DNA from: Stenotrophomonas maltophilia
Lineage (GTDB): Bacteria > Pseudomonadota > Gammaproteobacteria > Xanthomonadales > Xanthomonadaceae
Direction: 5' to 3'
Assembly (NCBI RefSeq): GCF_006970445.1
Contig: NZ_CP033877.1
Coordinates: forward strand, 566,750-630,749
DNA: 64,000 nucleotides
Part shown: positions 1 through 64,000 of the stretch, piece after piece
Numbering within the stretch: position 1 is the stretch's first letter
Layout of the letters: each line of letters opens with the position of its first letter
The notes under the pieces: model-generated
Database searches by the model: none
Seen by the model: only the letters and a program-made list of their open reading frames with translations
Told to the model about the DNA's origin: nothing
Position numbers and translations under genes: made by a program

Positions 1-1
1 C

Positions 2-67
2 GTATACGTCGCCCATGACGGCGTTGACAGCGGGTATCGCTACATTCAGGAAGTGCCTGATTCCTGA
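2..67 (+). CDS. C-terminal fragment of a gene that begins before the window
   Basis: A reading frame is open from base 2 and stops with TGA at 65-67; the visible tail ends in ...YRYIQEVPDS. It is followed at once by a strong terminator-like hairpin, which is what one expects at a gene end. Only about 21 codons are visible, so no family can be named. It could be a chance frame, but the placement before the hairpin, converging with rhlE, favours a real 3' end. Confidence 0.4.
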   Translation, partial: VYVAHDGVDSGYRYIQEVPDS

Positions 68-73
68 CGCGCA

Positions 74-105
74 GAAAAAAAGGCGCAGCTTGCGCTGCGC
101 CCCTT
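74..105. terminator. Bidirectional terminator between the upstream gene and rhlE
   Basis: A GC-rich stem (GGCGCAG/CTGCGCC with a short loop) is preceded on the + strand by a run of seven A and followed by CCCTTT. Read from the - strand the A run becomes a U run, so it is a good intrinsic terminator for rhlE and a weaker one for the gene arriving from the left. Confidence 0.75.
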
Positions 106-127
106 TGTGCGTTGCAGGTGCGGAGGA

Positions 128-1549
128 TCAGCCGGCGCGACCGCCGCCGTTGCCACCCTGGCCGCGGCCACGGCCGCCACCATTGCCGCCACCGCCACGA
201 CGCTGGCCCTGACCGGCGCCTGCGCCTGCACGCTGCTGGCCATTGCCACCACCCTCGCGACGGCCGCCACCGGCCTTCTTCGGGCCGGCATGCGCATGGC
301 GCGGCGCATCGCCGTGCGGACGGCGCGCGTGGCTCTTGCGCGGTGCGCGCTCGCCGGTATCGTGCTCGGCCTTGCCCGGCGCACTGTTGCCCCAGCGGAT
401 CGGCGTCTGCAGCTCGAAGCCCGGCACATCGCGGATGTCCATGTCGCGGCCCAGCAGGCGGGTGATCGCGCGCAGCAGCTTCACTTCGTCCTGCGCCACC
501 AGCGAAATCGCCTGGCCGGTGGCACCGTTACGGCCGGTACGGCCGATGCGGTGCACGTAGTCCTCGGCCACCATCGGCAGGTCGAAGTTGATGACCTTCG
601 GCAGCTCATTGATGTCGATGCCACGCGCGGCGATGTCGGTGGCCACCAGCACGGTCACGCGGCCGGCCTTGAAGTCACCCAGTGCACGCAGGCGCTGGCC
701 CTGGCTCTTGTTGCCGTGGATCGCCGCGGTCTTGATGCCGGACTTTTCCAGGAACGTGGCCAGCTTGTCGCTGCCGTGCTTGGTACGGGCGAAGACCAGG
801 GTCTGCTCGCGGCTGTCCTGCGCCAGCAGGTGCAGCAGCAGGTCGCGCTTGCGGCTGCCATCGACCGGGTGCACGCGGTGGGTGATGGTCTCGGCCACGG
901 TGTTCTTCGGCGTCACCTGGATCTGTTCCGGGTTGCGCATGAACTCCAGCGCCAGCTGGCGGATGTTGTCCTCGAAGGTGGCCGAGAACAGCAGGGTCTG
1001 GCGGTTCTGCTTCGGCAGCTTGGCCAGGATGCGCTTGATCGACGGCAGGAAGCCCATGTCGAGCATGCGGTCGGCTTCGTCCAGGATCAGCACTTCGATG
1101 CCGGACAGGTCGACGCTGCGGCGCTCAAGGTGGTCGATCAGTCGGCCCGGGCAGGCCACCAGCAGGTCCACGCCACGGCGCAGGATGTCCAGCTGGTTGC
1201 CCATGCCGACGCCGCCGTAGATGCAGGCGCTGGGGATGCGCAGGTACTTGCTGTAACCACGCAGGCTGTCATGCACCTGGGTCGCCAGCTCGCGGGTCGG
1301 GGCCAGGATCAGCGCGCGCGGCTTGCGCGGGCCGGCGCGCACTTCCTGCGAGGCGGTGCCCAGGTGCTGCAGCAGCGGCAGGCCGAACGCAGCGGTCTTG
1401 CCGGTACCGGTCTGTGCGCCGGCCAGCAGGTCGCGACCGGCCAGCGCCAGCGGGATCGCCTGCTGCTGGATCGGGGTCGGGTTTTCGTAGCCCTGCTCGG
1501 CGAGCGCGCGCAGCAGGAAGGGCGCCAGGCCCAGCGATTCAAAAGACAT
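128..1549 (-). CDS. rhlE: DEAD-box ATP-dependent RNA helicase, RhlE type
   Basis: Unwinds RNA duplexes using ATP; RhlE proteins act in the cytoplasm on ribosome assembly and RNA turnover, often in the cold. The 473-residue protein has the Q motif near 25-30, motif I AQTGTGKT (45-52), PTRELA near 84-89, DEAD (157-160), SAT (189-191) and a HRIGRTGR motif VI in the second RecA domain. From about residue 385 the tail is low complexity, rich in Gly, Arg, Gln and His (RGG-like), typical of RhlE tails that bind RNA non-specifically. The ATG at 1549 is followed directly by the conserved N-terminal F-x-x-L-G-L motif. It stands alone, with a terminator downstream and a long leader upstream. Confidence 0.93.
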   Translation of the reverse strand: MSFESLGLAPFLLRALAEQGYENPTPIQQQAIPLALAGRDLLAGAQTGTGKTAAFGLPLLQHLGTASQEVRAGPRKPRALILAPTRELATQVHDSLRGYSKYLRIPSACIYGGVGMGNQLDILRRGVDLLVACPGRLIDHLERRSVDLSGIEVLILDEADRMLDMGFLPSIKRILAKLPKQNRQTLLFSATFEDNIRQLALEFMRNPEQIQVTPKNTVAETITHRVHPVDGSRKRDLLLHLLAQDSREQTLVFARTKHGSDKLATFLEKSGIKTAAIHGNKSQGQRLRALGDFKAGRVTVLVATDIAARGIDINELPKVINFDLPMVAEDYVHRIGRTGRNGATGQAISLVAQDEVKLLRAITRLLGRDMDIRDVPGFELQTPIRWGNSAPGKAEHDTGERAPRKSHARRPHGDAPRHAHAGPKKAGGGRREGGGNGQQRAGAGAGQGQRRGGGGNGGGRGRGQGGNGGGRAG

Positions 1550-1786
1550 TGAGTTTGCTCCAAGTACAAGAAACGCCTGTCCGAACGGACAGACGGGGGC
1601 AGATCAAACTGATCGGCTGACTCGGAGCGTTCCCGTGAACCGCGCTGCGAGAATTGGGTGCAGCCGGCACGAAGCGCAGGCTGGAATGCGTGACGAACGG
1701 CGTCGGAGTGGGGGCGGGCGAAGAGGGCGGACCCTGGTCGCCGGCGATCCCGGAGGGAAACGGACGGCCGCTGCAGACCCTGCAAG

Positions 1787-1814
1787 TCTAAACGATGTTC
1801 GAGACTTCGCGCAA
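1787..1814 (-). promoter_or_regulatory. Candidate sigma70 promoter for rhlE with a long leader
   Basis: On the - strand TTGCGC (1814-1809) and TTTAGA (1792-1787) are separated by 16 bases. Transcription from here would give a leader of about 230 bases before rhlE. Within it lies a small perfect inverted repeat, CTGTCCG-AA-CGGACAG (1577-1592), close to the start codon. Long structured leaders are common for cold-induced helicase genes; that link is inference. Confidence 0.35.
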
Positions 1815-1842
1815 AAAGGCCTGTTCAGGTAGGGGGGTCTCT

Positions 1843-2099
1843 GCAGGGCTTGCAGCCCTGCACCCGCGGAGGCCAGAGCCACGTCAACGTCAACGTCAAA
1901 AGCTGGCTTCCTGAGGGTTGGCGGGGTGGGTCCGGTTGAGGGGGTGTGAGCGGCATGGATGCCGCGACCAAGCCCCCATGGATGGGTTTACGGCGTCCCC
2001 GCAAACCCACAGGACCCCGCCATCCCACGGAATGTCCGCTGTTGCTGTTGCGTCGGCTGTTGCCTTGGCTTGAAGCAGGTGCAGGGCTGCAAGCCCTGC
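1843..2099. repeat. Large imperfect palindromic repeat element (about 257 bp), copy A
   Basis: Fills most of the 658-base gap between rhlE and the FAH-family gene. It begins with GCAGGGCTTGCAGCCCTGC (1843-1861) and ends with GCAGGGCTGCAAGCCCTGC (2081-2099), which are exact reverse complements. Inside, both arms carry AAC-rich stretches, a GGCGGGGT.../...ACCCCGCC pair, and a centre with CATGGATGCCGC and CCCCCATGGATGGG blocks. The same architecture recurs at 56382-56580 and 56713-56969. It has no plausible gene. The rest of the gap (1862-2207 outside the element, 1550-1842) holds only the rhlE leader/promoter and about 100 bases of leader for the next gene. Confidence 0.75.
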
Positions 2100-2207
2100 C
2101 GAACCCCCTCCTGCGGTAGGGTGGGACGATGCCGCGCTGCAGCTTGGCGTCGCCGCAGATTTGATTACACTTGAAACTTGTTTGCCCACGACTCCGGACA
2201 CCCACCC

Positions 2208-3197
2208 ATGAAGCTTGGTTCTTTGAAGGAAGGCGGCCGCGACGGCACCCTGATCGTCGTCTCGCGTGACCTGCGCCACGGCGTGCGCGCCACCGGCATT
2301 GCCGCCACACTGCAGCAGGCCCTGGAGGACTGGAGCCACATCGCGCCGCGCCTGAACGCCCTGTACGAATCGCTCAACGCTGGCGATGCCGATGGCGTGT
2401 TCGACCTCGACCCGCAGGCACTGGCCGCGCCGATGCCGCGCGCCTATGAGTTCGTCGATGGCAGTGCCTACCTGCCGCATGTCGAGCGCGTGCGCCGTGC
2501 CCGTGGCGCCGAGGTGCCGGAGAGCTTCTACACCGATCCGCTGATGTACCAGGCCACCAGCGCAGGCTTCTACGGCCCGCGCGACGCGGTCAAGGTGGTC
2601 AGCGAGGACTACGGCATCGACCTGGAAGCGGAGATCGTGGTGATCACCGACGATGTGCCGATGGCGGCCACCCCGGAACAGGCGGCGGGCCACATTCAAC
2701 TGGTCGGCCTGGTCAACGATGTCTCGCTGCGCAACCTGATCCCGGGCGAGCTGGCCAAGGGCTTCGGCTTCCTGCAGTCCAAGCCGCGCTCGGCGCTGTC
2801 GCCGGTGTTCGTCACTCCCGACGAACTGGGCGCTGCATGGCAGGACAGCAAGGTGCACCTGCCGCTGCTGACCCACATCAACGGCCAGTGGTTCGGTGCG
2901 CCGGAGGCGGGCGTGGACATGCAGTTCAACTTCGCCCAGCTGGTCGCGCATGCGGCCAAGACCCGTCCGCTGGGCGCCGGCACCATCGTCGGCTCGGGCA
3001 CCATCGCCAACGAGGACACCAGCAAGGGCGCATCGTGCTTCGCCGAGCAGCGCGTGGTCGAAACCCTGCGTGACGGCAAGCCGAGCACGCCGTTCATGTC
3101 TTTCGGCGATGTGGTCCGCATCGAGATGCTCGATGCCGCGGGCAACAGCATCTTCGGTGCGATCGAGCAGCGCATCGAACAGGCGGCCAAGCCCTGA
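2208..3197 (+). CDS. Fumarylacetoacetate hydrolase family protein
   Basis: A 329-residue member of the FAH superfamily, which cleaves or hydrates acyl-pyruvate-type beta-diketones with a Mg/Ca ion. The ATG at 2208 is preferred because the conserved MKLGSL start follows it; an in-frame TTG at 2178 would add ten weak residues. Visible family features are the acidic metal-ligand stretch ...DLEAEIVVI..., VNDVSLRN, and GSGTIANED. The next gene is maleylacetoacetate isomerase only 14 bases away, so the pair fits the last two steps of tyrosine/homogentisate breakdown: maleyl- to fumarylacetoacetate, then hydrolysis to fumarate and acetoacetate. Family membership is clear; the exact substrate is inferred from the neighbour. 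Confidence 0.85.
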   Translation: MKLGSLKEGGRDGTLIVVSRDLRHGVRATGIAATLQQALEDWSHIAPRLNALYESLNAGDADGVFDLDPQALAAPMPRAYEFVDGSAYLPHVERVRRARGAEVPESFYTDPLMYQATSAGFYGPRDAVKVVSEDYGIDLEAEIVVITDDVPMAATPEQAAGHIQLVGLVNDVSLRNLIPGELAKGFGFLQSKPRSALSPVFVTPDELGAAWQDSKVHLPLLTHINGQWFGAPEAGVDMQFNFAQLVAHAAKTRPLGAGTIVGSGTIANEDTSKGASCFAEQRVVETLRDGKPSTPFMSFGDVVRIEMLDAAGNSIFGAIEQRIEQAAKP

Positions 3198-3211
3198 GCA
3201 TGGAGGCGGCG

Positions 3212-3880
3212 ATGGACATCCCGGTCGACGACGGCATCGTGCTGTACACCTACTGGCGATCCAGCGCCGCGTACCGCGTACGCATCGGCCTGGAGCTGAA
3301 GGGTCTGGCCTGGGAGGCGCGGCCGGTGCATCTGGTGCGCGAAGGCGGCGAGCAGCACCTGGACGCCTATCGCGCGCTCAATCCGCAGCAGCTGGTGCCG
3401 ACCCTGTTGCACGAGGGGCACGCGCTGACCCAGTCGCTGGCGATCGTGGAATACCTGGACGAGCGCTTCCCACAGGTACCGCTGCTGCCGGCCGACGCCG
3501 CCGGCCGCGCGCGGGTGCGTGCACTGGCCCAGCTGGTGGCCTGCGATATCCACCCGATCAACAACCTGCGGGTGATGCAGTACCTGGAGCGCAGCCTGAA
3601 GCTGCCGGCCGATGCCCGCGCGCAGTGGACCCTGCACTGGATCGCCGAGGGCTTCCAGGCAATGGAAGCTCTGCTGGCCAACAGCAGTGACACCGGCACG
3701 TTCTGCCACGGCGACCGCCCCGGACTGGCCGACATCTGCCTGCTGCCGCAGCTGTACAACGCACACCGCTTCGGCCTGGACCTGACGCCGTACCCGACCC
3801 TGCGCCGCATCGAAGCGGCGTGCCAGGTACTGGACGCCTTCGACCGCGCCCGGCCGGAAAACCAGCGCGACGCCGCCTGA
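3212..3880 (+). CDS. maiA: Maleylacetoacetate isomerase (zeta-class glutathione transferase)
   Basis: Isomerises maleylacetoacetate to fumarylacetoacetate using glutathione, in the cytoplasm. The ATG at 3212 is chosen because GGAGG sits five bases upstream; an ATG at 3200 in the same frame would add MEAA. The 222-residue protein begins with a thioredoxin-fold N-terminal domain carrying the zeta-class signature region RSSAAYRVR (usually SSCSxRVR; here the usual Cys is Ala), then ...NPQQLVPTL and QSLAIVEYLDERFP, followed by an all-helical C-terminal domain with DIHPINNLRV. It is co-transcribed with the FAH-family gene. A REP-like hairpin starting four bases after the stop probably ends the transcript. 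Confidence 0.9.
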   Translation: MDIPVDDGIVLYTYWRSSAAYRVRIGLELKGLAWEARPVHLVREGGEQHLDAYRALNPQQLVPTLLHEGHALTQSLAIVEYLDERFPQVPLLPADAAGRARVRALAQLVACDIHPINNLRVMQYLERSLKLPADARAQWTLHWIAEGFQAMEALLANSSDTGTFCHGDRPGLADICLLPQLYNAHRFGLDLTPYPTLRRIEAACQVLDAFDRARPENQRDAA

Positions 3881-3883
3881 AAG

Positions 3884-3947
3884 AAAAAGGGGACGGAGGG
3901 GATTAAGTCGTATATGCACTTACGACTTAATCCCCTCCGTCCCCTTT
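3884..3947. repeat. REP-like perfect inverted repeat, overlapping the udgX stop codon
   Basis: The left arm at 3886-3912 and right arm at 3921-3947 are 27-base perfect inverted repeats around an 8-base loop; the arms contain GGGGACGGAGGGGATTAAG. The 38 bases 3884-3921 recur exactly, in inverted orientation, at 6736-6773. The right arm runs into the convergent UdgX gene and encodes its last residues and TAA stop (3927-3929). It probably works as a bidirectional terminator. This GGGGACGGAGGGGATTAAGTC family is, to my knowledge, a common dispersed palindrome in Xanthomonadaceae; that is recollection, not a search. Confidence 0.85.
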
Positions 3948-5387
3948 CTGCTGCAATCGGGCCAGGTCATCGCGGAACAGCCGGTAGGCATCCTCGCGCC
4001 GCGCATCGTTGGTCTGCCGCAACACCCATGCCGGGTGCACCGTGGCGTAGCCGCGCGTGCCGTCCTCGAGGGTGTGCCAGCGCCCGCGGTCGCGTGAGAG
4101 GTTGAAATCACGACCGAATACCGAGGCTGCTGCTGTCGCGCCGAGGCACACAATCACCTGCGGCCGCACGCGTGCGATCTCACCCATCAGCCAAGGGCGG
4201 CAGGCCTGGACGTGGCGGCTCTCCGGCCGCTTGTGCAGCCGCACCTTGCCGCGCCGTTCATGGTGGAAGTGCTTCACCGCGTTGGTGAGGTATAGCTGGG
4301 CGCGATCGATTCCCAGTTCCGCCAGTGCGCGGTCCAGCACCTGGCCGGCAGGTCCTGCGAACGGCTGTCCGCGCAGGTCCTCGGTATCGCCAGGTTGTTC
4401 TCCGACCAGCATCACCTCGGCGCCTGCCGGCCCCTGCCCGAACACGGTCTGCGTGGCCTGCTCCCAGAGCGGGCACTGGCGGCAGGCGCCGGCCTGTCCG
4501 CGCAGATTCTCCAGGCTGCTTGCATCGGTCGCCGATGTCGCAGCGTTCGCTCGCAGAGGAATCCGGCGCTGCGGTGCCTGCGCGGGACGGTCATGCATTT
4601 CCTGCACGCGGTCGGACGCGTCCCTCACCAGGCGTGGCAGCAATTGTGCTTCAGGCAGGTGGCGCCAGTACTTTGCCGGCATCTCCTGCATCATCATCCG
4701 TGTGTTGAGCCGTGCCGGATTGAAGATGCTCGCGTAGTAGGTCTGCCACAGCGACTCGCGTGCGTCCTCGGCCGGGGCATCCTCGCGCCGTGCGCCGGGG
4801 CCGAAGGCAAGCGCCTGTCCATCCCAGGCGACGCTGCGCGAAGGCGTGAGAATGGCCCAGCGCATGCCGGTGAAGCGGCGCGCGAAGAACGGCGCGACCC
4901 GATCGACAATGTGGTGCTGTGGCTCGAACCAGGCGATGAACGCATCAGGCTGGCCAGGCACCTCGCGGAAGCGCACGAATGCCTTCATCTTGTGCGTGTC
5001 ACGGCGGACCGTCTGGGCCATGGCCATCGCCCGCAGTACGTCGGCATCGGCGGGGTTTGACAGCACCGAGCGTTCGCCATGGGTGATGCGCCACAGCAAC
5101 CGGTACAGGAGGGCCATGCGCTGCCCGTCGCGATGACACAGGCAGGTGGCCGCCAGCTCCAGGAAGTCGCGCGGTACGTTCGGTGCGCCAGCATCGGCCT
5201 GCACAGGCGCCGAGGTGACCGCGGGCGCATCCAGCAGTGATGCGTCGCTGCCCTCCAGCCAGTCCAGCTGCTCCGGCGCGACGTCGCGCAGCAGGGCTTC
5301 ACGCGCACCGTTGCGCCAGGCCTCCAGCGACCATGGCGGATCCACCCGCAGCGACCAGCGCTGCGCGTCAGGCCGCGGACGGTGCAT
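3927..5387 (-). CDS. UdgX-family uracil-DNA-binding protein fused to a DUF4130 domain
   Basis: A 486-residue two-domain protein. Residues about 15-260 match DUF4130-type sequence (WSLEAWR..., THKMKAFVRFRE, MRWAILTP). Residues about 295-480 are a family-4/UdgX uracil-DNA glycosylase: Cys302, Cys305, Cys396 and Cys414 fit the 4Fe-4S ligands, GEQPGDTED (329-337) is motif 1, and HPAWVLR (451-457) is the last motif. The UdgX hallmark loop KRRIH appears as KVRLH (381-385); the final His is the residue that traps uracil-DNA covalently in studied UdgX proteins. It overlaps the upstream radical SAM gene by 20 bases, a known pairing in DNA-repair contexts. Its last six residues (KGDGGD) and stop are supplied by a REP-like repeat. 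Confidence 0.9.
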   Translation of the reverse strand: MHRPRPDAQRWSLRVDPPWSLEAWRNGAREALLRDVAPEQLDWLEGSDASLLDAPAVTSAPVQADAGAPNVPRDFLELAATCLCHRDGQRMALLYRLLWRITHGERSVLSNPADADVLRAMAMAQTVRRDTHKMKAFVRFREVPGQPDAFIAWFEPQHHIVDRVAPFFARRFTGMRWAILTPSRSVAWDGQALAFGPGARREDAPAEDARESLWQTYYASIFNPARLNTRMMMQEMPAKYWRHLPEAQLLPRLVRDASDRVQEMHDRPAQAPQRRIPLRANAATSATDASSLENLRGQAGACRQCPLWEQATQTVFGQGPAGAEVMLVGEQPGDTEDLRGQPFAGPAGQVLDRALAELGIDRAQLYLTNAVKHFHHERRGKVRLHKRPESRHVQACRPWLMGEIARVRPQVIVCLGATAAASVFGRDFNLSRDRGRWHTLEDGTRGYATVHPAWVLRQTNDARREDAYRLFRDDLARLQQKGDGGD

Positions 5388-6651
5388 CGAACAGCGAACC
5401 CTGTCGCGGGGGCGGGGCCAGCTGCGCGCGTAGCGCCGCCGGATCGTCCAGCGCCTTGCGCGGATGATGGTCAGCCAGCAGCACGAACGGGAGCAGCTTG
5501 CTCATCGGTGCCTTCAGGCGCGCGATGTCGGCCACGCGCAGCCGCGCGTGGCGGCGCGCCATCAGCAGCCGTTTTACGTTGCGCACGCCCAGCCCGGGTA
5601 CGCGAAGCAGCATTTCCTTCGGTGCGCGGTTGAGGTCCACGGGAAAGCGCTCGGGATGGCGGATCGCCCAGGCCATCTTCGGGTCGATGTCCAGATCGAG
5701 CATGCCGTCCTGGGTGGTATCGGTAATCTCATCCACACCGTACCCGTAGAAGCGCAGCAGCCAGTCAGCCTGGTAAAGGCGGTGTTCGCGCTGCAACGGC
5801 GGTGGCTGCAGTGGCAGCTGCCGGCTGGCGTCCGGAATCGGGCTGAACGCGGAGTAATACACCCGGCGCATGCGGTAGTTGCCGTACAGACTCTCGGCGC
5901 TTGCCAGGATCTGCTGGTCGTTTGCCCCGTCCGCGCCGACGATCATCTGCGTGCTCTGTCCGGCCGGTGCGAAACGGGGAGGGCGCGGGCGTGCGCTGCG
6001 GCTTGCCGTCGGCGCCACCGCGGCGGGGGCCTTGCGTGCCTCCTTGGCTTCCTCGATGCGCCAGCGCAGTTCGCCCATCGCGCCGCGGATCGAATGCACC
6101 GTCTTCTCGGGCGCCAAGGCGCTCAGGCCGGCTTCGGTCGGCAGTTCCACGTTGATGGACAAGCGGTCGGAATAGCGCCCGGCACTGGCCAGCAGTTCCG
6201 GCGAGGCCTCGGGAATGGTCTTGAGGTGGATGTAGCCGGCGTAACGGTGTTCTTCGCGCAGCTGCCGGGCAACCTCCACCATCTGTTCCATGGTGTAGTC
6301 CGCATTGCGGATGATCCCGCTGGACAGGAACAGGCCCTCAATGTAGTTGCGCTTGTAGAAGTCCAGGGTGAGCGCGACCACCTCGTCCACGCTGAAACGT
6401 GCTCGGGGCACGTTGCTGGAAACCCGGTTCACGCAATAAGCGCAGTCGTAGATGCAGAAGTTGGTCAGCAGGATCTTCAGCAACGAAACGCAGCGGCCAT
6501 CGGGTGTGTAGCTGTGGCAGATGCCCATGCCTTCGGTGCTGCCGATACCGCCACTGGCGCGAGAATCGCGCTTGCCCGAACCGCTGGAGGCGCAGGAGGC
6601 GTCGTATTTGGCGGCGTCGGCCAGAATGGCCAGCTTGCGGATGGTTTCCAT
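5368..6651 (-). CDS. Putative DNA modification/repair radical SAM protein
   Basis: A 427-residue radical SAM protein with the cluster motif C66-x3-C70-x2-C73 (CIYDCAYC) near the N-terminus, after a conserved Cys-rich leader (C20, C45, C54). The C-terminal 90 residues carry a helix-hairpin-helix DNA-binding motif (LRVPGLGVRNVKRLL), which points to nucleic acid as the partner. This family usually occurs immediately upstream of a UdgX/DUF4130 protein, exactly as here, and the two overlap by 20 bases. The chemistry is not known; repair or modification of DNA bases is the usual guess. The ATG at 6651 starts the conserved METIRKLAILADAAKYD segment. The two-gene unit is bracketed by inverted REP-like repeats. 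Confidence 0.88.
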   Translation of the reverse strand: METIRKLAILADAAKYDASCASSGSGKRDSRASGGIGSTEGMGICHSYTPDGRCVSLLKILLTNFCIYDCAYCVNRVSSNVPRARFSVDEVVALTLDFYKRNYIEGLFLSSGIIRNADYTMEQMVEVARQLREEHRYAGYIHLKTIPEASPELLASAGRYSDRLSINVELPTEAGLSALAPEKTVHSIRGAMGELRWRIEEAKEARKAPAAVAPTASRSARPRPPRFAPAGQSTQMIVGADGANDQQILASAESLYGNYRMRRVYYSAFSPIPDASRQLPLQPPPLQREHRLYQADWLLRFYGYGVDEITDTTQDGMLDLDIDPKMAWAIRHPERFPVDLNRAPKEMLLRVPGLGVRNVKRLLMARRHARLRVADIARLKAPMSKLLPFVLLADHHPRKALDDPAALRAQLAPPPRQGSLFDAPSAA

Positions 6652-6735
6652 TGAGGAAACCTACGGATGAGAGGTCTCATTGGATGAGACCGCCCCTGAA
6701 CGCTTCAGAAGAGGGGGCGGAGGGAGCGACGTCGC

Positions 6736-6773
6736 AAGTGCATATACGACTTAATCCCCTCCGTCCCCTTTTT
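6736..6773. repeat. REP-like repeat, second copy, inverted relative to 3884-3921
   Basis: These 38 bases are the exact reverse complement of 3884-3921. Just to the left (about 6709-6735) is a degenerate opposite arm (GGGGGCGGAGGGAGCGACGTCGC), so the whole unit is again a hairpin, less perfect than the first. It lies between the start of the radical SAM gene and the stop of the PilU-type gene, and its T run at 6769-6773 faces the PilU stop at 6781. Confidence 0.8.
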
Positions 6774-6780
6774 CGTGCGG

Positions 6781-7908
6781 TCAGAAGCCGTGGGTGATGC
6801 TGGGCGCGCCTGCCGAGAAATCGGCGTACGGGTCGTGCTCGCCGCTGCTGCCCTCGGACAGGCGGAACTTCAGGGCCAGGCCATCGCGCGAGTCGGCCGC
6901 GCGCAGCGCTTCCTCCTGCTCGATGATGCCGGCCTTGGCCAGCCGGAACAGGCACTGGTCGAAGCTCTCCATGCCTTCCTCCAGCGAGCCTTCCATCGCC
7001 GCCTTGATCTCGTGCACCTGGCCGCGACGCAGCAGGTCACGGATCATCGGCGTGTTGATCAGCACCTCGGTGGCTGGCAGCCGGCGGCCCTCCTTGTTCT
7101 TCACCAGGCGCTGGCTGATCACCGCGCGCAGGTTCAGCGCCAGGTTCATCAGCACGTTCTTGTGCGCGCTTTCCGGGAAGAAGTTGAGGATGCGCTCGAT
7201 GGTCTGGTCGGCGTTGTTGGAGTGCAGTGTGGCCAGGCACAGGTGGCCGGTTTCGGCGAAGGCGATCGCCGCCTCCATCGTTTCCGCATCCAGGATTTCG
7301 CCGATCAGGATCACGTCCGGCGCTTCACGCATGGCGTTCTTCAGCGCGTTGTGGAAGGCATGGGTATCCAGCCCGACCTCGCGCTGGTTGACGATCGACA
7401 TCTTGTGCTTGTGCAGGTACTCGATCGGGTCCTCGATGGTGAGGATGTGACCGGTGGTGGTGCTGTTGCGGTGGTCGATCATCGACGCCAGCGAGGTGGA
7501 CTTGCCGGAACCGGTGGACCCCACCACCAGCACCAGCCCGCGTGGGGTCATGATGACGTCCTTCAGCACCTGCGGAAGGTTCAGCTCCTCGATGCTCGGG
7601 ATGCGGCTGCGGATGGCGCGGATGACCATGCCGACTTCACCCCGCTGCTTGAACACGTTGACGCGGAAGCGCCCGGCATCGGGCAGGGCGATGGCCATGT
7701 TGAGCTCCAGCTCGCGCTCGAACTGCGGCACCTGGCCTTCGTCCATCAGCGAGTAGGCGATCTTCTTGACCATGCCCGGCGGCAGGCCGGTGTTGCCCAG
7801 CGGATAAAGCTTCCCCTCGATCTTGATGTAGACCGGTGCCCCGGTGGTCAGAAACATGTCCGAAGCGTTCTTTTCGGTCATCAGCTTCAGGAAGTAGCCG
7901 ATATCCAT
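6781..7908 (-). CDS. pilU: PilT/PilU-type type IV pilus ATPase (PilU-like)
   Basis: Hexameric secretion-type ATPase that powers or assists pilus retraction at the inner membrane. The 375-residue protein has Walker A GSTGSGKS (130-137), an Asp box (HILTIEDPIEYLH, 154-166), Walker B VILIGEI with Glu204, and a His box (AETGHLCLATLH, 218-229). The segment IAFAETGHLCLATLHSNN and INFFPE-like spacing resemble PilU more than PilT. Odd: the usual GE(I/M)RD reads GEILD, with Leu206 replacing Arg. It is not next to a pilT gene here; the neighbour is a divergent DUF4398/OmpA pair. A very long open frame continues upstream of the ATG at 7908 but is only the antisense of those genes. It may be an accessory paralogue rather than the canonical PilU. 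Confidence 0.85.
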   Translation of the reverse strand: MDIGYFLKLMTEKNASDMFLTTGAPVYIKIEGKLYPLGNTGLPPGMVKKIAYSLMDEGQVPQFERELELNMAIALPDAGRFRVNVFKQRGEVGMVIRAIRSRIPSIEELNLPQVLKDVIMTPRGLVLVVGSTGSGKSTSLASMIDHRNSTTTGHILTIEDPIEYLHKHKMSIVNQREVGLDTHAFHNALKNAMREAPDVILIGEILDAETMEAAIAFAETGHLCLATLHSNNADQTIERILNFFPESAHKNVLMNLALNLRAVISQRLVKNKEGRRLPATEVLINTPMIRDLLRRGQVHEIKAAMEGSLEEGMESFDQCLFRLAKAGIIEQEEALRAADSRDGLALKFRLSEGSSGEHDPYADFSAGAPSITHGF

Positions 7909-8005
7909 TGCGAATTTTCCCCAACGAAACGGCCGACGCCCGTTGCCAGCACGGTGTCGGCTTGACGACAATGGCCGTGAACCGACAACCGGTACGGCCT
8001 CCCCA

Positions 8006-8395
8006 ATGAAACGACTTAGCTTCGCACGAATGCGCCATGGCCTGTATGTGATGGCGTTTGCATTCGCACTGTCTGCCCCCGCCTGGGCGCAGGACGCTGC
8101 CCTGGAACTGGCCCAGGCCCGGCAGGCGGTCGACAAGGCCACCCAGGCCGATGCCGACCAGTACGCCCCGGACCTGATCGGGCTGGCCCGGCAGGGGCTG
8201 GAACAGGCCCAGCGCGCCGCCGGCGACCGCCGCGAGCGCAAGAACGCCCCGGCGATGGCCCTGCGCGCTGCCGCCGATGCCGACCTGGCCCGCGTCCGCA
8301 GTGAGGAAGCCACCGTCACCGCGCAGCTGCAGCTGCGCCGCAACGAGGTCAACCAGCTGCAACGCCAGCTGTCGACCGGGGAGGATCGCCGGTGA
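8006..8395 (+). CDS. DUF4398-domain secreted protein
   Basis: A 129-residue small exported protein. The ATG at 8006 gives a clear signal peptide (KR, hydrophobic VMAFAFALSAPAWA) with likely cleavage after AWA. The mature part is almost entirely helical and Ala/Gln/Arg-rich with heptad-like spacing (ALELAQARQAVDKATQ...), the DUF4398 pattern seen in Lpp-like periplasmic coiled-coil proteins. Its stop overlaps the start of the OmpA-family gene by four bases (GTGA), so they are translationally coupled; such pairs probably form a periplasmic envelope-linking unit. No lipobox is visible, so it is not a lipoprotein as started here. Confidence 0.8.
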   Translation: MKRLSFARMRHGLYVMAFAFALSAPAWAQDAALELAQARQAVDKATQADADQYAPDLIGLARQGLEQAQRAAGDRRERKNAPAMALRAAADADLARVRSEEATVTAQLQLRRNEVNQLQRQLSTGEDRR

Positions 8396-9276
8396 AGCCG
8401 ATGACCGCTGCAACCCTGGCCGCGCTGTTGGCGCTGCCGACCCTGGCCATGGCCGCCGAGAACCCGATGGTGGCGCAGCTGAGCCAGCGCTTGATGGCCA
8501 TCCAGGCCAACCCAGACACCGCTGAGCTGGGCGCCTTCGAGCGCATGCAGGCGCAGCAGGCGATCGCAACCCTGGACAAGGCCAAGCGCCGCGACCAGGA
8601 GCTGGCCACCTACCTGGCCGAGCGCCGGGTGGAGATTGCCGAGACCGCCGTGCGCACCGCGATGGCCGCGCGCGAGGTCGACCGCCTGGAGCGTACCCGC
8701 AGCGACCTGCTGATCGAAGCCAGCCGCCGCGACGCCGCCCGTGCCCGCCAGGAAGCCGAGCAGCTGCGCATGCAGGCGCAGATGCAGGCGGAGGAGGCCG
8801 AACGCCTGCGCCAGGCGGCCGAAGCCGAGACCCTGGCCCGCCAGGACGCCGAGAACGCCCTGACCAGCGTGGCCGGCAAGCAGCAGCAGCGCCTCAGTGC
8901 CGCCCAGCAGAACGCCGCCAAGCTGGCCCGCGAGGAAGCCGAACTGGTGTCCGGGCAGAAGCTGCCGGGTTCGAAGTTCGATGGACGTGGCGAAGTCTTC
9001 ACCTTCAATGGTGACGCGTTCGCCGCAGGTGCCTCCAGCCTGTCCGGCGGCGCCCGCAACCAGGCCAAGGCACTGGCCGAGTACCTGAACATCGGCAAGA
9101 AGGGCCGCCTGCGCATCGAGGCCTACGACAACGCCAATGGCGTGGGCCAGAAGCGTGCCGAAGCGCTGCGCGATGCCCTGGTCGCCGCCGGTGTCGCCAG
9201 CAACCGGATCCAGGTCAGTGGCAAGAAGGCCGCCTCCACCCGGGCGCGCTCGGCCGAGGTCATCATCGCCCCGTAA
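8392..9276 (+). CDS. OmpA-family periplasmic protein with long coiled coil
   Basis: A 294-residue protein starting at GTG 8392. It has a short signal peptide (LAALLALPTLAMA|AE), then a long Ala/Glu/Arg-rich coiled coil from about residue 25 to 185, containing a DUF4398-like stretch, and a C-terminal OmpA-like domain (GEVFTFNGDAFAAGASSLS ... RIEAYDNANGVGQKRAEALRDALVAAGV). OmpA domains bind peptidoglycan; the region is somewhat divergent (YDN where many have TD/HTD), so binding should not be assumed. It is coupled to the DUF4398 gene upstream and ends in a strong terminator. Likely role: linking or spacing the envelope. Confidence 0.83.
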   Translation: MKPMTAATLAALLALPTLAMAAENPMVAQLSQRLMAIQANPDTAELGAFERMQAQQAIATLDKAKRRDQELATYLAERRVEIAETAVRTAMAAREVDRLERTRSDLLIEASRRDAARARQEAEQLRMQAQMQAEEAERLRQAAEAETLARQDAENALTSVAGKQQQRLSAAQQNAAKLAREEAELVSGQKLPGSKFDGRGEVFTFNGDAFAAGASSLSGGARNQAKALAEYLNIGKKGRLRIEAYDNANGVGQKRAEALRDALVAAGVASNRIQVSGKKAASTRARSAEVIIAP

Positions 9277-9321
9277 TGCATTGATATTGTTTGTTTTTCG
9301 TTGCGATGAGCATTCAGCCTG

Positions 9322-9351
9322 AACCCCGCCCCGGCGGGGTTCGGTCTTTTT
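9322..9351 (+). terminator. Intrinsic terminator of the DUF4398/OmpA operon
   Basis: AACCCCGCC and GGCGGGGTT form a strong stem with a minimal loop, followed by CGGTCTTTTT. It lies 45 bases after the OmpA-family stop. The rest of the 324-base gap to the next gene (9352-9600) holds an 8-base inverted repeat (TCGTCCGG 9396-9403 / CCGGACGA 9420-9427) and the leader hairpin at 9546-9574; I see no further gene in it. Confidence 0.85.
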
Positions 9352-9545
9352 GACGCAGGGGCCTTGTACCCCGCCTTGAGCAGGCGTAGGGTCAATCGTC
9401 CGGGACGCAATGCCGCGGACCGGACGATGGGAGGGCCGGGCCGATGCAAGCAGGGCGCGAACCGCAGCAGATCGACGTGCGCAGGCCAGTGCCGCAGGTC
9501 GTTGCAGGCGTCCAGGTGGCCATCGACCGGCGCTCCTCCATGAAC

Positions 9546-9574
9546 AACGCCCCGTGCCTTGCGGCCGGGGCGTT
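9546..9574 (+). promoter_or_regulatory. Leader hairpin before the YdcH-like gene
   Basis: AACGCCCCG (9546-9554) pairs perfectly with CGGGGCGTT (9566-9574) around an 11-base loop, ending 14 bases before a near-consensus ribosome-binding site (AAGGAGGT, 9588-9595). There is no U run, so it is more likely an RNA-stability or translation-control element than a terminator. Confidence 0.4.
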
Positions 9575-9600
9575 CGTGTATCTGTCGAAGGAGGTCCATC

Positions 9601-9837
9601 ATGTTTGAAGATCAGCCCCAGAGCGAGATCGACGCCCGTCGCGCGCGTGATCCGGAGTTCAGGGCACTCCATGACCAGCACCGCAAGTTGAACAAGAAGT
9701 GCATGGACGCGGAGTTGGGTGTACTCCCGATCGATGATGTCACCCTGGGTCGCATGAAGCGTGAGAAGCTGCTGGCCAAGCAACGACTTCTGCGAATGTA
9801 CGAAACACCGCTCCCAACGACGTCCCCCACGCTTTGA
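9601..9837 (+). CDS. YdcH/DUF465-family small protein
   Basis: A 78-residue soluble, highly charged protein. ATG 9601 is chosen because AAGGAGGT lies five bases upstream; an upstream in-frame start at 9559 lacks a site. The sequence shows the DUF465 pattern: an N-terminal helix with DPEFRALHDQHRKLNKK, a short turn, then a second helix with LGRMKREKLLAKQRLLRMYE. Family members are short helical-hairpin cytoplasmic proteins of unclear function. It is monocistronic, with an excellent ribosome-binding site suggesting strong translation. Confidence 0.8.
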   Translation: MFEDQPQSEIDARRARDPEFRALHDQHRKLNKKCMDAELGVLPIDDVTLGRMKREKLLAKQRLLRMYETPLPTTSPTL

Positions 9838-9935
9838 CGCACCCCGTCGCGCCCGGAACGGCGTGACCCGGCCATCGATGGCCCCGCCGGGCGTTCCTGC
9901 CCCGGCATCGCGGCACCGCCGATGAGGCGGCCGCG

Positions 9936-9964
9936 CCAAGGCACCACAGGCGGTGGTGCCTTGG
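9936..9964. other. Strong hairpin in the gap between the YdcH-like gene and CBS
   Basis: CCAAGGCACCAC (9936-9947) pairs with GTGGTGCCTTGG (9953-9964) around five bases. It lacks a clean U run but may end transcription from the YdcH-like gene. The surrounding 301-base gap (9838-10138) also contains a GGCCATCGATGGCC palindrome near 9871 and the CBS promoter; I see no coding sequence in it. Confidence 0.5.
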
Positions 9965-10067
9965 CCTGCAGGCACAACTCACCGATGCGGGCGGTACCGG
10001 TCTCCTCGTCGATCCGGGGCCGCCCGCATCCCTTTATGGGGCAGGCGGGCGGCATGCCTGCACCGAC

Positions 10068-10096
10068 CTGACAATCAGCGCCATCCGTCGGATAAT
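10068..10096 (+). promoter_or_regulatory. Candidate sigma70 promoter for the CBS gene
   Basis: CTGACA (10068-10073) and GATAAT (10091-10096) are separated by 17 bases, each one mismatch from consensus. The expected transcript would start about 35 bases before the ATG at 10139. Confidence 0.5.
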
Positions 10097-10138
10097 CATC
10101 GGTCCGGCCCTGCGTGGCGCGAATCGAAAGTCCTCCGA

Positions 10139-11509
10139 ATGCCCATCCATTCTTCCGTCCTCGAACTCATCGGCCAGACCCCGATCGTCAAGGCCCAGCG
10201 CCTGGACACCGGCGTCTGCGAGCTCTACCTGAAGCTCGAGAGCGCCAACCCGGGCGGATCGATCAAGGATCGCATCGGCCTGTCGATGATCGAGGCGGCG
10301 GAGCAGCGGGGTGACCTGAAGCCGGGCGCGACCCTGGTCGAGGGCACGGCCGGCAACACCGGCCTCGGCCTGGCCCTGGTGGCCCAACAGAAGGGCTACA
10401 AGCTGATCCTGGTCGTTCCCGACAAGATGAGCCGGGAAAAGATCTTCAACCTGAAGGCGATGGGCGCCGAAGTGCGCCTGACCCGTTCGGACGTCGCCAA
10501 GGGCCACCCCGAGTACTACCAGGACCTGGCCAAGACCATTGCCGAGCAGACCCCGGGCGCCTACTTCATCAACCAGTTCGGCAACCCGGACAACCCGGCC
10601 GCGCATGAGTTCGGCACCGGCCCGGAAATCCTCGAGCAGATGGGCGGTGATCTCGACGCCATCGTGTTCGGCTGCGGCAGCTCCGGCACCATGACCGGCC
10701 TGTCGCGCGCGTTCGCCAAGCTGTCGCCGAAGACCGAGCTGGTGCTGGCCGATCCGGTCGGCTCGATCCTGGCCGAGTACATCAACGACGGTGTGCTCAA
10801 CGACAAGTCGGGCAGCTGGCTGGTGGAAGGCATCGGCGAGGACTTCCTGCCGTCGATCTCCGACTTCAGCCGTGTCACCAAGGCCTATGCCATCAGCGAT
10901 GCCGAGAGCTTCCACACCGCGCGCGAGCTGCTGGGCAAGGAGGGCATCCTGGGTGGTTCGTCCACCGGCACCCTGCTGGCCGCCGGCCTGAAGTACTGCC
11001 GCGAGCAGACCACGCCGAAGAAGGTGCTGGTGCTGGTGCCGGACACCGGCAACAAGTACCTGTCGAAGATGTACAACGACTACTGGATGCTGGACAACGG
11101 TTTCCTGCAGCGCCCGCAGCACGGCGACCTGCGCGACCTGATCCTGCGCCCGTATGGCCAGCGCGACACCGTGGTGATCGGCCCGAACGACCTGCTGACC
11201 ACCGCCTACCAGCGCATGAAGCTGTACGACGTCTCGCAGCTGCCGGTGATGGACGGTGAGCAGCTGGTCGGCATCGTCGACGAAAGCGACGTGCTGCTGC
11301 ATGTCTATGGCGATGAAGCGCGCTTCCGCGACACCGTCGCCACCGCGATGGTCAGCAAGCTGGACCGGCTGGACGTGAAGTCGCCGATCGAGGCCCTGCT
11401 GCCGGTGTTCGACCGTGGCCAGGTGGCGATCGTGATGGACGGTGACGCCTTCCTCGGCCTGATCACCCGCATCGACCTGCTGAACTATCTGCGCCGTCGC
11501 GTGCAGTAA
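10139..11509 (+). CDS. Cystathionine beta-synthase (pyridoxal-phosphate enzyme with CBS domains)
   Basis: Condenses homocysteine with serine to cystathionine. The 456-residue protein has an N-terminal fold-type II PLP domain with the Schiff-base lysine in GGSIKDR (Lys43) and the phosphate/substrate loop GTAGNTG (69-75), plus a later GGSSTGT loop. After about residue 335 there are two CBS domains (DLILRPYGQRDTVVIGPND..., VDESDVLLHVYG..., MDGDAFLGLITRIDLLNYL). CBS tandems usually bind adenine nucleotides or S-adenosylmethionine. Start at ATG 10139 gives the conserved SVLELIGQTP opening; the frame continues upstream but without support. metB follows 123 bases later, so the pair makes a reverse transsulfuration route to cysteine. 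Confidence 0.92.
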   Translation: MPIHSSVLELIGQTPIVKAQRLDTGVCELYLKLESANPGGSIKDRIGLSMIEAAEQRGDLKPGATLVEGTAGNTGLGLALVAQQKGYKLILVVPDKMSREKIFNLKAMGAEVRLTRSDVAKGHPEYYQDLAKTIAEQTPGAYFINQFGNPDNPAAHEFGTGPEILEQMGGDLDAIVFGCGSSGTMTGLSRAFAKLSPKTELVLADPVGSILAEYINDGVLNDKSGSWLVEGIGEDFLPSISDFSRVTKAYAISDAESFHTARELLGKEGILGGSSTGTLLAAGLKYCREQTTPKKVLVLVPDTGNKYLSKMYNDYWMLDNGFLQRPQHGDLRDLILRPYGQRDTVVIGPNDLLTTAYQRMKLYDVSQLPVMDGEQLVGIVDESDVLLHVYGDEARFRDTVATAMVSKLDRLDVKSPIEALLPVFDRGQVAIVMDGDAFLGLITRIDLLNYLRRRVQ

Positions 11510-11632
11510 GCCGCTGATCACTGCAGATCGCCACTGAATTCCGGTTTATTTGCGTCAAAGCTTGTTAAGGCTGCGCTGATAGACTCCCGATCCTTTGACG
11601 GCGCCGCACGTCGGCGCCATTCAGGAAACGAC

Positions 11633-12808
11633 ATGTCCAACTCCTCTTCGCCCGACCGCGCGCTGGCCCTGGCCACGCTGGCCATCCACGGCGGCCAGTC
11701 GCCCGATCCCAGCACTGGCGCGGTGATGCCGCCGATCTACGCCACCTCGACCTATGCCCAGTCCAGCCCGGGCGAGCATCAGGGCTTCGAGTACTCGCGT
11801 ACGCACAACCCGACCCGCTTCGCCTATGAGCGCTGCGTGGCCTCGCTGGAAGGCGGCACCCGTGGTTTCGCCTTCGCCTCGGGCATGGCGGCCAGCTCGA
11901 CCGTGATCGAGCTGCTGGACGCCGGCAGCCACGTGGTGGCGATGGATGACATCTACGGCGGCAGCTTCCGCCTGTTCGAGCGCGTGCGTCGCCGCACCGC
12001 CGGGCTGGATTTCAGCTTCGTCGACCTGACCGATCTGGCTGCATTTGAAGCCTCCATCACGTCGAAGACGAAGATGGTGTGGATCGAGACCCCGACCAAC
12101 CCGATGCTGAAGATCGTCGACATCGCCGCGGTCGCCGCCATCGCCAAGCGCCATGGCCTGATCGTGGTGGTCGACAACACTTTCGCTTCGCCGATGCTGC
12201 AGCGTCCGCTGGAACTGGGCGCGGACCTGGTCCTGCATTCGGCCACCAAGTACCTCAATGGCCACTCGGACATGGTCGGCGGCATGGTCGTGGTCGGCGA
12301 CAACGCCGAACTGGCCGAGCAGATGGCCTTCCTGCAGAACTCGGTGGGTGGCGTGCAGGGCCCGTTCGACAGCTTCCTGGCCCTGCGTGGCCTGAAGACC
12401 CTGCCGCTGCGCATGAAGGCGCACTGCGCCAACGCGCTGGCGCTGGCCCAGTGGCTGGAAAAGCACCCGGCGGTGGAGAAGGTGATCTACCCGGGCCTGC
12501 CGTCTCACCCGCAGCATGAGCTGGCCGGCAAGCAGATGGCCGGCTACGGCGGCATCGTCTCGATCGTGCTCAAGGGCGGGTTCGAGGCGGCCAAGCGCTT
12601 CTGCGAGAAGACCGAGCTGTTCACCCTGGCCGAGTCGCTGGGCGGCGTGGAAAGCCTGGTCAACCACCCGGCGGTGATGACGCATGCGTCGATCCCGGTG
12701 GCGCGGCGGGAGCAGCTGGGGATCAGCGATGCGCTGGTAAGGCTGAGCGTGGGTGTTGAAGAATTGGGGGACCTGCAGGTGGATCTGGAGAGGGCGCTGG
12801 CGGTATAG
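11633..12808 (+). CDS. metB: Cystathionine gamma-synthase/gamma-lyase (Cys/Met metabolism PLP enzyme)
   Basis: A 391-residue fold-type I PLP enzyme. Lys206 in LHSATKYLNGH is the Schiff-base lysine, D181 in VVVDNTFASP binds the pyridine ring, and Y54SR contributes across the dimer. The close link to cystathionine beta-synthase favours gamma-lyase activity (cystathionine to cysteine, 2-oxobutyrate and ammonia), though the family cannot be split into synthase and lyase by eye. AGGAAA precedes the ATG. In Xanthomonas the gene at this position is called metB and marks one edge of the variable lipopolysaccharide locus; the same holds here, because surface-sugar genes begin about 50 bases downstream. 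Confidence 0.9.
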   Translation: MSNSSSPDRALALATLAIHGGQSPDPSTGAVMPPIYATSTYAQSSPGEHQGFEYSRTHNPTRFAYERCVASLEGGTRGFAFASGMAASSTVIELLDAGSHVVAMDDIYGGSFRLFERVRRRTAGLDFSFVDLTDLAAFEASITSKTKMVWIETPTNPMLKIVDIAAVAAIAKRHGLIVVVDNTFASPMLQRPLELGADLVLHSATKYLNGHSDMVGGMVVVGDNAELAEQMAFLQNSVGGVQGPFDSFLALRGLKTLPLRMKAHCANALALAQWLEKHPAVEKVIYPGLPSHPQHELAGKQMAGYGGIVSIVLKGGFEAAKRFCEKTELFTLAESLGGVESLVNHPAVMTHASIPVARREQLGISDALVRLSVGVEELGDLQVDLERALAV

Positions 12809-12856
12809 GCCCCCACCTGTGGGCGTGACATGGTGCAACTGCAACCTGGAGCAGCA

Positions 12857-13666
12857 ATGAGCGCATTTGACCGTGGAGACGGGGACAGCATAGTGTCGCG
12901 CGTGCCGAAAGGTATCCAGGGTTGGCGCGTGGAGCGCGTTGCCACCGATGCTGGCGACCTTTGGTTTCCAGTGGAAGATCAGGTGATGCGCGAGCATGCC
13001 CGCAACAGCGGGCACTGGGACGCCGAGGTTGGCAAGGTGCTGCTTGACGCAGCAAGGAACCGCGCCGAGGGCGTGTTCATCGATGTCGGCGCAAATGTGG
13101 GCTATTTCTCCTGCCTGCTGTCGAAGCGGTATCCCGCCTTGCGCACCCTGGCGTTCGAGCCGCAGCCGAGGATGAGTGATCTGCTTCGGCTCAACGTCTG
13201 GCCGCACGGTGATCGCGTCCGCGTGCATGCCTGTGCGCTGGGTGAGGCACGCGGTGTCATCGGGCTGCGCAGCTCGCCCAACAACCTGGGCGATACCCGT
13301 GGCGTGGATGACGATGCCGTGGACATGCTGGTGCCCTGCATCAGCCTGGATGCCCTGTATCCGGAGTTGCAGGCCGACGTCGTCAAGATCGACGTGCAGG
13401 GGTACGAGCTGCAGGTGCTGCGTGGCATGACCGGCGTGATCGCGCGATCGCCGGGCATACGCATCGTCGTGGAATTCAGCCCGGCGCTGCTGCGTGCCGA
13501 GCACATCGACCCCCTGCAGGCGCTGGATGCCTATCGCGCGTTCGGCCTGCGCCTGCTGGTGATAGGGGATGGCTCGCTGCAGGAATTGAACAACGGCGAG
13601 ATTCTTCGCCACTGCGCAACTGCCGGCCCGTCGGGCCAGGTAGATCTGTTGCTATCCCGCGACTGA
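12857..13666 (+). CDS. FkbM-family SAM-dependent methyltransferase
   Basis: A 269-residue protein with the FkbM pattern: motif I FIDVGANVGYFSCLLSK, an acidic end of strand 2 (AFEPQPR), and VKIDVQGYELQVLRGM, which is highly characteristic. The family usually O-methylates sugars. ATG 12857 (MSAFDRGDG) is preferred, with GGAG eight bases upstream; an ATG at 12830 is in frame without a clear site. It is the first surface-sugar gene after metB and reads in the same direction as the epimerase and glycosyltransferases that follow. A second FkbM domain is fused to glycosyltransferases further along (19678-22623), so this locus has at least two methylation steps. Confidence 0.88.
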   Translation: MSAFDRGDGDSIVSRVPKGIQGWRVERVATDAGDLWFPVEDQVMREHARNSGHWDAEVGKVLLDAARNRAEGVFIDVGANVGYFSCLLSKRYPALRTLAFEPQPRMSDLLRLNVWPHGDRVRVHACALGEARGVIGLRSSPNNLGDTRGVDDDAVDMLVPCISLDALYPELQADVVKIDVQGYELQVLRGMTGVIARSPGIRIVVEFSPALLRAEHIDPLQALDAYRAFGLRLLVIGDGSLQELNNGEILRHCATAGPSGQVDLLLSRD

Positions 13667-13709
13667 AAGATGTTGCGTGGCAACGGCCACTAGAACGAAC
13701 AAGGAATTG

Positions 13710-14792
13710 ATGACAATGCAGAAAGCAGTAATCGTCACAGGCGGCGCAGGTTTCATCGGGTGCGCACTCTCCGCGCACCTCAAGCAGTTTGGATTGCCGA
13801 TCGTTGCGGTGGACAACCTGCATCCGCAGATTCACGCAGAATCCCGTCGCCCGGATGCTCTTGACCCCAGCGCCGAACTTTACATTGGCGATGTGACAGA
13901 AATGCAGACGTGGGAGCAGGTGTTGGACCGTTGGCATCCGTCCATCGTGGTTCACCTTGCGGCAGAAACCGGCACTGGGCAGTCATTGACCGAGGCGTCG
14001 CGTCACGCGCACGTCAATGTCGTGGGAACCACGGCAATGATCGATGCGTTCTCGGCCCGCAATCTGGTGCCTGACCATGTGCTGCTGGCCTCCAGTCGCG
14101 CGGTGTATGGCGAAGGCGCATGGCTGGATGCCGATGGCACGACGTTCTATCCGCCGCCGCGTTCGCATGCCGTGTTGGCACGGGCACAGTGGGACGCGGT
14201 CTCCCCTTCGGCCACCGGTCCGGCGCAGCCCCTGCCGCATCGCGCAGACGCTGTGTTCCCGGCCCCGACCAGCGTGTATGGCGGCACGAAGCTGGCGCAG
14301 GAGCACATCCTTGCAGCCTGGTGTGGTGCGATGCAGGTGCCGCTGTCGGTCTTCCGCCTGCAGAACGTGTATGGGCCGGGCCAGTCACCCTTCAATGCCT
14401 ATACCGGCATCATCACGCTGTTCCACCGTCTGGCGCGCAAGGGGCAGGCGCTGGATATCTATGAAGATGGATTGATCGGGCGTGATTTCGTCTACATCGA
14501 CGACGTGGTGGCTGCCTTGATCGCAGGCCTGCGCAGTCCGCCGTCGAGTGTACGTACTCTTGACGTTGGCAGCGGCGTGGTCACCACCATTGCCGATGCC
14601 GCCCGGGCGATCGCAGCCATGCACGACGCTCCGGCCCCGGTGGTCTGCGGAAAGTTCCGCGATGGCGACGTGCGCTGGGCGGTTGCCGATGCGGCGCCGC
14701 TGGCAGCCTCTCTGGATGTGCATGCCCAGGTGTCCTTCGACGAAGGCGCGCGCCGCGTTGGCCAGTGGCTGATCGAGCGGGGGTACGCATGA
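13710..14792 (+). CDS. NAD-dependent nucleotide-sugar epimerase/dehydratase (extended SDR)
   Basis: A 360-residue extended short-chain dehydrogenase. The Rossmann glycines are in TGGAGFIG (10-17), LAAETGTGQS follows the pattern of nucleotide-sugar epimerases, and the catalytic pair is Tyr190/Lys194 (YGGTK), with ASSRAVYG supplying the Ser/Thr region. It resembles UDP-glucose 4-epimerase and CDP-/dTDP-sugar enzymes, but substrate cannot be read from sequence. An unusual 50-residue stretch (about 135-185) rich in Pro/Ala separates the AVYG and YGGTK motifs. Its stop overlaps the next gene by four bases. Starts at 13710 or 13716 are both possible. Confidence 0.85.
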   Translation: MTMQKAVIVTGGAGFIGCALSAHLKQFGLPIVAVDNLHPQIHAESRRPDALDPSAELYIGDVTEMQTWEQVLDRWHPSIVVHLAAETGTGQSLTEASRHAHVNVVGTTAMIDAFSARNLVPDHVLLASSRAVYGEGAWLDADGTTFYPPPRSHAVLARAQWDAVSPSATGPAQPLPHRADAVFPAPTSVYGGTKLAQEHILAAWCGAMQVPLSVFRLQNVYGPGQSPFNAYTGIITLFHRLARKGQALDIYEDGLIGRDFVYIDDVVAALIAGLRSPPSSVRTLDVGSGVVTTIADAARAIAAMHDAPAPVVCGKFRDGDVRWAVADAAPLAASLDVHAQVSFDEGARRVGQWLIERGYA

Positions 14793-16744
14793 GCCAGTCT
14801 GCGTCCATGGACGAGCCCTGCGCTGTCGTCACCCTGGCGGCGATCACGGGCTCACCGAGGGACTGGCTGGATTCGGTACGTTCGCTGGAGAACTTGCATG
14901 ACAGCAACGGCTGCTTCATTGCTGCCTGGGACAACGTAAACGCAGAGCGCTGCTTCAAGGGTGCCAAGGCACAGCTCATGCCGACGTGGACGTTGTCGGC
15001 GGGCATGGCCGTTGTGCTCGAACAGCATCCTGGCCTCGAAGCGGTGCTCGTGGCCGGCTCTCCGGTGGCGGTGCCGCCCGCATTGCTGCAGCGGGCGCTT
15101 GCCTGGATGCGCGACGATCCGCGTATCGCATCGGTATCGTTCCTGTCCAATGCTGCTGGAACGCTGAGCTTCCCCTACCGTAACTCGCCCACGCCCTATG
15201 GAATCGGTGGTATGGATGAAGCGGCAGTGTGCGAGCGCCTCCGGCAGACCTTGCCGGACAGTGGGCCGGTGTCGCTGCAGGTTCCGGTGGGGCCGGTCGT
15301 GCTGGTCAACGCGTCTGTTCTGCGTGCGTTGGGGGGATTGGACGACCAGCGCGACAATCTGGTTTCGCTGTCACTGGCTGAGTTCGGTCTGCGCAGTGCG
15401 CGCCGCGGCTTCCGCCATGTGCTTGACGCTGGCAGCTATGTGACCGCGCAGTGGACGGGTACGGGTGCTCCCGTGGAAGCGACCGAAGATCCGGCGTCGC
15501 GCGCGTCGTTGCATGCTGCGGATGCCAGTTTCCCAGCCTTGCATGACGAGCTTCGTGCATCGGCGAAATCGCCGTTGGCAATCGCCCTGGACGTTGCCAG
15601 GTCGAAGGTGCAGGGGCTGCGCATTCTGATCGATGGCTCCTGTCTGGGGCCGATGGAGATGGGAACCCAGGTGCAAACGTTGGCGCTGGTGCGCGCTTTG
15701 CTGCGCCGCGAAGATGTCAGTCGGGTGATCCTGGCCGTGCCGCACGGTCATCTCCCAGTATATGCCGCCGACCTGATGCTGCAGCCGAAGGTCAACCTCT
15801 GCAATGCGGCGAACCTTCGCTTCGAGGGTGCTGACGAAGTGGACATACTGCATCGCCCCTTCCAGCCCGACAGCCTGATCCCGTGGGATCGTTGGCGCCA
15901 ACTCGCCAAGCGCACGGTGGTGACCCTGCAGGACCTGATTGCCTATCGCATCGGCAGTTACCACGACAGCGGCGAGCGTTGGCTGCAGTACCGAGGCAAC
16001 ATCGAGACTGCTTCGCGCAACGCTGATGCGATCATCGCCATTTCTGCCGACACCCGCGATTCCCTCGTTGAAGAGCGGCTGCCGATCGACCTCCAGCGTA
16101 TCCACATTGCGAAGAATGGCGGCGATCACCTGGCGGATACCGATGTGGAACAGATTCCGGCGGAGCTGGTGGCTCGTGGCATGGCCGCGATGCCCTTCCT
16201 GCTCGTGCTTGGCGCCAGCTACTCGCACAAGAATCGTGACCTGGCCATCCGTACCTGGAACACCCTGCGCAAGCGTGGGCATGCCATCGGGCTGGTATTG
16301 GCAGGTGCCGTCGTTGCCAAGGGATCGTCCCGACAGGAAGAGGCTCTGGCAAGGCGGACGTCGGACGAAGATGCGCTGCTGGTACTGCCGGACGTCAGCA
16401 GTGCCACGCGTAACTGGCTGCTGCGCCATGCGGCCATCGTGCTGTATCCAACATCCGCCGAGGGATTCGGCCTGGTGCCCTTTGAGGCCGCAGCCATGGG
16501 CACGCCCACGGCCCATGTGAACTTCGGGCCGTTGCGTGAGCTGATTGACTCACCGGAACTGCCGCGCGACTGGGACCCGGAGCACATGGCCGACTACTGC
16601 CAGCAGTTGCTGGAAGATCCGCAGCAGGGCGCACGCAACATCCGTCACATCCTTGCAAGTGGTGCCCCGCTGACCTGGGACGCAACCGCCACTGACCTGG
16701 TCCACGCCTACCGCCAGATCCTGGCTGGCGCACCGCGCCATTAA
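14789..16744 (+). CDS. Large glycosyltransferase, C-terminal GT4 domain
   Basis: A 651-residue cytoplasmic glycosyltransferase. The C-terminal half is a GT-B fold family 4 domain: LVLGASYSHKNRDLAI, LVLAGAVV, and the E558-x7-E566 donor-binding motif (EGFGLVPFE), then AAAMGTPTAH. The N-terminal 260 residues look like a GT2-type remnant with VLVAGSPVAVPPALLQRAL and VPVGPVVLVNASVLRALGGLDD, but no clear DxD is visible, so that half may be divergent or non-catalytic. Translationally coupled to the epimerase (ATGA overlap). It probably adds one or more sugars of the surface polysaccharide; linkage is unknown. Confidence 0.85.
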   Translation: MSQSASMDEPCAVVTLAAITGSPRDWLDSVRSLENLHDSNGCFIAAWDNVNAERCFKGAKAQLMPTWTLSAGMAVVLEQHPGLEAVLVAGSPVAVPPALLQRALAWMRDDPRIASVSFLSNAAGTLSFPYRNSPTPYGIGGMDEAAVCERLRQTLPDSGPVSLQVPVGPVVLVNASVLRALGGLDDQRDNLVSLSLAEFGLRSARRGFRHVLDAGSYVTAQWTGTGAPVEATEDPASRASLHAADASFPALHDELRASAKSPLAIALDVARSKVQGLRILIDGSCLGPMEMGTQVQTLALVRALLRREDVSRVILAVPHGHLPVYAADLMLQPKVNLCNAANLRFEGADEVDILHRPFQPDSLIPWDRWRQLAKRTVVTLQDLIAYRIGSYHDSGERWLQYRGNIETASRNADAIIAISADTRDSLVEERLPIDLQRIHIAKNGGDHLADTDVEQIPAELVARGMAAMPFLLVLGASYSHKNRDLAIRTWNTLRKRGHAIGLVLAGAVVAKGSSRQEEALARRTSDEDALLVLPDVSSATRNWLLRHAAIVLYPTSAEGFGLVPFEAAAMGTPTAHVNFGPLRELIDSPELPRDWDPEHMADYCQQLLEDPQQGARNIRHILASGAPLTWDATATDLVHAYRQILAGAPRH

Positions 16745-16759
16745 TGGAAGATTGAACGC

Positions 16760-17062
16760 ATGAATACCACTGACCTAGATGGAATTTCCCTGGAGCAGGC
16801 GCTGATCGACTTCGAAGTCGCCAACGCCCGTGTAATGGACCTGACCTCGCGCTTGACGTCGATGAGCCGTGAACTGATCAGCGCACGTTCCGAACTGGAG
16901 CGCATCAAGGTGGAGCAGGCCACACATCGGGTTGCACCGGTGGTTCCGCCAGCTCTCGTTGCCGAGCATGCTGAACTGCAGGAGCGGTTCGAGCGCGTGC
17001 GGTCGTCGCGCGCGGTGCAGATTGCGGCGATCTTCAGTGGCAAGCTGCGGCGGTTCCTCTGA
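16760..17062 (+). CDS. Small coiled-coil protein between glycosyltransferases, function unknown
   Basis: A 100-residue soluble protein. Residues about 10-55 form a regular coiled coil (LEQALIDFEVANARVMDLTSRL...ERIKVEQ), then a proline-rich linker (VAPVVPPALVAEH) and a second short helix ending in a basic tail (GKLRRFL). Its stop and the start of the next glycosyltransferase share one base (TGATG), and it sits 15 bases after the previous one, so it is part of the operon. By analogy with coiled-coil rulers or scaffolds of polysaccharide assembly (for example WbdD or Wbb-type complexes) it could hold the two glycosyltransferases together; this is inference. Confidence 0.7.
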   Translation: MNTTDLDGISLEQALIDFEVANARVMDLTSRLTSMSRELISARSELERIKVEQATHRVAPVVPPALVAEHAELQERFERVRSSRAVQIAAIFSGKLRRFL

Positions 17063-18216
17063 TGGCGCGGCCACGCATTCTCCATTGCATCACCGTCTAC
17101 AACGGACGGGCCTTTGTGCCCGCAGCCATCGAAAGTGCGATTCGCATGGACCAGACGCACGCACAGATCGACGTACTGGTGCTGGACGATGCCAGCCCTG
17201 AGCCGGGCTGGAGCGAGGAACTGGCTGAGTTCTGTCGTGAGCGCGACGTTATGTACTACCGGACGCCGCGCAACCTGGGCATTCCGCGCAACGTGAGCCT
17301 TGGCATGCTGACTGCGGTCAAGCGTGGCTATGACTACGTGGTGATCAGCAATTCGGACGTGCTGTATCCGCGCGACTTGATGGGGCAGATGCTGGAGGTT
17401 TCCCGGCAGCCAGGCGTCGGTTCGGTCACTGCCTGGTCCAACAACGTTTCGATCTATTCGTTGCCGAATGAAGATCCCAACCGCTTCCTGCATGACCAGG
17501 GTGTGGTGGATTGGGTGCATGCGGGTCTGGCGGGTCATTTCGGCAACGCAGCGATGGATATTCCGGCAGGTATTTCCTTCTGCATCCTGATCTCAACCGA
17601 TGTCGTGCGCGAGGTCGGGATCATGGATCCTTGTTTTGGTCGTGGTTACTGCGAAGAAACGGACTGGAGCCTGCGAAGCCTGGCGGCTGGGTACCGCATT
17701 GCACTGGCGCCGGGGACCTACGTGTTCCACCACGGACGTGGTTCCAATCTGGACGCGGGCATCGTGTCGCTCAATGCGACCACGGTACCCGGGAATGAGG
17801 CGATCATCGATCTGCGCTATCCGTTGTTCCGCCAGCAGGTGGACGCGTTCGTACAGTCCGGTGTCCTTTCCAGGGCGCACGAGGATGCGATTCGCAAGTT
17901 GGTGATCAGCGCGGGCCGGCAGTTCGGCTACGGCATTGATGTAGGCTGGGTGGCGCGCGATCGCAGTGACGAGAGCCAGGTCATTGTTCAGTTCTCACCC
18001 GACGCAGTGCAGGGCGAGGTAGTGGCATCGTTCCGCGGCTTCCGTCTGCCCATGAAGCTGACATCCGGAGGCTTGGGGGCGCAGATCCGCTCCGTGTTTG
18101 GCGCGGAGCCCTCTGTATTGAACCTGTTCGACCGCGGGAGCGTGGCGGAGTCCCTGTCGGCCGAATTCGCTTCGGTGGCTCGCCCCGGCTTTGGAAACTA
18201 TCCGGCGACGATTTGA
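17062..18216 (+). CDS. Family 2 glycosyltransferase
   Basis: A 384-residue GT-A protein. The nucleotide-binding N-terminus (ILHCITVYNGRAFVPAAIESA), VLVLDDASPEPGW, and the acidic metal motif SNSD (96-99) are visible; EETDWSLR near the acceptor loop is the ED-type catalytic base region common in rhamnosyl- and other O-antigen GT2 enzymes. The C-terminal 120 residues are less typical. Last gene of the + strand run, converging with the acyltransferase. With rfbBACD in the same window a rhamnosyltransferase role is possible but unproven. Confidence 0.87.
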   Translation: MARPRILHCITVYNGRAFVPAAIESAIRMDQTHAQIDVLVLDDASPEPGWSEELAEFCRERDVMYYRTPRNLGIPRNVSLGMLTAVKRGYDYVVISNSDVLYPRDLMGQMLEVSRQPGVGSVTAWSNNVSIYSLPNEDPNRFLHDQGVVDWVHAGLAGHFGNAAMDIPAGISFCILISTDVVREVGIMDPCFGRGYCEETDWSLRSLAAGYRIALAPGTYVFHHGRGSNLDAGIVSLNATTVPGNEAIIDLRYPLFRQQVDAFVQSGVLSRAHEDAIRKLVISAGRQFGYGIDVGWVARDRSDESQVIVQFSPDAVQGEVVASFRGFRLPMKLTSGGLGAQIRSVFGAEPSVLNLFDRGSVAESLSAEFASVARPGFGNYPATI

Positions 18217-18227
18217 CATCGCCGGAT
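18200..18227. terminator. Inverted repeat at the convergence of the two transcript sets
   Basis: ATCCGGCGA (18200-18208) and TCGCCGGAT (18219-18227) are perfect 9-base arms around a 10-base loop that contains the GT2 stop codon. No U run follows, so it is a candidate terminator only. The gap to the acyltransferase stop is just 26 bases. Confidence 0.4.
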
Positions 18228-18242
18228 CGCGGTCTTTGCGGC

Positions 18243-19535
18243 TCAATGCCCTGTGGCACTGGGCCGTGGGGGCGTCCGCACGCGTTGGCTGGCGCGTGCG
18301 GACCATATCATCGAAGGCTTTTCGACGGTCAGGAACAGGATCAGCGAAAGCAGCAGGATCACGCCGGTTCCCGCGGTCAGGAACTTCGCCAAATGCCACC
18401 AGGGATGCGTTTCCGCAGCGATCCAGTAGTGGTTGTTCATGGTGTACAGCAGCGGCATGTGAATCAGGTAGATCGAGTACCCCAGCACGCCGAACAATGC
18501 CAGTCCTGGAATACTGGCGAAGCTGCGCTTGAGCATGCTGCTGCCAAGCGAAAGGCCCAGGATGATGAGGCCGTACGCGACGGCAAATGGCATTGATTCA
18601 AAGTAGTAGAACAGCCGTGCAGCCCGATCGTCTGCTCGGAAGTAGGCCGTGGGATCCTGGAATCCGTAGGCCAGAGACAGGCCACCAAGCTTGAACATGA
18701 GCGCAAGCAGCAGCGCAGCCCCAAGCAGTGCATAAAGCAGGCCGGCGGTTTCGGTCAGCAAGGGATGCGTGCGTGGCTTCAGCAGCAGCGCACTGATGCC
18801 GATGCCGATCGCGAAGTGAGGTAGATAGCCCAGGATCTGGTGGCTGAGGAAGAAGCGGACGCCCTCGCTCGACCAACCGAGGCCAAAGGTATGCCGCTGG
18901 AGGAAATCAACCAAGCCATCGAGGTGGTAGCGGCACAGGTATAGCCACACGCTGCTGAGCAGGAAGGCAGCAAGAATGCCCTGCCACCATCGGCCGCGGT
19001 AGAAGGCACGGACCACCAGTGGCAGCACGAGATAGAAGAGCATCTCAATGGTCAGCGTCCAGAAGGGCGTCCCTACGCTGTAAGCGCCGAAGGAGAACAG
19101 GAACAGCGATTGGCCGAATGCCAGGTGGCTGATGAATATGGCTGCGCCGGCCGTGCTCCAGACCTTCTCCTGTGGAATGAACACCGGGGTGTAGAACAGG
19201 ACCACGAGGAACAGCACCAGCCAGTAGGGCGGGCCGATCCGAAGGATGCGTGCTTTGATGTAGGGTAGGTATTCGGGCGCCGGCTTGCCATTTGCATCAG
19301 CGCGAAGGAAGCGGGTGGAGAGCAGGACGCCGCTGAGGACGAAGAACAGGTCCACACCCGAGGACATCATTACGATGATGCGTGACAGCTCGACGCCTGC
19401 GATGCTTGCCGATGGCGACCATGAAAGGCCCCATGCATGACGCACCAGAACGAAGAGCACGGCGATTCCGCGCACCGCGTCGAGGAAGGGAATGTTCTTG
19501 TCCGGATTAGGTAGCAGCTTTTCAGCAAGGGCCAT
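18243..19535 (-). CDS. Acyltransferase 3 family membrane protein (OafA/YrhL-like)
   Basis: A 430-residue integral inner-membrane protein with about ten hydrophobic segments. Its N-terminus has the family signature R22-x10-H33 (RGIAVLFVLVRH), followed by SGVDLFFVLSGVLLSTRF. Such enzymes transfer acetyl or other acyl groups to sugars at the membrane, typically O-acetylating O-antigen. It is the most downstream gene of the long - strand series, 142 bases after the FkbM-GT fusion, with a hairpin in between, so it may have its own promoter. By eye its GC is lower than that of the housekeeping genes (36 of 60 in one line sampled at 18601), as expected for an exchanged O-antigen gene. Confidence 0.9.
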   Translation of the reverse strand: MALAEKLLPNPDKNIPFLDAVRGIAVLFVLVRHAWGLSWSPSASIAGVELSRIIVMMSSGVDLFFVLSGVLLSTRFLRADANGKPAPEYLPYIKARILRIGPPYWLVLFLVVLFYTPVFIPQEKVWSTAGAAIFISHLAFGQSLFLFSFGAYSVGTPFWTLTIEMLFYLVLPLVVRAFYRGRWWQGILAAFLLSSVWLYLCRYHLDGLVDFLQRHTFGLGWSSEGVRFFLSHQILGYLPHFAIGIGISALLLKPRTHPLLTETAGLLYALLGAALLLALMFKLGGLSLAYGFQDPTAYFRADDRAARLFYYFESMPFAVAYGLIILGLSLGSSMLKRSFASIPGLALFGVLGYSIYLIHMPLLYTMNNHYWIAAETHPWWHLAKFLTAGTGVILLLSLILFLTVEKPSMIWSARASQRVRTPPRPSATGH

Positions 19536-19643
19536 GGATCAGGTCTATCCGGGACATGGAAGGGGTGGTAGCTGTGGGACAGGCTAGCGAAAGCTACCAC
19601 ATCCGCCTCCGCCTGTCGGCGGCGATGCTTTCATCTGCCAGTA

Positions 19644-19671
19644 ATCGTGCCAGCATGGGTGCTGGCACGAT
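19644..19671. repeat. Palindromic hairpin (REP-like) after the FkbM-GT fusion gene
   Basis: ATCGTGCCAGC (19644-19654) and GCTGGCACGAT (19661-19671) form a perfect 11-base stem with a 6-base loop, seven bases from the stop of the fusion gene. It is shaped like the SMAG palindromes but lacks a clean GTAG. It may end or stabilise the 3' end of the export operon. Confidence 0.6.
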
Positions 19672-19677
19672 CCATCA

Positions 19678-22623
19678 TCAGCCACGTGTGCCGCGATACA
19701 CCCGAGCAAGTCCGCGCGCCAGCTTGGACATTCCCGGAACACGCAACAGCCTGTCAATCATGCGACCCAAGCGGACGCCGGTACGCTGGCCGGTGGTACG
19801 TAGCGACGGAGGAGGCAATGTCGCGGCCAGTCCATCCAGTCGGCGCAGGGCTGTGGCGACCTGCTTCGCATCGACGCGACGCATTGCCTCGTTGAGAGTG
19901 GCGTAGACCTCGAGAGCTGAACGCCGCCATCCATCCGCTTCGCCTGGCCGTCGTTGGTTGCTCCAGGCCGGGATGCCGGCGCTGAGGCGTGTGACCAGTT
20001 CGCGGGTGGTTTCATAGCGGTGGATGTTGGCTGACGTGGCTATCTGCCCGGCCAGCTCCCGGTTCAGCCCGGTATCGCGCACGAACACCGGGCGGTGGTG
20101 CGCCAGTGCGTGCAGGACCGGGAAACCGAAGCCCTCATAGTGGCTCGGGAACACCACCAGCTCGGCATCGCGATAGAACGCACGGAACGTCTGGTCATCG
20201 ATATGGCCGGCTTGGAATGCTTCGATGTCCTTTGATCGCTCCACATCCTGCGGGTAACCGATGGCGATGATCCTGCGGCCCGGTAGGGCATCGGCCAATG
20301 CGTCTGCCGTTTCCTTCACGAACTTGTGTGCGTAGTGGTTACCGATCACCAGGATATGGTTGCCAGCTGCCGCACCCGGCTCGTGCTCGGCATAATCAGC
20401 CGGATCCAGTGAATGGCGCGACACGCTCTGCATCACGTGGGGGGCGATCGAGTAGCGCTGGCGGATGCGATCCAGCGTGAACGCAGAGTTGGTGAACAGC
20501 ACGCTCATGTTCTCCAGCGCGAAGCGCCAGATGTCTTCATCCATGTCCAGCGCAAGATATCCGCAGTCGCTGGAGATGGTGTCGAGCATGAAAATGCCCA
20601 CTACTGGAGCCGTGCTGAACAGCCGGGTGAGTACGTCCACCTGGTAGGGCTGGCCGATGCGCACGACGGCTGCCGCCTGCCCATTGCTCTGTCCGGGCTC
20701 AAGCCGGGTCAGGCCAGTTAGACGCGGCATGCCGTGGAAGTCCCATGCCTCCAGAGTCATGATCACGCCGATGCGCACTTCGTCGGGCCAGGAGCGTAGT
20801 GCCGCAGCGACGAGCTTCACCCCCGACTCGAACGTGCCGTTGTGGAAGGCGCCGAACGAGGAAAAATCGAACGCGATCGTTCGCGGCGAATCCGTTGGTT
20901 CGAGCGCCTCAAGCAGCGTCTCGGCACGGTACTCGGGTGAATGATAGTAGCGTTCGACCAGCTTCGGGTATTCCGGATAACGCGCGCGCAGCAACGCTCC
21001 GTTGTGTGCGTCACGCTCGCTTCGCTGCTGCTGGGTGGTGGCGAAGGACTGCTCGCCTTGGTGCCATACGAAGGCATGGTTGGCCAGCACCGCCCGATAG
21101 CCTGCGCGATTGGCGCGCATGATCAGGTCGTTCTCTTCGTTGTAGCCCTTGCCATACGCTGTGTCGAATACGCCGAACTCGGAGAGCAACGTGCCACGGA
21201 TCCAGAGCGCGAAGCCGATGGCAGTCGGTGCCAGGGTGCAGCGTGGCAGCCTTCGTGCCAGCGGCGCAAAGCGGGCGAAGGCTTCGTCGGCGGTGACATC
21301 CTTGTGCTCGAACGAGTGGGGCAGGCTGGCCAGGGTGGCATTGTTGCTGCGAGGGCAGACGAAACCGAACATGGGATCTAACCCGGCGACGGCCAGCATT
21401 TCGGCGATTGCACCGGGCATCACTTCGGTATCGGAATTGAGCAGAAGTACGTCGGCCCCCTCTTCGATCGCGCGGGCAAACGCGCGGTTGCAGGTACCGA
21501 TGAAGCCAAGGTTGTCCTCGTTGGCGATGCCCTCGAGCGGTACGCCCTCCAGGCCGGCCTGCAGTGCTTCATCCAGGGCAAGCGCCAGGCCCTCGTGGCC
21601 AGGGCTGTCGTTGTAGAACCAGACTGATGCGCGTGCGGCGATCAGCTCTCCGGAGACGCTGCGCAGTCCACGCATCAGCGGTGCGACGAGCTGTTCGTTG
21701 CGATAGAAGGGGACCACCACGTGCAGTGGCGGGTGAACCTGCGCCTCTGCGTCGACGGCGTGCGGTGCCTGCCGGTGCACGGCTTCCACCTCCGGGGCAT
21801 CCGGGAGCATCTCTGGCAGGTACTGCGGCTTTTCGAGCAGCAGAGCCACCACGTCCTCCAGAGTGTTGATCACGCGCATGTCCTGCAGGGGCAGGTCATC
21901 CACGCGCTCCTTTGGCACCAGGAACAGCGCGCATTCGGCGTTGCTACCAAAGAAGTTATCCGGGCAGCCGTTGATATTGTCAGGGTTGTACGCGGGATAG
22001 ATCGATCCGAATGCGCGATAGCCCAAGTTTTCCGATGCAGCCAGCGTTGACGCAGCGCCGCTGACCGAGTTGCATTCGGCGAACACCACTGGCCGGCAGC
22101 GCTCGAGTGTTTGTCGCGCGCCGCGGATGACATTTGCCTCCATGCCTTCGACGTCGATCTTGATCAGGTCCAGTCGCGGCAGTTCAAGCATGTCGAGGGT
22201 TATCAGTTCAACCTCGTAGCCGCCACCCTGATCTACCAGAGCCAAGCTGCCCAGGTTCTGACTGCCTTCCTCCGGATCAAGGAGGTGAATCGTGCCCGGC
22301 TGGTCGGATACCCCCACATTCCGGGCCTTGATGACAGCATCCAGGACATTGCGATGGATGTTGCGGCCAAGCACCGCGAACGTATTGCGGCGGGGTTCGA
22401 ACGCCAGCACCTGCCCCAACGTGCCAGTTGCGCGCGCCAGTGCGACGGCGTGGGTGCCGATAAAGGAGCCCACATCGGCCACCACGCCGCCCGTCGGGAC
22501 AAAACGACGCAGAAGGTCCAGCTCTGTTTCAGCCCATTCGCCATACCAGCGGAGCGAATCAGCGACGACAGAGTCGCCCGGAAGGGTTTCGAAGACGCCA
22601 TGGCGCCCGTTGATCGTGGTCAT
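19678..22623 (-). CDS. FkbM methyltransferase-GT2-GT4 three-domain fusion
   Basis: A 981-residue cytoplasmic fusion. Residues 1-240 are an FkbM methyltransferase (VADVGSFIGTH, AFEPRR, LIKIDVEGMEANVIRGA). Residues about 299-560 are a GT2 domain (HVVVPFYRNEQL, WFYNDSPG, NEDNLGFIGTCNRA, NSDTE with D398, and a YNEENDL acceptor-loop acid). The last 330 residues are a GT4 domain (ILVIGNHYAHKF, FPSHYEGFGFPVLHAL with E-x7-type spacing). ATG 22623 overlaps the Wzt stop by four bases; an upstream extension to 22728 would overlap Wzt more and is not favoured. Being coupled to an ABC exporter with a substrate-reading Wzt, it is a good candidate for the enzyme that finishes and caps the chain. Confidence 0.87.
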   Translation of the reverse strand: MTTINGRHGVFETLPGDSVVADSLRWYGEWAETELDLLRRFVPTGGVVADVGSFIGTHAVALARATGTLGQVLAFEPRRNTFAVLGRNIHRNVLDAVIKARNVGVSDQPGTIHLLDPEEGSQNLGSLALVDQGGGYEVELITLDMLELPRLDLIKIDVEGMEANVIRGARQTLERCRPVVFAECNSVSGAASTLAASENLGYRAFGSIYPAYNPDNINGCPDNFFGSNAECALFLVPKERVDDLPLQDMRVINTLEDVVALLLEKPQYLPEMLPDAPEVEAVHRQAPHAVDAEAQVHPPLHVVVPFYRNEQLVAPLMRGLRSVSGELIAARASVWFYNDSPGHEGLALALDEALQAGLEGVPLEGIANEDNLGFIGTCNRAFARAIEEGADVLLLNSDTEVMPGAIAEMLAVAGLDPMFGFVCPRSNNATLASLPHSFEHKDVTADEAFARFAPLARRLPRCTLAPTAIGFALWIRGTLLSEFGVFDTAYGKGYNEENDLIMRANRAGYRAVLANHAFVWHQGEQSFATTQQQRSERDAHNGALLRARYPEYPKLVERYYHSPEYRAETLLEALEPTDSPRTIAFDFSSFGAFHNGTFESGVKLVAAALRSWPDEVRIGVIMTLEAWDFHGMPRLTGLTRLEPGQSNGQAAAVVRIGQPYQVDVLTRLFSTAPVVGIFMLDTISSDCGYLALDMDEDIWRFALENMSVLFTNSAFTLDRIRQRYSIAPHVMQSVSRHSLDPADYAEHEPGAAAGNHILVIGNHYAHKFVKETADALADALPGRRIIAIGYPQDVERSKDIEAFQAGHIDDQTFRAFYRDAELVVFPSHYEGFGFPVLHALAHHRPVFVRDTGLNRELAGQIATSANIHRYETTRELVTRLSAGIPAWSNQRRPGEADGWRRSALEVYATLNEAMRRVDAKQVATALRRLDGLAATLPPPSLRTTGQRTGVRLGRMIDRLLRVPGMSKLARGLARVYRGTRG

Positions 22624-23936
22624 GTGCTGTGCGACGTTCGGAACGAGACATCCAGCGGCTGCGCACCGGAAATGCCGTGAACAAGCTGGGAATTGAGGGC
22701 CGTCAGCACGATTACGTCGTGCAGCCAATGATGCTGGACGTGATCATCGCCGGGGCCTTCGGCTAAGGCTACATCCAGGCTGTACTCGCCACGGACGAGC
22801 CGCGGCAGGCGCATCTGGAAGGCGACCGTGAATGTGCTGCCGGCCTCGACTGAGATGGCCTCCTCCCGCAGGTAGCTGTCCGAGCTCTCCGCAACGACGA
22901 ACTGCCCTTTGCGATCCTTCAGCATGAAGCCGATTGCCGGATAGGCAAGCGTCTTGCCTGCGCGTGCAGTGATGGAGAGGTGAACGTCATCGTTGGAGGT
23001 GAACTCGGTCAGCGCATTTCCATCCACATCGGTGAACACAGCGTGCTCGATCACCGCGCCGCCTGCTCCGAATCCATCGGCCTCGGTGCGGAAGCTGCCA
23101 GCATGGAAGCGGGTGGCCTGCACGTTGGCTGCTTGATAGTTGCCCGGTCGCGCTGATTGCGGGCCCACGGCTTCAGGAGCCTCCATGCGGTCAGCGTAAA
23201 GGTCCCGGAGGTAGATAGCGGAGATTTCACGGGCGCTGCCTACATCGCAGAGATAGTGCCCTGCCTGACGGCGAAGCAGCACGGCGGACGCGCACAGCGC
23301 GTTGACCGCACCCATGTCATGGCTGACGAACAGCAGGGTGCCGCCCTGGCGCTGGAAGCCGGCCAGGAAACGCATGCACTTCTGCTGGAAGTAGGCATCA
23401 CCCACGCTCAACGCCTCATCGATGATGAGGATGTCGGCGTCCACGTGCGCGATTACCGCGAACGCCAGCCGGACGTACATGCCGCTGGAGTAGGTTTTTA
23501 CTGGCTGTTCGATGAAGGCGCCAATATCGGCAAACGCCGCGATGGCGTCGAAGCGCTTGGACACCGTCTCGCGATCGACGCCATACAGCGAAGCGGCCAG
23601 GTAGACGTTCTCGCGGCCGGAAAACTCCGGATTGAAGCCGGCCCCGAGTTCCAGCAGCGCCGCGACCCGGCCATTGACGGTGATCTCGCCCTCGGTCGGG
23701 GTGAGGGTGCCGCAGATCATCTGTAGCAACGTGGACTTGCCGGCGCCGTTGCGGCCAATGATGCCGACCGTCTCGCCGCGACGGATCGTGAAGCCCACTT
23801 CGCGGAGTGCCCAGAACTCGCGGTAGTACTGCCGATGGCCACGCCAGAGCATCTGCATCAAGCGGTGAGCGGGTTTTTCGTAGATGTTGAAGCACTTTCC
23901 CAGGTCACGCACCTGGATCGCGATGTCAGAGCACAT
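22620..23936 (-). CDS. wzt: O-antigen ABC exporter ATP-binding subunit with C-terminal sugar-recognition domain
   Basis: A 438-residue protein. The N-terminal 250 residues are an ABC ATPase: Walker A GRNGAGKST (61-69), signature YSSGMYVRLAFA (polysaccharide-exporter variant of LSGGQ), Walker B ILIIDEAL, and switch HD. The C-terminal 180 residues form a beta-rich domain (FTDVDGNALTEFTSNDDVHLSI...GFMLKDRKGQFVVAESSD...) typical of Wzt proteins that recognise the modified non-reducing end of the O-chain. It overlaps Wzm by 11 bases and the fusion gene by four. ATG 23936 is used; a TTG six bases earlier is possible. The ATPase drives export of undecaprenyl-linked polysaccharide across the inner membrane. 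Confidence 0.93.
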   Translation of the reverse strand: MCSDIAIQVRDLGKCFNIYEKPAHRLMQMLWRGHRQYYREFWALREVGFTIRRGETVGIIGRNGAGKSTLLQMICGTLTPTEGEITVNGRVAALLELGAGFNPEFSGRENVYLAASLYGVDRETVSKRFDAIAAFADIGAFIEQPVKTYSSGMYVRLAFAVIAHVDADILIIDEALSVGDAYFQQKCMRFLAGFQRQGGTLLFVSHDMGAVNALCASAVLLRRQAGHYLCDVGSAREISAIYLRDLYADRMEAPEAVGPQSARPGNYQAANVQATRFHAGSFRTEADGFGAGGAVIEHAVFTDVDGNALTEFTSNDDVHLSITARAGKTLAYPAIGFMLKDRKGQFVVAESSDSYLREEAISVEAGSTFTVAFQMRLPRLVRGEYSLDVALAEGPGDDHVQHHWLHDVIVLTALNSQLVHGISGAQPLDVSFRTSHST

Positions 23937-24744
23937 CGGCAAACCCCCTGCGCGTGCGTTGGAAGAAGGCGAAGCCGGCGATGAAAACCAATGCTGAAAC
24001 CAGTAGGCAGACGGGGTACAGCACCGGGTCCAGGCCCTTGCCCCAGATCAGGACATCTCGCATCTGAGCGACGATCGGCGCCAGTGGATTGATGTTGAGG
24101 AACGGCCGCAGCGAGGCCGGGATCGCGTCGATCGGATAGAAGATGGGGGTCAGGAACATCACCGCGGTGGTGATGATCGCCGTGATCTGTGCGGTGTCGC
24201 GCAGGAACACGCCCAGTGCCGACAGCAGCCAGGCGACGCCGGTCATGAACAGGACCATCGGCAGCATGACCACCGGGGCGAGCAGGGCGGTCACCGGCGG
24301 CAGGCCCGTCGAGACCAGATAGAACAGCAGCCACACCACCAGGTTCACGGCCAGGCTGAACATGGCCGTGAGCACGCTCACCCATGGCAGCACTTCGAGC
24401 GGGAAGACGACCTTTTTCACGTAGTTCGCGTTGCCCACGATGAGGGTGGGAGCGCGGTTGAATACTTCCGAGAACAGGTTGAACACCAGCAGGCCACTGA
24501 ACAGGACCAGGGCGAACTCGGTGCGCGAGCCGCTGCCACCGGGCCAACGCGCCTTGAAGACCTCGCTGAACACGAAGGTGTAGATGGCCAGCATGAAAAT
24601 TGGCTGCACCAGCGCCCAAGCCAGTCCCAGCAGGGACCCCCGGTAGCGGGCTGCAATTTCTCGGGCGGCCAAGGCTACGACCAAGCCGCGATTATGGCGC
24701 AGGCTGCGCAGTAGATGCAGCGGGGAACTGGGGTAGGCTTCCAT
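23926..24744 (-). CDS. wzm: O-antigen ABC exporter permease
   Basis: A 272-residue ABC-2 type permease with about six transmembrane segments. The N-terminal amphipathic stretch REIAARYRGSLLGLAWALVQP is the classic polysaccharide-exporter signature, and PIFYPIDAIPASLRPFLNINPLAPIV is the conserved periplasmic-side region. It forms the channel with Wzt. It follows GtrA by 72 bases on the same strand, and its stop lies within the start of wzt. The presence of Wzm/Wzt means the main chain is made by the ABC-dependent route rather than by Wzx/Wzy. Confidence 0.93.
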   Translation of the reverse strand: MEAYPSSPLHLLRSLRHNRGLVVALAAREIAARYRGSLLGLAWALVQPIFMLAIYTFVFSEVFKARWPGGSGSRTEFALVLFSGLLVFNLFSEVFNRAPTLIVGNANYVKKVVFPLEVLPWVSVLTAMFSLAVNLVVWLLFYLVSTGLPPVTALLAPVVMLPMVLFMTGVAWLLSALGVFLRDTAQITAIITTAVMFLTPIFYPIDAIPASLRPFLNINPLAPIVAQMRDVLIWGKGLDPVLYPVCLLVSALVFIAGFAFFQRTRRGFADVL

Positions 24745-24816
24745 TCATCGGTGACAAAGGGGACGACCCCCTAGTTTACTTCGCGCCGGAGGGGGGTGCA
24801 GCGTTATCGTTCAGGT

Positions 24817-25218
24817 TCAATCGACCCCGCGGCGTGCGAATGTGAAGTGTTTGTGACCGAGATAAGCCGTTACGATCGGGACGGCTACGCCGACCAGATG
24901 GGCGCTCAGTGGGATATCCAATGGCCACGACAGTGCAGGCAGGGCCCAGCGCTTGAGAACGATGCTGATGCCCAAGGTCTGCAGCAGGCTGATTGCGTTG
25001 ATGCCGACGAACCAGGCGACCTGCTGTGCGATAGGCCGGTTCGAACCCTTGAACACCAGGACTCGATTGAGGATGAAAGCCGTCAGCATGCCCAGCCCAT
25101 AGGCAAGGCAGACCGCCACCTCGAAAGGGAAAGCAAGGCTGAACAGGACGCGGCTACCGACATTGACCGCCGCCGCAGTGCCACCACAAATAACAAACAG
25201 GAGGAACTGGCGACTCAT
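24817..25218 (-). CDS. GtrA-family small membrane protein, candidate lipid-linked sugar flippase
   Basis: A 133-residue protein with four transmembrane helices (FLLFVICGGTAAAVNVGSR, AVCLAYGLGMLTAFILNRVLVF, VGINAISLLQTLGISIVL, VGVAVPIVTAYLGHKHFTF). The N-R-x-x-V-F and GHKHFTF motifs are diagnostic of GtrA. GtrA proteins are thought to flip polyprenyl-phosphate-linked single sugars to the periplasm. It is translationally coupled (ATGA) to the large membrane protein upstream and lies in the same series as the DprE-like genes, so it is a natural partner for a lipid-linked pentofuranose. Confidence 0.88.
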   Translation of the reverse strand: MSRQFLLFVICGGTAAAVNVGSRVLFSLAFPFEVAVCLAYGLGMLTAFILNRVLVFKGSNRPIAQQVAWFVGINAISLLQTLGISIVLKRWALPALSWPLDIPLSAHLVGVAVPIVTAYLGHKHFTFARRGVD

Positions 25219-27101
25219 GCCTGCGTCTCTCGGTGGCGATTGGCTGCGCCGGATACGGCGGCGATCAGCATCATGAGGGTCAGCACCAGGGCGATGTACA
25301 GGCCGGGGCCGCAACGTTCTTCTGCTACGACGCGAAACTGGGTAAGACGGCCCGCTTCGATCGGCGGTGTTACCGCGACCCAGCCGTGGGGATCGTTGTC
25401 CACGATATGCAATTGGTACTCATCCGCAGGCAGATCCAGCAGACGCGGCCTCCAACGATCGCCGGCTACGCCTTGGGTCACCAATTCTATGGTGTGTTGC
25501 TTGCCGACCAGGGTGGCGGCCACCCCTGGTGGCCCGTAGCCACCCTGGAAGTACAGCATCCTGCCGCCCTTCACCAGCACCGGCGCACTGCTGCAGTCGA
25601 TGATGTTGGCGTCGCCGCCATCGACAAGATAAGTACCGATGGCCTGTGGACGGTTGGGCAACCCCGCGAAGGCGCCGGGGTGCTCCAGTCCGCTGCAGTG
25701 GTCCGTCGGGAACGCCAATGGCCGGCGAATCTCGATGGGCATGATGGAAGCTGCGTCTGAGCGGCTCAGGACGTGATCGATGCGTTCGGCGTCTGGATAG
25801 GGGAAGCGACCGGGGGTGTCGCGCAGCGCGTCGAGATCACCATCGCGCAGGTAGGTCGCCAGTATCTTTTCCTGCATGGCGCCAGCAATCGAGCGCTCCT
25901 GCATGCTGCCCTTGGCGGCGACGAAGGTCGGGAACGAGGAAAGCGCGATCCAGCCGATGAATACCGCAGGTACTGTGGTGCGACCCCATGAAGGGAGCCG
26001 CGATCCATTGCCGAAGCAAGCGTGCAGTACCAGCCACAGGTTGTTGATCACACCGATGGCCAGCAGGTCGGTGTAGCGCGAGGTCACCACGTTGTGCACC
26101 TCTGTGCCCCGCGAGTAGGCCATGGCTACGGCCTGCACCAGCACCCAACCTGCGACTGCGAAAGCGAAACGCTCTCCCCGCGAAATGCTCTGTCGGGTCA
26201 GCGTGCGGCGCAGCATTGCGAGGGTAAGAGCGACCGTCGGCAGCCAAAGCACCGCTACGCTGATCCAGCGCGGTCGCAACGGCCAGGCAAGGGTATTGCG
26301 CAGGGCCTCCAGGAACTGGCCGATGGAACGAGCATGGAAGGTGTCGCCATGTGGTGGTGCGGGAAGGGTCACAAGACCCACGACGGTGACCGCCAGCATC
26401 AGAAACAGGGCAAGACCGCCCCTACGGCGGTCAACATCAGCGGCGAGCAGGCGATAAACGAGCAGACCCGCCGCTGCCGCAGCGGCAAAGATACCGCTGG
26501 CCATGGTGAACAGGGCGAGTACCGAGCAGATCAGAATGGCCAGCAGGCGCCTGCGATCCAGTACCTCAGCCGATGCCAGCCAGATGGTGATCAATGACAG
26601 AAGTGCCAGGATGAAGAACTGGTTCTGGAACCCAGCGATCAGATTTTCCCAGCCGAAAGGCGCAGAGGCCAACGCAAAAATGCCCAGGATGAGGAACGGA
26701 CGGGCAGCGGGCACCAGCGTACGCATGCCGACCCAAGCCATAGTGCCCAACGCGGCCGCGTACGGGACGATGTTGAACAGCATTTCCACCTTGGCATCGA
26801 ACTGGTTCCCATTGGCTGCAAACAAGCCGAGTGAAACAAGCCGTGTGAAAAGAATGCGGTGTTCATTGTGTGCCGCGAACAACTGGCTGAAGTGGAGCTC
26901 GCCCCGCAGATAAGGCAACAACAGGTTGTCGAGCTCGGCATCCCATTGGTCCCAGAACGGACTGCTGCTGCCGAAACGGAGCACCAGATAGGCGCGCACG
27001 GCCATCATCGGGACCAGCAGGATGGCCAGTAGGAACACCGGGTGCTGCGGATGGAACCACTGCAACAATCGGGTACGCACGGCACCTGATCTGGGGGTCA
27101 T
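25215..27101 (-). CDS. Large multi-pass membrane protein, possible GT-C type glycosyltransferase
   Basis: A 628-residue protein not assigned to a named family by eye. About ten transmembrane helices occupy residues 20-410, followed by a soluble C-terminal domain of about 180 residues and a final helix. The first extracytoplasmic loop carries PFWDQWDAELDNLL and AAHNEHRILFTRLV, and a later loop PFGWENLIAGFQNQFF and MASG. These are shared with the protein at 41615-43003, so the two are paralogues. An acidic first loop after helix 1 is what GT-C enzymes use for catalysis with lipid-phosphate sugar donors. It overlaps both its neighbours by four bases, tying it to GtrA and the FAD enzyme. Confidence 0.75.
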   Translation of the reverse strand: MTPRSGAVRTRLLQWFHPQHPVFLLAILLVPMMAVRAYLVLRFGSSSPFWDQWDAELDNLLLPYLRGELHFSQLFAAHNEHRILFTRLVSLGLFAANGNQFDAKVEMLFNIVPYAAALGTMAWVGMRTLVPAARPFLILGIFALASAPFGWENLIAGFQNQFFILALLSLITIWLASAEVLDRRRLLAILICSVLALFTMASGIFAAAAAAGLLVYRLLAADVDRRRGGLALFLMLAVTVVGLVTLPAPPHGDTFHARSIGQFLEALRNTLAWPLRPRWISVAVLWLPTVALTLAMLRRTLTRQSISRGERFAFAVAGWVLVQAVAMAYSRGTEVHNVVTSRYTDLLAIGVINNLWLVLHACFGNGSRLPSWGRTTVPAVFIGWIALSSFPTFVAAKGSMQERSIAGAMQEKILATYLRDGDLDALRDTPGRFPYPDAERIDHVLSRSDAASIMPIEIRRPLAFPTDHCSGLEHPGAFAGLPNRPQAIGTYLVDGGDANIIDCSSAPVLVKGGRMLYFQGGYGPPGVAATLVGKQHTIELVTQGVAGDRWRPRLLDLPADEYQLHIVDNDPHGWVAVTPPIEAGRLTQFRVVAEERCGPGLYIALVLTLMMLIAAVSGAANRHRETQA

Positions 27102-28399
27102 GCGCGCAGCGCCTCGTTCACCAGGGCCTCGGCCGTGTTGATGCTCTCGTTGATCGAGCGATCTTCAGGGTAGTAATACGCAGTGTCGGCCATGAAGAAG
27201 CCCTGCACCGGCGTGCGCATCGACGGCAGCATCTCCTGGAAGCCCGGCGGACAGATCGTCTGCGCGAACTCATAGCGATGGCAGTGCGAGGCCAGCACCC
27301 AGTCACGCTCGAAGGCTGGGTTGATCCGCGCCAGGTAGCCCAGCACTTCCTCGATCAGCTCGGCGTTGGACTGCTGCCACTTCGGGTGGGTCTTGGGCAT
27401 GTAGTACGGCGCGTACAGGATCTTCTGGTCCGGGTCGTGGCCCGGGTTGAGGTTGCTGTACTCGATCACGCCCGGGATCTCGATGCCCGGATCGCTGATG
27501 TTCATCCAGAAGTTTTCGCTCACCGCGTGCTTGAGCTTGAGGATCACGCAGGCGACGGGAATGTTCTGCACCGCCGCGACCTTGGCGCGGAAGTCCTCCG
27601 GCAGCCCCGGCACCAGCGCCGGCACGTACTGGATGGGTGCGGTGGAGATCACGCCGTCGTAAGCGGTGAATTCGCCGCCCACCGATACACCGCTGACCTT
27701 GCCGTTCTCGGACACTACTTCATCGATGCCCTGCGACAGCTCGATACGGCCGCCGCGCGCCTGGATGTCCTGCACCATGCGTTCCAGCAGCGTCATCGAG
27801 CCCCCTTCCAGGTAGCCCATGCTCTCGTTCATCAGGTTGCGGCGGGACAGTGCCACGCGCTTGATGCGCGTGCCGATCCAGCTGGCCGACAGGTTGTCCT
27901 TGAACTCGAAGAACTTCAGGCGGAAGGCATCCTTCCACATCACGTCATAGGCCTTCTGGCCGACCCAGCGCCGGATCCATGCGCCGGCCTCTTCCTTGTC
28001 CAGCGCCGTCCAGTCCTTGATGCCCTTGGTGTACATCACGTGCAGCGCATAGCGGAACTTGCTGATCGGCCCAAGGTGGGGGAAGGCCAGCAGTGCAAAC
28101 GGGTTGCCCCACTTGTAGAGCTTTCCCTTGTAGAAATAGCCCATCTTGGTGTCGGTCCAGCGCAGCGCCTTGGACAGGCCGTAGCGCTCCAGCAGCGCGA
28201 AGAGCGGATAGTCGGTCTTGCAGATGAAGTGGTAATAGCGCTCGATCGACAGACCGTCGAAATCGAAGTTGGCCGACATGCCGCCAATGCGATCGTCACG
28301 CTCGTAGATCGTGACCGAACGGCCCTGGTCGAGGAGTTTCACGGCGGCCATCAGGCCCATGGGGCCTGCGCCGATGATGGCAAATCGCTTCTGGGTCAT
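27098..28399 (-). CDS. FAD-dependent oxidoreductase (NAD(P)-binding-like, amine oxidase/UGM-like)
   Basis: A 433-residue flavoprotein. The N-terminal dinucleotide fold is clear (FAIIGAGPMGLMAAVKLLDQG, then YERDDRIGGMS), and the C-terminal FAD motif FFMADTAYYYPEDRSINESINTAE closes the domain. The internal FDFDGLSIERYYHFI and LYKWGNPFALLAF regions resemble desaturase/amine-oxidase-like enzymes seen in O-antigen and carotenoid loci, and more loosely UDP-galactopyranose mutase. The reaction cannot be named. ATG 28399 is preferred; the longer frame to 28924 runs into the upstream gene. It is coupled to the large membrane protein downstream. Confidence 0.82.
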   Translation of the reverse strand: MTQKRFAIIGAGPMGLMAAVKLLDQGRSVTIYERDDRIGGMSANFDFDGLSIERYYHFICKTDYPLFALLERYGLSKALRWTDTKMGYFYKGKLYKWGNPFALLAFPHLGPISKFRYALHVMYTKGIKDWTALDKEEAGAWIRRWVGQKAYDVMWKDAFRLKFFEFKDNLSASWIGTRIKRVALSRRNLMNESMGYLEGGSMTLLERMVQDIQARGGRIELSQGIDEVVSENGKVSGVSVGGEFTAYDGVISTAPIQYVPALVPGLPEDFRAKVAAVQNIPVACVILKLKHAVSENFWMNISDPGIEIPGVIEYSNLNPGHDPDQKILYAPYYMPKTHPKWQQSNAELIEEVLGYLARINPAFERDWVLASHCHRYEFAQTICPPGFQEMLPSMRTPVQGFFMADTAYYYPEDRSINESINTAEALVNEALRA

Positions 28400-28409
28400 G
28401 GCAATCGTA

Positions 28410-30566
28410 TCAATGGAAGGAAGTGGGGAGCGCCGTGAGACGGCACTCCGGGCGCGTGGCGAACAATTCGTACGCGGGGCTGTGGTAGATGTGCAGGGTA
28501 CCGGTCGGGACGTCGTTGAAATCCGAGGCGATTCTGCCAATGCGGATAAATGACTGATCCATCTGGGAATAATAGCGCCTTGACCAGTCGTCGTTGAACG
28601 AGGTGCCGATGAACAGCACACAGTCCGTCGATGGTGGCGGGAGGTCCATGCCCAATACCTGGGGGTAAGTGATGACCTCGGTGCGTACGGCGCCCACTTC
28701 CGCGGCGATGCCCTGCAGTCGGTCGGTGCGTTCATCCAGTATCTGCTGCAGGTGGATGCGGTCGAAATAGGGGGCCAGTCGGGCGCTGACCGACATGCCC
28801 CAAGCGCCTGCCAGTACCAGCAGCCCCATGCAGGCCAGGTGCAGCAGCCTGCGGGCCAAGGGGCGCTGCAGCGCGAGGCGGGCCGCGGCGAACCGCTCGA
28901 TGTTGGCAGCGCCAGCCACGGCAACCATCATGAAGGCTGGTATCAATGCGGTCAGATTGCGTTCGAAGAACACCGACTGGACCAGGAAGGCGCCAAACGT
29001 AATGGCGAAGACCGCCAGGAAGCCGGCCTTGGCTGGTGCCAGCGAGGTGCGGAAGTAGCCCATCACATGCAGCACCACCAAGGGCAAGCCGAGGGTGGCC
29101 AGGTAGTAACCGGTGATCCAATGCCATTGCGGAACCAGCCCGTGCGTCATCGGCCCAAACGGGGGATGGCCCCCGCCGTACTGGTGGTCCAGCGCCTGGA
29201 TGCCCGCCAGGAATCCGGGAAGGTCAGCCACGATGGCCGGTGAACCGACGCAGATGCCGAAGACAACACCTGCCAGCGATGCGCCGCCGAACATGCCAAG
29301 ATGCTGGAGCTTCCGCGTCAATCCCGGTAACTGGCGTACAGGCTGCCATGCGGCAGCGACGCAGTACAGGCTGAAAACGGCATAGGTGAACTTTATGGTC
29401 GTCAGCACGCCAGCCAACATGCCCAGAAGGGCCAGGAGGCCGAACTGGGCCCAGCGTTGCTGAGGCTTCAGGCATGCGAGCGCGAACGCCAGCGTTGAGA
29501 GCAGCGTGCTCCATGCCTCTGGCCGGGCGTAATGCGCGTCCTGCAGGAATTGGGGGGTGGTCGCGACCAGAAGCACCCCGACCAGCGCATAACCAACACC
29601 CAACGTACGTACGAGCAGCAGGAGGCAGACTGCCAAGGTGAGGGCGGCGGACCAGCGCGAGAATTCGAGCAGGTAGTGCAGCAGGTCGAATTCGCTTTTG
29701 AATGCCGCTGGTGCAATCGCCTTGATGGTCAGGTAGACCGCTTGAATGTACCCGGAGAAGTTGTAGCGGAATGCATGGAACTCAGGAAGGTCAGCGCGAG
29801 CCCAATCGGTATTCAGATCGCCATGTTCATGCATGGCGACCATGACTTTCACCGGAATGGATTGGTCAGGATGATGCCAGACACCAGCGACGTCGCCCTG
29901 GTAGAGCTTCGCGGCCAGCAGTGCTACCGATGCAGCCAGAAGAACCAGTGAAACGGTGCGGCGGACAGGTGTTTTCCTGGGAGGTGTAGGCACGCCTTCG
30001 CTCCGTGGGGGCGGCAGAGCGAGCGCACTCAGCAGGATGCTGGCCAACAGCAGTGACATGATCGGAATGCCCAGACGCCCAGGCTCGGGCAGCATGCCAA
30101 TGCCCGCCCACTGCTGGAATCCAGTCCCTTGGTCATCCAGGACCACGCGCAGGGGCCGTCCCGCCCAACTCTGCGGCACCCGGATGTTCAACGGCTGCCA
30201 TTGCTCGCCCGCACGCTGGATCACATACAGTGATTCCTCATCATCCTCCAAGGCGATGCGCAGGCGTACTGCGTGTCCATCGATGTAGCCGGCCACCGCC
30301 AGTCGTGGGCGCATGGCGTGGTTGGCAGGCAGTCGCAGTTCGATCGTGCCACGCGCTTCGTCGCCGTTTGCGCAGTAGGTGATGGCGGCATGGTGGATGT
30401 CCGGATCGGCACGCAGGAACGACGATGCCGACGACGGGCAGCCACCCTTGGGGGCTGTAGCGCCCATTGGGAGCTCCGATACCGGCGGTCGGATCCACAG
30501 CAGCAACGCCACAAGCAGGCATGCCGCAGCCAGTCCCTGGCCCAGATACCAGCGTCCTTCCCGCAC
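28410..30566 (-). CDS. GT-C type membrane glycosyltransferase (ArnT/PMT-like)
   Basis: A 718-residue protein with an N-terminal helix, a periplasmic domain of about 140 residues (ELRLPANHAMRPRLAVAGY..., WQPLNIRVPQSWAGRPLRVVLDD), then about eleven transmembrane helices. After the second helix comes GVWHHPDQSIPVKVMV, matching the H-P-D-E/Q signature of dolichyl-phosphate-mannose and ArnT-type transferases; QDAHYARPEAWSTLLS is the matching conserved block. Such enzymes use polyprenyl-phosphate sugars in the periplasm. It starts at GTG 30566, three bases after the epimerase stop, making it the likely consumer of the lipid-linked sugar made by the DprE-like genes upstream. Confidence 0.8.
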   Translation of the reverse strand: MREGRWYLGQGLAAACLLVALLLWIRPPVSELPMGATAPKGGCPSSASSFLRADPDIHHAAITYCANGDEARGTIELRLPANHAMRPRLAVAGYIDGHAVRLRIALEDDEESLYVIQRAGEQWQPLNIRVPQSWAGRPLRVVLDDQGTGFQQWAGIGMLPEPGRLGIPIMSLLLASILLSALALPPPRSEGVPTPPRKTPVRRTVSLVLLAASVALLAAKLYQGDVAGVWHHPDQSIPVKVMVAMHEHGDLNTDWARADLPEFHAFRYNFSGYIQAVYLTIKAIAPAAFKSEFDLLHYLLEFSRWSAALTLAVCLLLLVRTLGVGYALVGVLLVATTPQFLQDAHYARPEAWSTLLSTLAFALACLKPQQRWAQFGLLALLGMLAGVLTTIKFTYAVFSLYCVAAAWQPVRQLPGLTRKLQHLGMFGGASLAGVVFGICVGSPAIVADLPGFLAGIQALDHQYGGGHPPFGPMTHGLVPQWHWITGYYLATLGLPLVVLHVMGYFRTSLAPAKAGFLAVFAITFGAFLVQSVFFERNLTALIPAFMMVAVAGAANIERFAAARLALQRPLARRLLHLACMGLLVLAGAWGMSVSARLAPYFDRIHLQQILDERTDRLQGIAAEVGAVRTEVITYPQVLGMDLPPPSTDCVLFIGTSFNDDWSRRYYSQMDQSFIRIGRIASDFNDVPTGTLHIYHSPAYELFATRPECRLTALPTSFH

Positions 30567-30569
30567 GCG

Positions 30570-31514
30570 TCAACGCTCCAGTACGATCTTCGCGTAGCGC
30601 GGATCGGTGTAGCTCTCGCGAATTGCTTCTTCAAACGGCGTCTGCTTCACGCCGAACACGGCATCAGTGTCGATGCCCTTGAAGTCATCGCCGGCACTGA
30701 GTGCCTTCAGCTGGTCGGCGGTGAAGGGCGGTTTGCTGCTGAACAGGCTGTAGACCTTCAACAGGAAGCCGAAGAAGCCGATCGGGATGTGCACGATCAC
30801 CGTATGCAGCTTCTTGACCCGCTTGATGGTGCGGATGATGTCCACGTAATCCACACGGGTATCGCCGACGATGTCGAAGACCTCGCCGTCCGGTTCGGTT
30901 TCGATGCACTTGGCGATGCAGCGGCAGAAGTCGCGTTCATACAGGGGCTGGCGCATGAACTTGCCATCGCCCGGGATCGGGAATACGGGCGTGCGTGCCA
31001 TGAAACGCGACAACCAACCCAGGTGCTTGGGGTCGAACCAGCCGAACATCAGTGTCGGGCGCAGCACGCAGTGGCGCTGGCCGCTGGCGACCACCATCTC
31101 CTCCTGTTCGCGCTTGGTATTGGTGTAATCGTCCTTGGCGACCGAATTCACCACCGACGAGCTGATGTGCACCATGTAGGGCACAGCGGCATCCTGGGTC
31201 GCCTTCAACACATGGCCGGTGGCCGTGATGTTGTTGCGGACGAACAGGTCGGTGGTCTTGCCGGTGATCTGCGCGTGCAGCTGCACCACGCAGGCGGCAC
31301 CGTTGAATTCACCGGCCCACGCGCCAGGTTCAGCCAGGTCGGCTTTCACCACGCGGACATCCGGATGCAGGCCGTGCAGGATATCCAGGTTGTGGGCATG
31401 CTTGTCGATGGCGACCAGCTGGGTGTAACCCTGCTGCTTGAGCTCGACGATCAGGTTCTGCCCCACCAGGCCGGCAGCACCGGTGATGACGATCTTGGCG
31501 TGCTTGTCGGTCAT
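30570..31514 (-). CDS. NAD-dependent epimerase/dehydratase family protein
   Basis: A 314-residue extended SDR. The Rossmann glycines are in ITGAAGLVGQN, the Ser of HISSSVVNS and YTNTKREQEE supply the catalytic Ser-Tyr-Lys, with Tyr and Lys four apart. FGWFDPKHLGWLSRF, DGKFMRQPLYERDF and the C-terminal SSKPPFTADQLKALSAGDDF resemble 3-beta-hydroxysteroid dehydrogenase-like or sugar-modifying epimerases. A TM-like stretch near 245-260 (VIVHIPIGFFGFLLKVYSLF) suggests membrane association. It is one base downstream of the DprE2-like gene and three upstream of the GT-C gene, so it may act on a lipid-linked sugar. Confidence 0.82.
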   Translation of the reverse strand: MTDKHAKIVITGAAGLVGQNLIVELKQQGYTQLVAIDKHAHNLDILHGLHPDVRVVKADLAEPGAWAGEFNGAACVVQLHAQITGKTTDLFVRNNITATGHVLKATQDAAVPYMVHISSSVVNSVAKDDYTNTKREQEEMVVASGQRHCVLRPTLMFGWFDPKHLGWLSRFMARTPVFPIPGDGKFMRQPLYERDFCRCIAKCIETEPDGEVFDIVGDTRVDYVDIIRTIKRVKKLHTVIVHIPIGFFGFLLKVYSLFSSKPPFTADQLKALSAGDDFKGIDTDAVFGVKQTPFEEAIRESYTDPRYAKIVLER

Positions 31515-31515
31515 G

Positions 31516-32247
31516 TCAGAGCTTGATCCTGCGGAAGACGAATTCGGGGATGTTCTTGATGATCATCATGATGGCCCACCAGAAGCCGGGCAGGTAGGCA
31601 ACGGCCTTGCGCTTGCCGATCGCCTTGAGGATGCCGGCGGCGACCTTGTCCGGTGTCGCCCACAGGGCGCCCTTCTTGAACGCGGCGGTCATCGGCGTAT
31701 CGACGAAGCCGGGCTTGATGATCAGTACGTTGATGCCAGCCGGACGCAGGCGCTGGCCCAGGCCGCTCAGGTAGGCGGTGACCGCTGCCTTGGCGCTGCC
31801 GTACAGGTAATTGCTGGCGCGGCCGCGATCACCGGCCACCGAGGAAATGACGGCCAGGCTGGCACCGGACTGCAGGCGCTGTGCCAGGGCCGCTGCAAGG
31901 GCGATGGTCGAGGTGCCATTGGTGGCAAACTCGCGCAGCGATAGATCCACCGAGGCATCGCAGTCAGCCTGGTCAGGCAGGGTGCCGTGGGCGATCAGGA
32001 CGGTATCGATGCCGCCCAGCGCGGCCCATGCGTTGTCCAGGAGGGCGCCGTGGGCGGCCACATCGTTCACGTCCAGCACGCCGCTGTGCACGTGCGGGGC
32101 ACCGCGCACGCGCAGGTCGGCGGCAATGGCGTCCAGCTTGCCGGCACTGCGACCCACCAGGTAGAGCGCGGCGCCACGTGCGGCGTATAGGCGCGCAACC
32201 GATTCGGCGATGGCCGAGGTCGCGCCGATGATCAGGATCTTCTGCAT
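31516..32247 (-). CDS. Short-chain reductase, DprE2-like (polyprenylphosphoryl-2-ketopentose reductase)
   Basis: A 243-residue classic SDR. It has the cofactor loop IIGATSAIAESVA, catalytic Ser in AVISSVAGDRG, and Tyr/Lys in YLYGSAKAAV; PGFVDTPMTA follows. The opening GATSAIAE and the C-terminal KGKRKAVAYLPGFWW-like region with a short amphipathic tail are features of DprE2. In mycobacteria DprE2 reduces the 2-keto intermediate made by DprE1, completing conversion of decaprenyl-phospho-ribose to -arabinose. Here it lies two bases after the DprE1-like gene, so the same two-step epimerisation is expected on an undecaprenyl carrier. Confidence 0.85.
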   Translation of the reverse strand: MQKILIIGATSAIAESVARLYAARGAALYLVGRSAGKLDAIAADLRVRGAPHVHSGVLDVNDVAAHGALLDNAWAALGGIDTVLIAHGTLPDQADCDASVDLSLREFATNGTSTIALAAALAQRLQSGASLAVISSVAGDRGRASNYLYGSAKAAVTAYLSGLGQRLRPAGINVLIIKPGFVDTPMTAAFKKGALWATPDKVAAGILKAIGKRKAVAYLPGFWWAIMMIIKNIPEFVFRRIKL

Positions 32248-32249
32248 GG

Positions 32250-33563
32250 TTACTCCATCACCCGGCGCCAGAAGCCGGATGAGAATCGAGGGTCGATGAA
32301 GCGGGAGAAGGCTTCCCAGGCCGGGTAGGCCTGGCGGAACAACGCGCCGGACATGCGCGCGTCCTTGGCCGCGTACACAGCACCGCCGGCTTCGCTGACG
32401 ATGCGGTCCAGGCGGTCGAGCATCTTCAACAGCTCGGGACCGTCATTGGGGAAATCCAGCGCCAGGGTGGTACCCGGGCGCGGGAAGGAGAGCAGCCCCG
32501 GCGAGGGCCGGTCGCCGAATTCCTTCAGTACCGCCAGGAACGAACCGCGCCCGCTGCGGGCAATTTCGCCCAGCAGCGCAGCGGTGGCGTCGCGCGCGGT
32601 GGCCGGCGGCAGCACGCACTGGTGCTGCAGGAAGCCGCGCGGGCCGTACATGCGGTTCCAGTGGTTGATGCCGTCCAGCGGATAGAAATAGCTCTGGTAG
32701 TGCGATACGTGGCGGGCCCGGCGAGCCGGCTGGCGCCAGTAGTACAGCGTGTTGAACGGACGCAGGGTCAGTGGATTGACCAGTGATACCGGCGGCACGA
32801 TGGGCATGCTGCGGCGAGGGGCCGAACTGGGCGTGGCCGCGTGGGCGTCGCCTGGTGCATGATCGCCGCGCAGGAAATGCCCGCGACCAAGCGCTCGGCC
32901 CTTGGCCAGGCAGTCGATCCAGGCAACGGTGTACTCGAAATCAGTGGCCGACTCGCGCGACAGCGCGAAGAACTCGTCCAGGTTGTCGAAACGGATCGAC
33001 TCGGTTTCGATCCAGGGGCCTGGTACCCGACGAAGCTGCAGCTCGGCCCAGGTGATGAAGCCGGTCAGGCCCAGCCCACCTGCGGTGGCGGCGAACAGGC
33101 CGCTGCTGTCGTCCGGCGTGAGCTGCTGGCGCGAACCATCGCTGCGCAGCAGTTCAAGGCGCAGCACGTGGTGGCAGAACGTACCTGCGCGATGGTGGTT
33201 CTTGCCGTGCACGTCGTTGCCGATTGCGCCGCCCACGGTCGCGTAACGGGTGCCCGGGGTGACCGGCAGGAACCAGCCGCGCGGCAGCGCGATGTCCAGG
33301 ATGTCGGCCAGGGTCACCCCTGCCTCGCAGCGCACGATGCCCGCGGCCGGATCGAAATCGATGAAACGGTCAAGGGCGCGGCTGGTCAGCAGGGTCGCGC
33401 CTGGGTTCAGGCAGCTGTCGCCGTAACTGCGCCCGTTGCCGTGGGGCAGCACAGTGCCGCCCTCTGCGGGCAGCGGCAGGGCAGCAGCGCGGTCGAGCAC
33501 CGGAAGGATCCGCTGCTCTACCCGCGGGTAGCGCCCCCAGGACTGGCCAACCGCTGCACTCAT
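32250..33563 (-). CDS. FAD-linked oxidase, DprE1-like (polyprenylphosphoryl-ribose 2-oxidase)
   Basis: A 437-residue VAO/PCMH-type flavoprotein. The FAD loop HGNGRSYGDSCLN and RCEAGVTLADIL, GTRYATVGGAIGNDVHGKNHH are diagnostic and match DprE1 closely; YGPRGFLQHQ, LALDFP and YAAKDARM align with the substrate-binding half. Lys400 in AAKD matches the active-site lysine of DprE1. The position of mycobacterial Cys387 (in NICVDF), target of benzothiazinones, is Ala368 here. ATG 33563 overlaps the UbiA gene by four bases; an upstream start at 33590 is possible. It should oxidise C2 of a polyprenyl-phosphate pentofuranose before DprE2-like reduction. Confidence 0.87.
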   Translation of the reverse strand: MSAAVGQSWGRYPRVEQRILPVLDRAAALPLPAEGGTVLPHGNGRSYGDSCLNPGATLLTSRALDRFIDFDPAAGIVRCEAGVTLADILDIALPRGWFLPVTPGTRYATVGGAIGNDVHGKNHHRAGTFCHHVLRLELLRSDGSRQQLTPDDSSGLFAATAGGLGLTGFITWAELQLRRVPGPWIETESIRFDNLDEFFALSRESATDFEYTVAWIDCLAKGRALGRGHFLRGDHAPGDAHAATPSSAPRRSMPIVPPVSLVNPLTLRPFNTLYYWRQPARRARHVSHYQSYFYPLDGINHWNRMYGPRGFLQHQCVLPPATARDATAALLGEIARSGRGSFLAVLKEFGDRPSPGLLSFPRPGTTLALDFPNDGPELLKMLDRLDRIVSEAGGAVYAAKDARMSGALFRQAYPAWEAFSRFIDPRFSSGFWRRVME

Positions 33564-34975
33564 ATGGCAATCAGGACGATCAGCACGCACAGTGCGATGA
33601 CGATCTGGCTGCCGCGGTCCATCGCCGCGAACACGATCGGGTCGTCATGCATGTCGCCCCGGTGCGAGACGATCCACATCCGGCTGATCCAGTACAGCAG
33701 GATCGGGCACAGCAGCCACAGCAGCTTGGGACTGGTATACAGCTCCAGGCTTTCCGGGCTGTTGATGTACAGCGCGAAGACCGCGACGCCGATGTAGCCG
33801 GCGGCCGCGCCCAGCGACTGCACCAGCGGCAGGTCGGCCACCGAGTAGCCTCGGCCGATCGCCATTTCCTTGCCGCTGGCCAGTGCCGAGGCCAGTTCGG
33901 TATAGCGCTTGAGCATGGCCAGGCTGAGGAACACGAACATCGAGAACGCCAGCAGCCAGAACGACAGTTCAGAGTTGATCGCCACCGCGCCGCCGATGAT
34001 GCGCACCGTGTACAGCGCCGCCAGCATCACCACGTCGATCATTACAATGCGCTTGAGCTTGAGCGAGTAGCTCAGGGTCATCACGTAGTAGCACAGCAGC
34101 ACGCCCGCGAAGGCCGGGCTGCAGGCCAGCGCCAGGGCGAAGCCGGCCAGGGTGATCAACGGCGCCACCAGCAGGCCATGCAGCAGCGGCAGCGTGCCCG
34201 CGGCAAATGGGCGCTTGCGCTTGCGCGGATGCATCCGGTCTGGGGTCAGGTCCAGCAGATCGTTGAGCAGATAGACGCCTGACGCGCACAGACCGAAGGC
34301 CAGGAAGGCCGTGCCTGCATCGATGATCGAGGTGAGATCGAAGAAGCGGTGGGCAGTCAGTAGCGGTACCAGCACCAGCAGGTTCTTCAGCCACTGGTAG
34401 ACGCGCAACGCCTTGATCCAGGTGATCAGACCGCCGTTCTGAGAGGGCAGGTGGGCAAGCACTTCGGTCTGCTTCGCCGCAGCACTGGCCAGCCCGGCCC
34501 CGTTGTTGACCACGATCGCGCCGCCAGCATGGGCCCAGACCTTCAGGTCGACCGTGCCGTTGCCCATGTAGTCGAAGCCTCGTTCGCCAAAGCGCGCTGC
34601 CAGTGCCTGCCCCTTGTTGCTGCCGGACAGGTTGGTCTGGCCATCGCTGGCCATCACTTCCTCGAACAGTCCCAGATGGTCGGCGATGGGCTGGACCAGC
34701 AGGCGGTCGGAGGCGGTGCACAGCACGCGGGGGCGTTGGGTGGTGGTGCGCAGTATGTCCAGCACCCGCTCGTCGTAGGGCAGTGTTTCGGCGGGCAGCT
34801 TCACGCGGGAGGCCAGCTGCCGCTTTACGTAGGCTTTGCCCCGCAGCAGCCAGAACGGCACCAGGAACAGGTACAGCGGGTTGTGGGCCAGCAGGGCCAG
34901 CAACGATTCGTACAGGATGTCCGAGCGGAGCAGGGTGCCATCCAGATCGACGCATAGGGCACGAGAAGAGGTCAC
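33560..34975 (-). CDS. HAD hydrolase-UbiA prenyltransferase fusion (polyprenyl-phosphate phosphoribosyltransferase-like)
   Basis: A 471-residue fusion. Residues 1-190 are a HAD phosphatase: D10-L-D12-G-T nucleophile motif, CTASD as motif II, and FDYMGNGTVDLKVW as the acidic motif IV region. Residues 200-471 are a UbiA prenyltransferase with about eight helices and both Asp-rich motifs: LNDLLDLTPDRMHPRKRKRPFAAG and SYSLKLKRIVMIDVV. That first motif closely resembles the mycobacterial enzyme that joins phosphoribosyl diphosphate to decaprenyl phosphate (Rv3806c). The HAD part could then remove the 5-phosphate. GTG 34975 is taken as start because TSSRALCVDLDGT follows; ORF-like codons upstream to 35149 are unsupported. 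A 14-codon frame (ATG 35016) ends over this GTG and may couple translation. Confidence 0.85.
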   Translation of the reverse strand: MTSSRALCVDLDGTLLRSDILYESLLALLAHNPLYLFLVPFWLLRGKAYVKRQLASRVKLPAETLPYDERVLDILRTTTQRPRVLCTASDRLLVQPIADHLGLFEEVMASDGQTNLSGSNKGQALAARFGERGFDYMGNGTVDLKVWAHAGGAIVVNNGAGLASAAAKQTEVLAHLPSQNGGLITWIKALRVYQWLKNLLVLVPLLTAHRFFDLTSIIDAGTAFLAFGLCASGVYLLNDLLDLTPDRMHPRKRKRPFAAGTLPLLHGLLVAPLITLAGFALALACSPAFAGVLLCYYVMTLSYSLKLKRIVMIDVVMLAALYTVRIIGGAVAINSELSFWLLAFSMFVFLSLAMLKRYTELASALASGKEMAIGRGYSVADLPLVQSLGAAAGYIGVAVFALYINSPESLELYTSPKLLWLLCPILLYWISRMWIVSHRGDMHDDPIVFAAMDRGSQIVIALCVLIVLIAI

Positions 34976-35087
34976 AGCCGAGGTGCCTCGTCGCAGAAGG
35001 CGGCATGGTTCTGCATGTAGGTACTTTTTCGCACGGATGAAATCATCCTGAATGATAAGGGAACCATGTTGAGCGCGCAGCCATGGA

Positions 35088-36068
35088 TCAGGGCGCGGGA
35101 CGTGGCCTGGCGGCCAGCTCCAGGCGTGCCATGGCCAGCATGCCGACAACGACCGCCAGCCACAGGCTGACCAGCCGGATGCCGATGGCCACGGTCAATG
35201 CAGCGTCCACCTCGACCCCGGAAGCGCCGAGCATCAGCACGATGGCCGCCTCGGTGGTCCCTACGCCACCAGGGACGAGGGACAGTGCGCCGATCAGCAT
35301 GGCCAGCGGATAGATGCTCAGCATCAGCAGCCAGGGCAGACTGATGCCCATGGCCTGACATAGCAAGGTAAAGGCCAGGGCAGTCAGCAGCCACGCCGCT
35401 CCGCCCTGCAGGGCGGAGCGAAGCAGCAGGCGCCAGCACAGCAGTGGGTCGAGCGCGCGGGTGCCAGCGATCAGGAAATGGCCAAGTCGGCGTACCGGCG
35501 AGCCCGGAAGGTACTCGATGAGACGATGCGCGCCGCGAGCAAGAGGTGGCCAGCAGGCCAGCAAACCGAGGATCAGAAGGACTCCCAGAATGATGGTGGC
35601 CAGCACGCCGAACGCAGGGATCATGTGGGCCGCACCGATAGCCAGTACGGTGATCACCAGCAGATCCAGTGCGCGCTCGAAGATGAATGTCGCCAAGGTG
35701 GCACCAGCCGGTACGCCTTGCCAGCCGAAGTAACGGATACGGAGCAGTTCACCTGCCTTGCCAGGCGAAGCGGTGAAGGCGAAGCCGGCGAGGTAGGCCA
35801 AGGCGCCAAGGCGCCAGCCTTGCAGTCGCAGCCCCTGCGCGGAGAGCGCCGATCGCCAGCGCTGGTAGCGGAAGGCATAGCTGACCAGTACCAGCCCGGC
35901 GCAAAGGGCCAGAGTGCCGTTGAGGTTGCTCAGCTGCGCGAGGATGTTGCGCTCGCGGTCGATGTACCACAGTGCAGCGAGATATGCAGCCGCAATGGCG
36001 ACGACCCATGAGCCTGCGCGCCCCCGGCGCACCGGCTTTACCGGCGCCGGGGACGAGCAGTCCGTCAT
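35088..36068 (-). CDS. LPG synthase transmembrane-family protein (UPF0104/AglD-like), candidate flippase
   Basis: A 326-residue integral membrane protein with about eight helices. It carries the family motifs [30 protein letters not shown], and [14 protein letters not shown]. Members are fused to LPG synthases or stand alone and are linked to flipping or translocating lipid-linked molecules; AglD is an example in archaea. ATG 36068 shares a base with the etfA stop (TAATG), so it is read through from etfBA. Downstream comes the UbiA/HAD gene after a 112-base gap, the widest interruption in the series. Confidence 0.83.
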
Positions 36069-37006
36069 TACAGCGCCTGTTCCAGCTCGGGCAGGATCGC
36101 GAACAGATCCCCCACCAGGCCGATATCGGCAATCTCGAAGATGGGCGCGTCGCCATCCTTGTTGATCGCGACGATCGTGCCAGCATCCTTGATGCCGGTC
36201 AGGTGCTGGATCGCACCGCTGATGCCTACGGCCACGTACAGTTCCGGCGCGATGATCTTGCCAGTCTGGCCGACCTGCAGGTCGCTGGGCACGTAGCCGG
36301 CATCGACCGCGGCGCGCGAAGCACCGACGGCGGCACCGAGCTTGTCGGCCAGCTGGAAGATGACCTTGAAGTTCTCTTCCGAACCGACACCACGGCCACC
36401 GGAGACCACGCGCTTGGCGCTCTGCAGGTCCGGGCGGTCGCTGGCGCCAGCGGCGAGGCCGACGAAGCGGGTGTGGGTCGGCAGGGCAGCATCGACGCTG
36501 GCCGCTTCGATGGCGGCGCTGCCGCCCTGGGCGGCTTCCGGCCACGACGCGGCACGCACGGTGGCGACCACGATCTGGTCGGCCGGGGCTTCCACGGTGA
36601 TGATCGCGTTGCCGGCGTAGATCGGGCGCTTGAAGGTGTGGCTGCCTTCAACGCTCATCAGGTCGGAGACCTGGTTGACGCCGAGCAGGGCGGCCACGCA
36701 CGGCATCAGGTCCTTGCCGAAGGTGGTCGACGGGCCGAACACGTGGGTGTAGCCCTTGGCCAGCTGCGCGATCTGCGGCGCCAGCACCTGGGCGATGGCC
36801 TGCGCATTGGCAGCGTTGGCCACGGTAAGGACCTTGGCGACGCCGGTGATCTTCGCGGCCTCGGCGGCAACGGCGGCCGGGTCGGCGGCCAGCACCAGCA
36901 CGTCGATGCTGGCACCGCTGATGGCGGCAGCAGCGCTGACGGTCTTGGCGGTAGCGGCGTTGAGCTTGCCGTCGTGGTGCTCGGCGATGACGAGAATCCT
37001 GCTCAT
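36068..37006 (-). CDS. etfA: Electron transfer flavoprotein subunit alpha
   Basis: A 312-residue FAD-binding subunit. The C-terminal domain carries the FAD motif [12 protein letters not shown], then [46 protein letters not shown], the most conserved signature of the family. With EtfB it passes electrons from acyl-CoA and related dehydrogenases to ETF-quinone oxidoreductase in the membrane. It overlaps etfB by one base. In Xanthomonas the stretch between metB and etfA is the highly variable lipopolysaccharide locus; here the same two genes bracket 23 kb of surface-sugar genes. Confidence 0.96.
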
Positions 37007-37752
37007 TACAGCAACCCCTTCTGCTTGAGTGCGGCAACCAGTTCGGCCGCGTCCTTGACCATCACACCCTTGCTGCGCTTGGACGGCGCGGCGTACTGGG
37101 TGGTCTTGAAGGTGTCGGCGGCTTCAACGCCGAGGTCGGCCAGCTGCAGGGCCTCCAGCGGCTTGGCCTTGGCCTTCATGATGTCCGGCAGCTTGATGAA
37201 GCGCGGCTCGTTCAGGCGCAGGTCGGTGGTGACCACCGCCGGCAGATCGACTTCCAGCGTTTCCAGGCCGGCGTCGACTTCGCGGGTCACCGTGGCTTTG
37301 CCGTCGGCAATGTCCAGCTTGCTGGCGAAGGTCGCCTGCGGGCGGCCCCACAGCGTGGCCAGCATCTGGCCGGTCTGGTTGGCGTCGTCGTCGATGGCCT
37401 GCTTGCCGAGGATCACCAGGTCCGGCTGTTCCTTCTCGATCAGCTTGAGCAGGGTACGTGCGGCGGTCAGCGGCTGGATGGCCTGGTCGGTGACCACATG
37501 GACGGCACGGTTGGCACCCATGGCCAGGCCGTTGCGCAGATGCGCCTGGGCATCGGCCGGAGCAATGGTGGCGACCACGACTTCGCTGGCGATGCCCTTG
37601 TCGCGCAGGCGCAGGGCTTCTTCCAGAGCGATTTCATCGAAGGGATTGGGGGACAGCTTGACGCCGTCGGTGACCACGCCGGAACCGTCCGGCTTGACCT
37701 GAATGCGGACGTTGTAGTCCACCACGCGCTTGTACGCGACGAGGATTTTCAT
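37006..37752 (-). CDS. etfB: Electron transfer flavoprotein subunit beta
   Basis: A 248-residue AMP-binding subunit. It begins MKILVAYKRVVDYNVRIQVKPDGSGV and has the family signature VDLPAVVTTDLRLNEPRFIKLPDIMKAK, with the AMP-binding loop ...GKQAIDDDANQTGQMLA. It forms the heterodimer with EtfA and is the first gene of the long - strand series, so the promoter for etfBA and perhaps for the following sugar genes should lie in 37753-37900, divergent from rfbB. Confidence 0.96.
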   Translation of the reverse strand: MKILVAYKRVVDYNVRIQVKPDGSGVVTDGVKLSPNPFDEIALEEALRLRDKGIASEVVVATIAPADAQAHLRNGLAMGANRAVHVVTDQAIQPLTAARTLLKLIEKEQPDLVILGKQAIDDDANQTGQMLATLWGRPQATFASKLDIADGKATVTREVDAGLETLEVDLPAVVTTDLRLNEPRFIKLPDIMKAKAKPLEALQLADLGVEAADTFKTTQYAAPSKRSKGVMVKDAAELVAALKQKGLL

Positions 37753-37908
37753 CTGGTACGGGGTCCTTCAATAACGGGGAGAACGTCCGGTCCTCGCACA
37801 GCAACCGGTTCGGGGGTGGGATCCCGATTCTAGCTGGCTTGAGGGGACCATGCGAATGCGTATGGTTATGTTGCGGCGCGGCATGGGACGGACGGAGCAA
37901 GTGCGCCA

Positions 37909-37933
37909 TTCACGACACGCTGGCAGTCGTGAA
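37909..37933. promoter_or_regulatory. Operator-like inverted repeat between etfB and rfbB
   Basis: TTCACGAC (37909-37916) and GTCGTGAA (37926-37933) are perfect 8-base arms with a 9-base spacer, in the divergent intergenic region about 85-110 bases before the rfbB start. The size and symmetry suit a dimeric regulator. No clear -35/-10 pair is visible to anchor it. Confidence 0.3.
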
Positions 37934-38016
37934 GACGGGGGACATGTATGCTGTGCCGCTGTGCGGGAGCGCCCAAGTGCGCCCCATGGATGACATTTCG
38001 ATCAGGAGAACAGGTA

Positions 38017-39072
38017 GTGCCCACATGGCTTGTCACCGGCGGCGCCGGATTCATTGGCGGTAATTTCGTCCTCGAAGCCGTCGCCCGCGGCATCAAGGTC
38101 GTTAACCTTGATGTGCTGACGTACGCCGGCAACCTGAAGACTCTGTCCAGCCTGGAGGGCAACCCCGACCACGTGTTCGTGCAAGGCGACATCGGCGACC
38201 GTGATCTGGTCGCCCGCCTGCTGGCCGAGCACCAGCCGGACGCGGTGCTGAACTTCGCCGCCGAAAGCCATGTCGATCGTTCCATCGATGGCCCGGGTGC
38301 GTTCATCCAGACCAACGTGGTGGGCACCCTGGGCCTGCTGGAAGCGGTGCGCGACTACTGGAAGGCGCTGCCGGCCGGGCCGGGCGCCGCCTTCCGCTTC
38401 CTGCATGTGTCCACTGACGAGGTGTACGGCACCCTGGGTGAGACCGGCAAGTTCAGCGAAACCACGCCGTACGCTCCGAATTCCCCGTATTCGGCGTCGA
38501 AGGCCGCTTCGGACCACTTGGTCCGCGCCTTCCACCACACCTACGGGCTGCCGGTGCTGACCACCAACTGCTCGAACAACTACGGTCCGTACCACTTCCC
38601 GGAGAAGCTGATCCCGCTTGTGATCGCCAAGGCGCTGGCCGGCGAGCCGCTGCCGGTGTACGGCGATGGCAAGCAGGTGCGTGACTGGCTGTTCGTGTCC
38701 GACCATTGCGAAGCGATTCGCACCGTGCTGGCCAAGGGCCAGGTCGGCGAGACCTACAACGTCGGTGGCAACTCGGAAAAGCAGAACATTGAGGTGGTGC
38801 AGGCCATCTGCGCGCTGCTGGACCAGCGCCGCCCGCGTGCGGACGGCCAGCCGCGCAGCAGCCAGATCACCTACGTCACCGATCGTCCTGGTCATGACCG
38901 CCGCTATGCGATCGATGCGTCCAAGCTGAAGAACGACCTGGGCTGGGAACCGGCCTACACCTTCGAGCAGGGCATCACCTTCACCGTCGACTGGTACCTG
39001 GACAACCAGGAATGGGTCAACGGCGTGCTCGACGGCAGCTACCGCCTGCAGCGCATCGGCACCGCAGCCTGA
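38017..39072 (+). CDS. rfbB: dTDP-glucose 4,6-dehydratase
   Basis: Second step of dTDP-L-rhamnose synthesis. The 351-residue extended SDR has [12 protein letters not shown] (NAD), [12 protein letters not shown] (Thr-Asp-Glu catalytic triad), and [12 protein letters not shown] (Tyr/Lys). It starts at GTG 38017, eight bases after AGGAG; the frame continues upstream without a site. First gene of the rfbBACD operon, divergent from etfBA. Confidence 0.95.
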
Positions 39073-39086
39073 ATCCAGGAGATCTC

Positions 39087-39974
39087 ATGACCCAGCGCAA
39101 GGGCATCATCCTAGCCGGGGGTTCCGGCACCCGGCTGTATCCGATCACCAAGGGCGTCAGCAAGCAGCTGTTGCCGGTGTACGACAAGCCGATGATCTAC
39201 TACCCGCTCAGCGTGCTGATGCTGGCGGGCATTCGCGAAGTGCTGATCATCAATACCCCGCACGAGCAGGCGCTGTTCCAGCAGTTGCTGGGCGACGGTT
39301 CGCAGTGGGGCATGGACATCCAGTATGCAGTGCAGCCAAGTCCGGATGGCCTGGCCCAGGCCTACCTGATCGGCCGTGAGTTCGTCGCCGGCAAGCCGAG
39401 CTGCCTGGTGCTGGGCGACAACATCTTCCACGGCCACGGCCTGCGCGAGGTGCTGCGCAACGCCGACCAGCGTGACCAGGGCGCCACCGTGTTCGGCTAC
39501 TGGGTGAATGATCCGGAACGCTACGGCGTGGCCGAGTTCGACAGCAACGGCAAGGTCATCAACCTGGTGGAAAAGCCCGAGAATCCGCGCTCCAACTACG
39601 CGGTGACCGGCCTGTACTTCTACGACGGCAATGCCAGCGACTATGCGGCCGAGCTGAAGCCTTCGCCGCGTGGCGAGCTGGAGATCACCGATCTGAACCA
39701 GCACTATCTGCGCGAAGGGCAGCTGCACTTGGAGGCGCTGGGTCGTGGTTATGCCTGGCTGGATACCGGCACGCACCAGTCGTTGCTGGAAGCATCCAAC
39801 TTCATCGAAACCATCCAGACCCGCCAGGGCCTGCAGGTCTGCTGCCCGGAGGAAATTGCCTTCGGCAAGGGCTGGATCAACGCTGAACAGCTGGAAGCAC
39901 TGGCGGCGCCGCTGATCAAGAATGGCTACGGCCAGTACCTGCATAAACTCGCTCTGCGTGGAGTCGTTCCGTGA
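39087..39974 (+). CDS. rfbA: Glucose-1-phosphate thymidylyltransferase
   Basis: First step of dTDP-rhamnose synthesis: joins dTTP and glucose 1-phosphate. The 295-residue protein has the nucleotidyltransferase signature [29 protein letters not shown] start ([11 protein letters not shown]), the VLGDNIFHG metal site and [21 protein letters not shown] Shine-Dalgarno CAGGAG precedes ATG 39087; 14 bases separate it from rfbB. Confidence 0.96.
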
Positions 39975-40528
39975 AAGTGATTGAAACCAAGTTGCCCGGT
40001 TGCGTGGTGATCGAGCCGGCGGTGTTCGGCGATGCCCGCGGTTATTTCTTCGAAACCTGGAATGCCGAGCGCTTCGCTGCGCTGGGCCTGCCGGATCGTT
40101 TCGTGCAGAGCAACGTGTCGACGTCCGCGCAGGGCGTGCTGCGCGGCCTGCATTACCAGTGGCCGCGCCCGCAGGGCAAGCTGGTCAGCGTGCTCGAAGG
40201 CGAGGTCTACGATGTGGCCGTCGACATCCGTCGGGGCTCGCCGACCTTCGGCCAGTGGGAAGCGGTGGTGCTGAGCGCGGAGAACAAGAAGCAGTTCTGG
40301 ATTCCGGAGGGCTTCGCCCACGGTTTCGCCGTGCTGTCCGAGCGTGCGGTCTTCAGCTACCTGTGCACCGAGGTCTACCTCAAGGACTTTGATGCCGGCG
40401 TGCGCTGGAACGATGCCGACATCGCAGTGGACTGGCCGGTCAGCGCACCGACCCTGTCGGCCAAGGACGAGAACGCGCCGTTCCTGAAAGACATCGCGGA
40501 AGACCGTCTGCCGGTCTACGTCGCATGA
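39971..40528 (+). CDS. rfbC: dTDP-4-dehydrorhamnose 3,5-epimerase
   Basis: Third step of dTDP-rhamnose synthesis, epimerising C3 and C5 of the 4-keto sugar. The 185-residue cupin has the RmlC hallmarks [29 protein letters not shown] (with the catalytic His in GLHYQ), [13 protein letters not shown], and [13 protein letters not shown]. It starts at GTG 39971 and overlaps rfbA by four bases. Confidence 0.96.
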
Positions 40529-41415
40529 CGGTGCTGGTGTTCGGCGGCAACGGCCAGGTCGGCCAGGAGCTGCTGCGCGCGCTGGCACCGCTGGGCAAGG
40601 TGGTTGCGACCACCCGCAGCGGAGTCCTGCCCGACGGAAGTGCCTGCGAAACGGCCGATTTCGGCCAGCCCGACTGCCTGCCGGCATTGCTGGACAGCGT
40701 GCAGCCGTCGCTGGTGGTCAATGCGGCCGCCTATACCGCAGTTGATCGTGCCGAGCAGGAGGTCGAAGCTGCCTTCGCTGCCAATGCGCAGGCGCCGGGC
40801 GTGATCGCGCGCTGGTGTGCGGCGCATGGCGTGCCGCTCGTGCATTACTCCACCGACTACGTGTTCGATGGCCAGGGCAGCGCGCCATACCGCGAGGACG
40901 AGCCGACCGCGCCGCTGGGCGTGTATGGCACCAGCAAGCGCGATGGCGAGGATGCGGTGCGCGCTGCCGGTGGCCGTCACCTGATCTTCCGCACAGCGTG
41001 GGTGTATGCATCGCACGGCGCCAACTTCCTGCGCACGATGTTGCGCGTGGGTGTCGAGCGTGACGTATTGCGTGTGGTGGCTGACCAGATCGGTACGCCG
41101 ACGCCGGCGGCGCTGATCGCCGATGTCACCGCGCAGGCACTGCAGCATCCGGGCCAGCTTTCGGGGACCTGGCACCTGACCGCCAGTGGCCAGACCAGTT
41201 GGCACGGTTTTGCCGAAGCGATTTTTGCCGAGGCGCTGGCGACGGGAGTACTGGCCAAGGTGCCGTCGGTTGAAGCGATTGCCAGTTCCGAGTACCCGAC
41301 ACCGGCCAAGCGCCCGGCCTGGTCGGTGCTGGACAACCGTAAGCTGCAGCAGGATTTCGGCATCGTGCTGCCGGAATGGCAGGACGGTCTGAAGCGGGTG
41401 ATCGCACAGTTCTGA
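40525..41415 (+). CDS. rfbD: dTDP-4-dehydrorhamnose reductase
   Basis: Final step: reduces the 4-keto group with NAD(P)H to give dTDP-L-rhamnose. The 296-residue SDR shows VFGGNGQVGQEL (cofactor loop), VNAAAYTAVDRAEQE, YSTDYVFDG, and YGTSKRDGED (Tyr/Lys). ATGA overlap with rfbC. A terminator follows 33 bases after the stop, closing the operon. Confidence 0.96.
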   Translation: MTVLVFGGNGQVGQELLRALAPLGKVVATTRSGVLPDGSACETADFGQPDCLPALLDSVQPSLVVNAAAYTAVDRAEQEVEAAFAANAQAPGVIARWCAAHGVPLVHYSTDYVFDGQGSAPYREDEPTAPLGVYGTSKRDGEDAVRAAGGRHLIFRTAWVYASHGANFLRTMLRVGVERDVLRVVADQIGTPTPAALIADVTAQALQHPGQLSGTWHLTASGQTSWHGFAEAIFAEALATGVLAKVPSVEAIASSEYPTPAKRPAWSVLDNRKLQQDFGIVLPEWQDGLKRVIAQF

Positions 41416-41448
41416 TCGCCGGCCGCGCGGTGCGGCGGATGACGGAAG

Positions 41449-41476
41449 CCCGGCCTTGGCCGGGTTTCTGCCTTTT
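41449..41476 (+). terminator. Intrinsic terminator of rfbBACD
   Basis: CCCGGCC and GGCCGGG form a perfect 7-base stem with a two-base loop (41449-41464), followed by TTTCTGCCTTTT. It separates the rhamnose operon from the membrane-protein gene at 41615. Confidence 0.8.
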
Positions 41477-41614
41477 CGCGCTGTGCAACGTTTCGAACCA
41501 GGCATTGCTGAGCGTGAGTACGCGCGAATCCGGTGCTGCTGAACTACCATGCGCAGCTGGATTCTCCCGCGCAGTGCGTCGAAGCTGCTGCGCTTGTACC
41601 TGAAAGGACGCTCC

Positions 41615-43003
41615 ATGAATCTGCCTGCTTTGCACGCCCGCGCATCGCGAAAGTGGTCTCCACTCATGCTGGCACTGGGTGTCGGTGCGCTGGCGCTGCT
41701 GGCACGACTGCTGTACGTACAGTTCTTCGCTACGCCGATGCCCTACATGGATCAATGGGATGGGGAGTGGGCCTCTGCGCTCAAGCCATGGCTGGAAGGA
41801 ACATTGCAGTGGCAGATGTTGTTCGCGCCGCACAATGAGCATCGCATCCTGCCCACGCGCCTGGTCACCCTGCTGTCGTATGCCGTCACCGGGCAGTGGA
41901 ACAACGTCTACGAAGCACGGGTCGCAGCCGTCGTGTTCTGCTTCATCCCCGCATTGCTGGTCTGGCACACGCTTCGCGACGCGGGCGCTGCTGTGGGTCG
42001 CTGGATGCTGCTGCTGTTGGCGATTCTGCTGTCAGTCCTGCCGTTCGCGTGGGAGAACTTTCTCGTTGGCTTCCAGTCGCAGTTCTATTTCCTGATCCTG
42101 TCCAGCATCGTGGCCATCGCGCTGGTGGCCAGGCACCATCAGAGCATTGTGGCATTGCCTGCTGCGATCGCACTGAGCGTGTTTGCCAGTGCCACCATGG
42201 CGTCGGGGCTGCTGACCGCAGTGGCAACGGCTGCGACCTGTGTCCTGGCCTGCATCTGCCTTCCCGGCCGACGAGTGCCGGCGTTGTGCGCAACAGCAGT
42301 GCTGGCGGCCGTCGCGATGGTCGCCTACGCTCAGGTTCCCGTGATCGAGGTCAATACGGCCTTGCGTGCGCAGAGCGCAGGCGAGTTCATCTACGCCGCG
42401 TCTCGGGTTCTGGCGTGGCCCATGCGGTCAGGTGGGTTCGCGCTGATCATCTGGCTGCCTGCCACCGTGATGGTTGTGCGCATGGTGATCCGCCGGCAAG
42501 CATCGCCGACCGATCTGGTGATGGCAGGACTCTGCATCTGGTCTGCGCTTCAGGCATTGGCCATCGCCTATGGCCGCGGGCATGACATGAGGGCGCCGAT
42601 GTCCCGCTATACGGAACTGTTTGTGCCTGGCTTGTTTGCCAACGCGTGGTTTGCCATCCAATTGTGGGGCCTGGCTTCGAAGGGCCCGCGACTGCGCACG
42701 GCAAGGCGTGCGGCGGTACTCCTGTTCGCGCTTGTCGTTGCATATCCACTGCTGGGCCGGATCGGAAAGGATGTTGCCAAGCTCCAGCATTTCAGCGCGG
42801 CAGCGCGGCTGCAACAGGACAATGTCCGGCGCTACCTTGCGGGCGCTGACCTCCGTGCGCCGCAGGCGGGCGAGTTCGAGCTGCCGTATCCCGACACGAA
42901 CCGCCTCAAGTCCTATCTGGATGATCCGGTCCTGCGCCGGATCCTTCCTGTAGACCGTGCCGGATCGGCGCCCCTGGAGGGCGCCGGAGCTCAGCGGCGC
43001 TGA
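41615..43003 (+). CDS. Large multi-pass membrane protein, paralogue of 25215-27101
   Basis: A 462-residue membrane protein with about ten helices, not assigned to a named family by eye. It shares with the 628-residue protein the first-loop motif PYMDQWDGEWASALKPWLEG, then APHNEHRILPTRLVTL, PFAWENFLVGFQSQFYFLIL and ATMASG, in the same order. It is shorter because it lacks the soluble C-terminal domain. ATG 41615 is preferred, with GAAAGGA upstream; 41549 would add 22 residues. It stands alone between the rhamnose operon's terminator and the convergent xanB. The conserved acidic loop hints at a GT-C type glycosyltransferase; function is unproven. Confidence 0.75.
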   Translation: MNLPALHARASRKWSPLMLALGVGALALLARLLYVQFFATPMPYMDQWDGEWASALKPWLEGTLQWQMLFAPHNEHRILPTRLVTLLSYAVTGQWNNVYEARVAAVVFCFIPALLVWHTLRDAGAAVGRWMLLLLAILLSVLPFAWENFLVGFQSQFYFLILSSIVAIALVARHHQSIVALPAAIALSVFASATMASGLLTAVATAATCVLACICLPGRRVPALCATAVLAAVAMVAYAQVPVIEVNTALRAQSAGEFIYAASRVLAWPMRSGGFALIIWLPATVMVVRMVIRRQASPTDLVMAGLCIWSALQALAIAYGRGHDMRAPMSRYTELFVPGLFANAWFAIQLWGLASKGPRLRTARRAAVLLFALVVAYPLLGRIGKDVAKLQHFSAAARLQQDNVRRYLAGADLRAPQAGEFELPYPDTNRLKSYLDDPVLRRILPVDRAGSAPLEGAGAQRR

Positions 43004-43015
43004 GAGCTGAACCCG

Positions 43016-44419
43016 TCAGCTACGCCCGTAGGTGTCCTCGAAGCGAACGATATCGTCTTCGCCCAGGTAACTGCCGGACTGCACTTCGATCAGTTCCAGC
43101 GGCAGTTTGCCCGGGTTGCGCAGGCGATGGGTCACGCCCAGCGGAATGTAGGTGCTCTGGTTCTCGCTCAGCAGGATGACCTCGTCACCCCGGGTCACCT
43201 CGGCGGTGCCGCTGACCACGATCCAGTGTTCGGCACGATGGTGGTGCATCTGCAGGCTCAGCGTGCCGCCGGGCTTGACCGTGATCCGCTTCACCTGGAA
43301 GCGGGCACCGTTGTCGATCGAATCGTAGGCGCCCCACGGACGATAGACCTTGCGGTGCCAGGTCGCTTCACTGCGGCCTTCGGTCTTCAACTGTGACACC
43401 ACTGTCTTGACCTCCTGCATGCGGTCAGCCTTGCCGACCAGTACCGCATCGTCGGTCTCCACCACGATCACATCGTCCAGGCCGACCATCGCCACCAGGC
43501 GCTGGCCATAGGCGTAGGTGTTGCGGCAGTCGATGGCGATCACATCGCCCTGGTGGGCATTGCCGTCACCATCCTGCTGCGAGACGTCGCGCAGTGCGGT
43601 CCACGAACCGACATCATTCCAACCCGCGTCGAGCGGGATCACCACCGCATCGGCGGTCTTCTCCATCACCGCGTAGTCGATGGAATCAGAGGCGACGGCG
43701 GCGAAGGCGGCCTTGTCCAGGCGCGTGAAGTCGGTGTCGCGGCGGGCCAGCTGCCATGCGCTGCGGCTGCCGGCGAGCATCTCCGGCTGGAAGCGTTCCA
43801 GCTCCTGAAGGTAGCGCGATGCCTTGAACAGGAACATGCCGCTGTTCCAGTAGTACTGGCCGCTGGCCACGTACCCGGTAGCGGTATCCAGGTCGGGCTT
43901 CTCGACGAAGCGTTCGACGGCACGAAGGCCCTGGCCGTCGGCGGCCTTGATGTAGCCGTAGCCGGTTTCAGGGCCCGTGGGCACGATGCCGAAGGTCACC
44001 AGCTTGCCCGCTTCGGCAGCACTGGTGGCTGCCTGGACGACGCTGCGGAAGGTGGCTTCATCGCTGATCACGTGGTCCGAAGGCAGCACCAGCAGCAGCG
44101 CATCGGCGCCGTCGCGGGTCGCTTCCAATGCCGCTACCGCGATGGCCGGCGCCGTATTGCGCCCCATTGGCTCGAGGATGATCGCAGCCGGCTCGGCCCC
44201 GACCTGGTGCAGCTGCTCGGCGGCGACGAAGCGGTGTTCCTCGTTGGCGATCACCAGCGGACCACGGCTGGCAATGGGGGCCACCCGCTGCCAAGTGGCC
44301 TGCAGCATGGTCTGCTCGCCGGCCAGTGGCAGGAACTGCTTCGGGTAGGACTCACGTGACAGCGGCCACAAGCGGGTGCCGGAGCCACCAGAGAGAATGA
44401 CGGGCTGGATGATGCTCAT
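43016..44419 (-). CDS. xanB: Mannose-1-phosphate guanylyltransferase / mannose-6-phosphate isomerase
   Basis: A bifunctional enzyme of 467 residues. The N-terminal 340 residues form the nucleotidyltransferase (LSGGSGTRLWPLSRESYPKQFL-type signature, FVEKPD, WNSGMFLF), and the C-terminal 110 residues are a cupin type II phosphomannose isomerase (VKRITVKPGGTLSLQMHHHRAEHW with metal His residues, YIPLGVTHRL). It makes GDP-mannose from mannose 1-phosphate and interconverts fructose- and mannose-6-phosphate. Twelve bases downstream of xanA. In xanthomonads xanA/xanB serve lipopolysaccharide and exopolysaccharide. Confidence 0.95.
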   Translation of the reverse strand: MSIIQPVILSGGSGTRLWPLSRESYPKQFLPLAGEQTMLQATWQRVAPIASRGPLVIANEEHRFVAAEQLHQVGAEPAAIILEPMGRNTAPAIAVAALEATRDGADALLLVLPSDHVISDEATFRSVVQAATSAAEAGKLVTFGIVPTGPETGYGYIKAADGQGLRAVERFVEKPDLDTATGYVASGQYYWNSGMFLFKASRYLQELERFQPEMLAGSRSAWQLARRDTDFTRLDKAAFAAVASDSIDYAVMEKTADAVVIPLDAGWNDVGSWTALRDVSQQDGDGNAHQGDVIAIDCRNTYAYGQRLVAMVGLDDVIVVETDDAVLVGKADRMQEVKTVVSQLKTEGRSEATWHRKVYRPWGAYDSIDNGARFQVKRITVKPGGTLSLQMHHHRAEHWIVVSGTAEVTRGDEVILLSENQSTYIPLGVTHRLRNPGKLPLELIEVQSGSYLGEDDIVRFEDTYGRS

Positions 44420-44431
44420 GGTCTTCCTTGG

Positions 44432-45778
44432 TTATTGCTGAAGGAGGTGGGAAATTTCGTCGGTGCGCGCCTGCATCAGCGCGGCATCACCGCGGGCTTC
44501 GACATTCAGGCGCAGCAGCGGCTCGGTGTTGGAACTGCGCAGGTTGAAGCGCCAGTCGCCGAAATCGGCGCTGATGCCATCGGTGTAGTCCAGCGCGGGC
44601 GCCTGCGCGGCGAAGTGCTCCATCACGCGTGCCACGGCGGCCTTGGCATCGGCCACCTTGAAGTTGATCTCTCCGCTGCACGGATAGGCCGCCATGCGAT
44701 CTTCAACCCAGTCGGCCAGTGAACGTCCGCTTTCCGAAATCAGCTGGGCGATCAGCAGCCACGGGATCATCCCGGAGTCTGCATAGGCGAACTCGCGGAA
44801 GTAGTGGTGGGCGCTCATCTCGCCGCCATACACCGCATCTTCCGCGCGCATCTTCTCCTTGATGAAGGCGTGGCCGCTCTTGCACAGCACAGGCACGCCG
44901 CCGGCGGCTTCGACCATTTCCACTGTGTTCCAGACCAGGCGCGGATCGTGTACGACCTTGCCACCGGGCTGGCGGGCGAGAATGGCCTTTGCCAGCAGGC
45001 CGACCAGGTAATAGCCTTCGATGAAACGGCCGGTGTGATCGAAGAAGAAACAGCGGTCGAAGTCACCGTCCCAGGCGATGCCGAAGTCGGCGCCGTGTTC
45101 GCGCACGGCCTCGGCGGTGGTGGCGCGGTTCTCCGGCAGCAGCGGGTTGGGGATGCCGTTGGGGAAGTTGCCATCGGGTTCATGGCAGATGCGGATGAAT
45201 TCCAGCGGCAGATGCGGCGCCAGCAGGTCGACGATGGCACCGGCGCCGCCGTTGCCGGCATTGACCACCAGCTTCAGCGGCTTGAGCTTGCTGGCGTCCA
45301 CGTAGCCCAGCAGGTGATCGATGTAGGCGCTCTTGTCGTGGCGCGCGGTCTGCGCCGCAACCGGTGGCTGTGCGGCGCCGGTATCGGCGGCCACCGCGTC
45401 GGAGATCGCGAACAGGCCGGTATCGGAACTGATTGGCCGTGCGTTTTCCTTGACCAGCTTCATCCCGTTGTAGTCCATGGGGTTATGGCTGGCAGTCACC
45501 ATCACGCCGCCCGCGGCGCCCAGGTGGTCGGTCTGGAAGTAGACCTCCTCGGTGCCGCACAGGCCGATGTCGATCACTTCGCGGCCCACGCCACGCAGGC
45601 CGGCGGCCAGCGCGTCCTGCAGTGCCGGGCTGGTCAACCGGACGTCATGACCCAGGACCACGGGGCCCGGGGCGAGCTGAGCGGCCAGGGCGACGCCGAT
45701 GCGGCGGGCGAGGTCTTCGTTCAGTTCTTCCGGGACGCGGCCACGGATGTCATAGGCCTTGAAGGCGGGCAGGGGCAT
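44432..45778 (-). CDS. xanA: Phosphomannomutase/phosphoglucomutase
   Basis: Interconverts 6- and 1-phosphates of mannose and glucose, feeding GDP-mannose and dTDP-glucose routes. The 448-residue alpha-D-phosphohexomutase has the phosphoserine loop [12 protein letters not shown], the metal loop [11 protein letters not shown], the sugar loop [11 protein letters not shown] (GEMSxH type) and the C-terminal phosphate loop [15 protein letters not shown]. First gene of the xanAB pair, divergent from the CoA-transferase genes. Confidence 0.95.
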
Positions 45779-45917
45779 CGATCAGGTCCAATGTGGGCAC
45801 AGCCCTTGATTGTACCGCCAGCTCGGTATGGGAATCGTTTCCATGCCGCAACGCCACGTGACCGGCCGGCGCGCTGGCCTAGAATGGTTGGATTACATCA
45901 ACGAGGTGAGGGCGTAG

Positions 45918-46652
45918 ATGAGCAACCCGGCAACGACCGGCGGCAAGCGCGGCAAGCGTTTCGCCAGTGCGGCGGAGGCCCTGCAGGGGGTGGTCGCCGA
46001 TGGCCAGACCCTGGCCGTGGGCGGCTTTGGCCTGTGTGGCATTCCCGAGGCGCTGATCGCTGCCTTGCGCGACAGCGGCGCCAGGGGCCTGACCGTGATC
46101 TCCAACAATGCCGGCGTCGATGGCTTCGGCCTGGGCCAACTGCTGGAAACGCGGCAGATCAAGAAGATGATTTCGTCCTACGTGGGCGAGAACAAGGAAT
46201 TCGAGCGGCAGTTCCTGGCCGGCGAACTGGAGCTGGAATTCAACCCGCAGGGCACCCTGGCCGAGCGCCTGCGTGCCGGTGGCGCGGGTATTCCGGCGTT
46301 CTTCACTGCCACCGGCTACGGCACGGTGGTGGCCGAGGGCAAGGAAACCCGCGAATTCGACGGCAAGCACTACGTGATGGAGACCGCGCTGCGCGCCGAC
46401 GTGGCGCTGGTCAAGGCCTGGAAGGCCGACGAGGCCGGCAACCTGGTGTTCCGCAAGACCGCGCGCAACTTCAACCCGGCCTGTGCGATGGCTGGCAAGG
46501 TCTGCATCGTGGAAGTGGAAGAGGTGGTGCCGGTCGGCGCCATCGACCCGGACCAGGTGCACCTGCCGGGCATCTATGTGCACCGCATCGTGCACAACGC
46601 GCATCCCGAGAAGCGAATCGAACAGCGCACCATCCGCGCGGAGGGCAACTGA
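45918..46652 (+). CDS. 3-oxoacid CoA-transferase subunit A
   Basis: A 244-residue subunit A of the class I CoA-transferase (succinyl-CoA:3-ketoacid type). The signature [14 protein letters not shown] is clear, followed by [36 protein letters not shown], and [16 protein letters not shown]. It moves CoA between succinyl-CoA and acetoacetate (ketone-body use) and works with subunit B two bases downstream. In Xanthomonas the equivalent pair beside xanA has been called lpsI/lpsJ; a link to lipopolysaccharide is from that naming, not from the sequence. An imperfect palindrome around 45823-45847 in the divergent gap could be an operator. Confidence 0.93.
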
Positions 46653-46653
46653 C

Positions 46654-47286
46654 ATGGCGTGGACCCGTGATGAGATGGCCGCACGCGCGGCGCGCGAGCT
46701 GACCGATGGCGCCTATGTGAACCTGGGCATCGGCCTGCCGACGCTGGTTGCCAACCACATTCCCGAAGGCGTGGACGTGTGGCTGCAGTCGGAAAACGGC
46801 CTGCTCGGTATCGGCCCGTTCCCGACCGACGCCGAAGTCGACGCCGACCTGATCAATGCCGGCAAGCAGACCGTCACTGCACGTGCGGGCGCCAGCTACT
46901 TCGGCAGCCACGACAGCTTCGCGATGATCCGTGGTGGACACGTCAACCTGGCCATCCTCGGTGCCATGCAGGTGACCGACAAGGGCGACCTGGCCAACTG
47001 GATGGTGCCCGGCAAGATGGTCAAGGGCATGGGCGGTGCGATGGACCTGGTCGCTGGCGTGCAGCGCGTGGTGGTGCTGATGGAGCACACCGCCAAGAAC
47101 GGCGAGCACAAGATCCTGGCCGAATGCACGCTGCCGTTGACCGGCGTGGGCGTGGTCGACCGCATTATTACCGACCTGGCGGTGTTCGACGTGACTGACA
47201 AGGGCCTGCTGCTGGTGGAAGCCGCGCCGGGTGTCAGTGATGAGGAACTGCAGGAAAAGACCGGCGTCGCGTTTCTTCGCGGCTGA
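46654..47286 (+). CDS. 3-oxoacid CoA-transferase subunit B
   Basis: A 210-residue subunit B. The catalytic glutamate lies in [11 protein letters not shown] (Glu47), which forms the enzyme-CoA thioester; [15 protein letters not shown] and [29 protein letters not shown] are the other family hallmarks. ATG 46654 follows GGAGGG. It is co-transcribed with subunit A and ends at a terminator. FAH/MaiA in this window release acetoacetate, a substrate of this enzyme, though the genes are far apart. Confidence 0.93.
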
Positions 47287-47293
47287 AGGTGCA

Positions 47294-47321
47294 AGGGCGG
47301 CCCAGGGCCGCCCTGTTTCTT
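47294..47321 (+). terminator. Terminator of the CoA-transferase operon
   Basis: AGGGCGGCCC (47294-47303) and GGGCCGCCCT (47305-47314) are perfect inverted arms, followed by GTTTCTT. It starts eight bases after the subunit B stop. Confidence 0.7.
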
Positions 47322-47332
47322 GAGGGGGTGCC

Positions 47333-47920
47333 ATGCTGTTTCCCCATGCGCTGCCCGATGCCGATGTGTTGCACCTGCCGGGCTGGCTGGCCGCGACCGA
47401 TGCCGACCGGCTGATGGAGGCGCTGCAGGCCGGCGTGCCGTGGGAGGTCCACCGCATCCGCATGTTCGGCAACTGGGTGGACTCGCCACGGCTGAGCTGC
47501 TGGATCGGCGACCCGCATGCCCGCTACCGTTACTCTGGTGCCGAGTTCGTGCCGCACCCGTGGCCGCCTGTGTTGCTGGCCGTGCGCGAGCACCTGCAGG
47601 CCGAAGGACACGGCCACTTCAACAGCGTGCTGCTGAACCGCTATCGCAGTGGGGGTGACTACATGGGCTGGCATAGCGATGACGAGCCGGAGCTGGGGCC
47701 GGCCCCGGTGATCGCTTCGCTGAGCCTGGGGGCCGCGCGCCGTTTCCTGCTGCGCCGACGCGACGACCCGGCGCGCAAGGCTGAATTCGTGCTTGGCCAC
47801 GGTGACCTGCTGCTGATGGCCGGGCAGACCCAGCGCTTCTACCAGCACGCGCTGCCGAAGATGGCGCGGGTGCAGGGAGAGCGGATCAACCTGACGTTCC
47901 GGTGGATCCAGCCCGGCTGA
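47333..47920 (+). CDS. AlkB-family 2-oxoglutarate/Fe(II)-dependent dioxygenase
   Basis: Repairs alkylated bases (1-methyladenine, 3-methylcytosine) by oxidative demethylation. The 195-residue protein resembles the AlkB homologue 2/3 type: iron ligands H114-x-D116 (WHSDDE) and H172, and the oxoglutarate arginines in R184-I-N-L-T-F-R190. The nucleotide-recognition lid contains FNSVLLNRYRSGGDYMGWH. It has its own start after the CoA-transferase terminator and converges with the next gene. No Ada-type neighbours are visible, so it is probably not in an adaptive-response operon. Confidence 0.92.
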   Translation: MLFPHALPDADVLHLPGWLAATDADRLMEALQAGVPWEVHRIRMFGNWVDSPRLSCWIGDPHARYRYSGAEFVPHPWPPVLLAVREHLQAEGHGHFNSVLLNRYRSGGDYMGWHSDDEPELGPAPVIASLSLGAARRFLLRRRDDPARKAEFVLGHGDLLLMAGQTQRFYQHALPKMARVQGERINLTFRWIQPG

Positions 47921-47935
47921 TCCTGGGACGAAGTG

Positions 47936-48898
47936 TCAGGCGCGCAGCAGATCGATGCCGGCAGACAGCACGCCGCGACCGAAGTGGCCGTAGTTGCCGC
48001 GTAGCAGTTCACCCAGCACTGCCGGGATACGCCGCAGGCGCGAGCTCGGCAGGCTGGTGCGCACGGCGATATGACGTCGCTTGCGTTCGACCCAGGCCAG
48101 CTGGGTAGCAGGAAAGCCGAGCGAGCGCGCGCGCTCCAGCAGCTGGCCACATTCCACCCGCTCGCTTTCCAACTGGCGCTTGCGTCGTACCGCGCGTGGC
48201 GTGGCATCGTTGCCACCAAGGCCCAACTGATTGTTGCTGTGCAGGCGGTAATCAATGAGCGTCTCGGAAAGGCTGTCGATCTCCCCGCGCATGGCAGCCA
48301 GTGTGCCGATCCAGGCGTCGTGTACCCAGCCCGATGCCGGCAGCGGAAGTGCGTCGGTCAGGACCGACCGGTGCAATGCCATTGCAGCACCGGTCATCAG
48401 CTTGCGCTTGAGCATCAATCGGAACCCGTCGCCGGCATGCATCCGTGCCCGTTGCGCGGCGCCGTAGTGCAGCGCGGTGAACAGGGTCTGCGGCATGGGC
48501 TGACCTGCATCATCGATCAAGCGAGCGTCGCAGTGCAGGACGCGCAGGCCAGGGCGTGCATCGAACTCGGTGCAGAAACGTGCGACCTTGTCGGGATGCC
48601 AGACATCGTCCTGGTCACACAGGAAAATGAGCGTGCCGGTGCAGGCGTGCAGTGCGCCATCGAAATTGCGCCGATAACCCATGTTCTGTGGATTGACCTG
48701 CAGGTCAACCGAGATACCCGCAGCCTCGGCGCGTGGCACGAAGGCCCGCAGCAGCACCAACGTGCCATCGGAGGACACGTCGTCGCGGATCACGATCTGG
48801 TCTGGTCGGCGTGTCTGTGCCAGCAGGCTGTCGAGCTGCTCCTGCAGGAAGCGCTCACCGTTGTACGTACAGACGGCGATGGAGACGGATGCGGGCAT
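47936..48898 (-). CDS. Family 2 glycosyltransferase
   Basis: A 320-residue GT-A enzyme. It opens with SIAVCTYNGERFLQEQLDSLLAQT, has IRDDVSSDGT and the metal motif CDQDDVW (Asp95, Asp97, Asp98), and a GWVHDAWIG acceptor region with the catalytic-type acid. This pattern is seen in rhamnosyltransferases such as RfbF/WbbL-type proteins. ATG 48898 is chosen; upstream in-frame codons to 48961 add a weak, Cys- and Pro-rich stretch. It stands alone away from the main locus, and may serve the same polymer or another glycan. Confidence 0.88.
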   Translation of the reverse strand: MPASVSIAVCTYNGERFLQEQLDSLLAQTRRPDQIVIRDDVSSDGTLVLLRAFVPRAEAAGISVDLQVNPQNMGYRRNFDGALHACTGTLIFLCDQDDVWHPDKVARFCTEFDARPGLRVLHCDARLIDDAGQPMPQTLFTALHYGAAQRARMHAGDGFRLMLKRKLMTGAAMALHRSVLTDALPLPASGWVHDAWIGTLAAMRGEIDSLSETLIDYRLHSNNQLGLGGNDATPRAVRRKRQLESERVECGQLLERARSLGFPATQLAWVERKRRHIAVRTSLPSSRLRRIPAVLGELLRGNYGHFGRGVLSAGIDLLRA

Positions 48899-49022
48899 CA
48901 GCGAGGGAATGGGCCGTGGCTTGTGATTATCGCACGCACCTGCTGCAACGCCGACGGGCATGGACCGGTGCTACCTGAATCTGGCGGCGGCAGCGCCGGG
49001 CCATGCCCGGCGAATGCGGCGA

Positions 49023-49664
49023 TCAGCGCGCAACGGTCGGCTGGTCGGCCTGCCCGCTCTGCAACGTCCAGCCCACCATGTCCTGTGCCAGCTGCTGCAG
49101 GCCACGCTCGAAGGCCGCGGTCACCGCCGGTACGTCGGTGCTGCCGACCGGCTGCGCCTGGCGGAAGGTGCGGTCAGCCACCACGCGCTGGTCGGCGACG
49201 TGGATCAGCTTGGCGTTGACCTCGATCACCACGGTCGGCGTGGCCTGGCCCTGGTAATCCGATTCGAAGCGGCGCACGTCGGTGGACAGCTTGTAGTCGG
49301 CGCGGATGCCGGCGGTGCTGCGGGCCACGCCGCGGATGCGGCCTGAATCCTCGAAGCCGCGCAACAGGGTGTCCTCGATCATGTCGGTGGCCGGCTGCGC
49401 CCAGCTGGCGCCCTTGTAGATCTCCAGCTGCGACGGCGTCGGCCGCACGTTGATGCGCGGGCTGTCGACCATGCGCGCGGCGCTGGGCTTGGCCAGTACC
49501 AGCTGCCAGCTGGCCTGTGGCCACGCCGGGTCCGCCTTGACCTGCACGGATGGCGAGTACAGCGTCACCGCGGTTTTCTCGCTGCTGCCGAGGATGGAAC
49601 AGCCGCCCAGCAGGGTGACCATCGAAGCAGCCAGCAGCAGGCGCGGAAGGGTGGTCGGGCTCAT
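49023..49664 (-). CDS. ABC-type transport auxiliary lipoprotein (PqiC/DUF330-like)
   Basis: A 213-residue outer-membrane-type lipoprotein. The signal peptide ends in lipobox LLGGC, with Ser next to the Cys, which suggests sorting to the outer membrane. The mature part matches the auxiliary-component family: YSPSVQVKADPAWPQASWQLVLAKPSA, INVRPTPSQLEIYKGASWAQPATDMIEDTLLRGFEDSG, and DVRRFESDYQ. It is coupled (ATGA) to the MlaD-like gene. It takes the place of PqiC in an Mla-like lipid transport system. Confidence 0.86.
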   Translation of the reverse strand: MSPTTLPRLLLAASMVTLLGGCSILGSSEKTAVTLYSPSVQVKADPAWPQASWQLVLAKPSAARMVDSPRINVRPTPSQLEIYKGASWAQPATDMIEDTLLRGFEDSGRIRGVARSTAGIRADYKLSTDVRRFESDYQGQATPTVVIEVNAKLIHVADQRVVADRTFRQAQPVGSTDVPAVTAAFERGLQQLAQDMVGWTLQSGQADQPTVAR

Positions 49665-50587
49665 TTGGGTTCGAACTCCTTCGGTGCGTCGCGGCCCAGC
49701 AGGTAGCGCGCGGGGTTGTTCTCAAGGCGGTCGCTGACCCGGCGCAGGTCGCGGATCAGGCCGCGCAGTTCGGTCAGCGTCGGGCCCAGCTGGCCGAGGC
49801 CATCGTTGGCAAAGCTGTTGATCGCGGCACGGTTCTCGCCAAGGATCGAATCGGCGTTGCCGGCGGCCGAATCGAGCTTGGCCAGGGTGCCATCGAGCTT
49901 GTCGATGATGCCGGGCAGCTGCTGCACCAGGTTCTTGTCCAGGCGCTCGATGGTGCCGTTGGTGGTCTTCAGCGTGGTGTCCAGGCTGCGGGCGGCGTCG
50001 CGCGCGCTGAGCAGCAGCGCCTGCGTGCCCTGGTCACGGTCGGCCAGGCCACCGCTGATCGTCTCCAGGTTGGCCAGCGTCGCGTTGATCGAGGCCACGT
50101 TGCGGTCGCTGAGGATCTGGTCCATGCGCTCGACGATGCGGTTGGCAACGTCGGTGATGTTCTGCAGCGCCGAGGGCGTGGTCGGGATGATCGGTGCCGG
50201 ATCCTTGTTGACGGTGGTCAGCGCCGGCGACTGCGGCGTGCCGCCGCTGAGCTGGATGATCGACGGGCCGGTCAGGCTGGTGATCGCCAGCTTGGCGCGG
50301 GTATCGGTCTTGACCGGCGTGTTGGAGTTCAGGCGGATGCGCGCGACCACCTGGCGCGGGTCGTCCGGCACCAGGTTCAGTTCGGTGATCGAGCCCACCG
50401 CGATGCCGTTGTACTGCACCGGGCTGCCCACCGACAGGCCGGTCACCGCTTCGCGGAACACCACGCGGTACTCCTGCCAGGTACGGTCGGAGGAGTACTT
50501 GGCGGCCCACAGGCCGAAGGCCAGCAGGGCCAGGCCGGTGATCAGGGTGAACGCGCCGATCAGCACGTAGTTGGCTTTGGTTTCCAT
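49661..50587 (-). CDS. MlaD/MCE-domain periplasmic lipid-transport protein
   Basis: A 308-residue protein with one N-terminal membrane helix (VLIGAFTLITGLALLAFGLWAA) and an MCE domain at about 40-120 (YRVVFREAVTGLSVGSPVQYNGIAVGSI). The C-terminal 150 residues are a long helical, Asn/Asp/Leu-rich stretch (LDTTLKTTNGTIERLDKNLVQQLPGIIDKL) as in MCE proteins that form tubes or needles. It is the substrate-binding partner of the MlaF/MlaE-like genes just upstream, three bases away. Confidence 0.9.
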   Translation of the reverse strand: METKANYVLIGAFTLITGLALLAFGLWAAKYSSDRTWQEYRVVFREAVTGLSVGSPVQYNGIAVGSITELNLVPDDPRQVVARIRLNSNTPVKTDTRAKLAITSLTGPSIIQLSGGTPQSPALTTVNKDPAPIIPTTPSALQNITDVANRIVERMDQILSDRNVASINATLANLETISGGLADRDQGTQALLLSARDAARSLDTTLKTTNGTIERLDKNLVQQLPGIIDKLDGTLAKLDSAAGNADSILGENRAAINSFANDGLGQLGPTLTELRGLIRDLRRVSDRLENNPARYLLGRDAPKEFEPK

Positions 50588-50590
50588 GGC

Positions 50591-51418
50591 TCAGGCACTC
50601 TCGATCTGTTCGCCACGCGCGGCGCGCGCGCGGGGTCCGTGGAAGTATTCCTGGATCCACGGATGATCCAGTTTCTCGATGTCAGGCAAGGGTGCGTTGG
50701 CCACCACCTTGCGGTCGGCGATCACCGCTACCCGGTCGCAGATCGCGTACAGCGTGTCCAGGTCGTGGGTGATCAGGAACACGGTCAGCCCCAGTGCTTC
50801 CTGCAGGGTCTTGATCAGGCGGTCGAAAGCAGCCGCGCCGATCGGGTCGAGCCCGGCGGTCGGTTCATCCAGGAACAGCAACGGCGGATCCAGCGCCAGC
50901 GCACGGGCCAGGCCGGCGCGCTTGCGCATGCCGCCGGACAGCTGCGAGGGCAGCTTGTTGATCGCATCGGCGGGCAGTCCGGCCAGTTTCACTTTCAGCA
51001 GCGCCAGTTCGTAGTGCCAGCGCTCGGGCAGTTCGCGGTGGTGTTCCTTCAGCGGCACCTGCACGTTCTCGCCCACGGTCAGCGAGGAGAACAGGGCGCC
51101 GTCCTGGAACAGCACGCCGGTATTGCGTTCGATGTGCAGGCGGCTCTCGGCGTCGCCGGCACGCGCGTCGCGGCCCAGCACTTCGATCTGGCCCGCGTCG
51201 GGCGTGCGCAGGCCGAGGATCGAGCGCATCAGCACCGACTTGCCGGTGCCGGAGCCGCCGACCACACCCAGGATCTCGCCGCGGCGCACGTCCAGGTCCA
51301 GGTCTTCGTGCACGGTCTGGCTGCCGAAGCGGTTGACCAACCCGCGCACGCGGATGGCCAGCTCGTGGCCGTCGTCGTCGCGCATGTCGAGGGTTTCGGG
51401 GAGGGCGGATGTGCTCAT
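50591..51418 (-). CDS. MlaF-like ABC transporter ATP-binding protein
   Basis: A 275-residue ATPase. Walker A is GGSGTGKS, the signature LSGGMRKRAGLARALALDPPLLFLDEPTAGLDPIG is the MlaF/Ttg2A subtype, and the switch His is in LITHDLDT. It pairs with the STAS-MlaE permease one base upstream. Together with the MCE protein and lipoprotein it should move phospholipids between the membranes. The gene order (MlaE, MlaF, MlaD, lipoprotein) lacks separate mlaC and mlaB genes. Confidence 0.93.
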   Translation of the reverse strand: MSTSALPETLDMRDDDGHELAIRVRGLVNRFGSQTVHEDLDLDVRRGEILGVVGGSGTGKSVLMRSILGLRTPDAGQIEVLGRDARAGDAESRLHIERNTGVLFQDGALFSSLTVGENVQVPLKEHHRELPERWHYELALLKVKLAGLPADAINKLPSQLSGGMRKRAGLARALALDPPLLFLDEPTAGLDPIGAAAFDRLIKTLQEALGLTVFLITHDLDTLYAICDRVAVIADRKVVANAPLPDIEKLDHPWIQEYFHGPRARAARGEQIESA

Positions 51419-51419
51419 G

Positions 51420-52541
51420 TCACCAGTCCATGTGCATGAACCACAACGCCGCGAAGGCGTCGATGATGATCACCAGCGAGATCGTCTGCACCACGCTGGA
51501 GGTGGTGCGCTCGCCGACCGACTGCGCGGTGCCTTCGACCTTCAGTCCTTCCAGGCAGCCGATCAGGCCGATCACCAGCGCGAACACGGGTGCCTTCGAC
51601 AGGCCGACCAGCATGTGCCGCACTTCCATCGTCTCGTGCATGCGCGCGATGTACATCTGTGGCGGGATGTCGAGGTCGAACGCGCCGACGGTGATGCCGC
51701 CGGCCAGGCCGGCGACCATCGCGATGAAGGTCAACAGGGGCAGGGTGACCAGCAACGCCAGCAAGCGTGGCAACACCAGCAGGTCGACCGGGTCCAGGCC
51801 CAGGGTGCGCATCGCATCGATTTCCTCGCGTGCCTTCATCGCACCGATCTGCGCGGTGAACGCACTGGCGGTGCGGCCGGCCAGCACGATGGCGGTCAGC
51901 AGCACGGCGAATTCGCGCAGGAAGGCGATGTTGACCAGTTCGACCACGTAGATCTCGGCGCCGAAGTCGCGCAGGATGGTCGAGCCGAGGAACGCGATCA
52001 CCGCGCCGACCAGGTAGGACAGCAGCGCCACCAGCGGTACCGCGTCCAGCCCGACCTGCTCCATCTGGTGCACGGTGGCGGTCAGGCGGAAGCGGCGGGG
52101 TTCCTTGACCAGCCGCGCCGCCTTGACCAGGTTCTCGCCGAGGAAGCTGCACAGCGCCTTGATGTTGTGGCCGGTGGTGTGGACGCTGACGCCCAGCCGT
52201 TCCAGCGCGGCCAGCACGCCGAAATCGCGCTTGGGCTTGGGCCGGTCGTCGGCCACTTCCTCGATGGTGCAGACCAGCGCCTGGTGGTCCGCGCGGAACT
52301 GCAGTGCGTCTTCGTGCAGATCGGCACGATGGGCCACGCGCAGCACCTGCAGCACGCCGGCCGAATCCAGCTGTTCGATGCCGGTGGCATCGATGCCGGT
52401 CAGTTTGTCGGGAACGCCGTGCAGGACTTCGGCCGCGGCCAGCGCGGTCTTCAAGGTCCAGGTGCCGGACAGGCGGATCAGGCCCGGGTCGTGGGCATCC
52501 TGTTCGAGCTGGGGGGCGTGGTTCGGGGTCACTTGGGCCAT
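51420..52541 (-). CDS. STAS domain-MlaE permease fusion
   Basis: A 373-residue protein. Residues about 10-100 form a STAS-like domain (IRLSGTWTLKTALAAAEVLHG, GIEQLDSAGVLQVLRVA), followed from about 125 by the MlaE permease (LKEPRRFRLTATVHQMEQVGLDAVPLVALLSYLVGAV..., GRTASAFTAQIGAMKAREEIDAMRTLGLDPVDLLVLPR), which is highly diagnostic. The STAS part replaces a separate MlaB. ATG 52541 is preferred: codons upstream belong to a frame without a start signal. It is divergent from ThrE with a 92-base gap. Confidence 0.92.
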   Translation of the reverse strand: MAQVTPNHAPQLEQDAHDPGLIRLSGTWTLKTALAAAEVLHGVPDKLTGIDATGIEQLDSAGVLQVLRVAHRADLHEDALQFRADHQALVCTIEEVADDRPKPKRDFGVLAALERLGVSVHTTGHNIKALCSFLGENLVKAARLVKEPRRFRLTATVHQMEQVGLDAVPLVALLSYLVGAVIAFLGSTILRDFGAEIYVVELVNIAFLREFAVLLTAIVLAGRTASAFTAQIGAMKAREEIDAMRTLGLDPVDLLVLPRLLALLVTLPLLTFIAMVAGLAGGITVGAFDLDIPPQMYIARMHETMEVRHMLVGLSKAPVFALVIGLIGCLEGLKVEGTAQSVGERTTSSVVQTISLVIIIDAFAALWFMHMDW

Positions 52542-52633
52542 TCGGATCGCAGCATAACCGTTCTGTATCGGGCTTCGCGTCGAACTCGGATGAATTTCTC
52601 CGGTGGGGCCCAGCGTAGGTAATACTACGGCGC

Positions 52634-53893
52634 ATGTCCGCAGACGCTCACACGATCCCCACGCCCCAGGCCACCTACGCACAGCGCGTGGCCTTTGTTT
52701 CCGAGATCGCCGGACGCCTGCACAGCTATGGCACCACGGCCCAGCGCCTGGAAACGGCGGTGGTGGCACTGGCCCGCCAGCTCGATCTGGATTGTGAACC
52801 GTGGTCGAATCCCACCGGTATCATCCTCAGCTTCAGCGATCCGGCGCAGGCGATCGGCTCCAGCGACATCACCCGCGTGATCCGCCTGGCGCCCGGTGAG
52901 AACGACCTGCACAAGCTCAGCGTCGCCGACCATATCGCCGAGGAAGTGTCCAACGGGCGGATGAGCATCGCCCAGGGCCACACTGCACTGCGCCAGCTGG
53001 ACAAGGATCCGGGCCGGCGCGGCAAGCTGCGCACCATCCTGTCGTTCAGCCTCGGCGCAGCCGGCGTGGCCGGGATGTGGAAGCTGCCGTGGCTGGACAT
53101 TGCCACCGCCGGTGTCATCGGCCTGATGATCGGCCTGCTCGGCATGGTCACCGATCGTCGCCCGGCCACCCGCGAAGCGGCCGAGGCGCTGGCGGCGCTG
53201 CTGGCCGGCATGGTCGCCACCCTGGTGGCGTCGTTCATCGGCGCGCTCAACCTCAACACGGTGATCATCGCCTCGCTGGTGGTGCTGCTGCCCGGCATGT
53301 CGCTGACCAATGCGGTCAACGAGCTGGCCAGCCAGCACTGGGTATCGGGTACCGCACGCTTTGCCGGCGCACTGACCACCATCATGAAGCTCAGCGTCGG
53401 CGCGATGATCGCGGTGACCCTGGCCGACGTGCTCGGCCTGGATCCGGTGATCCGGGCCACGCGGCCGCAGGGGCCGTGGGTGGAGTGGGGCTCGCTGCTG
53501 ACCGCAGCGTTCGCCTTCGCGATGCTGTTCAAGGCCAACCGCCGCGATTACCCGTGGGTGATCGCCGCCTCGGTGGCCGGTTATGCGATCTCCAAGTTCG
53601 GCGGCCATGCCTGGGGTGCGCCGGCCGGCATCTTCCTGTCGGCAATGCTGTTGACCGCCGGTGGCAATCTGTTCGGTCGCCTGGTCGGGCGTCCGGGCGC
53701 GATCATCCGCCTGCCCGGCATCATCATGATGGTGCCCGGCAGCACCAGCCTGCGCGGCGTGCTGACCCTGGTCCAGCAGCAGGACGTGGGCGCCGGCCAG
53801 AGCGTGTTCCTGACCGTGCTCAACGTGGTGATGGCGCTGGTGGCGGGCCTGCTGTTCGGCAACCTGCTGATGCCGGCCCGCAAAACCCTGTAA
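52634..53893 (+). CDS. ThrE-family threonine/serine exporter
   Basis: A 419-residue inner-membrane protein. The N-terminal 140 residues are the soluble DUF1212 domain (VSEIAGRLHSYGTTAQRLETAVVALARQLDL), followed by about ten helices in two repeats (ThrE and ThrE_2: GMVATLVASFIGALNLNTVIIASLVVLLPGMSLTNAVNELAS, and IIRLPGIIMMVPGSTSLRGVL). Such proteins export threonine and serine, and peptides in some species. Monocistronic, ending at a terminator. Confidence 0.9.
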   Translation: MSADAHTIPTPQATYAQRVAFVSEIAGRLHSYGTTAQRLETAVVALARQLDLDCEPWSNPTGIILSFSDPAQAIGSSDITRVIRLAPGENDLHKLSVADHIAEEVSNGRMSIAQGHTALRQLDKDPGRRGKLRTILSFSLGAAGVAGMWKLPWLDIATAGVIGLMIGLLGMVTDRRPATREAAEALAALLAGMVATLVASFIGALNLNTVIIASLVVLLPGMSLTNAVNELASQHWVSGTARFAGALTTIMKLSVGAMIAVTLADVLGLDPVIRATRPQGPWVEWGSLLTAAFAFAMLFKANRRDYPWVIAASVAGYAISKFGGHAWGAPAGIFLSAMLLTAGGNLFGRLVGRPGAIIRLPGIIMMVPGSTSLRGVLTLVQQQDVGAGQSVFLTVLNVVMALVAGLLFGNLLMPARKTL

Positions 53894-53916
53894 TCGCCCT
53901 CTGGGCTGCTTCCTGT

Positions 53917-53950
53917 GGGTGTGGACCGTTGGTCCACACCCCTTTCCTTT
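53917..53950 (+). terminator. Terminator of the ThrE gene
   Basis: GGGTGTGGACC (53917-53927) and GGTCCACACCC (53931-53941) form a perfect 11-base stem with a three-base loop, followed by CTTTCCTTT. This stem sequence resembles dispersed Stenotrophomonas palindromes but carries no GTAG. Confidence 0.65.
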
Positions 53951-53960
53951 CCAGGGAATG

Positions 53961-53990
53961 AAAAAACGCCGGCTTTCGCCGGCGTTCTTC
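53961..53990 (-). terminator. Terminator of the H-NS-like gene
   Basis: AACGCCGGC and GCCGGCGTT form a stem with a TTTC loop, and a run of six A precedes it on the + strand, which becomes U6 in the - strand transcript. It is 20 bases after the H-NS-like stop and may also back up the ThrE terminator. Confidence 0.85.
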
Positions 53991-54009
53991 ATTGCATCCC
54001 GATCCGGCC

Positions 54010-54393
54010 TCAGGCCTTCTTGATCAGGAAGTCTTCCGGCTTCTTGTTGCCCTTGGCAGTCAGCTCAGCCATCCAGCGCGGCTGCTTGCCACGGCCGGTC
54101 CAGGTTTCCTTGGGGTTGGCCGGGTTGCGGTACTTCGGGGCAACCTTGCCCAGCTTGCGGCCAGCGGTCTTCGACGGTGCCTTGGCGACCTTGGCCACCT
54201 TGCGCGCGCGCGGGGCCGGGGCGTCGCCGAACAGTTCCTCGATGGTGTAACCCTCGGTCTTGGCCAGCTTGGTCAGCTGGGCGCGAACCTTGGTGATCGG
54301 CCGGCGCTTGGCGACGATGGTCTGCTGCTTCTTCGCGGTGCGGATCAGTGCGCCCAGCTCGCGCGCCGACAGGCCGGTCAGGTCAATGCTCAT
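54010..54393 (-). CDS. H-NS-family nucleoid-associated protein
   Basis: A 127-residue small basic DNA-binding protein. The N-terminal 45 residues should form the oligomerisation helices (ARELGALIRTAKKQQTIVAKRRPITKVRAQL), then a Lys/Ala/Arg-rich linker, and the C-terminal DNA-binding motif YRNPANPKETWTGRGKQPRWMAEL, which is the H-NS/BpH3-type core (TWTGRGRxPxW). Such proteins silence AT-rich or foreign DNA. Its upstream region (54394-54580) is visibly AT-richer than the surroundings, as is common for self-regulated H-NS genes; that regulatory link is inference. Confidence 0.92.
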   Translation of the reverse strand: MSIDLTGLSARELGALIRTAKKQQTIVAKRRPITKVRAQLTKLAKTEGYTIEELFGDAPAPRARKVAKVAKAPSKTAGRKLGKVAPKYRNPANPKETWTGRGKQPRWMAELTAKGNKKPEDFLIKKA

Positions 54394-54580
54394 TTACTGT
54401 TACTCCGGAAACTAATGTGTGGACGGGACAAGCCAGTCCATGGCGTCGGCGGACAGAATAGAGATGAATTAATCCAAGCACAAATGCAGGCAGGACATGC
54501 CGTGGCGGCATGCCGACGCCGTTGCGGTGATTTTGACCGGATTATGTCCGCTGCAATATCCGCCCGCGCTGGCGCAGGCA

Positions 54581-54610
54581 AAAAAAGACCGGGGCAGGCC
54601 CCGGTCTTTT
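54581..54610 (-). terminator. Terminator of proS
   Basis: AAGACCGGGGC and GCCCCGGTCTT pair around a short AG/AGG loop, with six to seven A on the + strand side giving a U run in the - strand transcript. It begins four bases after the proS stop. Confidence 0.88.
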
Positions 54611-54614
54611 CATG

Positions 54615-56318
54615 TCAGCCCTGCAGTCGCTGCAGCAGGGTCGCCTTGTCCAGGCTCTCTGCGTCGGTGGCGCGGCGCGAGCGGTACTCGTAGGTGCCGG
54701 CGGCCAGGCCGCGTTCGCTGACCACCACGCGGTGCGGGATACCGATCAGTTCCATGTCGGCGAACATCGCGCCCGGGCGCAGGCCGCGGTCGTCGAGTGC
54801 GGCGTCCAGGCCCGCCCCGCGCAGCTCCTGCAGCAGATTGGCAGCAGCATCGGCCACGGCAGCATCGCCCTTCGGGTTGATCACGCACACCACCACCTGC
54901 CACGGCGCCATCGCGTCCGGCCAGATGATGCCGGCATCGTCATGGTTCTGTTCGATCGCGGCAGCCACCACGCGCGAGATACCGATGCCGTAGCAGCCCA
55001 TCGCCATTACCGCCGCCTTGCCGTTTTCATCCAGCACGGTGGCATCCAGCGCTTCGGCGTACTTGCGGCCGAGCTGGAATACATGGCCGACTTCGATGCC
55101 ACGGGCGATCTTCAGTTCACCGCCGTCCAGGGCACGGTCGCCAGCACGCACGTTGCGGATGTCGGCCACTTCCGGTTCCGGCAGGTCGCGGCCCCAGTTG
55201 ACGCCGGCCAGGTGGAAACCGGCTTCGTTGGCGCCGACGACGAAGTCGGCCATCGCCGCCACTTCGCGATCGGCGACCACGCGGATGGCCTTGGCCGGGG
55301 CGACCGGGCCGAGGAAGCCCGGCACGCTGCCAAGGTGCTCGGCGATTTCCGCCTCGCTGGCGAAGCGCTGCTCGTCCAGGCCGGCGACCTTGGCCAGCTT
55401 GATCTCGTTGACCTCATGGTCGCCACGCACCAGCGCCAGCACGAACTGCTGTGCCTTGCCTTCGCCGGCGATCAGCGCCACCGACTTCACCGTGCGCTGC
55501 AGGTCGATGCCGAGCAGCGCCGCGACGTCCTCGCAGGTCTTCTGGGTGGGGGTATCCACCTTGCGCATCGTTTCGGTGGCGGCCGCACGCGGTGCCGGAT
55601 CGGCAGCGATCGCCGCTTCCATGTTGGCCGCGTAGTCCGAACCGGTGGAGAACACCAGTGCGTCTTCGCCGGAATCGGCGATCACGTGGAATTCCTGCGA
55701 GGCATCGCCGCCGATCGCGCCGGAGTCCGCCTGCACCATCCGGAAGTCCAGGCCGAGGCGGGTGAAGATGCGGCTGTAGGCCGACTTCATGTTCTCGTAC
55801 TCGCGCACCAGGCAGTCATCGTGCAGGTGGAACGAATAGGCGTCCTTCATCAGGAACTCGCGCGAGCGCATCACGCCGAAGCGCGGGCGGATCTCGTCGC
55901 GGAACTTGGTCTGCACCTGATAGAAGTTCACCGGCAGCTGCTTGTAGCTGGACAGCTCGCTGCGCGCGAAGTCGCAGGCGGCTTCTTCGGCGGTCGGGCT
56001 GTAGCAGAACACCTGGTCCTTGCGGTCCTTGATCTTCAGCAGCTGCGGGCCGAACTTCTGCCAGCGGCCGGTCTGCTCCCACAGTTCCTTCGGCTGGATG
56101 GTCGGGATCTGGAATTCCACGGCACCGGCCCGGTCCATTTCCTCGCGCACGATGCGTTCGACCTTGCGCAGCACGCGCAGGCCCAGCGGCGACCAGGTGT
56201 ACAGGCCCGATGCCAGCTTGCGGATCATGCCCGCGCGCAGCATCAGCCGATGGCTGGTCAGCTCGGCGTCGCTGGGGGTTTCCTTGGTGGTGTGCAGGTG
56301 GAACTGGGAGAGGCGCAT
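54615..56318 (-). CDS. proS: Prolyl-tRNA synthetase (bacterial type with editing domain)
   Basis: Charges tRNA-Pro. The 567-residue class II synthetase begins [15 protein letters not shown] and has motif 1 around [20 protein letters not shown] sequence ([10 protein letters not shown]), motif 2 ([26 protein letters not shown]), the INS editing insert (about 230-400, with [20 protein letters not shown]), motif 3 ([13 protein letters not shown]), and a C-terminal anticodon-binding domain. ATG 56318 matches the family start; the longer frame to 56666 would translate a repeat element and is rejected. Confidence 0.96.
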
Positions 56319-56381
56319 CGTCGGCTTCGGATAACGGCAGAGACGTCTATTCTGCCAGCCCGGCCGGGGGGAGGGGTATCG

Positions 56382-56580
56382 GCAGGGCTGCGCCCTGCAC
56401 CCGCCTGAAGCAACGTCAACTGCAACGGCAACAGCAAGAACGGGTTTCCTGGGAGATGGCGGGGTGGGTCCGGTTGCGGGGGGCGCCGTGAATACGTCCA
56501 TGTAGGCTCGGTCGCCGCATCCATGCGGCTCACGCCCCCGCAACCGGACCCACCCCGCCTTCGACAGTTTCCTGCGAGCT
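56382..56580. repeat. Large palindromic repeat element, copy B (right flank partial)
   Basis: Starts with GCAGGGCTGCGCCCTGC (56382-56398) and AAC-rich sequence as in copy A, then a 25-base perfect inverted repeat (56458-56482 with 56535-56559, arms beginning GGCGGGGTGGGTCCGGTT) around a 52-base centre containing CATCCATGCGGC. The terminal GCAGGGC-type palindrome expected on the right is missing; other palindromes follow at 56596 and 56661. It opens the 660-base gap 56319-56978, which is filled with repeats and has no plausible gene. Confidence 0.75.
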
Positions 56581-56595
56581 GTCGGAATGGCCCCT

Positions 56596-56636
56596 GGGGT
56601 CAGATCCGTTTTCCGCAGGAAAACGGATCTGACCCC
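56596..56636. repeat. 19-base perfect inverted repeat (GGGGTCAGATCC type)
   Basis: GGGGTCAGATCCGTTTTCC (56596-56614) and its exact reverse complement (56618-56636) surround a three-base loop. GGGGTCAGATCC/GGATCTGACCCC palindromes are, from general knowledge, a widespread REP-like class often linked to RAYT transposases; no such transposase gene lies in this window. A related half-site (GATCTGAC) follows at 56649. Confidence 0.75.
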
Positions 56637-56660
56637 GGATTCAATTCGAGATCTGACAGA

Positions 56661-56687
56661 TTTCATCCACGCATGGCGTGGATCTAC
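56661..56687 (-). repeat. SMAG-type GTAG palindrome
   Basis: Read on the - strand it is GTAG followed by ATCCACGC-CAT-GCGTGGAT, the form typical of the SMAG elements of S. maltophilia (GTAG at one end of a short hairpin). It lies in the repeat-filled gap upstream of proS. Confidence 0.8.
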
Positions 56688-56712
56688 TGACCGTCACTAG
56701 CGGTCTGTCAGG

Positions 56713-56969
56713 GGCGGGGCGGTGTGGGGTGGCAGGACCGTTGGCGCCATGGATGGCGCCATCGAGCCCCCATGGGTGAGGGCGCTTTGCTTGCGAAGCA
56801 CTGCTTCGCAAGCGCCCGAACGCACAGCCGCCAGCGGCTGGGCCGCGCCGCGGAGCGGGGTTTACGGCGTGTCCTGCCAGCCCACACCGCCCCGCCAAAC
56901 GCACGGAAAGCCCAGAGCCGGCTGTTGCCCTTGCTGTTGCCTCTGTGGGTGCAGGGCTGCAAGCCCTGC
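56713..56969. repeat. Large palindromic repeat element, copy C
   Basis: Left inner arm GGCGGGGCGGTGTGGG... (56713-56737) pairs with 56872-56896 (TCCTGCCAGCCCACACCGCC...), around a centre with GCCATGGATGGCGCC and CCCCCATGGG, then AAC/GTTGC-rich sequence and the terminal GCAGGGCTGCAAGCCCTGC (56951-56969), identical to the right end of copy A. The left terminal palindrome is missing. An extra hairpin (GCTTGCGAAGCACTGCTTCGCAAGC, about 56791-56815) sits inside. Its end is ten bases from the stop of the DUF4124 gene and could act as that gene's terminator. Confidence 0.75.
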
Positions 56970-56978
56970 CGATAACCC

Positions 56979-57353
56979 TCACTGTGCTGGGCAGTAGGCC
57001 TTGATGGCGGCTTCGGCCAATCCCCTCTGCGCGGTGTGCTGCTCCGGGGTCAACGGGGTATCGGCCTTGCCATCACCATCGGTGTCCTGCATCACCTGGC
57101 CACCGCCGTCCAGCAGGGCCAGGTTGGCCCGGGCCGTGCTGCACTGCTCGGGAACCGGGGCGGCCGGGGTCTCGGTGCTGGCCGCGGCCTGCGGGGTGCG
57201 GGCCTGCTCGCGGGTCTCGTACTTCTTGCCCGCCGGTGGGGTCTCCGAGTATTGGGTCACGCCCTGGGCGTCCTTCCATTTGTAGACGGGACCGGCCACG
57301 GCGTTGGCACTGGCCAACAGCAGCAGGCATCCAAGGCAGGACAGGGCACGCAT
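56979..57353 (-). CDS. DUF4124-domain exported protein
   Basis: A 124-residue secreted protein. ATG 57353 is chosen because GGAG lies six bases upstream (inside an alternative ATG at 57365). The signal peptide is ALSCLGCLLLLASANAVAG with cleavage near AVA|GP. The DUF4124 core VYKWKDAQGVTQYSETPP follows immediately. The C-terminal half contains QDTDGDGKADTPLT, a Ca-binding-loop-like D-x-D-x-D pattern, and two Cys that could pair. Role unknown; DUF4124 proteins are periplasmic or surface proteins. Divergent from pssA with an 80-base gap. Confidence 0.85.
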   Translation of the reverse strand: MRALSCLGCLLLLASANAVAGPVYKWKDAQGVTQYSETPPAGKKYETREQARTPQAAASTETPAAPVPEQCSTARANLALLDGGGQVMQDTDGDGKADTPLTPEQHTAQRGLAEAAIKAYCPAQ

Positions 57354-57433
57354 GGCAAACTCCATGGAATGGGCGTAGAACGCCGATTGCAGCATTGGCG
57401 CCGAGCACTGGCAAGTCGATTAAACTGGATTCC

Positions 57434-58210
57434 ATGGACCCGATCACACCGCCGCCGCGCTCGCGCACGATTTACCTGCTGCCCAACCTGTTCACCACCG
57501 CCGGCCTGTTCGCCGGTTTCTACGCGATCATCGCCGCGGCCAACGGGGATTTCGTCAACGCCAGCATCGCCGTGTTCGTGGCGGCGGTGATGGATGGCCT
57601 GGACGGGCGCGTGGCGCGCCTGACCGGCACCAGCAGTGAATTCGGCGTGCAGTACGACTCGCTGGCCGACCTGGTCAGCTTCGGCATGGCCCCGGCGCTG
57701 GTGATGTACCACTGGTCGCTGTCGTGGCTGAAGTTCGATGATCCGTTGCTCGGCCGCGTCGGCTGGGCCGTGGCCTTCCTGTATGCGGCCTGCGCGGCAC
57801 TGCGCCTGGCCCGCTTCAACACGCAGGTGGCGGTGGTCGACAAGCGCTGGTTCGTCGGCCTGGCCAGCCCGGCCGCAGCGGGCCTGATGATGTCCTTCGT
57901 CTGGGCGTTTGCCGATGGCAACCTGGGCTGGGATGGCAACCAGCTGCGCTATGTGGCGCTGGCGGTGACGATCATCGCTGCGCTGCTGATGGTCAGCCGT
58001 ATCCGCTTCTGGAGCTTCAAGGGCGGTGCTGCCAAGGGCACCCGTTCGGACCGCGTGCCATTCCTGGTGCTGGCACTGGTGCCGGTGGCCATCGCCATCG
58101 CGGTGATCGACCTGCCGCGCGTGCTGTTCGCGGTCGGCATCCTGTACGCCTTGTCCGGCCCGGTGATGTGGGCCGTGCAGCGCCTGCGCAAGAAGCCCGA
58201 GGCCGCGTGA
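57434..58210 (+). CDS. pssA: CDP-diacylglycerol-serine O-phosphatidyltransferase
   Basis: Makes phosphatidylserine, the precursor of phosphatidylethanolamine, in the inner membrane. The 258-residue protein has about seven helices and the CDP-alcohol phosphatidyltransferase motif D-G-x2-A-R-x8-G-x3-D-x3-D, seen as DGRVARLTGTSSEFGVQYDSLAD. It belongs to the membrane (type II, Bacillus-like) class rather than the E. coli soluble type. ATG 57434 is used. The stop overlaps the next gene by four bases (GTGA). Confidence 0.94.
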   Translation: MDPITPPPRSRTIYLLPNLFTTAGLFAGFYAIIAAANGDFVNASIAVFVAAVMDGLDGRVARLTGTSSEFGVQYDSLADLVSFGMAPALVMYHWSLSWLKFDDPLLGRVGWAVAFLYAACAALRLARFNTQVAVVDKRWFVGLASPAAAGLMMSFVWAFADGNLGWDGNQLRYVALAVTIIAALLMVSRIRFWSFKGGAAKGTRSDRVPFLVLALVPVAIAIAVIDLPRVLFAVGILYALSGPVMWAVQRLRKKPEAA

Positions 58211-58710
58211 GCCAGGACCTGCCCGTGCTGTGGTCACCGGCCCAGCAGGCCTGGCTGCAGGCCATGGGCTATACCGTCTATCACGACTGCCAGCTGGCCG
58301 CCGAGCTGGATGCCGCGCTGCAGTTGAGCGTGGCCGAAGCCGAGGCCAGCGTCGCTCCGCCGGAACCGGTACGGGCCGCCGTGCGCTCGCGCGACGACCA
58401 CGCCGGGCCCGCGCCCGCAGTCCGCGCGGAACGCCCGGCACCGCCGCGCCGCGAAACGCCGGTCAGCGCCCCGGATACCGTGCCGGCGGCTGAGCGCCCG
58501 CTGCCCAGCGGCAATGCACGCCAGCCGGTGGTACGCCTGCCGGATCGCCTGCAGATCGCACTGCTGCGCGCCTCCGGCTGCAACCCGAACGACCCGGCCA
58601 CCCAGGTGCTGATGGACAGCTGGCCGCTGGACCAGCTGCGCCACGACCCGGCCGCCAAGCGTGCGCTGTGGCCGCAGCTGCGTGCCCTGCGCAAGCGGGG
58701 TGCGCCGTGA
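58207..58710 (+). CDS. Hypothetical protein, possible DNA polymerase III psi subunit (HolD-like)
   Basis: A 167-residue protein starting at GTG 58207. The N-terminus WSPAQQAWLQAMGYTVYHD and the C-terminal block WPLDQLRHDPAAKRALWPQLRALRKR resemble psi-subunit ends (a short chi-binding N-terminal segment and an ALWxxLRxL tail), separated by a long Pro/Ala/Arg-rich linker. It lies immediately upstream of rimI, as holD does in E. coli, and the window also has holC, encoding its partner chi. This identification is inference from position and pattern. Confidence 0.6.
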   Translation: MSQDLPVLWSPAQQAWLQAMGYTVYHDCQLAAELDAALQLSVAEAEASVAPPEPVRAAVRSRDDHAGPAPAVRAERPAPPRRETPVSAPDTVPAAERPLPSGNARQPVVRLPDRLQIALLRASGCNPNDPATQVLMDSWPLDQLRHDPAAKRALWPQLRALRKRGAP

Positions 58711-59204
58711 GCGCGGTGACCCGGCCCGGCCCGGTCAGCCTGCGTGCGCTGCGCGAGAGCGACCTCAATGCGGTGATGGCGATCGAGCTGCGGGGCTACC
58801 CTTTCCCCTGGACCCGCGGCATCTTCATCGACTGCCTGCGCGCCGGCTATCCCGGCCTGGCGATGGAGCGCGATGGCCTGCTGATCGGCTACGGCGTGCT
58901 CAGCATCGCCGCCGATGAAGCGCACGTGTTGAACATCTGCATCGATCCACTCGCACAGTCGCGCGGGCTGGGTCGCCAGCTGCTGCGCGCGCTGGTGCAG
59001 CTGGCCGCCGACCGCGGCGCACAGCGCGTCTTCCTGGAAGTGCGTCCGTCCAATACGCCGGCGCTGGCGCTGTACCACAGCGAAGGATTCAACGAGATCG
59101 GCCGCCGCCCGCGTTACTACCCGGCCGCACAGGGGCGCGAGGATGCGGTGGTGATGGCGATCGAACTGGTCGACGGCGACCTGCAGGTGATGCCGCCGCT
59201 GTAA
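58707..59204 (+). CDS. rimI: Ribosomal-protein-alanine N-acetyltransferase
   Basis: A 165-residue GNAT enzyme that acetylates the N-terminal alanine of ribosomal protein S18. The acetyl-CoA loop is in LAQSRGLGRQLLRAL (R-x-x-G-x-G/A), EVRPSNTPALALYHSEGFNEIGRRPRYYP is the RimI signature, and ELRGYPFPWTRGIFIDCLRAGYP is the substrate end. GTG 58707 overlaps the HolD-like gene by four bases. A SMAG palindrome lies just after the stop. Confidence 0.92.
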   Translation: MSAVTRPGPVSLRALRESDLNAVMAIELRGYPFPWTRGIFIDCLRAGYPGLAMERDGLLIGYGVLSIAADEAHVLNICIDPLAQSRGLGRQLLRALVQLAADRGAQRVFLEVRPSNTPALALYHSEGFNEIGRRPRYYPAAQGREDAVVMAIELVDGDLQVMPPL

Positions 59205-59214
59205 CGGGGAAGGG

Positions 59215-59238
59215 GTGCCGGCCAGCGGCCGGCACTAC
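59215..59238 (-). repeat. SMAG-type GTAG palindrome
   Basis: Read on the - strand: GTAG overlapping GTGCCGGCC-GCT-GGCCGGCAC, a standard S. maltophilia SMAG form. It lies between the convergent rimI and DMT transporter stops and may serve both as terminator. Confidence 0.85.
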
Positions 59239-59249
59239 CGATGCGCCGC

Positions 59250-60071
59250 TCACGCCAGGCGCAACGCCAGCACGCCACCGACGATGAGCGACGCCGCCAG
59301 CCAGCGCGCGCGTGGTATCCGTTCGCGCAGCAGGAACACCGAGATCAGCAGCGCGAACAGGATCGAGGATTCGCGCAGCGCCGAGATCATCGCCACCGGC
59401 GCCTGGGTCATGGCCCACAACGCCATCGCATAGGAGGCGGTGGTGCCGACGCCACCGGCCAGTCCCAGCGGCCAATGCTGCCGCGCATAGTCCAGTACCG
59501 CGCCGCCGCGCGTGTACAACGCCCACAGCGGCAGCGGAATGCCCGACAGCAGGAACAACCACAGCGTGTAGCTGAGCGCGCTGCCGGACTGCCGCGCACC
59601 CTGCGCATCGACTAGGGTGTAGGTGGCGATCATCGCTGCGGTCAACAGCGGCAGGCGCAGTTGGCCGCCACGCGCACCCAGTGCCATGCACAGGATGCCG
59701 GTGCTCACCAGCACCACACCCAGCCACGCTGCAGCGGGCAATGGCTCACCGAGCAGGGTGCCCGCCAGTGCGACCAGGATCGGCGCGCTGCCACGCATCA
59801 GCGGATAGGCCAGGCTCATGTCGACCTGCTGGTAACAGCGTGCGACCAGCCCGTAATAGGTCACCTGCAACAGCACCGATGCGCCCAGCCACGGCCAGCT
59901 GTGCGCGGCTGGGAAGGGCAGCAAGGGCAGAGCGACAGCAGACAGCAGCGCGGCGCTGCCGGTCACCAGGACGGTGCCGAGGAATTTGTCGGGCCCGCGT
60001 TTGACGATCGCGTTCCAGCTGGCATGCAGCGCCGCGGCGGCGAGAACCAGCAGGAAGATGGACAGAGGCAT
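59250..60071 (-). CDS. EamA/DMT-family transporter
   Basis: A 273-residue inner-membrane protein with ten helices in two EamA repeats (ASWNAIVKRGPDKFLG..., MRGSAPILVALAGTLLGEPLPAAAWLGVVLVSTGI, and ISALRESSILFALLISVFLLRERIPRARWLAASLIVGGVLAL). The conserved glutamates at the ends of helices 4 and 9 are present. Substrate unknown; exporters of amino acids or related metabolites are usual. ATG 60071 is used. Confidence 0.88.
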   Translation of the reverse strand: MPLSIFLLVLAAAALHASWNAIVKRGPDKFLGTVLVTGSAALLSAVALPLLPFPAAHSWPWLGASVLLQVTYYGLVARCYQQVDMSLAYPLMRGSAPILVALAGTLLGEPLPAAAWLGVVLVSTGILCMALGARGGQLRLPLLTAAMIATYTLVDAQGARQSGSALSYTLWLFLLSGIPLPLWALYTRGGAVLDYARQHWPLGLAGGVGTTASYAMALWAMTQAPVAMISALRESSILFALLISVFLLRERIPRARWLAASLIVGGVLALRLA

Positions 60072-60098
60072 CCGGCGATGATGCCATGCGGGGGAAAT

Positions 60099-60127
60099 GG
60101 AAACGCCGGGCATCGCCCGGCGTTTCC
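60099..60127 (-). terminator. Candidate terminator of valS
   Basis: GGAAACGCCGGGC (60099-60111) and GCCCGGCGTTTCC (60115-60127) form a perfect 13-base stem with a three-base loop. It lies between the valS stop (60205) and the DMT start and, with the SMAG copies, could stop valS transcription. Confidence 0.6.
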
Positions 60128-60136
60128 GATTCCGCA

Positions 60137-60188
60137 GTGGTAGGTGCCAACCTTTCCTGCCGTGGTAGGTGCCAACCTTGGTTGGCAC
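60137..60188 (+). repeat. Tandem SMAG-type repeats, one partial and one complete
   Basis: The 16 bases GTGGTAGGTGCCAACC occur at 60137-60152 and again at 60162-60177. The second is followed by TT-GGTTGGCAC, giving a full GTAG hairpin (60165-60188); the first has lost its second arm. This is a common SMAG subfamily form. Confidence 0.8.
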
Positions 60189-60204
60189 GTACCAGAGCGT
60201 GGCG

Positions 60205-63033
<2,829 letters not shown>

Positions 63034-63066
63034 GCGGGGGAACCGGTAATCAAGGCGGAAGGGAGA

Positions 63067-63261
63067 TCAGCGCGACCCGAGGGCGCGCCGGATCTTCTGG
63101 TCGGTGTGGTACTGGCTGACCGCGTAGGCGGCCCAGATGGCGGCGGGCAACCAGCCGATCAGGGTGATCTGCAGGATCAGGCAGACGATCCCGGCCAGTG
63201 GACGGCCGATGGTGAAGAAGGACAGCCAGGGAAGAATCAGGGCGATCAGCAGGCGCATCAA
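63067..63261 (-). CDS. Pmp3/YqaE-family small membrane protein
   Basis: A 64-residue protein with two hydrophobic helices and the family pattern FFTIGRPLAGIVCLILQITLIGWLPAAIWAAYAVSQY. Pmp3-type proteins affect membrane potential or stress tolerance. It begins at ATG 63261 or the adjacent ATG 63258. It lies between holC and valS on the same strand, 16 and 33 bases from them, and is probably co-transcribed. Confidence 0.85.
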   Translation of the reverse strand: MMRLLIALILPWLSFFTIGRPLAGIVCLILQITLIGWLPAAIWAAYAVSQYHTDQKIRRALGSR

Positions 63262-63277
63262 GGGGTCCTCGCGGGAC

Positions 63278-63703
63278 TTACATGTCGTGCTTGTTCAGGT
63301 CGTAACCGGCGGCCTTGTACTGGCGCCAGCGCTCGCGCAGCGGTTCGCGCGCTTCCGGATCGGCCGGAACCACTTCCAGCACGCGCTCGCACTGGCCCAG
63401 CCAGGGCTCGTCGCGCAGGTTGATCACCAGTGGACGCGCCGGTGCCTCGGTGCCGGGCACGGCGATCAGCACCAGAGCCTCTTCCTCGTCCATGTCTTCC
63501 CCGGCGATCTGGTGCGGGATGTAGGCATCGTTGTCGAATGCCCACAGCAGCTCGTCCAGCTCTTCGGCCTGGGCCTGGTCGCGGGCCAGCACCAGGGTGA
63601 ACAGCCCGGCGTCGTTGGCCTTGCGCGCCAGCTCGCAGACCAGGCGCAGTGGCTCGGTCAGGAAGCGGGGCTTGGCGATCAGGTAGAAGTCGGCGCGGGG
63701 CAT
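63278..63703 (-). CDS. holC: DNA polymerase III subunit chi
   Basis: A 141-residue clamp-loader accessory protein that binds psi and single-stranded-DNA-binding protein. Features include ADFYLIAKPRFLTEPLRLVCELARKA, VLARDQAQAEELDELLWAFDNDAYIPHQIAG (the HolC core, D-x-x-LW-x-F...F-x-PH), PLVINLRDEP, and ERWRQYKAAGYDLNKHDM. It lies downstream of pepA. Its partner psi may be encoded at 58207-58710. Confidence 0.93.
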   Translation of the reverse strand: MPRADFYLIAKPRFLTEPLRLVCELARKANDAGLFTLVLARDQAQAEELDELLWAFDNDAYIPHQIAGEDMDEEEALVLIAVPGTEAPARPLVINLRDEPWLGQCERVLEVVPADPEAREPLRERWRQYKAAGYDLNKHDM

Positions 63704-63726
63704 GGCAGGGTCCGGGTCAGGCAGGG

Positions 63727-63769
63727 GCCCGGCATTGCCGGGCGAGGCCCCGGCCGGCGTCTGCCGGCC
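63727..63769. other. Two hairpins between pepA and holC
   Basis: GCCCGGC-ATT-GCCGGGC (63727-63743) and GGCCGGC-GTCT-GCCGGCC (63752-63769, allowing end shifts) lie in the 82-base gap. They have no U run; they may be remnants of GTAG-type repeats or weak attenuators before holC. Confidence 0.5.
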
Positions 63770-63785
63770 AGGGTCGGGTACGGCA

Positions 63786-64000
<215 letters not shown>

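Follow-up and report, generated by a model that had tools for sequence, protein, structure and literature searches.

Which sugar is made by a packed run of lipid-carrier, epimerase, and glycosyltransferase genes in Stenotrophomonas maltophilia, and to what is it attached? In mycobacteria, the decaprenyl-phospho-arabinose pathway uses Rv3806c, Rv3807c, DprE1, DprE2, Rv3789, and Emb/Aft. In Kelly et al. 2024 (PMC11127046), periplasmic pentofuranose addition is ascribed to a HAD-UbiA protein, a flippase, and a GT-C enzyme, with homologs of DprE1 and DprE2 in the arabinofuranose versions; the pathway accounts there for Ribf, Xylf, and Araf side chains, and "more elaborate" Xanthomonas systems with multiple epimerases are left unexplained. 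We analyzed a window of 64,000 nucleotides (the whole stretch of DNA under study; NZ_CP033877.1, positions 566,750 to 630,749), in which an earlier note had placed a lipid-linked pentofuranose module at 28410-36068, and all coordinates below are those of the window.

Results

The six genes of 28410-36068 all lie on the - strand, and their ORFs, computed coordinates, profile matches, and tight spacing with one 112-base gap agree with the earlier description. From the flippase-like gene to the GT-C gene GTC1, the spacings are 112 bases (flippase/UbiA), a 4-base overlap, and then 2, 1, and 3 bases. The boundary given at 28410 does not hold, since the operon continues down to 24817 with three more module genes: a 10-base gap separates GTC1 from a gene for an FAD enzyme, which overlaps GTC2 by 4 bases, and GTC2 in turn overlaps gtrA by 4 bases. 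Among the operon proteins (24817-36068), no match was found to a GtrB-type synthase (GT2, PF00535), which a Gtr glucosylation cassette (GtrA, GtrB, GtrC) has beside GtrA.

The core of the operon consists of relatives of UbiA, DprE1, and DprE2. The HAD-UbiA fusion (33560-34975, - strand, GTG start) matches PRK08238 with 677 bits (cut-off 351) and the Rv3806c structure 8j8j at 4e-28, and contains the expected ND-x2-D-x3-DR motif as NDLLDLTPDR, together with an RYTE motif. Its N, D, D, D and R, E residues are spaced exactly as are the active-site residues reported for ORF15 of Citrobacter, and its HAD domain (PF12710, 1.5e-6), with a DLDGT motif near the N terminus, has the marks of a 5-phosphatase (PRP). 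Judged by these sequence features, the protein is a predicted polyprenyl-phosphate phosphoribosyl synthase with a fused phosphatase. The DprE1-like FAD oxidase (32250-33563, - strand) is homologous over its full length to solved DprE1 (4aut, 8e-76 over residues 32-443) with HGKNHH conserved, and the DprE2-like SDR reductase (31516-32247, - strand) matches PRK07102 with 320 bits (cut-off 267). Because all three proteins fall below the NCBIfam equivalog cut-offs (DprE1-like, 373 bits against 500 for NF053785; DprE2-like, 177 against 250 for NF053786; HAD-UbiA, 157 against 207 for the Rv3806c type), they are homologs rather than equivalog members: profile searches uphold the proposed kinship of all three, but not membership in these families. 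Their homology and the key UbiA residues support synthesis of a lipid-linked pentofuranose, as had been proposed. HAD-UbiA had no match in a phage collection at E 1e-20.

Beside the core lie EPI, an extended SDR epimerase/reductase (30570-31514, - strand; PF01370, 5e-18; GAAGLVG and YTNTK motifs), and the FAD enzyme (27098-28399, - strand), which is of PRK07233 type with an amine oxidase/phytoene desaturase fold (NF005560, 516 bits, cut-off 252) and has many Arg, Trp, and Tyr among its invariant residues. GTC1 (28410-30566, - strand) is a GT-C glycosyltransferase whose predicted model matches GT-C structures and whose N-terminal domain is tentatively CBM35-like; this homology supports transfer by a GT-C enzyme. 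GTC2 (25215-27101, - strand), a multi-pass membrane protein without matches in Pfam or PDB, is a GT-C candidate whose family recurs with EPI (33 of 80 EPI loci). GtrA (24817-25218, - strand; PF04138, 1e-15) is a candidate flippase for the lipid-linked sugar, and the flippase-like PF03706 (LPG_synthase_TM) protein (35088-36068, - strand; Pfam match) is a second; neither is of the Citrobacter ORF14 kind. The PF03706 protein may not belong to the module: its gene is the one set off from UbiA by 112 bases and is missing beside UbiA in many relatives.

At least 410 relatives of EPI exist, and we compared 80 named EPI loci, counting UbiA, DprE1, DprE2, EPI, FAD, and GtrA. All six genes occurred within the locus in 64 of the 80, a grouping that exceeds chance, and FAD occurred in 78. 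Environmental carriers of the full set include Paraburkholderia xenovorans LB400 (L157) and Aquitalea pelogenes (L101). EPI, FAD, and GtrA shared one strand in 75 of the 76 named loci that held all three; in locus L112, GtrA is on the opposite strand. In a Gammaproteobacteria sample of 52 UbiA loci (200-bit threshold for EPI or FAD), 22 had UbiA alone, 23 had DprE1 without EPI, and 7 had DprE1, DprE2, EPI, and FAD; neither EPI nor FAD exceeded 200 bits singly in any of the 52. Fisher p values for these loci, optimistic because genomes are not independent, were 7e-9 for EPI with FAD and 0.016 for the pair with DprE1. Where the EPI locus has no DprE1, a DprE1-like gene was found elsewhere in the genome (7 of 7 genomes), with the qualification that all nine such DprE1 matches were below family cut-offs and that the search was also positive in 3 of 14 control genomes. 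UbiA was found in 9 of 10 EPI-carrying genomes searched for it, with 5 of the 9 matches below the family cut-off. Sequence distances over 90 loci correlated most closely between EPI and FAD (r 0.87), at 0.80-0.85 among UbiA, DprE1, and DprE2, and at 0.45-0.70 across these blocks. The pairing is not absolute, as FAD was not found genome-wide in L102 and L108, both metagenome-assembled genomes (MAGs) carrying EPI. EPI and the PRK07233-type FAD enzyme thus form a nearly inseparable pair, joined next by GtrA, and this unit is seen atop UbiA-DprE1-DprE2 in records labeled Proteobacteria, Chlorobi, Campylobacterota, and others. The suggestion that the module is larger than the known arabinose module is borne out, EPI and FAD being the extra genes.

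The operon adjoins the genes for an O-polysaccharide ABC exporter, Wzm (23926-24744, - strand; PF01061) and Wzt with a C-terminal domain (22620-23942, - strand; PF00005, PF14524), which supports its placement inside an O-antigen locus. On the + strand lie rml genes for dTDP-L-rhamnose (37948-41415; Pfam), so that L-rhamnose is the likely backbone sugar, and GTC3 (41549-43003), a GTC2 relative outside the operon (32% identity over 424 columns). The genes etfAB adjoin the O-antigen locus. Of the two acceptors proposed earlier, O-polysaccharide fits the Wzm/Wzt locus; pilin is not favored, as the scanned operon genes included no pilin family.

Discussion

We consider it likely that the operon is an extended form of the published periplasmic pentofuranose pathway and serves an ABC-exported O-polysaccharide. 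By homology, the DprE1 and DprE2 homologs would invert C2 to give lipid-linked D-arabinofuranose. EPI and FAD, given their pairing and their dependence on DprE1/DprE2, would then jointly convert this to a further pentose; we favor redox epimerization by a flavin oxidase and an SDR, in the manner of DprE1 and DprE2. Fold and context suggest that GtrA, perhaps with the PF03706 protein, may flip the lipid-linked sugar and that GT-C enzymes (GTC2 type and/or GTC1) may add it to the O-chain in the periplasm. Lipid-linked arabinofuranose is most likely the substrate of the pair, and the end sugar is probably something other than plain Araf. The earlier note had suggested that the GT-C enzyme, FAD enzyme, and epimerase may modify the sugar further.

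It could be argued that D-Araf is nonetheless the final sugar and that the substrate of EPI and FAD is some other compound used in the same operon, since UbiA, DprE1, and DprE2 suffice to make Araf and 19 of the 52 UbiA loci hold those three without EPI, FAD, or GtrA (20 counting L060, which has GtrA). However, within that sample EPI and FAD occur only alongside DprE1/DprE2 (7 of 7), and pairs separated from the DprE1 locus still share a genome with a DprE1-like gene, as noted above. Arabinofuranose as end product, which had been proposed, is doubtful, the pair most likely altering it further, and we regard this explanation as quite unlikely. We think it distinctly improbable, too, that EPI epimerizes C3 in the manner of Citrobacter ORF13, an SDR that converts Ribf to Xylf (PMC11127046), with FAD acting separately. 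Such an enzyme would convert lipid-linked Ribf to Xylf or Araf to D-lyxofuranose, and two donors may feed the two GT-Cs, consistent with the SDR motifs of EPI and the two GT-C and two flippase candidates of the operon. Yet ORF13 needs neither DprE1/DprE2 nor an FAD partner, EPI is present in none of the 22 UbiA-only loci, and PMC11127046 states that no solved structure contains Lyxf. A motif search, which can miss many, gave 2 candidate SDRs beside UbiA as ORF13 stand-ins in those 22 loci, and the SDR of L037, 8 bases from a UbiA-only gene and not known to be of ORF13 type, scored only 37 bits against the EPI profile. That FAD tailors the polyprenyl chain of the carrier instead of the sugar is highly improbable, as its invariant Arg, Trp, and Tyr fit a charged sugar-phosphate head, and the constant partnership of EPI would be left unexplained.

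As to the product of the EPI-FAD pair, a tentative and rather unlikely specific form is an L-xylose route, in which lipid-linked D-arabinofuranose would be turned to L-xylo and added periplasmically to L-rhamnan O-chains, with C4 inverted via a mutase-like furanose-pyranose change and a C4 epimerase, or via C5 oxidation. The L-rhamnan of Xanthomonas campestris pv. begoniae is reportedly partly L-xylosylated, and non-stoichiometric beta-L-xylose is said to occur in Ralstonia solanacearum. Our searches turned up no strain in which the six-gene module goes with an established L-xylose structure. EPI carriers numbered 12 in a sample of 299 genomes (Burkholderia anthina family) and 5 of 60 in a genus judged Cupriavidus-like from a named 80% relative; Ralstonia was absent from the named entries, a minority, among 120 listed relatives of the EPI found there, and none of the 7 plasmid records that matched EPI at E 1e-60 was from Ralstonia. 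A UDP-galactopyranose mutase (UGM) type would be appealing for FAD if L-xylose is a pyranose, but sequence and fold do not set UGM apart from other candidates, and none was among the first 50 Foldseek matches listed. On these comparisons, the FAD enzyme does not stand out as near to the mutases that an L-xylose route would favor. The minor O-chain of Xylella reportedly contains D-xylose, an observation neutral in this respect.

Compared with the mycobacterial pathway, the operon shares homologs of UbiA, DprE1, and DprE2 and the GT-C transferase fold, but has a HAD phosphatase fused to UbiA, has EPI and FAD in addition, and likely serves a Gram-negative O-chain. The nearest prototype is the Citrobacter youngae O1/O2 system, given in PMC11127046 as ORF15 (PPPRS), ORF14 (flippase), ORF13 (epimerase), and ORF12 (GT136). 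In both, a HAD-UbiA protein, identical in domain order and residue spacing, accompanies a GT-C enzyme and SDR enzymes, and both include Wzm/Wzt for ABC export of the O-polysaccharide as well as manB and manC. DprE1/DprE2, EPI, FAD, GtrA (and PF03706) as flippase candidates in place of the ORF14 kind, and two or three GT-C candidates distinguish the operon here. Pseudomonas pilin arabinofuranosylation, as described in that paper, likewise uses a UbiA-type synthase to give lipid-linked Araf in a Gram-negative organism, but the O-antigen locus that holds the present genes has Wzm/Wzt, and EPI and FAD are among these genes.

The basic pentofuranose route is thus already published, and the EPI-FAD-GtrA unit, as a defined unit, is the addition made here; the titles and abstracts searched do not describe it, although Figs S11 and S12 in the supplement of PMC11127046 may show the gene order. 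The remark on "more elaborate" multi-epimerase systems thereby becomes a defined unit, EPI-FAD-GtrA on UbiA-DprE1-DprE2. If the EPI-FAD pair makes a new lipid-linked pentose, the genes for a surface sugar would be named, with two enzymes to assay.

Results

The gene series that the earlier note had described on the minus strand (28410–36068) was confirmed in position and spacing by the ORF coordinates in the window, and its families were upheld: a PF03706 flippase-like protein, HAD-UbiA, DprE1-like and DprE2-like proteins, an SDR epimerase (EPI, 30570–31514) and a GT-C enzyme (GTC1, 28410–30566). The operon extends three genes further, with an FAD enzyme of PRK07233 type (FAD, 27098–28399, minus strand), a second membrane transferase candidate (GTC2, 25215–27101) and GtrA. 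By domain scan, the locus is flanked by a PLP enzyme of Cys/Met metabolism and by etfAB, and also includes the rml genes, manB, manC, Wzm and a Wzt that bears a C-terminal domain. The metB–etfA interval of xanthomonads houses a variable LPS locus. At TAATG (36066–36070) the etfA stop codon overlaps the start of the PF03706 gene, so the operon may be reached by read-through from etfAB. The scan also revealed a single long ORF (19678–22728) containing stretches of three kinds (FkbM methyltransferase, GT2-like and GT4-like), possibly a chain-building or chain-ending enzyme. In a 1064-aa ORF (6781–9975), residues 746–959 match a type II/IV secretion ATPase; the true gene is probably shorter than the ORF.

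HAD-UbiA scored 677 bits against PRK08238 (cut-off 351) and 4e-28 against the Rv3806c structure 8j8j, has the HAD motif DLDGT close to its N terminus, and shares N, D, D, D and R, E residues at equal spacing with ORF15, the synthase of the Citrobacter youngae pentofuranose system. Homology of the DprE1-like protein (32250–33563) to solved DprE1 spans residues 32–443. In the alignment, the Cys of CVDFP, which is the benzothiazinone target, is replaced by Ala (ALDFP).

Sample 1 comprised 52 of the 60 UbiA places listed from 369 Gammaproteobacteria genomes, omitting the window's own place, the second one in genome G076 and six below the family cut-off (G234, G119, G282, G108, G350 and G185); contig ends shorten some loci, and the presence threshold for EPI or FAD was 200 bits. 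UbiA stood alone in 22 of the 52 loci, and 23 had DprE1 without EPI (19 with DprE2, 3 without it, 1 with DprE2 and GtrA). DprE1, DprE2, EPI and FAD occurred together in 7, with GtrA in 6 of these, and neither EPI nor FAD was found singly above 200 bits in any of the 52. Fisher tests on these loci, optimistic because genomes are not independent, gave p = 7e-9 for EPI with FAD and p = 0.016 for the EPI-FAD pair with DprE1.

Two matches fall below the threshold: an EPI-like fragment adjoining DprE2 in L031 (6569–6946, 101 bits), which may be what remains of the pair, and, in L055, a protein distantly resembling amine oxidases (47 bits). L037, a locus without DprE1, has an SDR (10643–11692) 8 bases from its UbiA gene, a possible counterpart of the system of ORF13, the Citrobacter SDR epimerase. 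In L075 and L076, FAD is flanked by two GtrA-like genes, and a gene like GTC3 (a GTC2 relative outside the operon) occupies the position of the window's GTC2.

For sample 2, named genomes were scanned with the EPI alignment, confirming at least 410 relatives. Among the best 80 of these, 64 loci had all six genes (UbiA, DprE1, DprE2, EPI, FAD, GtrA), 5 had EPI, FAD and GtrA only, 4 lacked UbiA only, 2 lacked UbiA and DprE1, and L149 lacked GtrA only; L100 had UbiA with EPI, FAD and GtrA, L113 UbiA, EPI and FAD, L102 UbiA, DprE1, DprE2 and EPI, and L108 DprE2 and EPI. Several incomplete loci were short contigs. FAD was thus present in 78 of these best 80, and EPI, FAD and GtrA in 76, of which 75 had them on one strand, FAD lying downstream of EPI (medians of 6 and 0 bases for the distances along the three genes, ORF starts being possibly over-long); in L112, GtrA is on the opposite strand.

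From the 16 loci without UbiA above 200 bits, 10 whole genomes were searched; a UbiA-type match turned up in 9, and in 4 of these it exceeded the family cut-off. Each of the 7 genomes whose EPI locus lacks DprE1 yielded a DprE1 match, though never above the cut-off. Matches also came from 3 of 14 well-known control genomes and from both carriers included as controls, L116 and L157. Genome search did not find FAD in the genomes of L102 and L108, both MAGs, though EPI is present. In these loci EPI (3472–4410 and 999–1937, respectively) ends a gene row, adjoining rimP and nusA.

EPI was carried by 39 of 326 Xanthomonadaceae genomes and by 12 of 299 sampled from the family of Burkholderia anthina. 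Twenty loci were opened (9 of the 39, 11 of the 12); all had EPI and FAD, and 18 had UbiA, missing in L214 and L215. Eight of 37 Stenotrophomonas-type genomes, the window's counted, had EPI at 638 bits or more. Among the 120 closest EPI relatives listed, those with a name came mostly from Stenotrophomonas, which makes the host itself probably a member of this genus. Across 90 full loci, pairwise distances agreed among UbiA, DprE1 and DprE2 (r 0.80–0.85) and between EPI and FAD (r 0.87), and agreed less between the two blocks (r 0.45–0.70).

Discussion

PMC11127046 demonstrates the ORF15 reaction, along with a GT-C transferase, and an SDR converting ribofuranose to xylofuranose, and ties DprE1/E2 homologues to glycans bearing arabinofuranose (Araf). 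Given these results and the UbiA and DprE1 homologies, the core of the module is of a kind already known; the earlier note's interpretation, a lipid-linked pentofuranose decorating a surface glycan, was right in kind, though that kind had been published. The same paper describes more elaborate systems in Xanthomonas and one Bacillus, with several candidate epimerases or GT-Cs, and leaves their significance open.

As to the end sugar, inversion of D-Araf at C3 yields D-lyxofuranose, which is in no solved structure according to PMC11127046, and inversion at C4 yields the L-xylo configuration. X. campestris pv. begoniae is reported to have an L-rhamnan that is partially L-xylosylated, and R. solanacearum to bear terminal beta-L-xylose, as a pyranose, in part of its repeats (PMC10450222). 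A case for L-xylose would consist of these two structures and the window's rml genes for L-rhamnose, found by domain scan, and nothing more. No strain combining a known structure and this module was found in this analysis, and we know of no established origin for L-xylose in such polysaccharides.

The earlier note had also observed that an additional FAD enzyme and epimerase enlarge the module, and this holds: they form an extra pair in 7 of 52 UbiA loci and 78 of the best 80 of at least 410 EPI relatives. The lipid-linked pentofuranose core is known, published in kind, and the EPI-FAD pair is an added unit that is real, widespread and unexplained.
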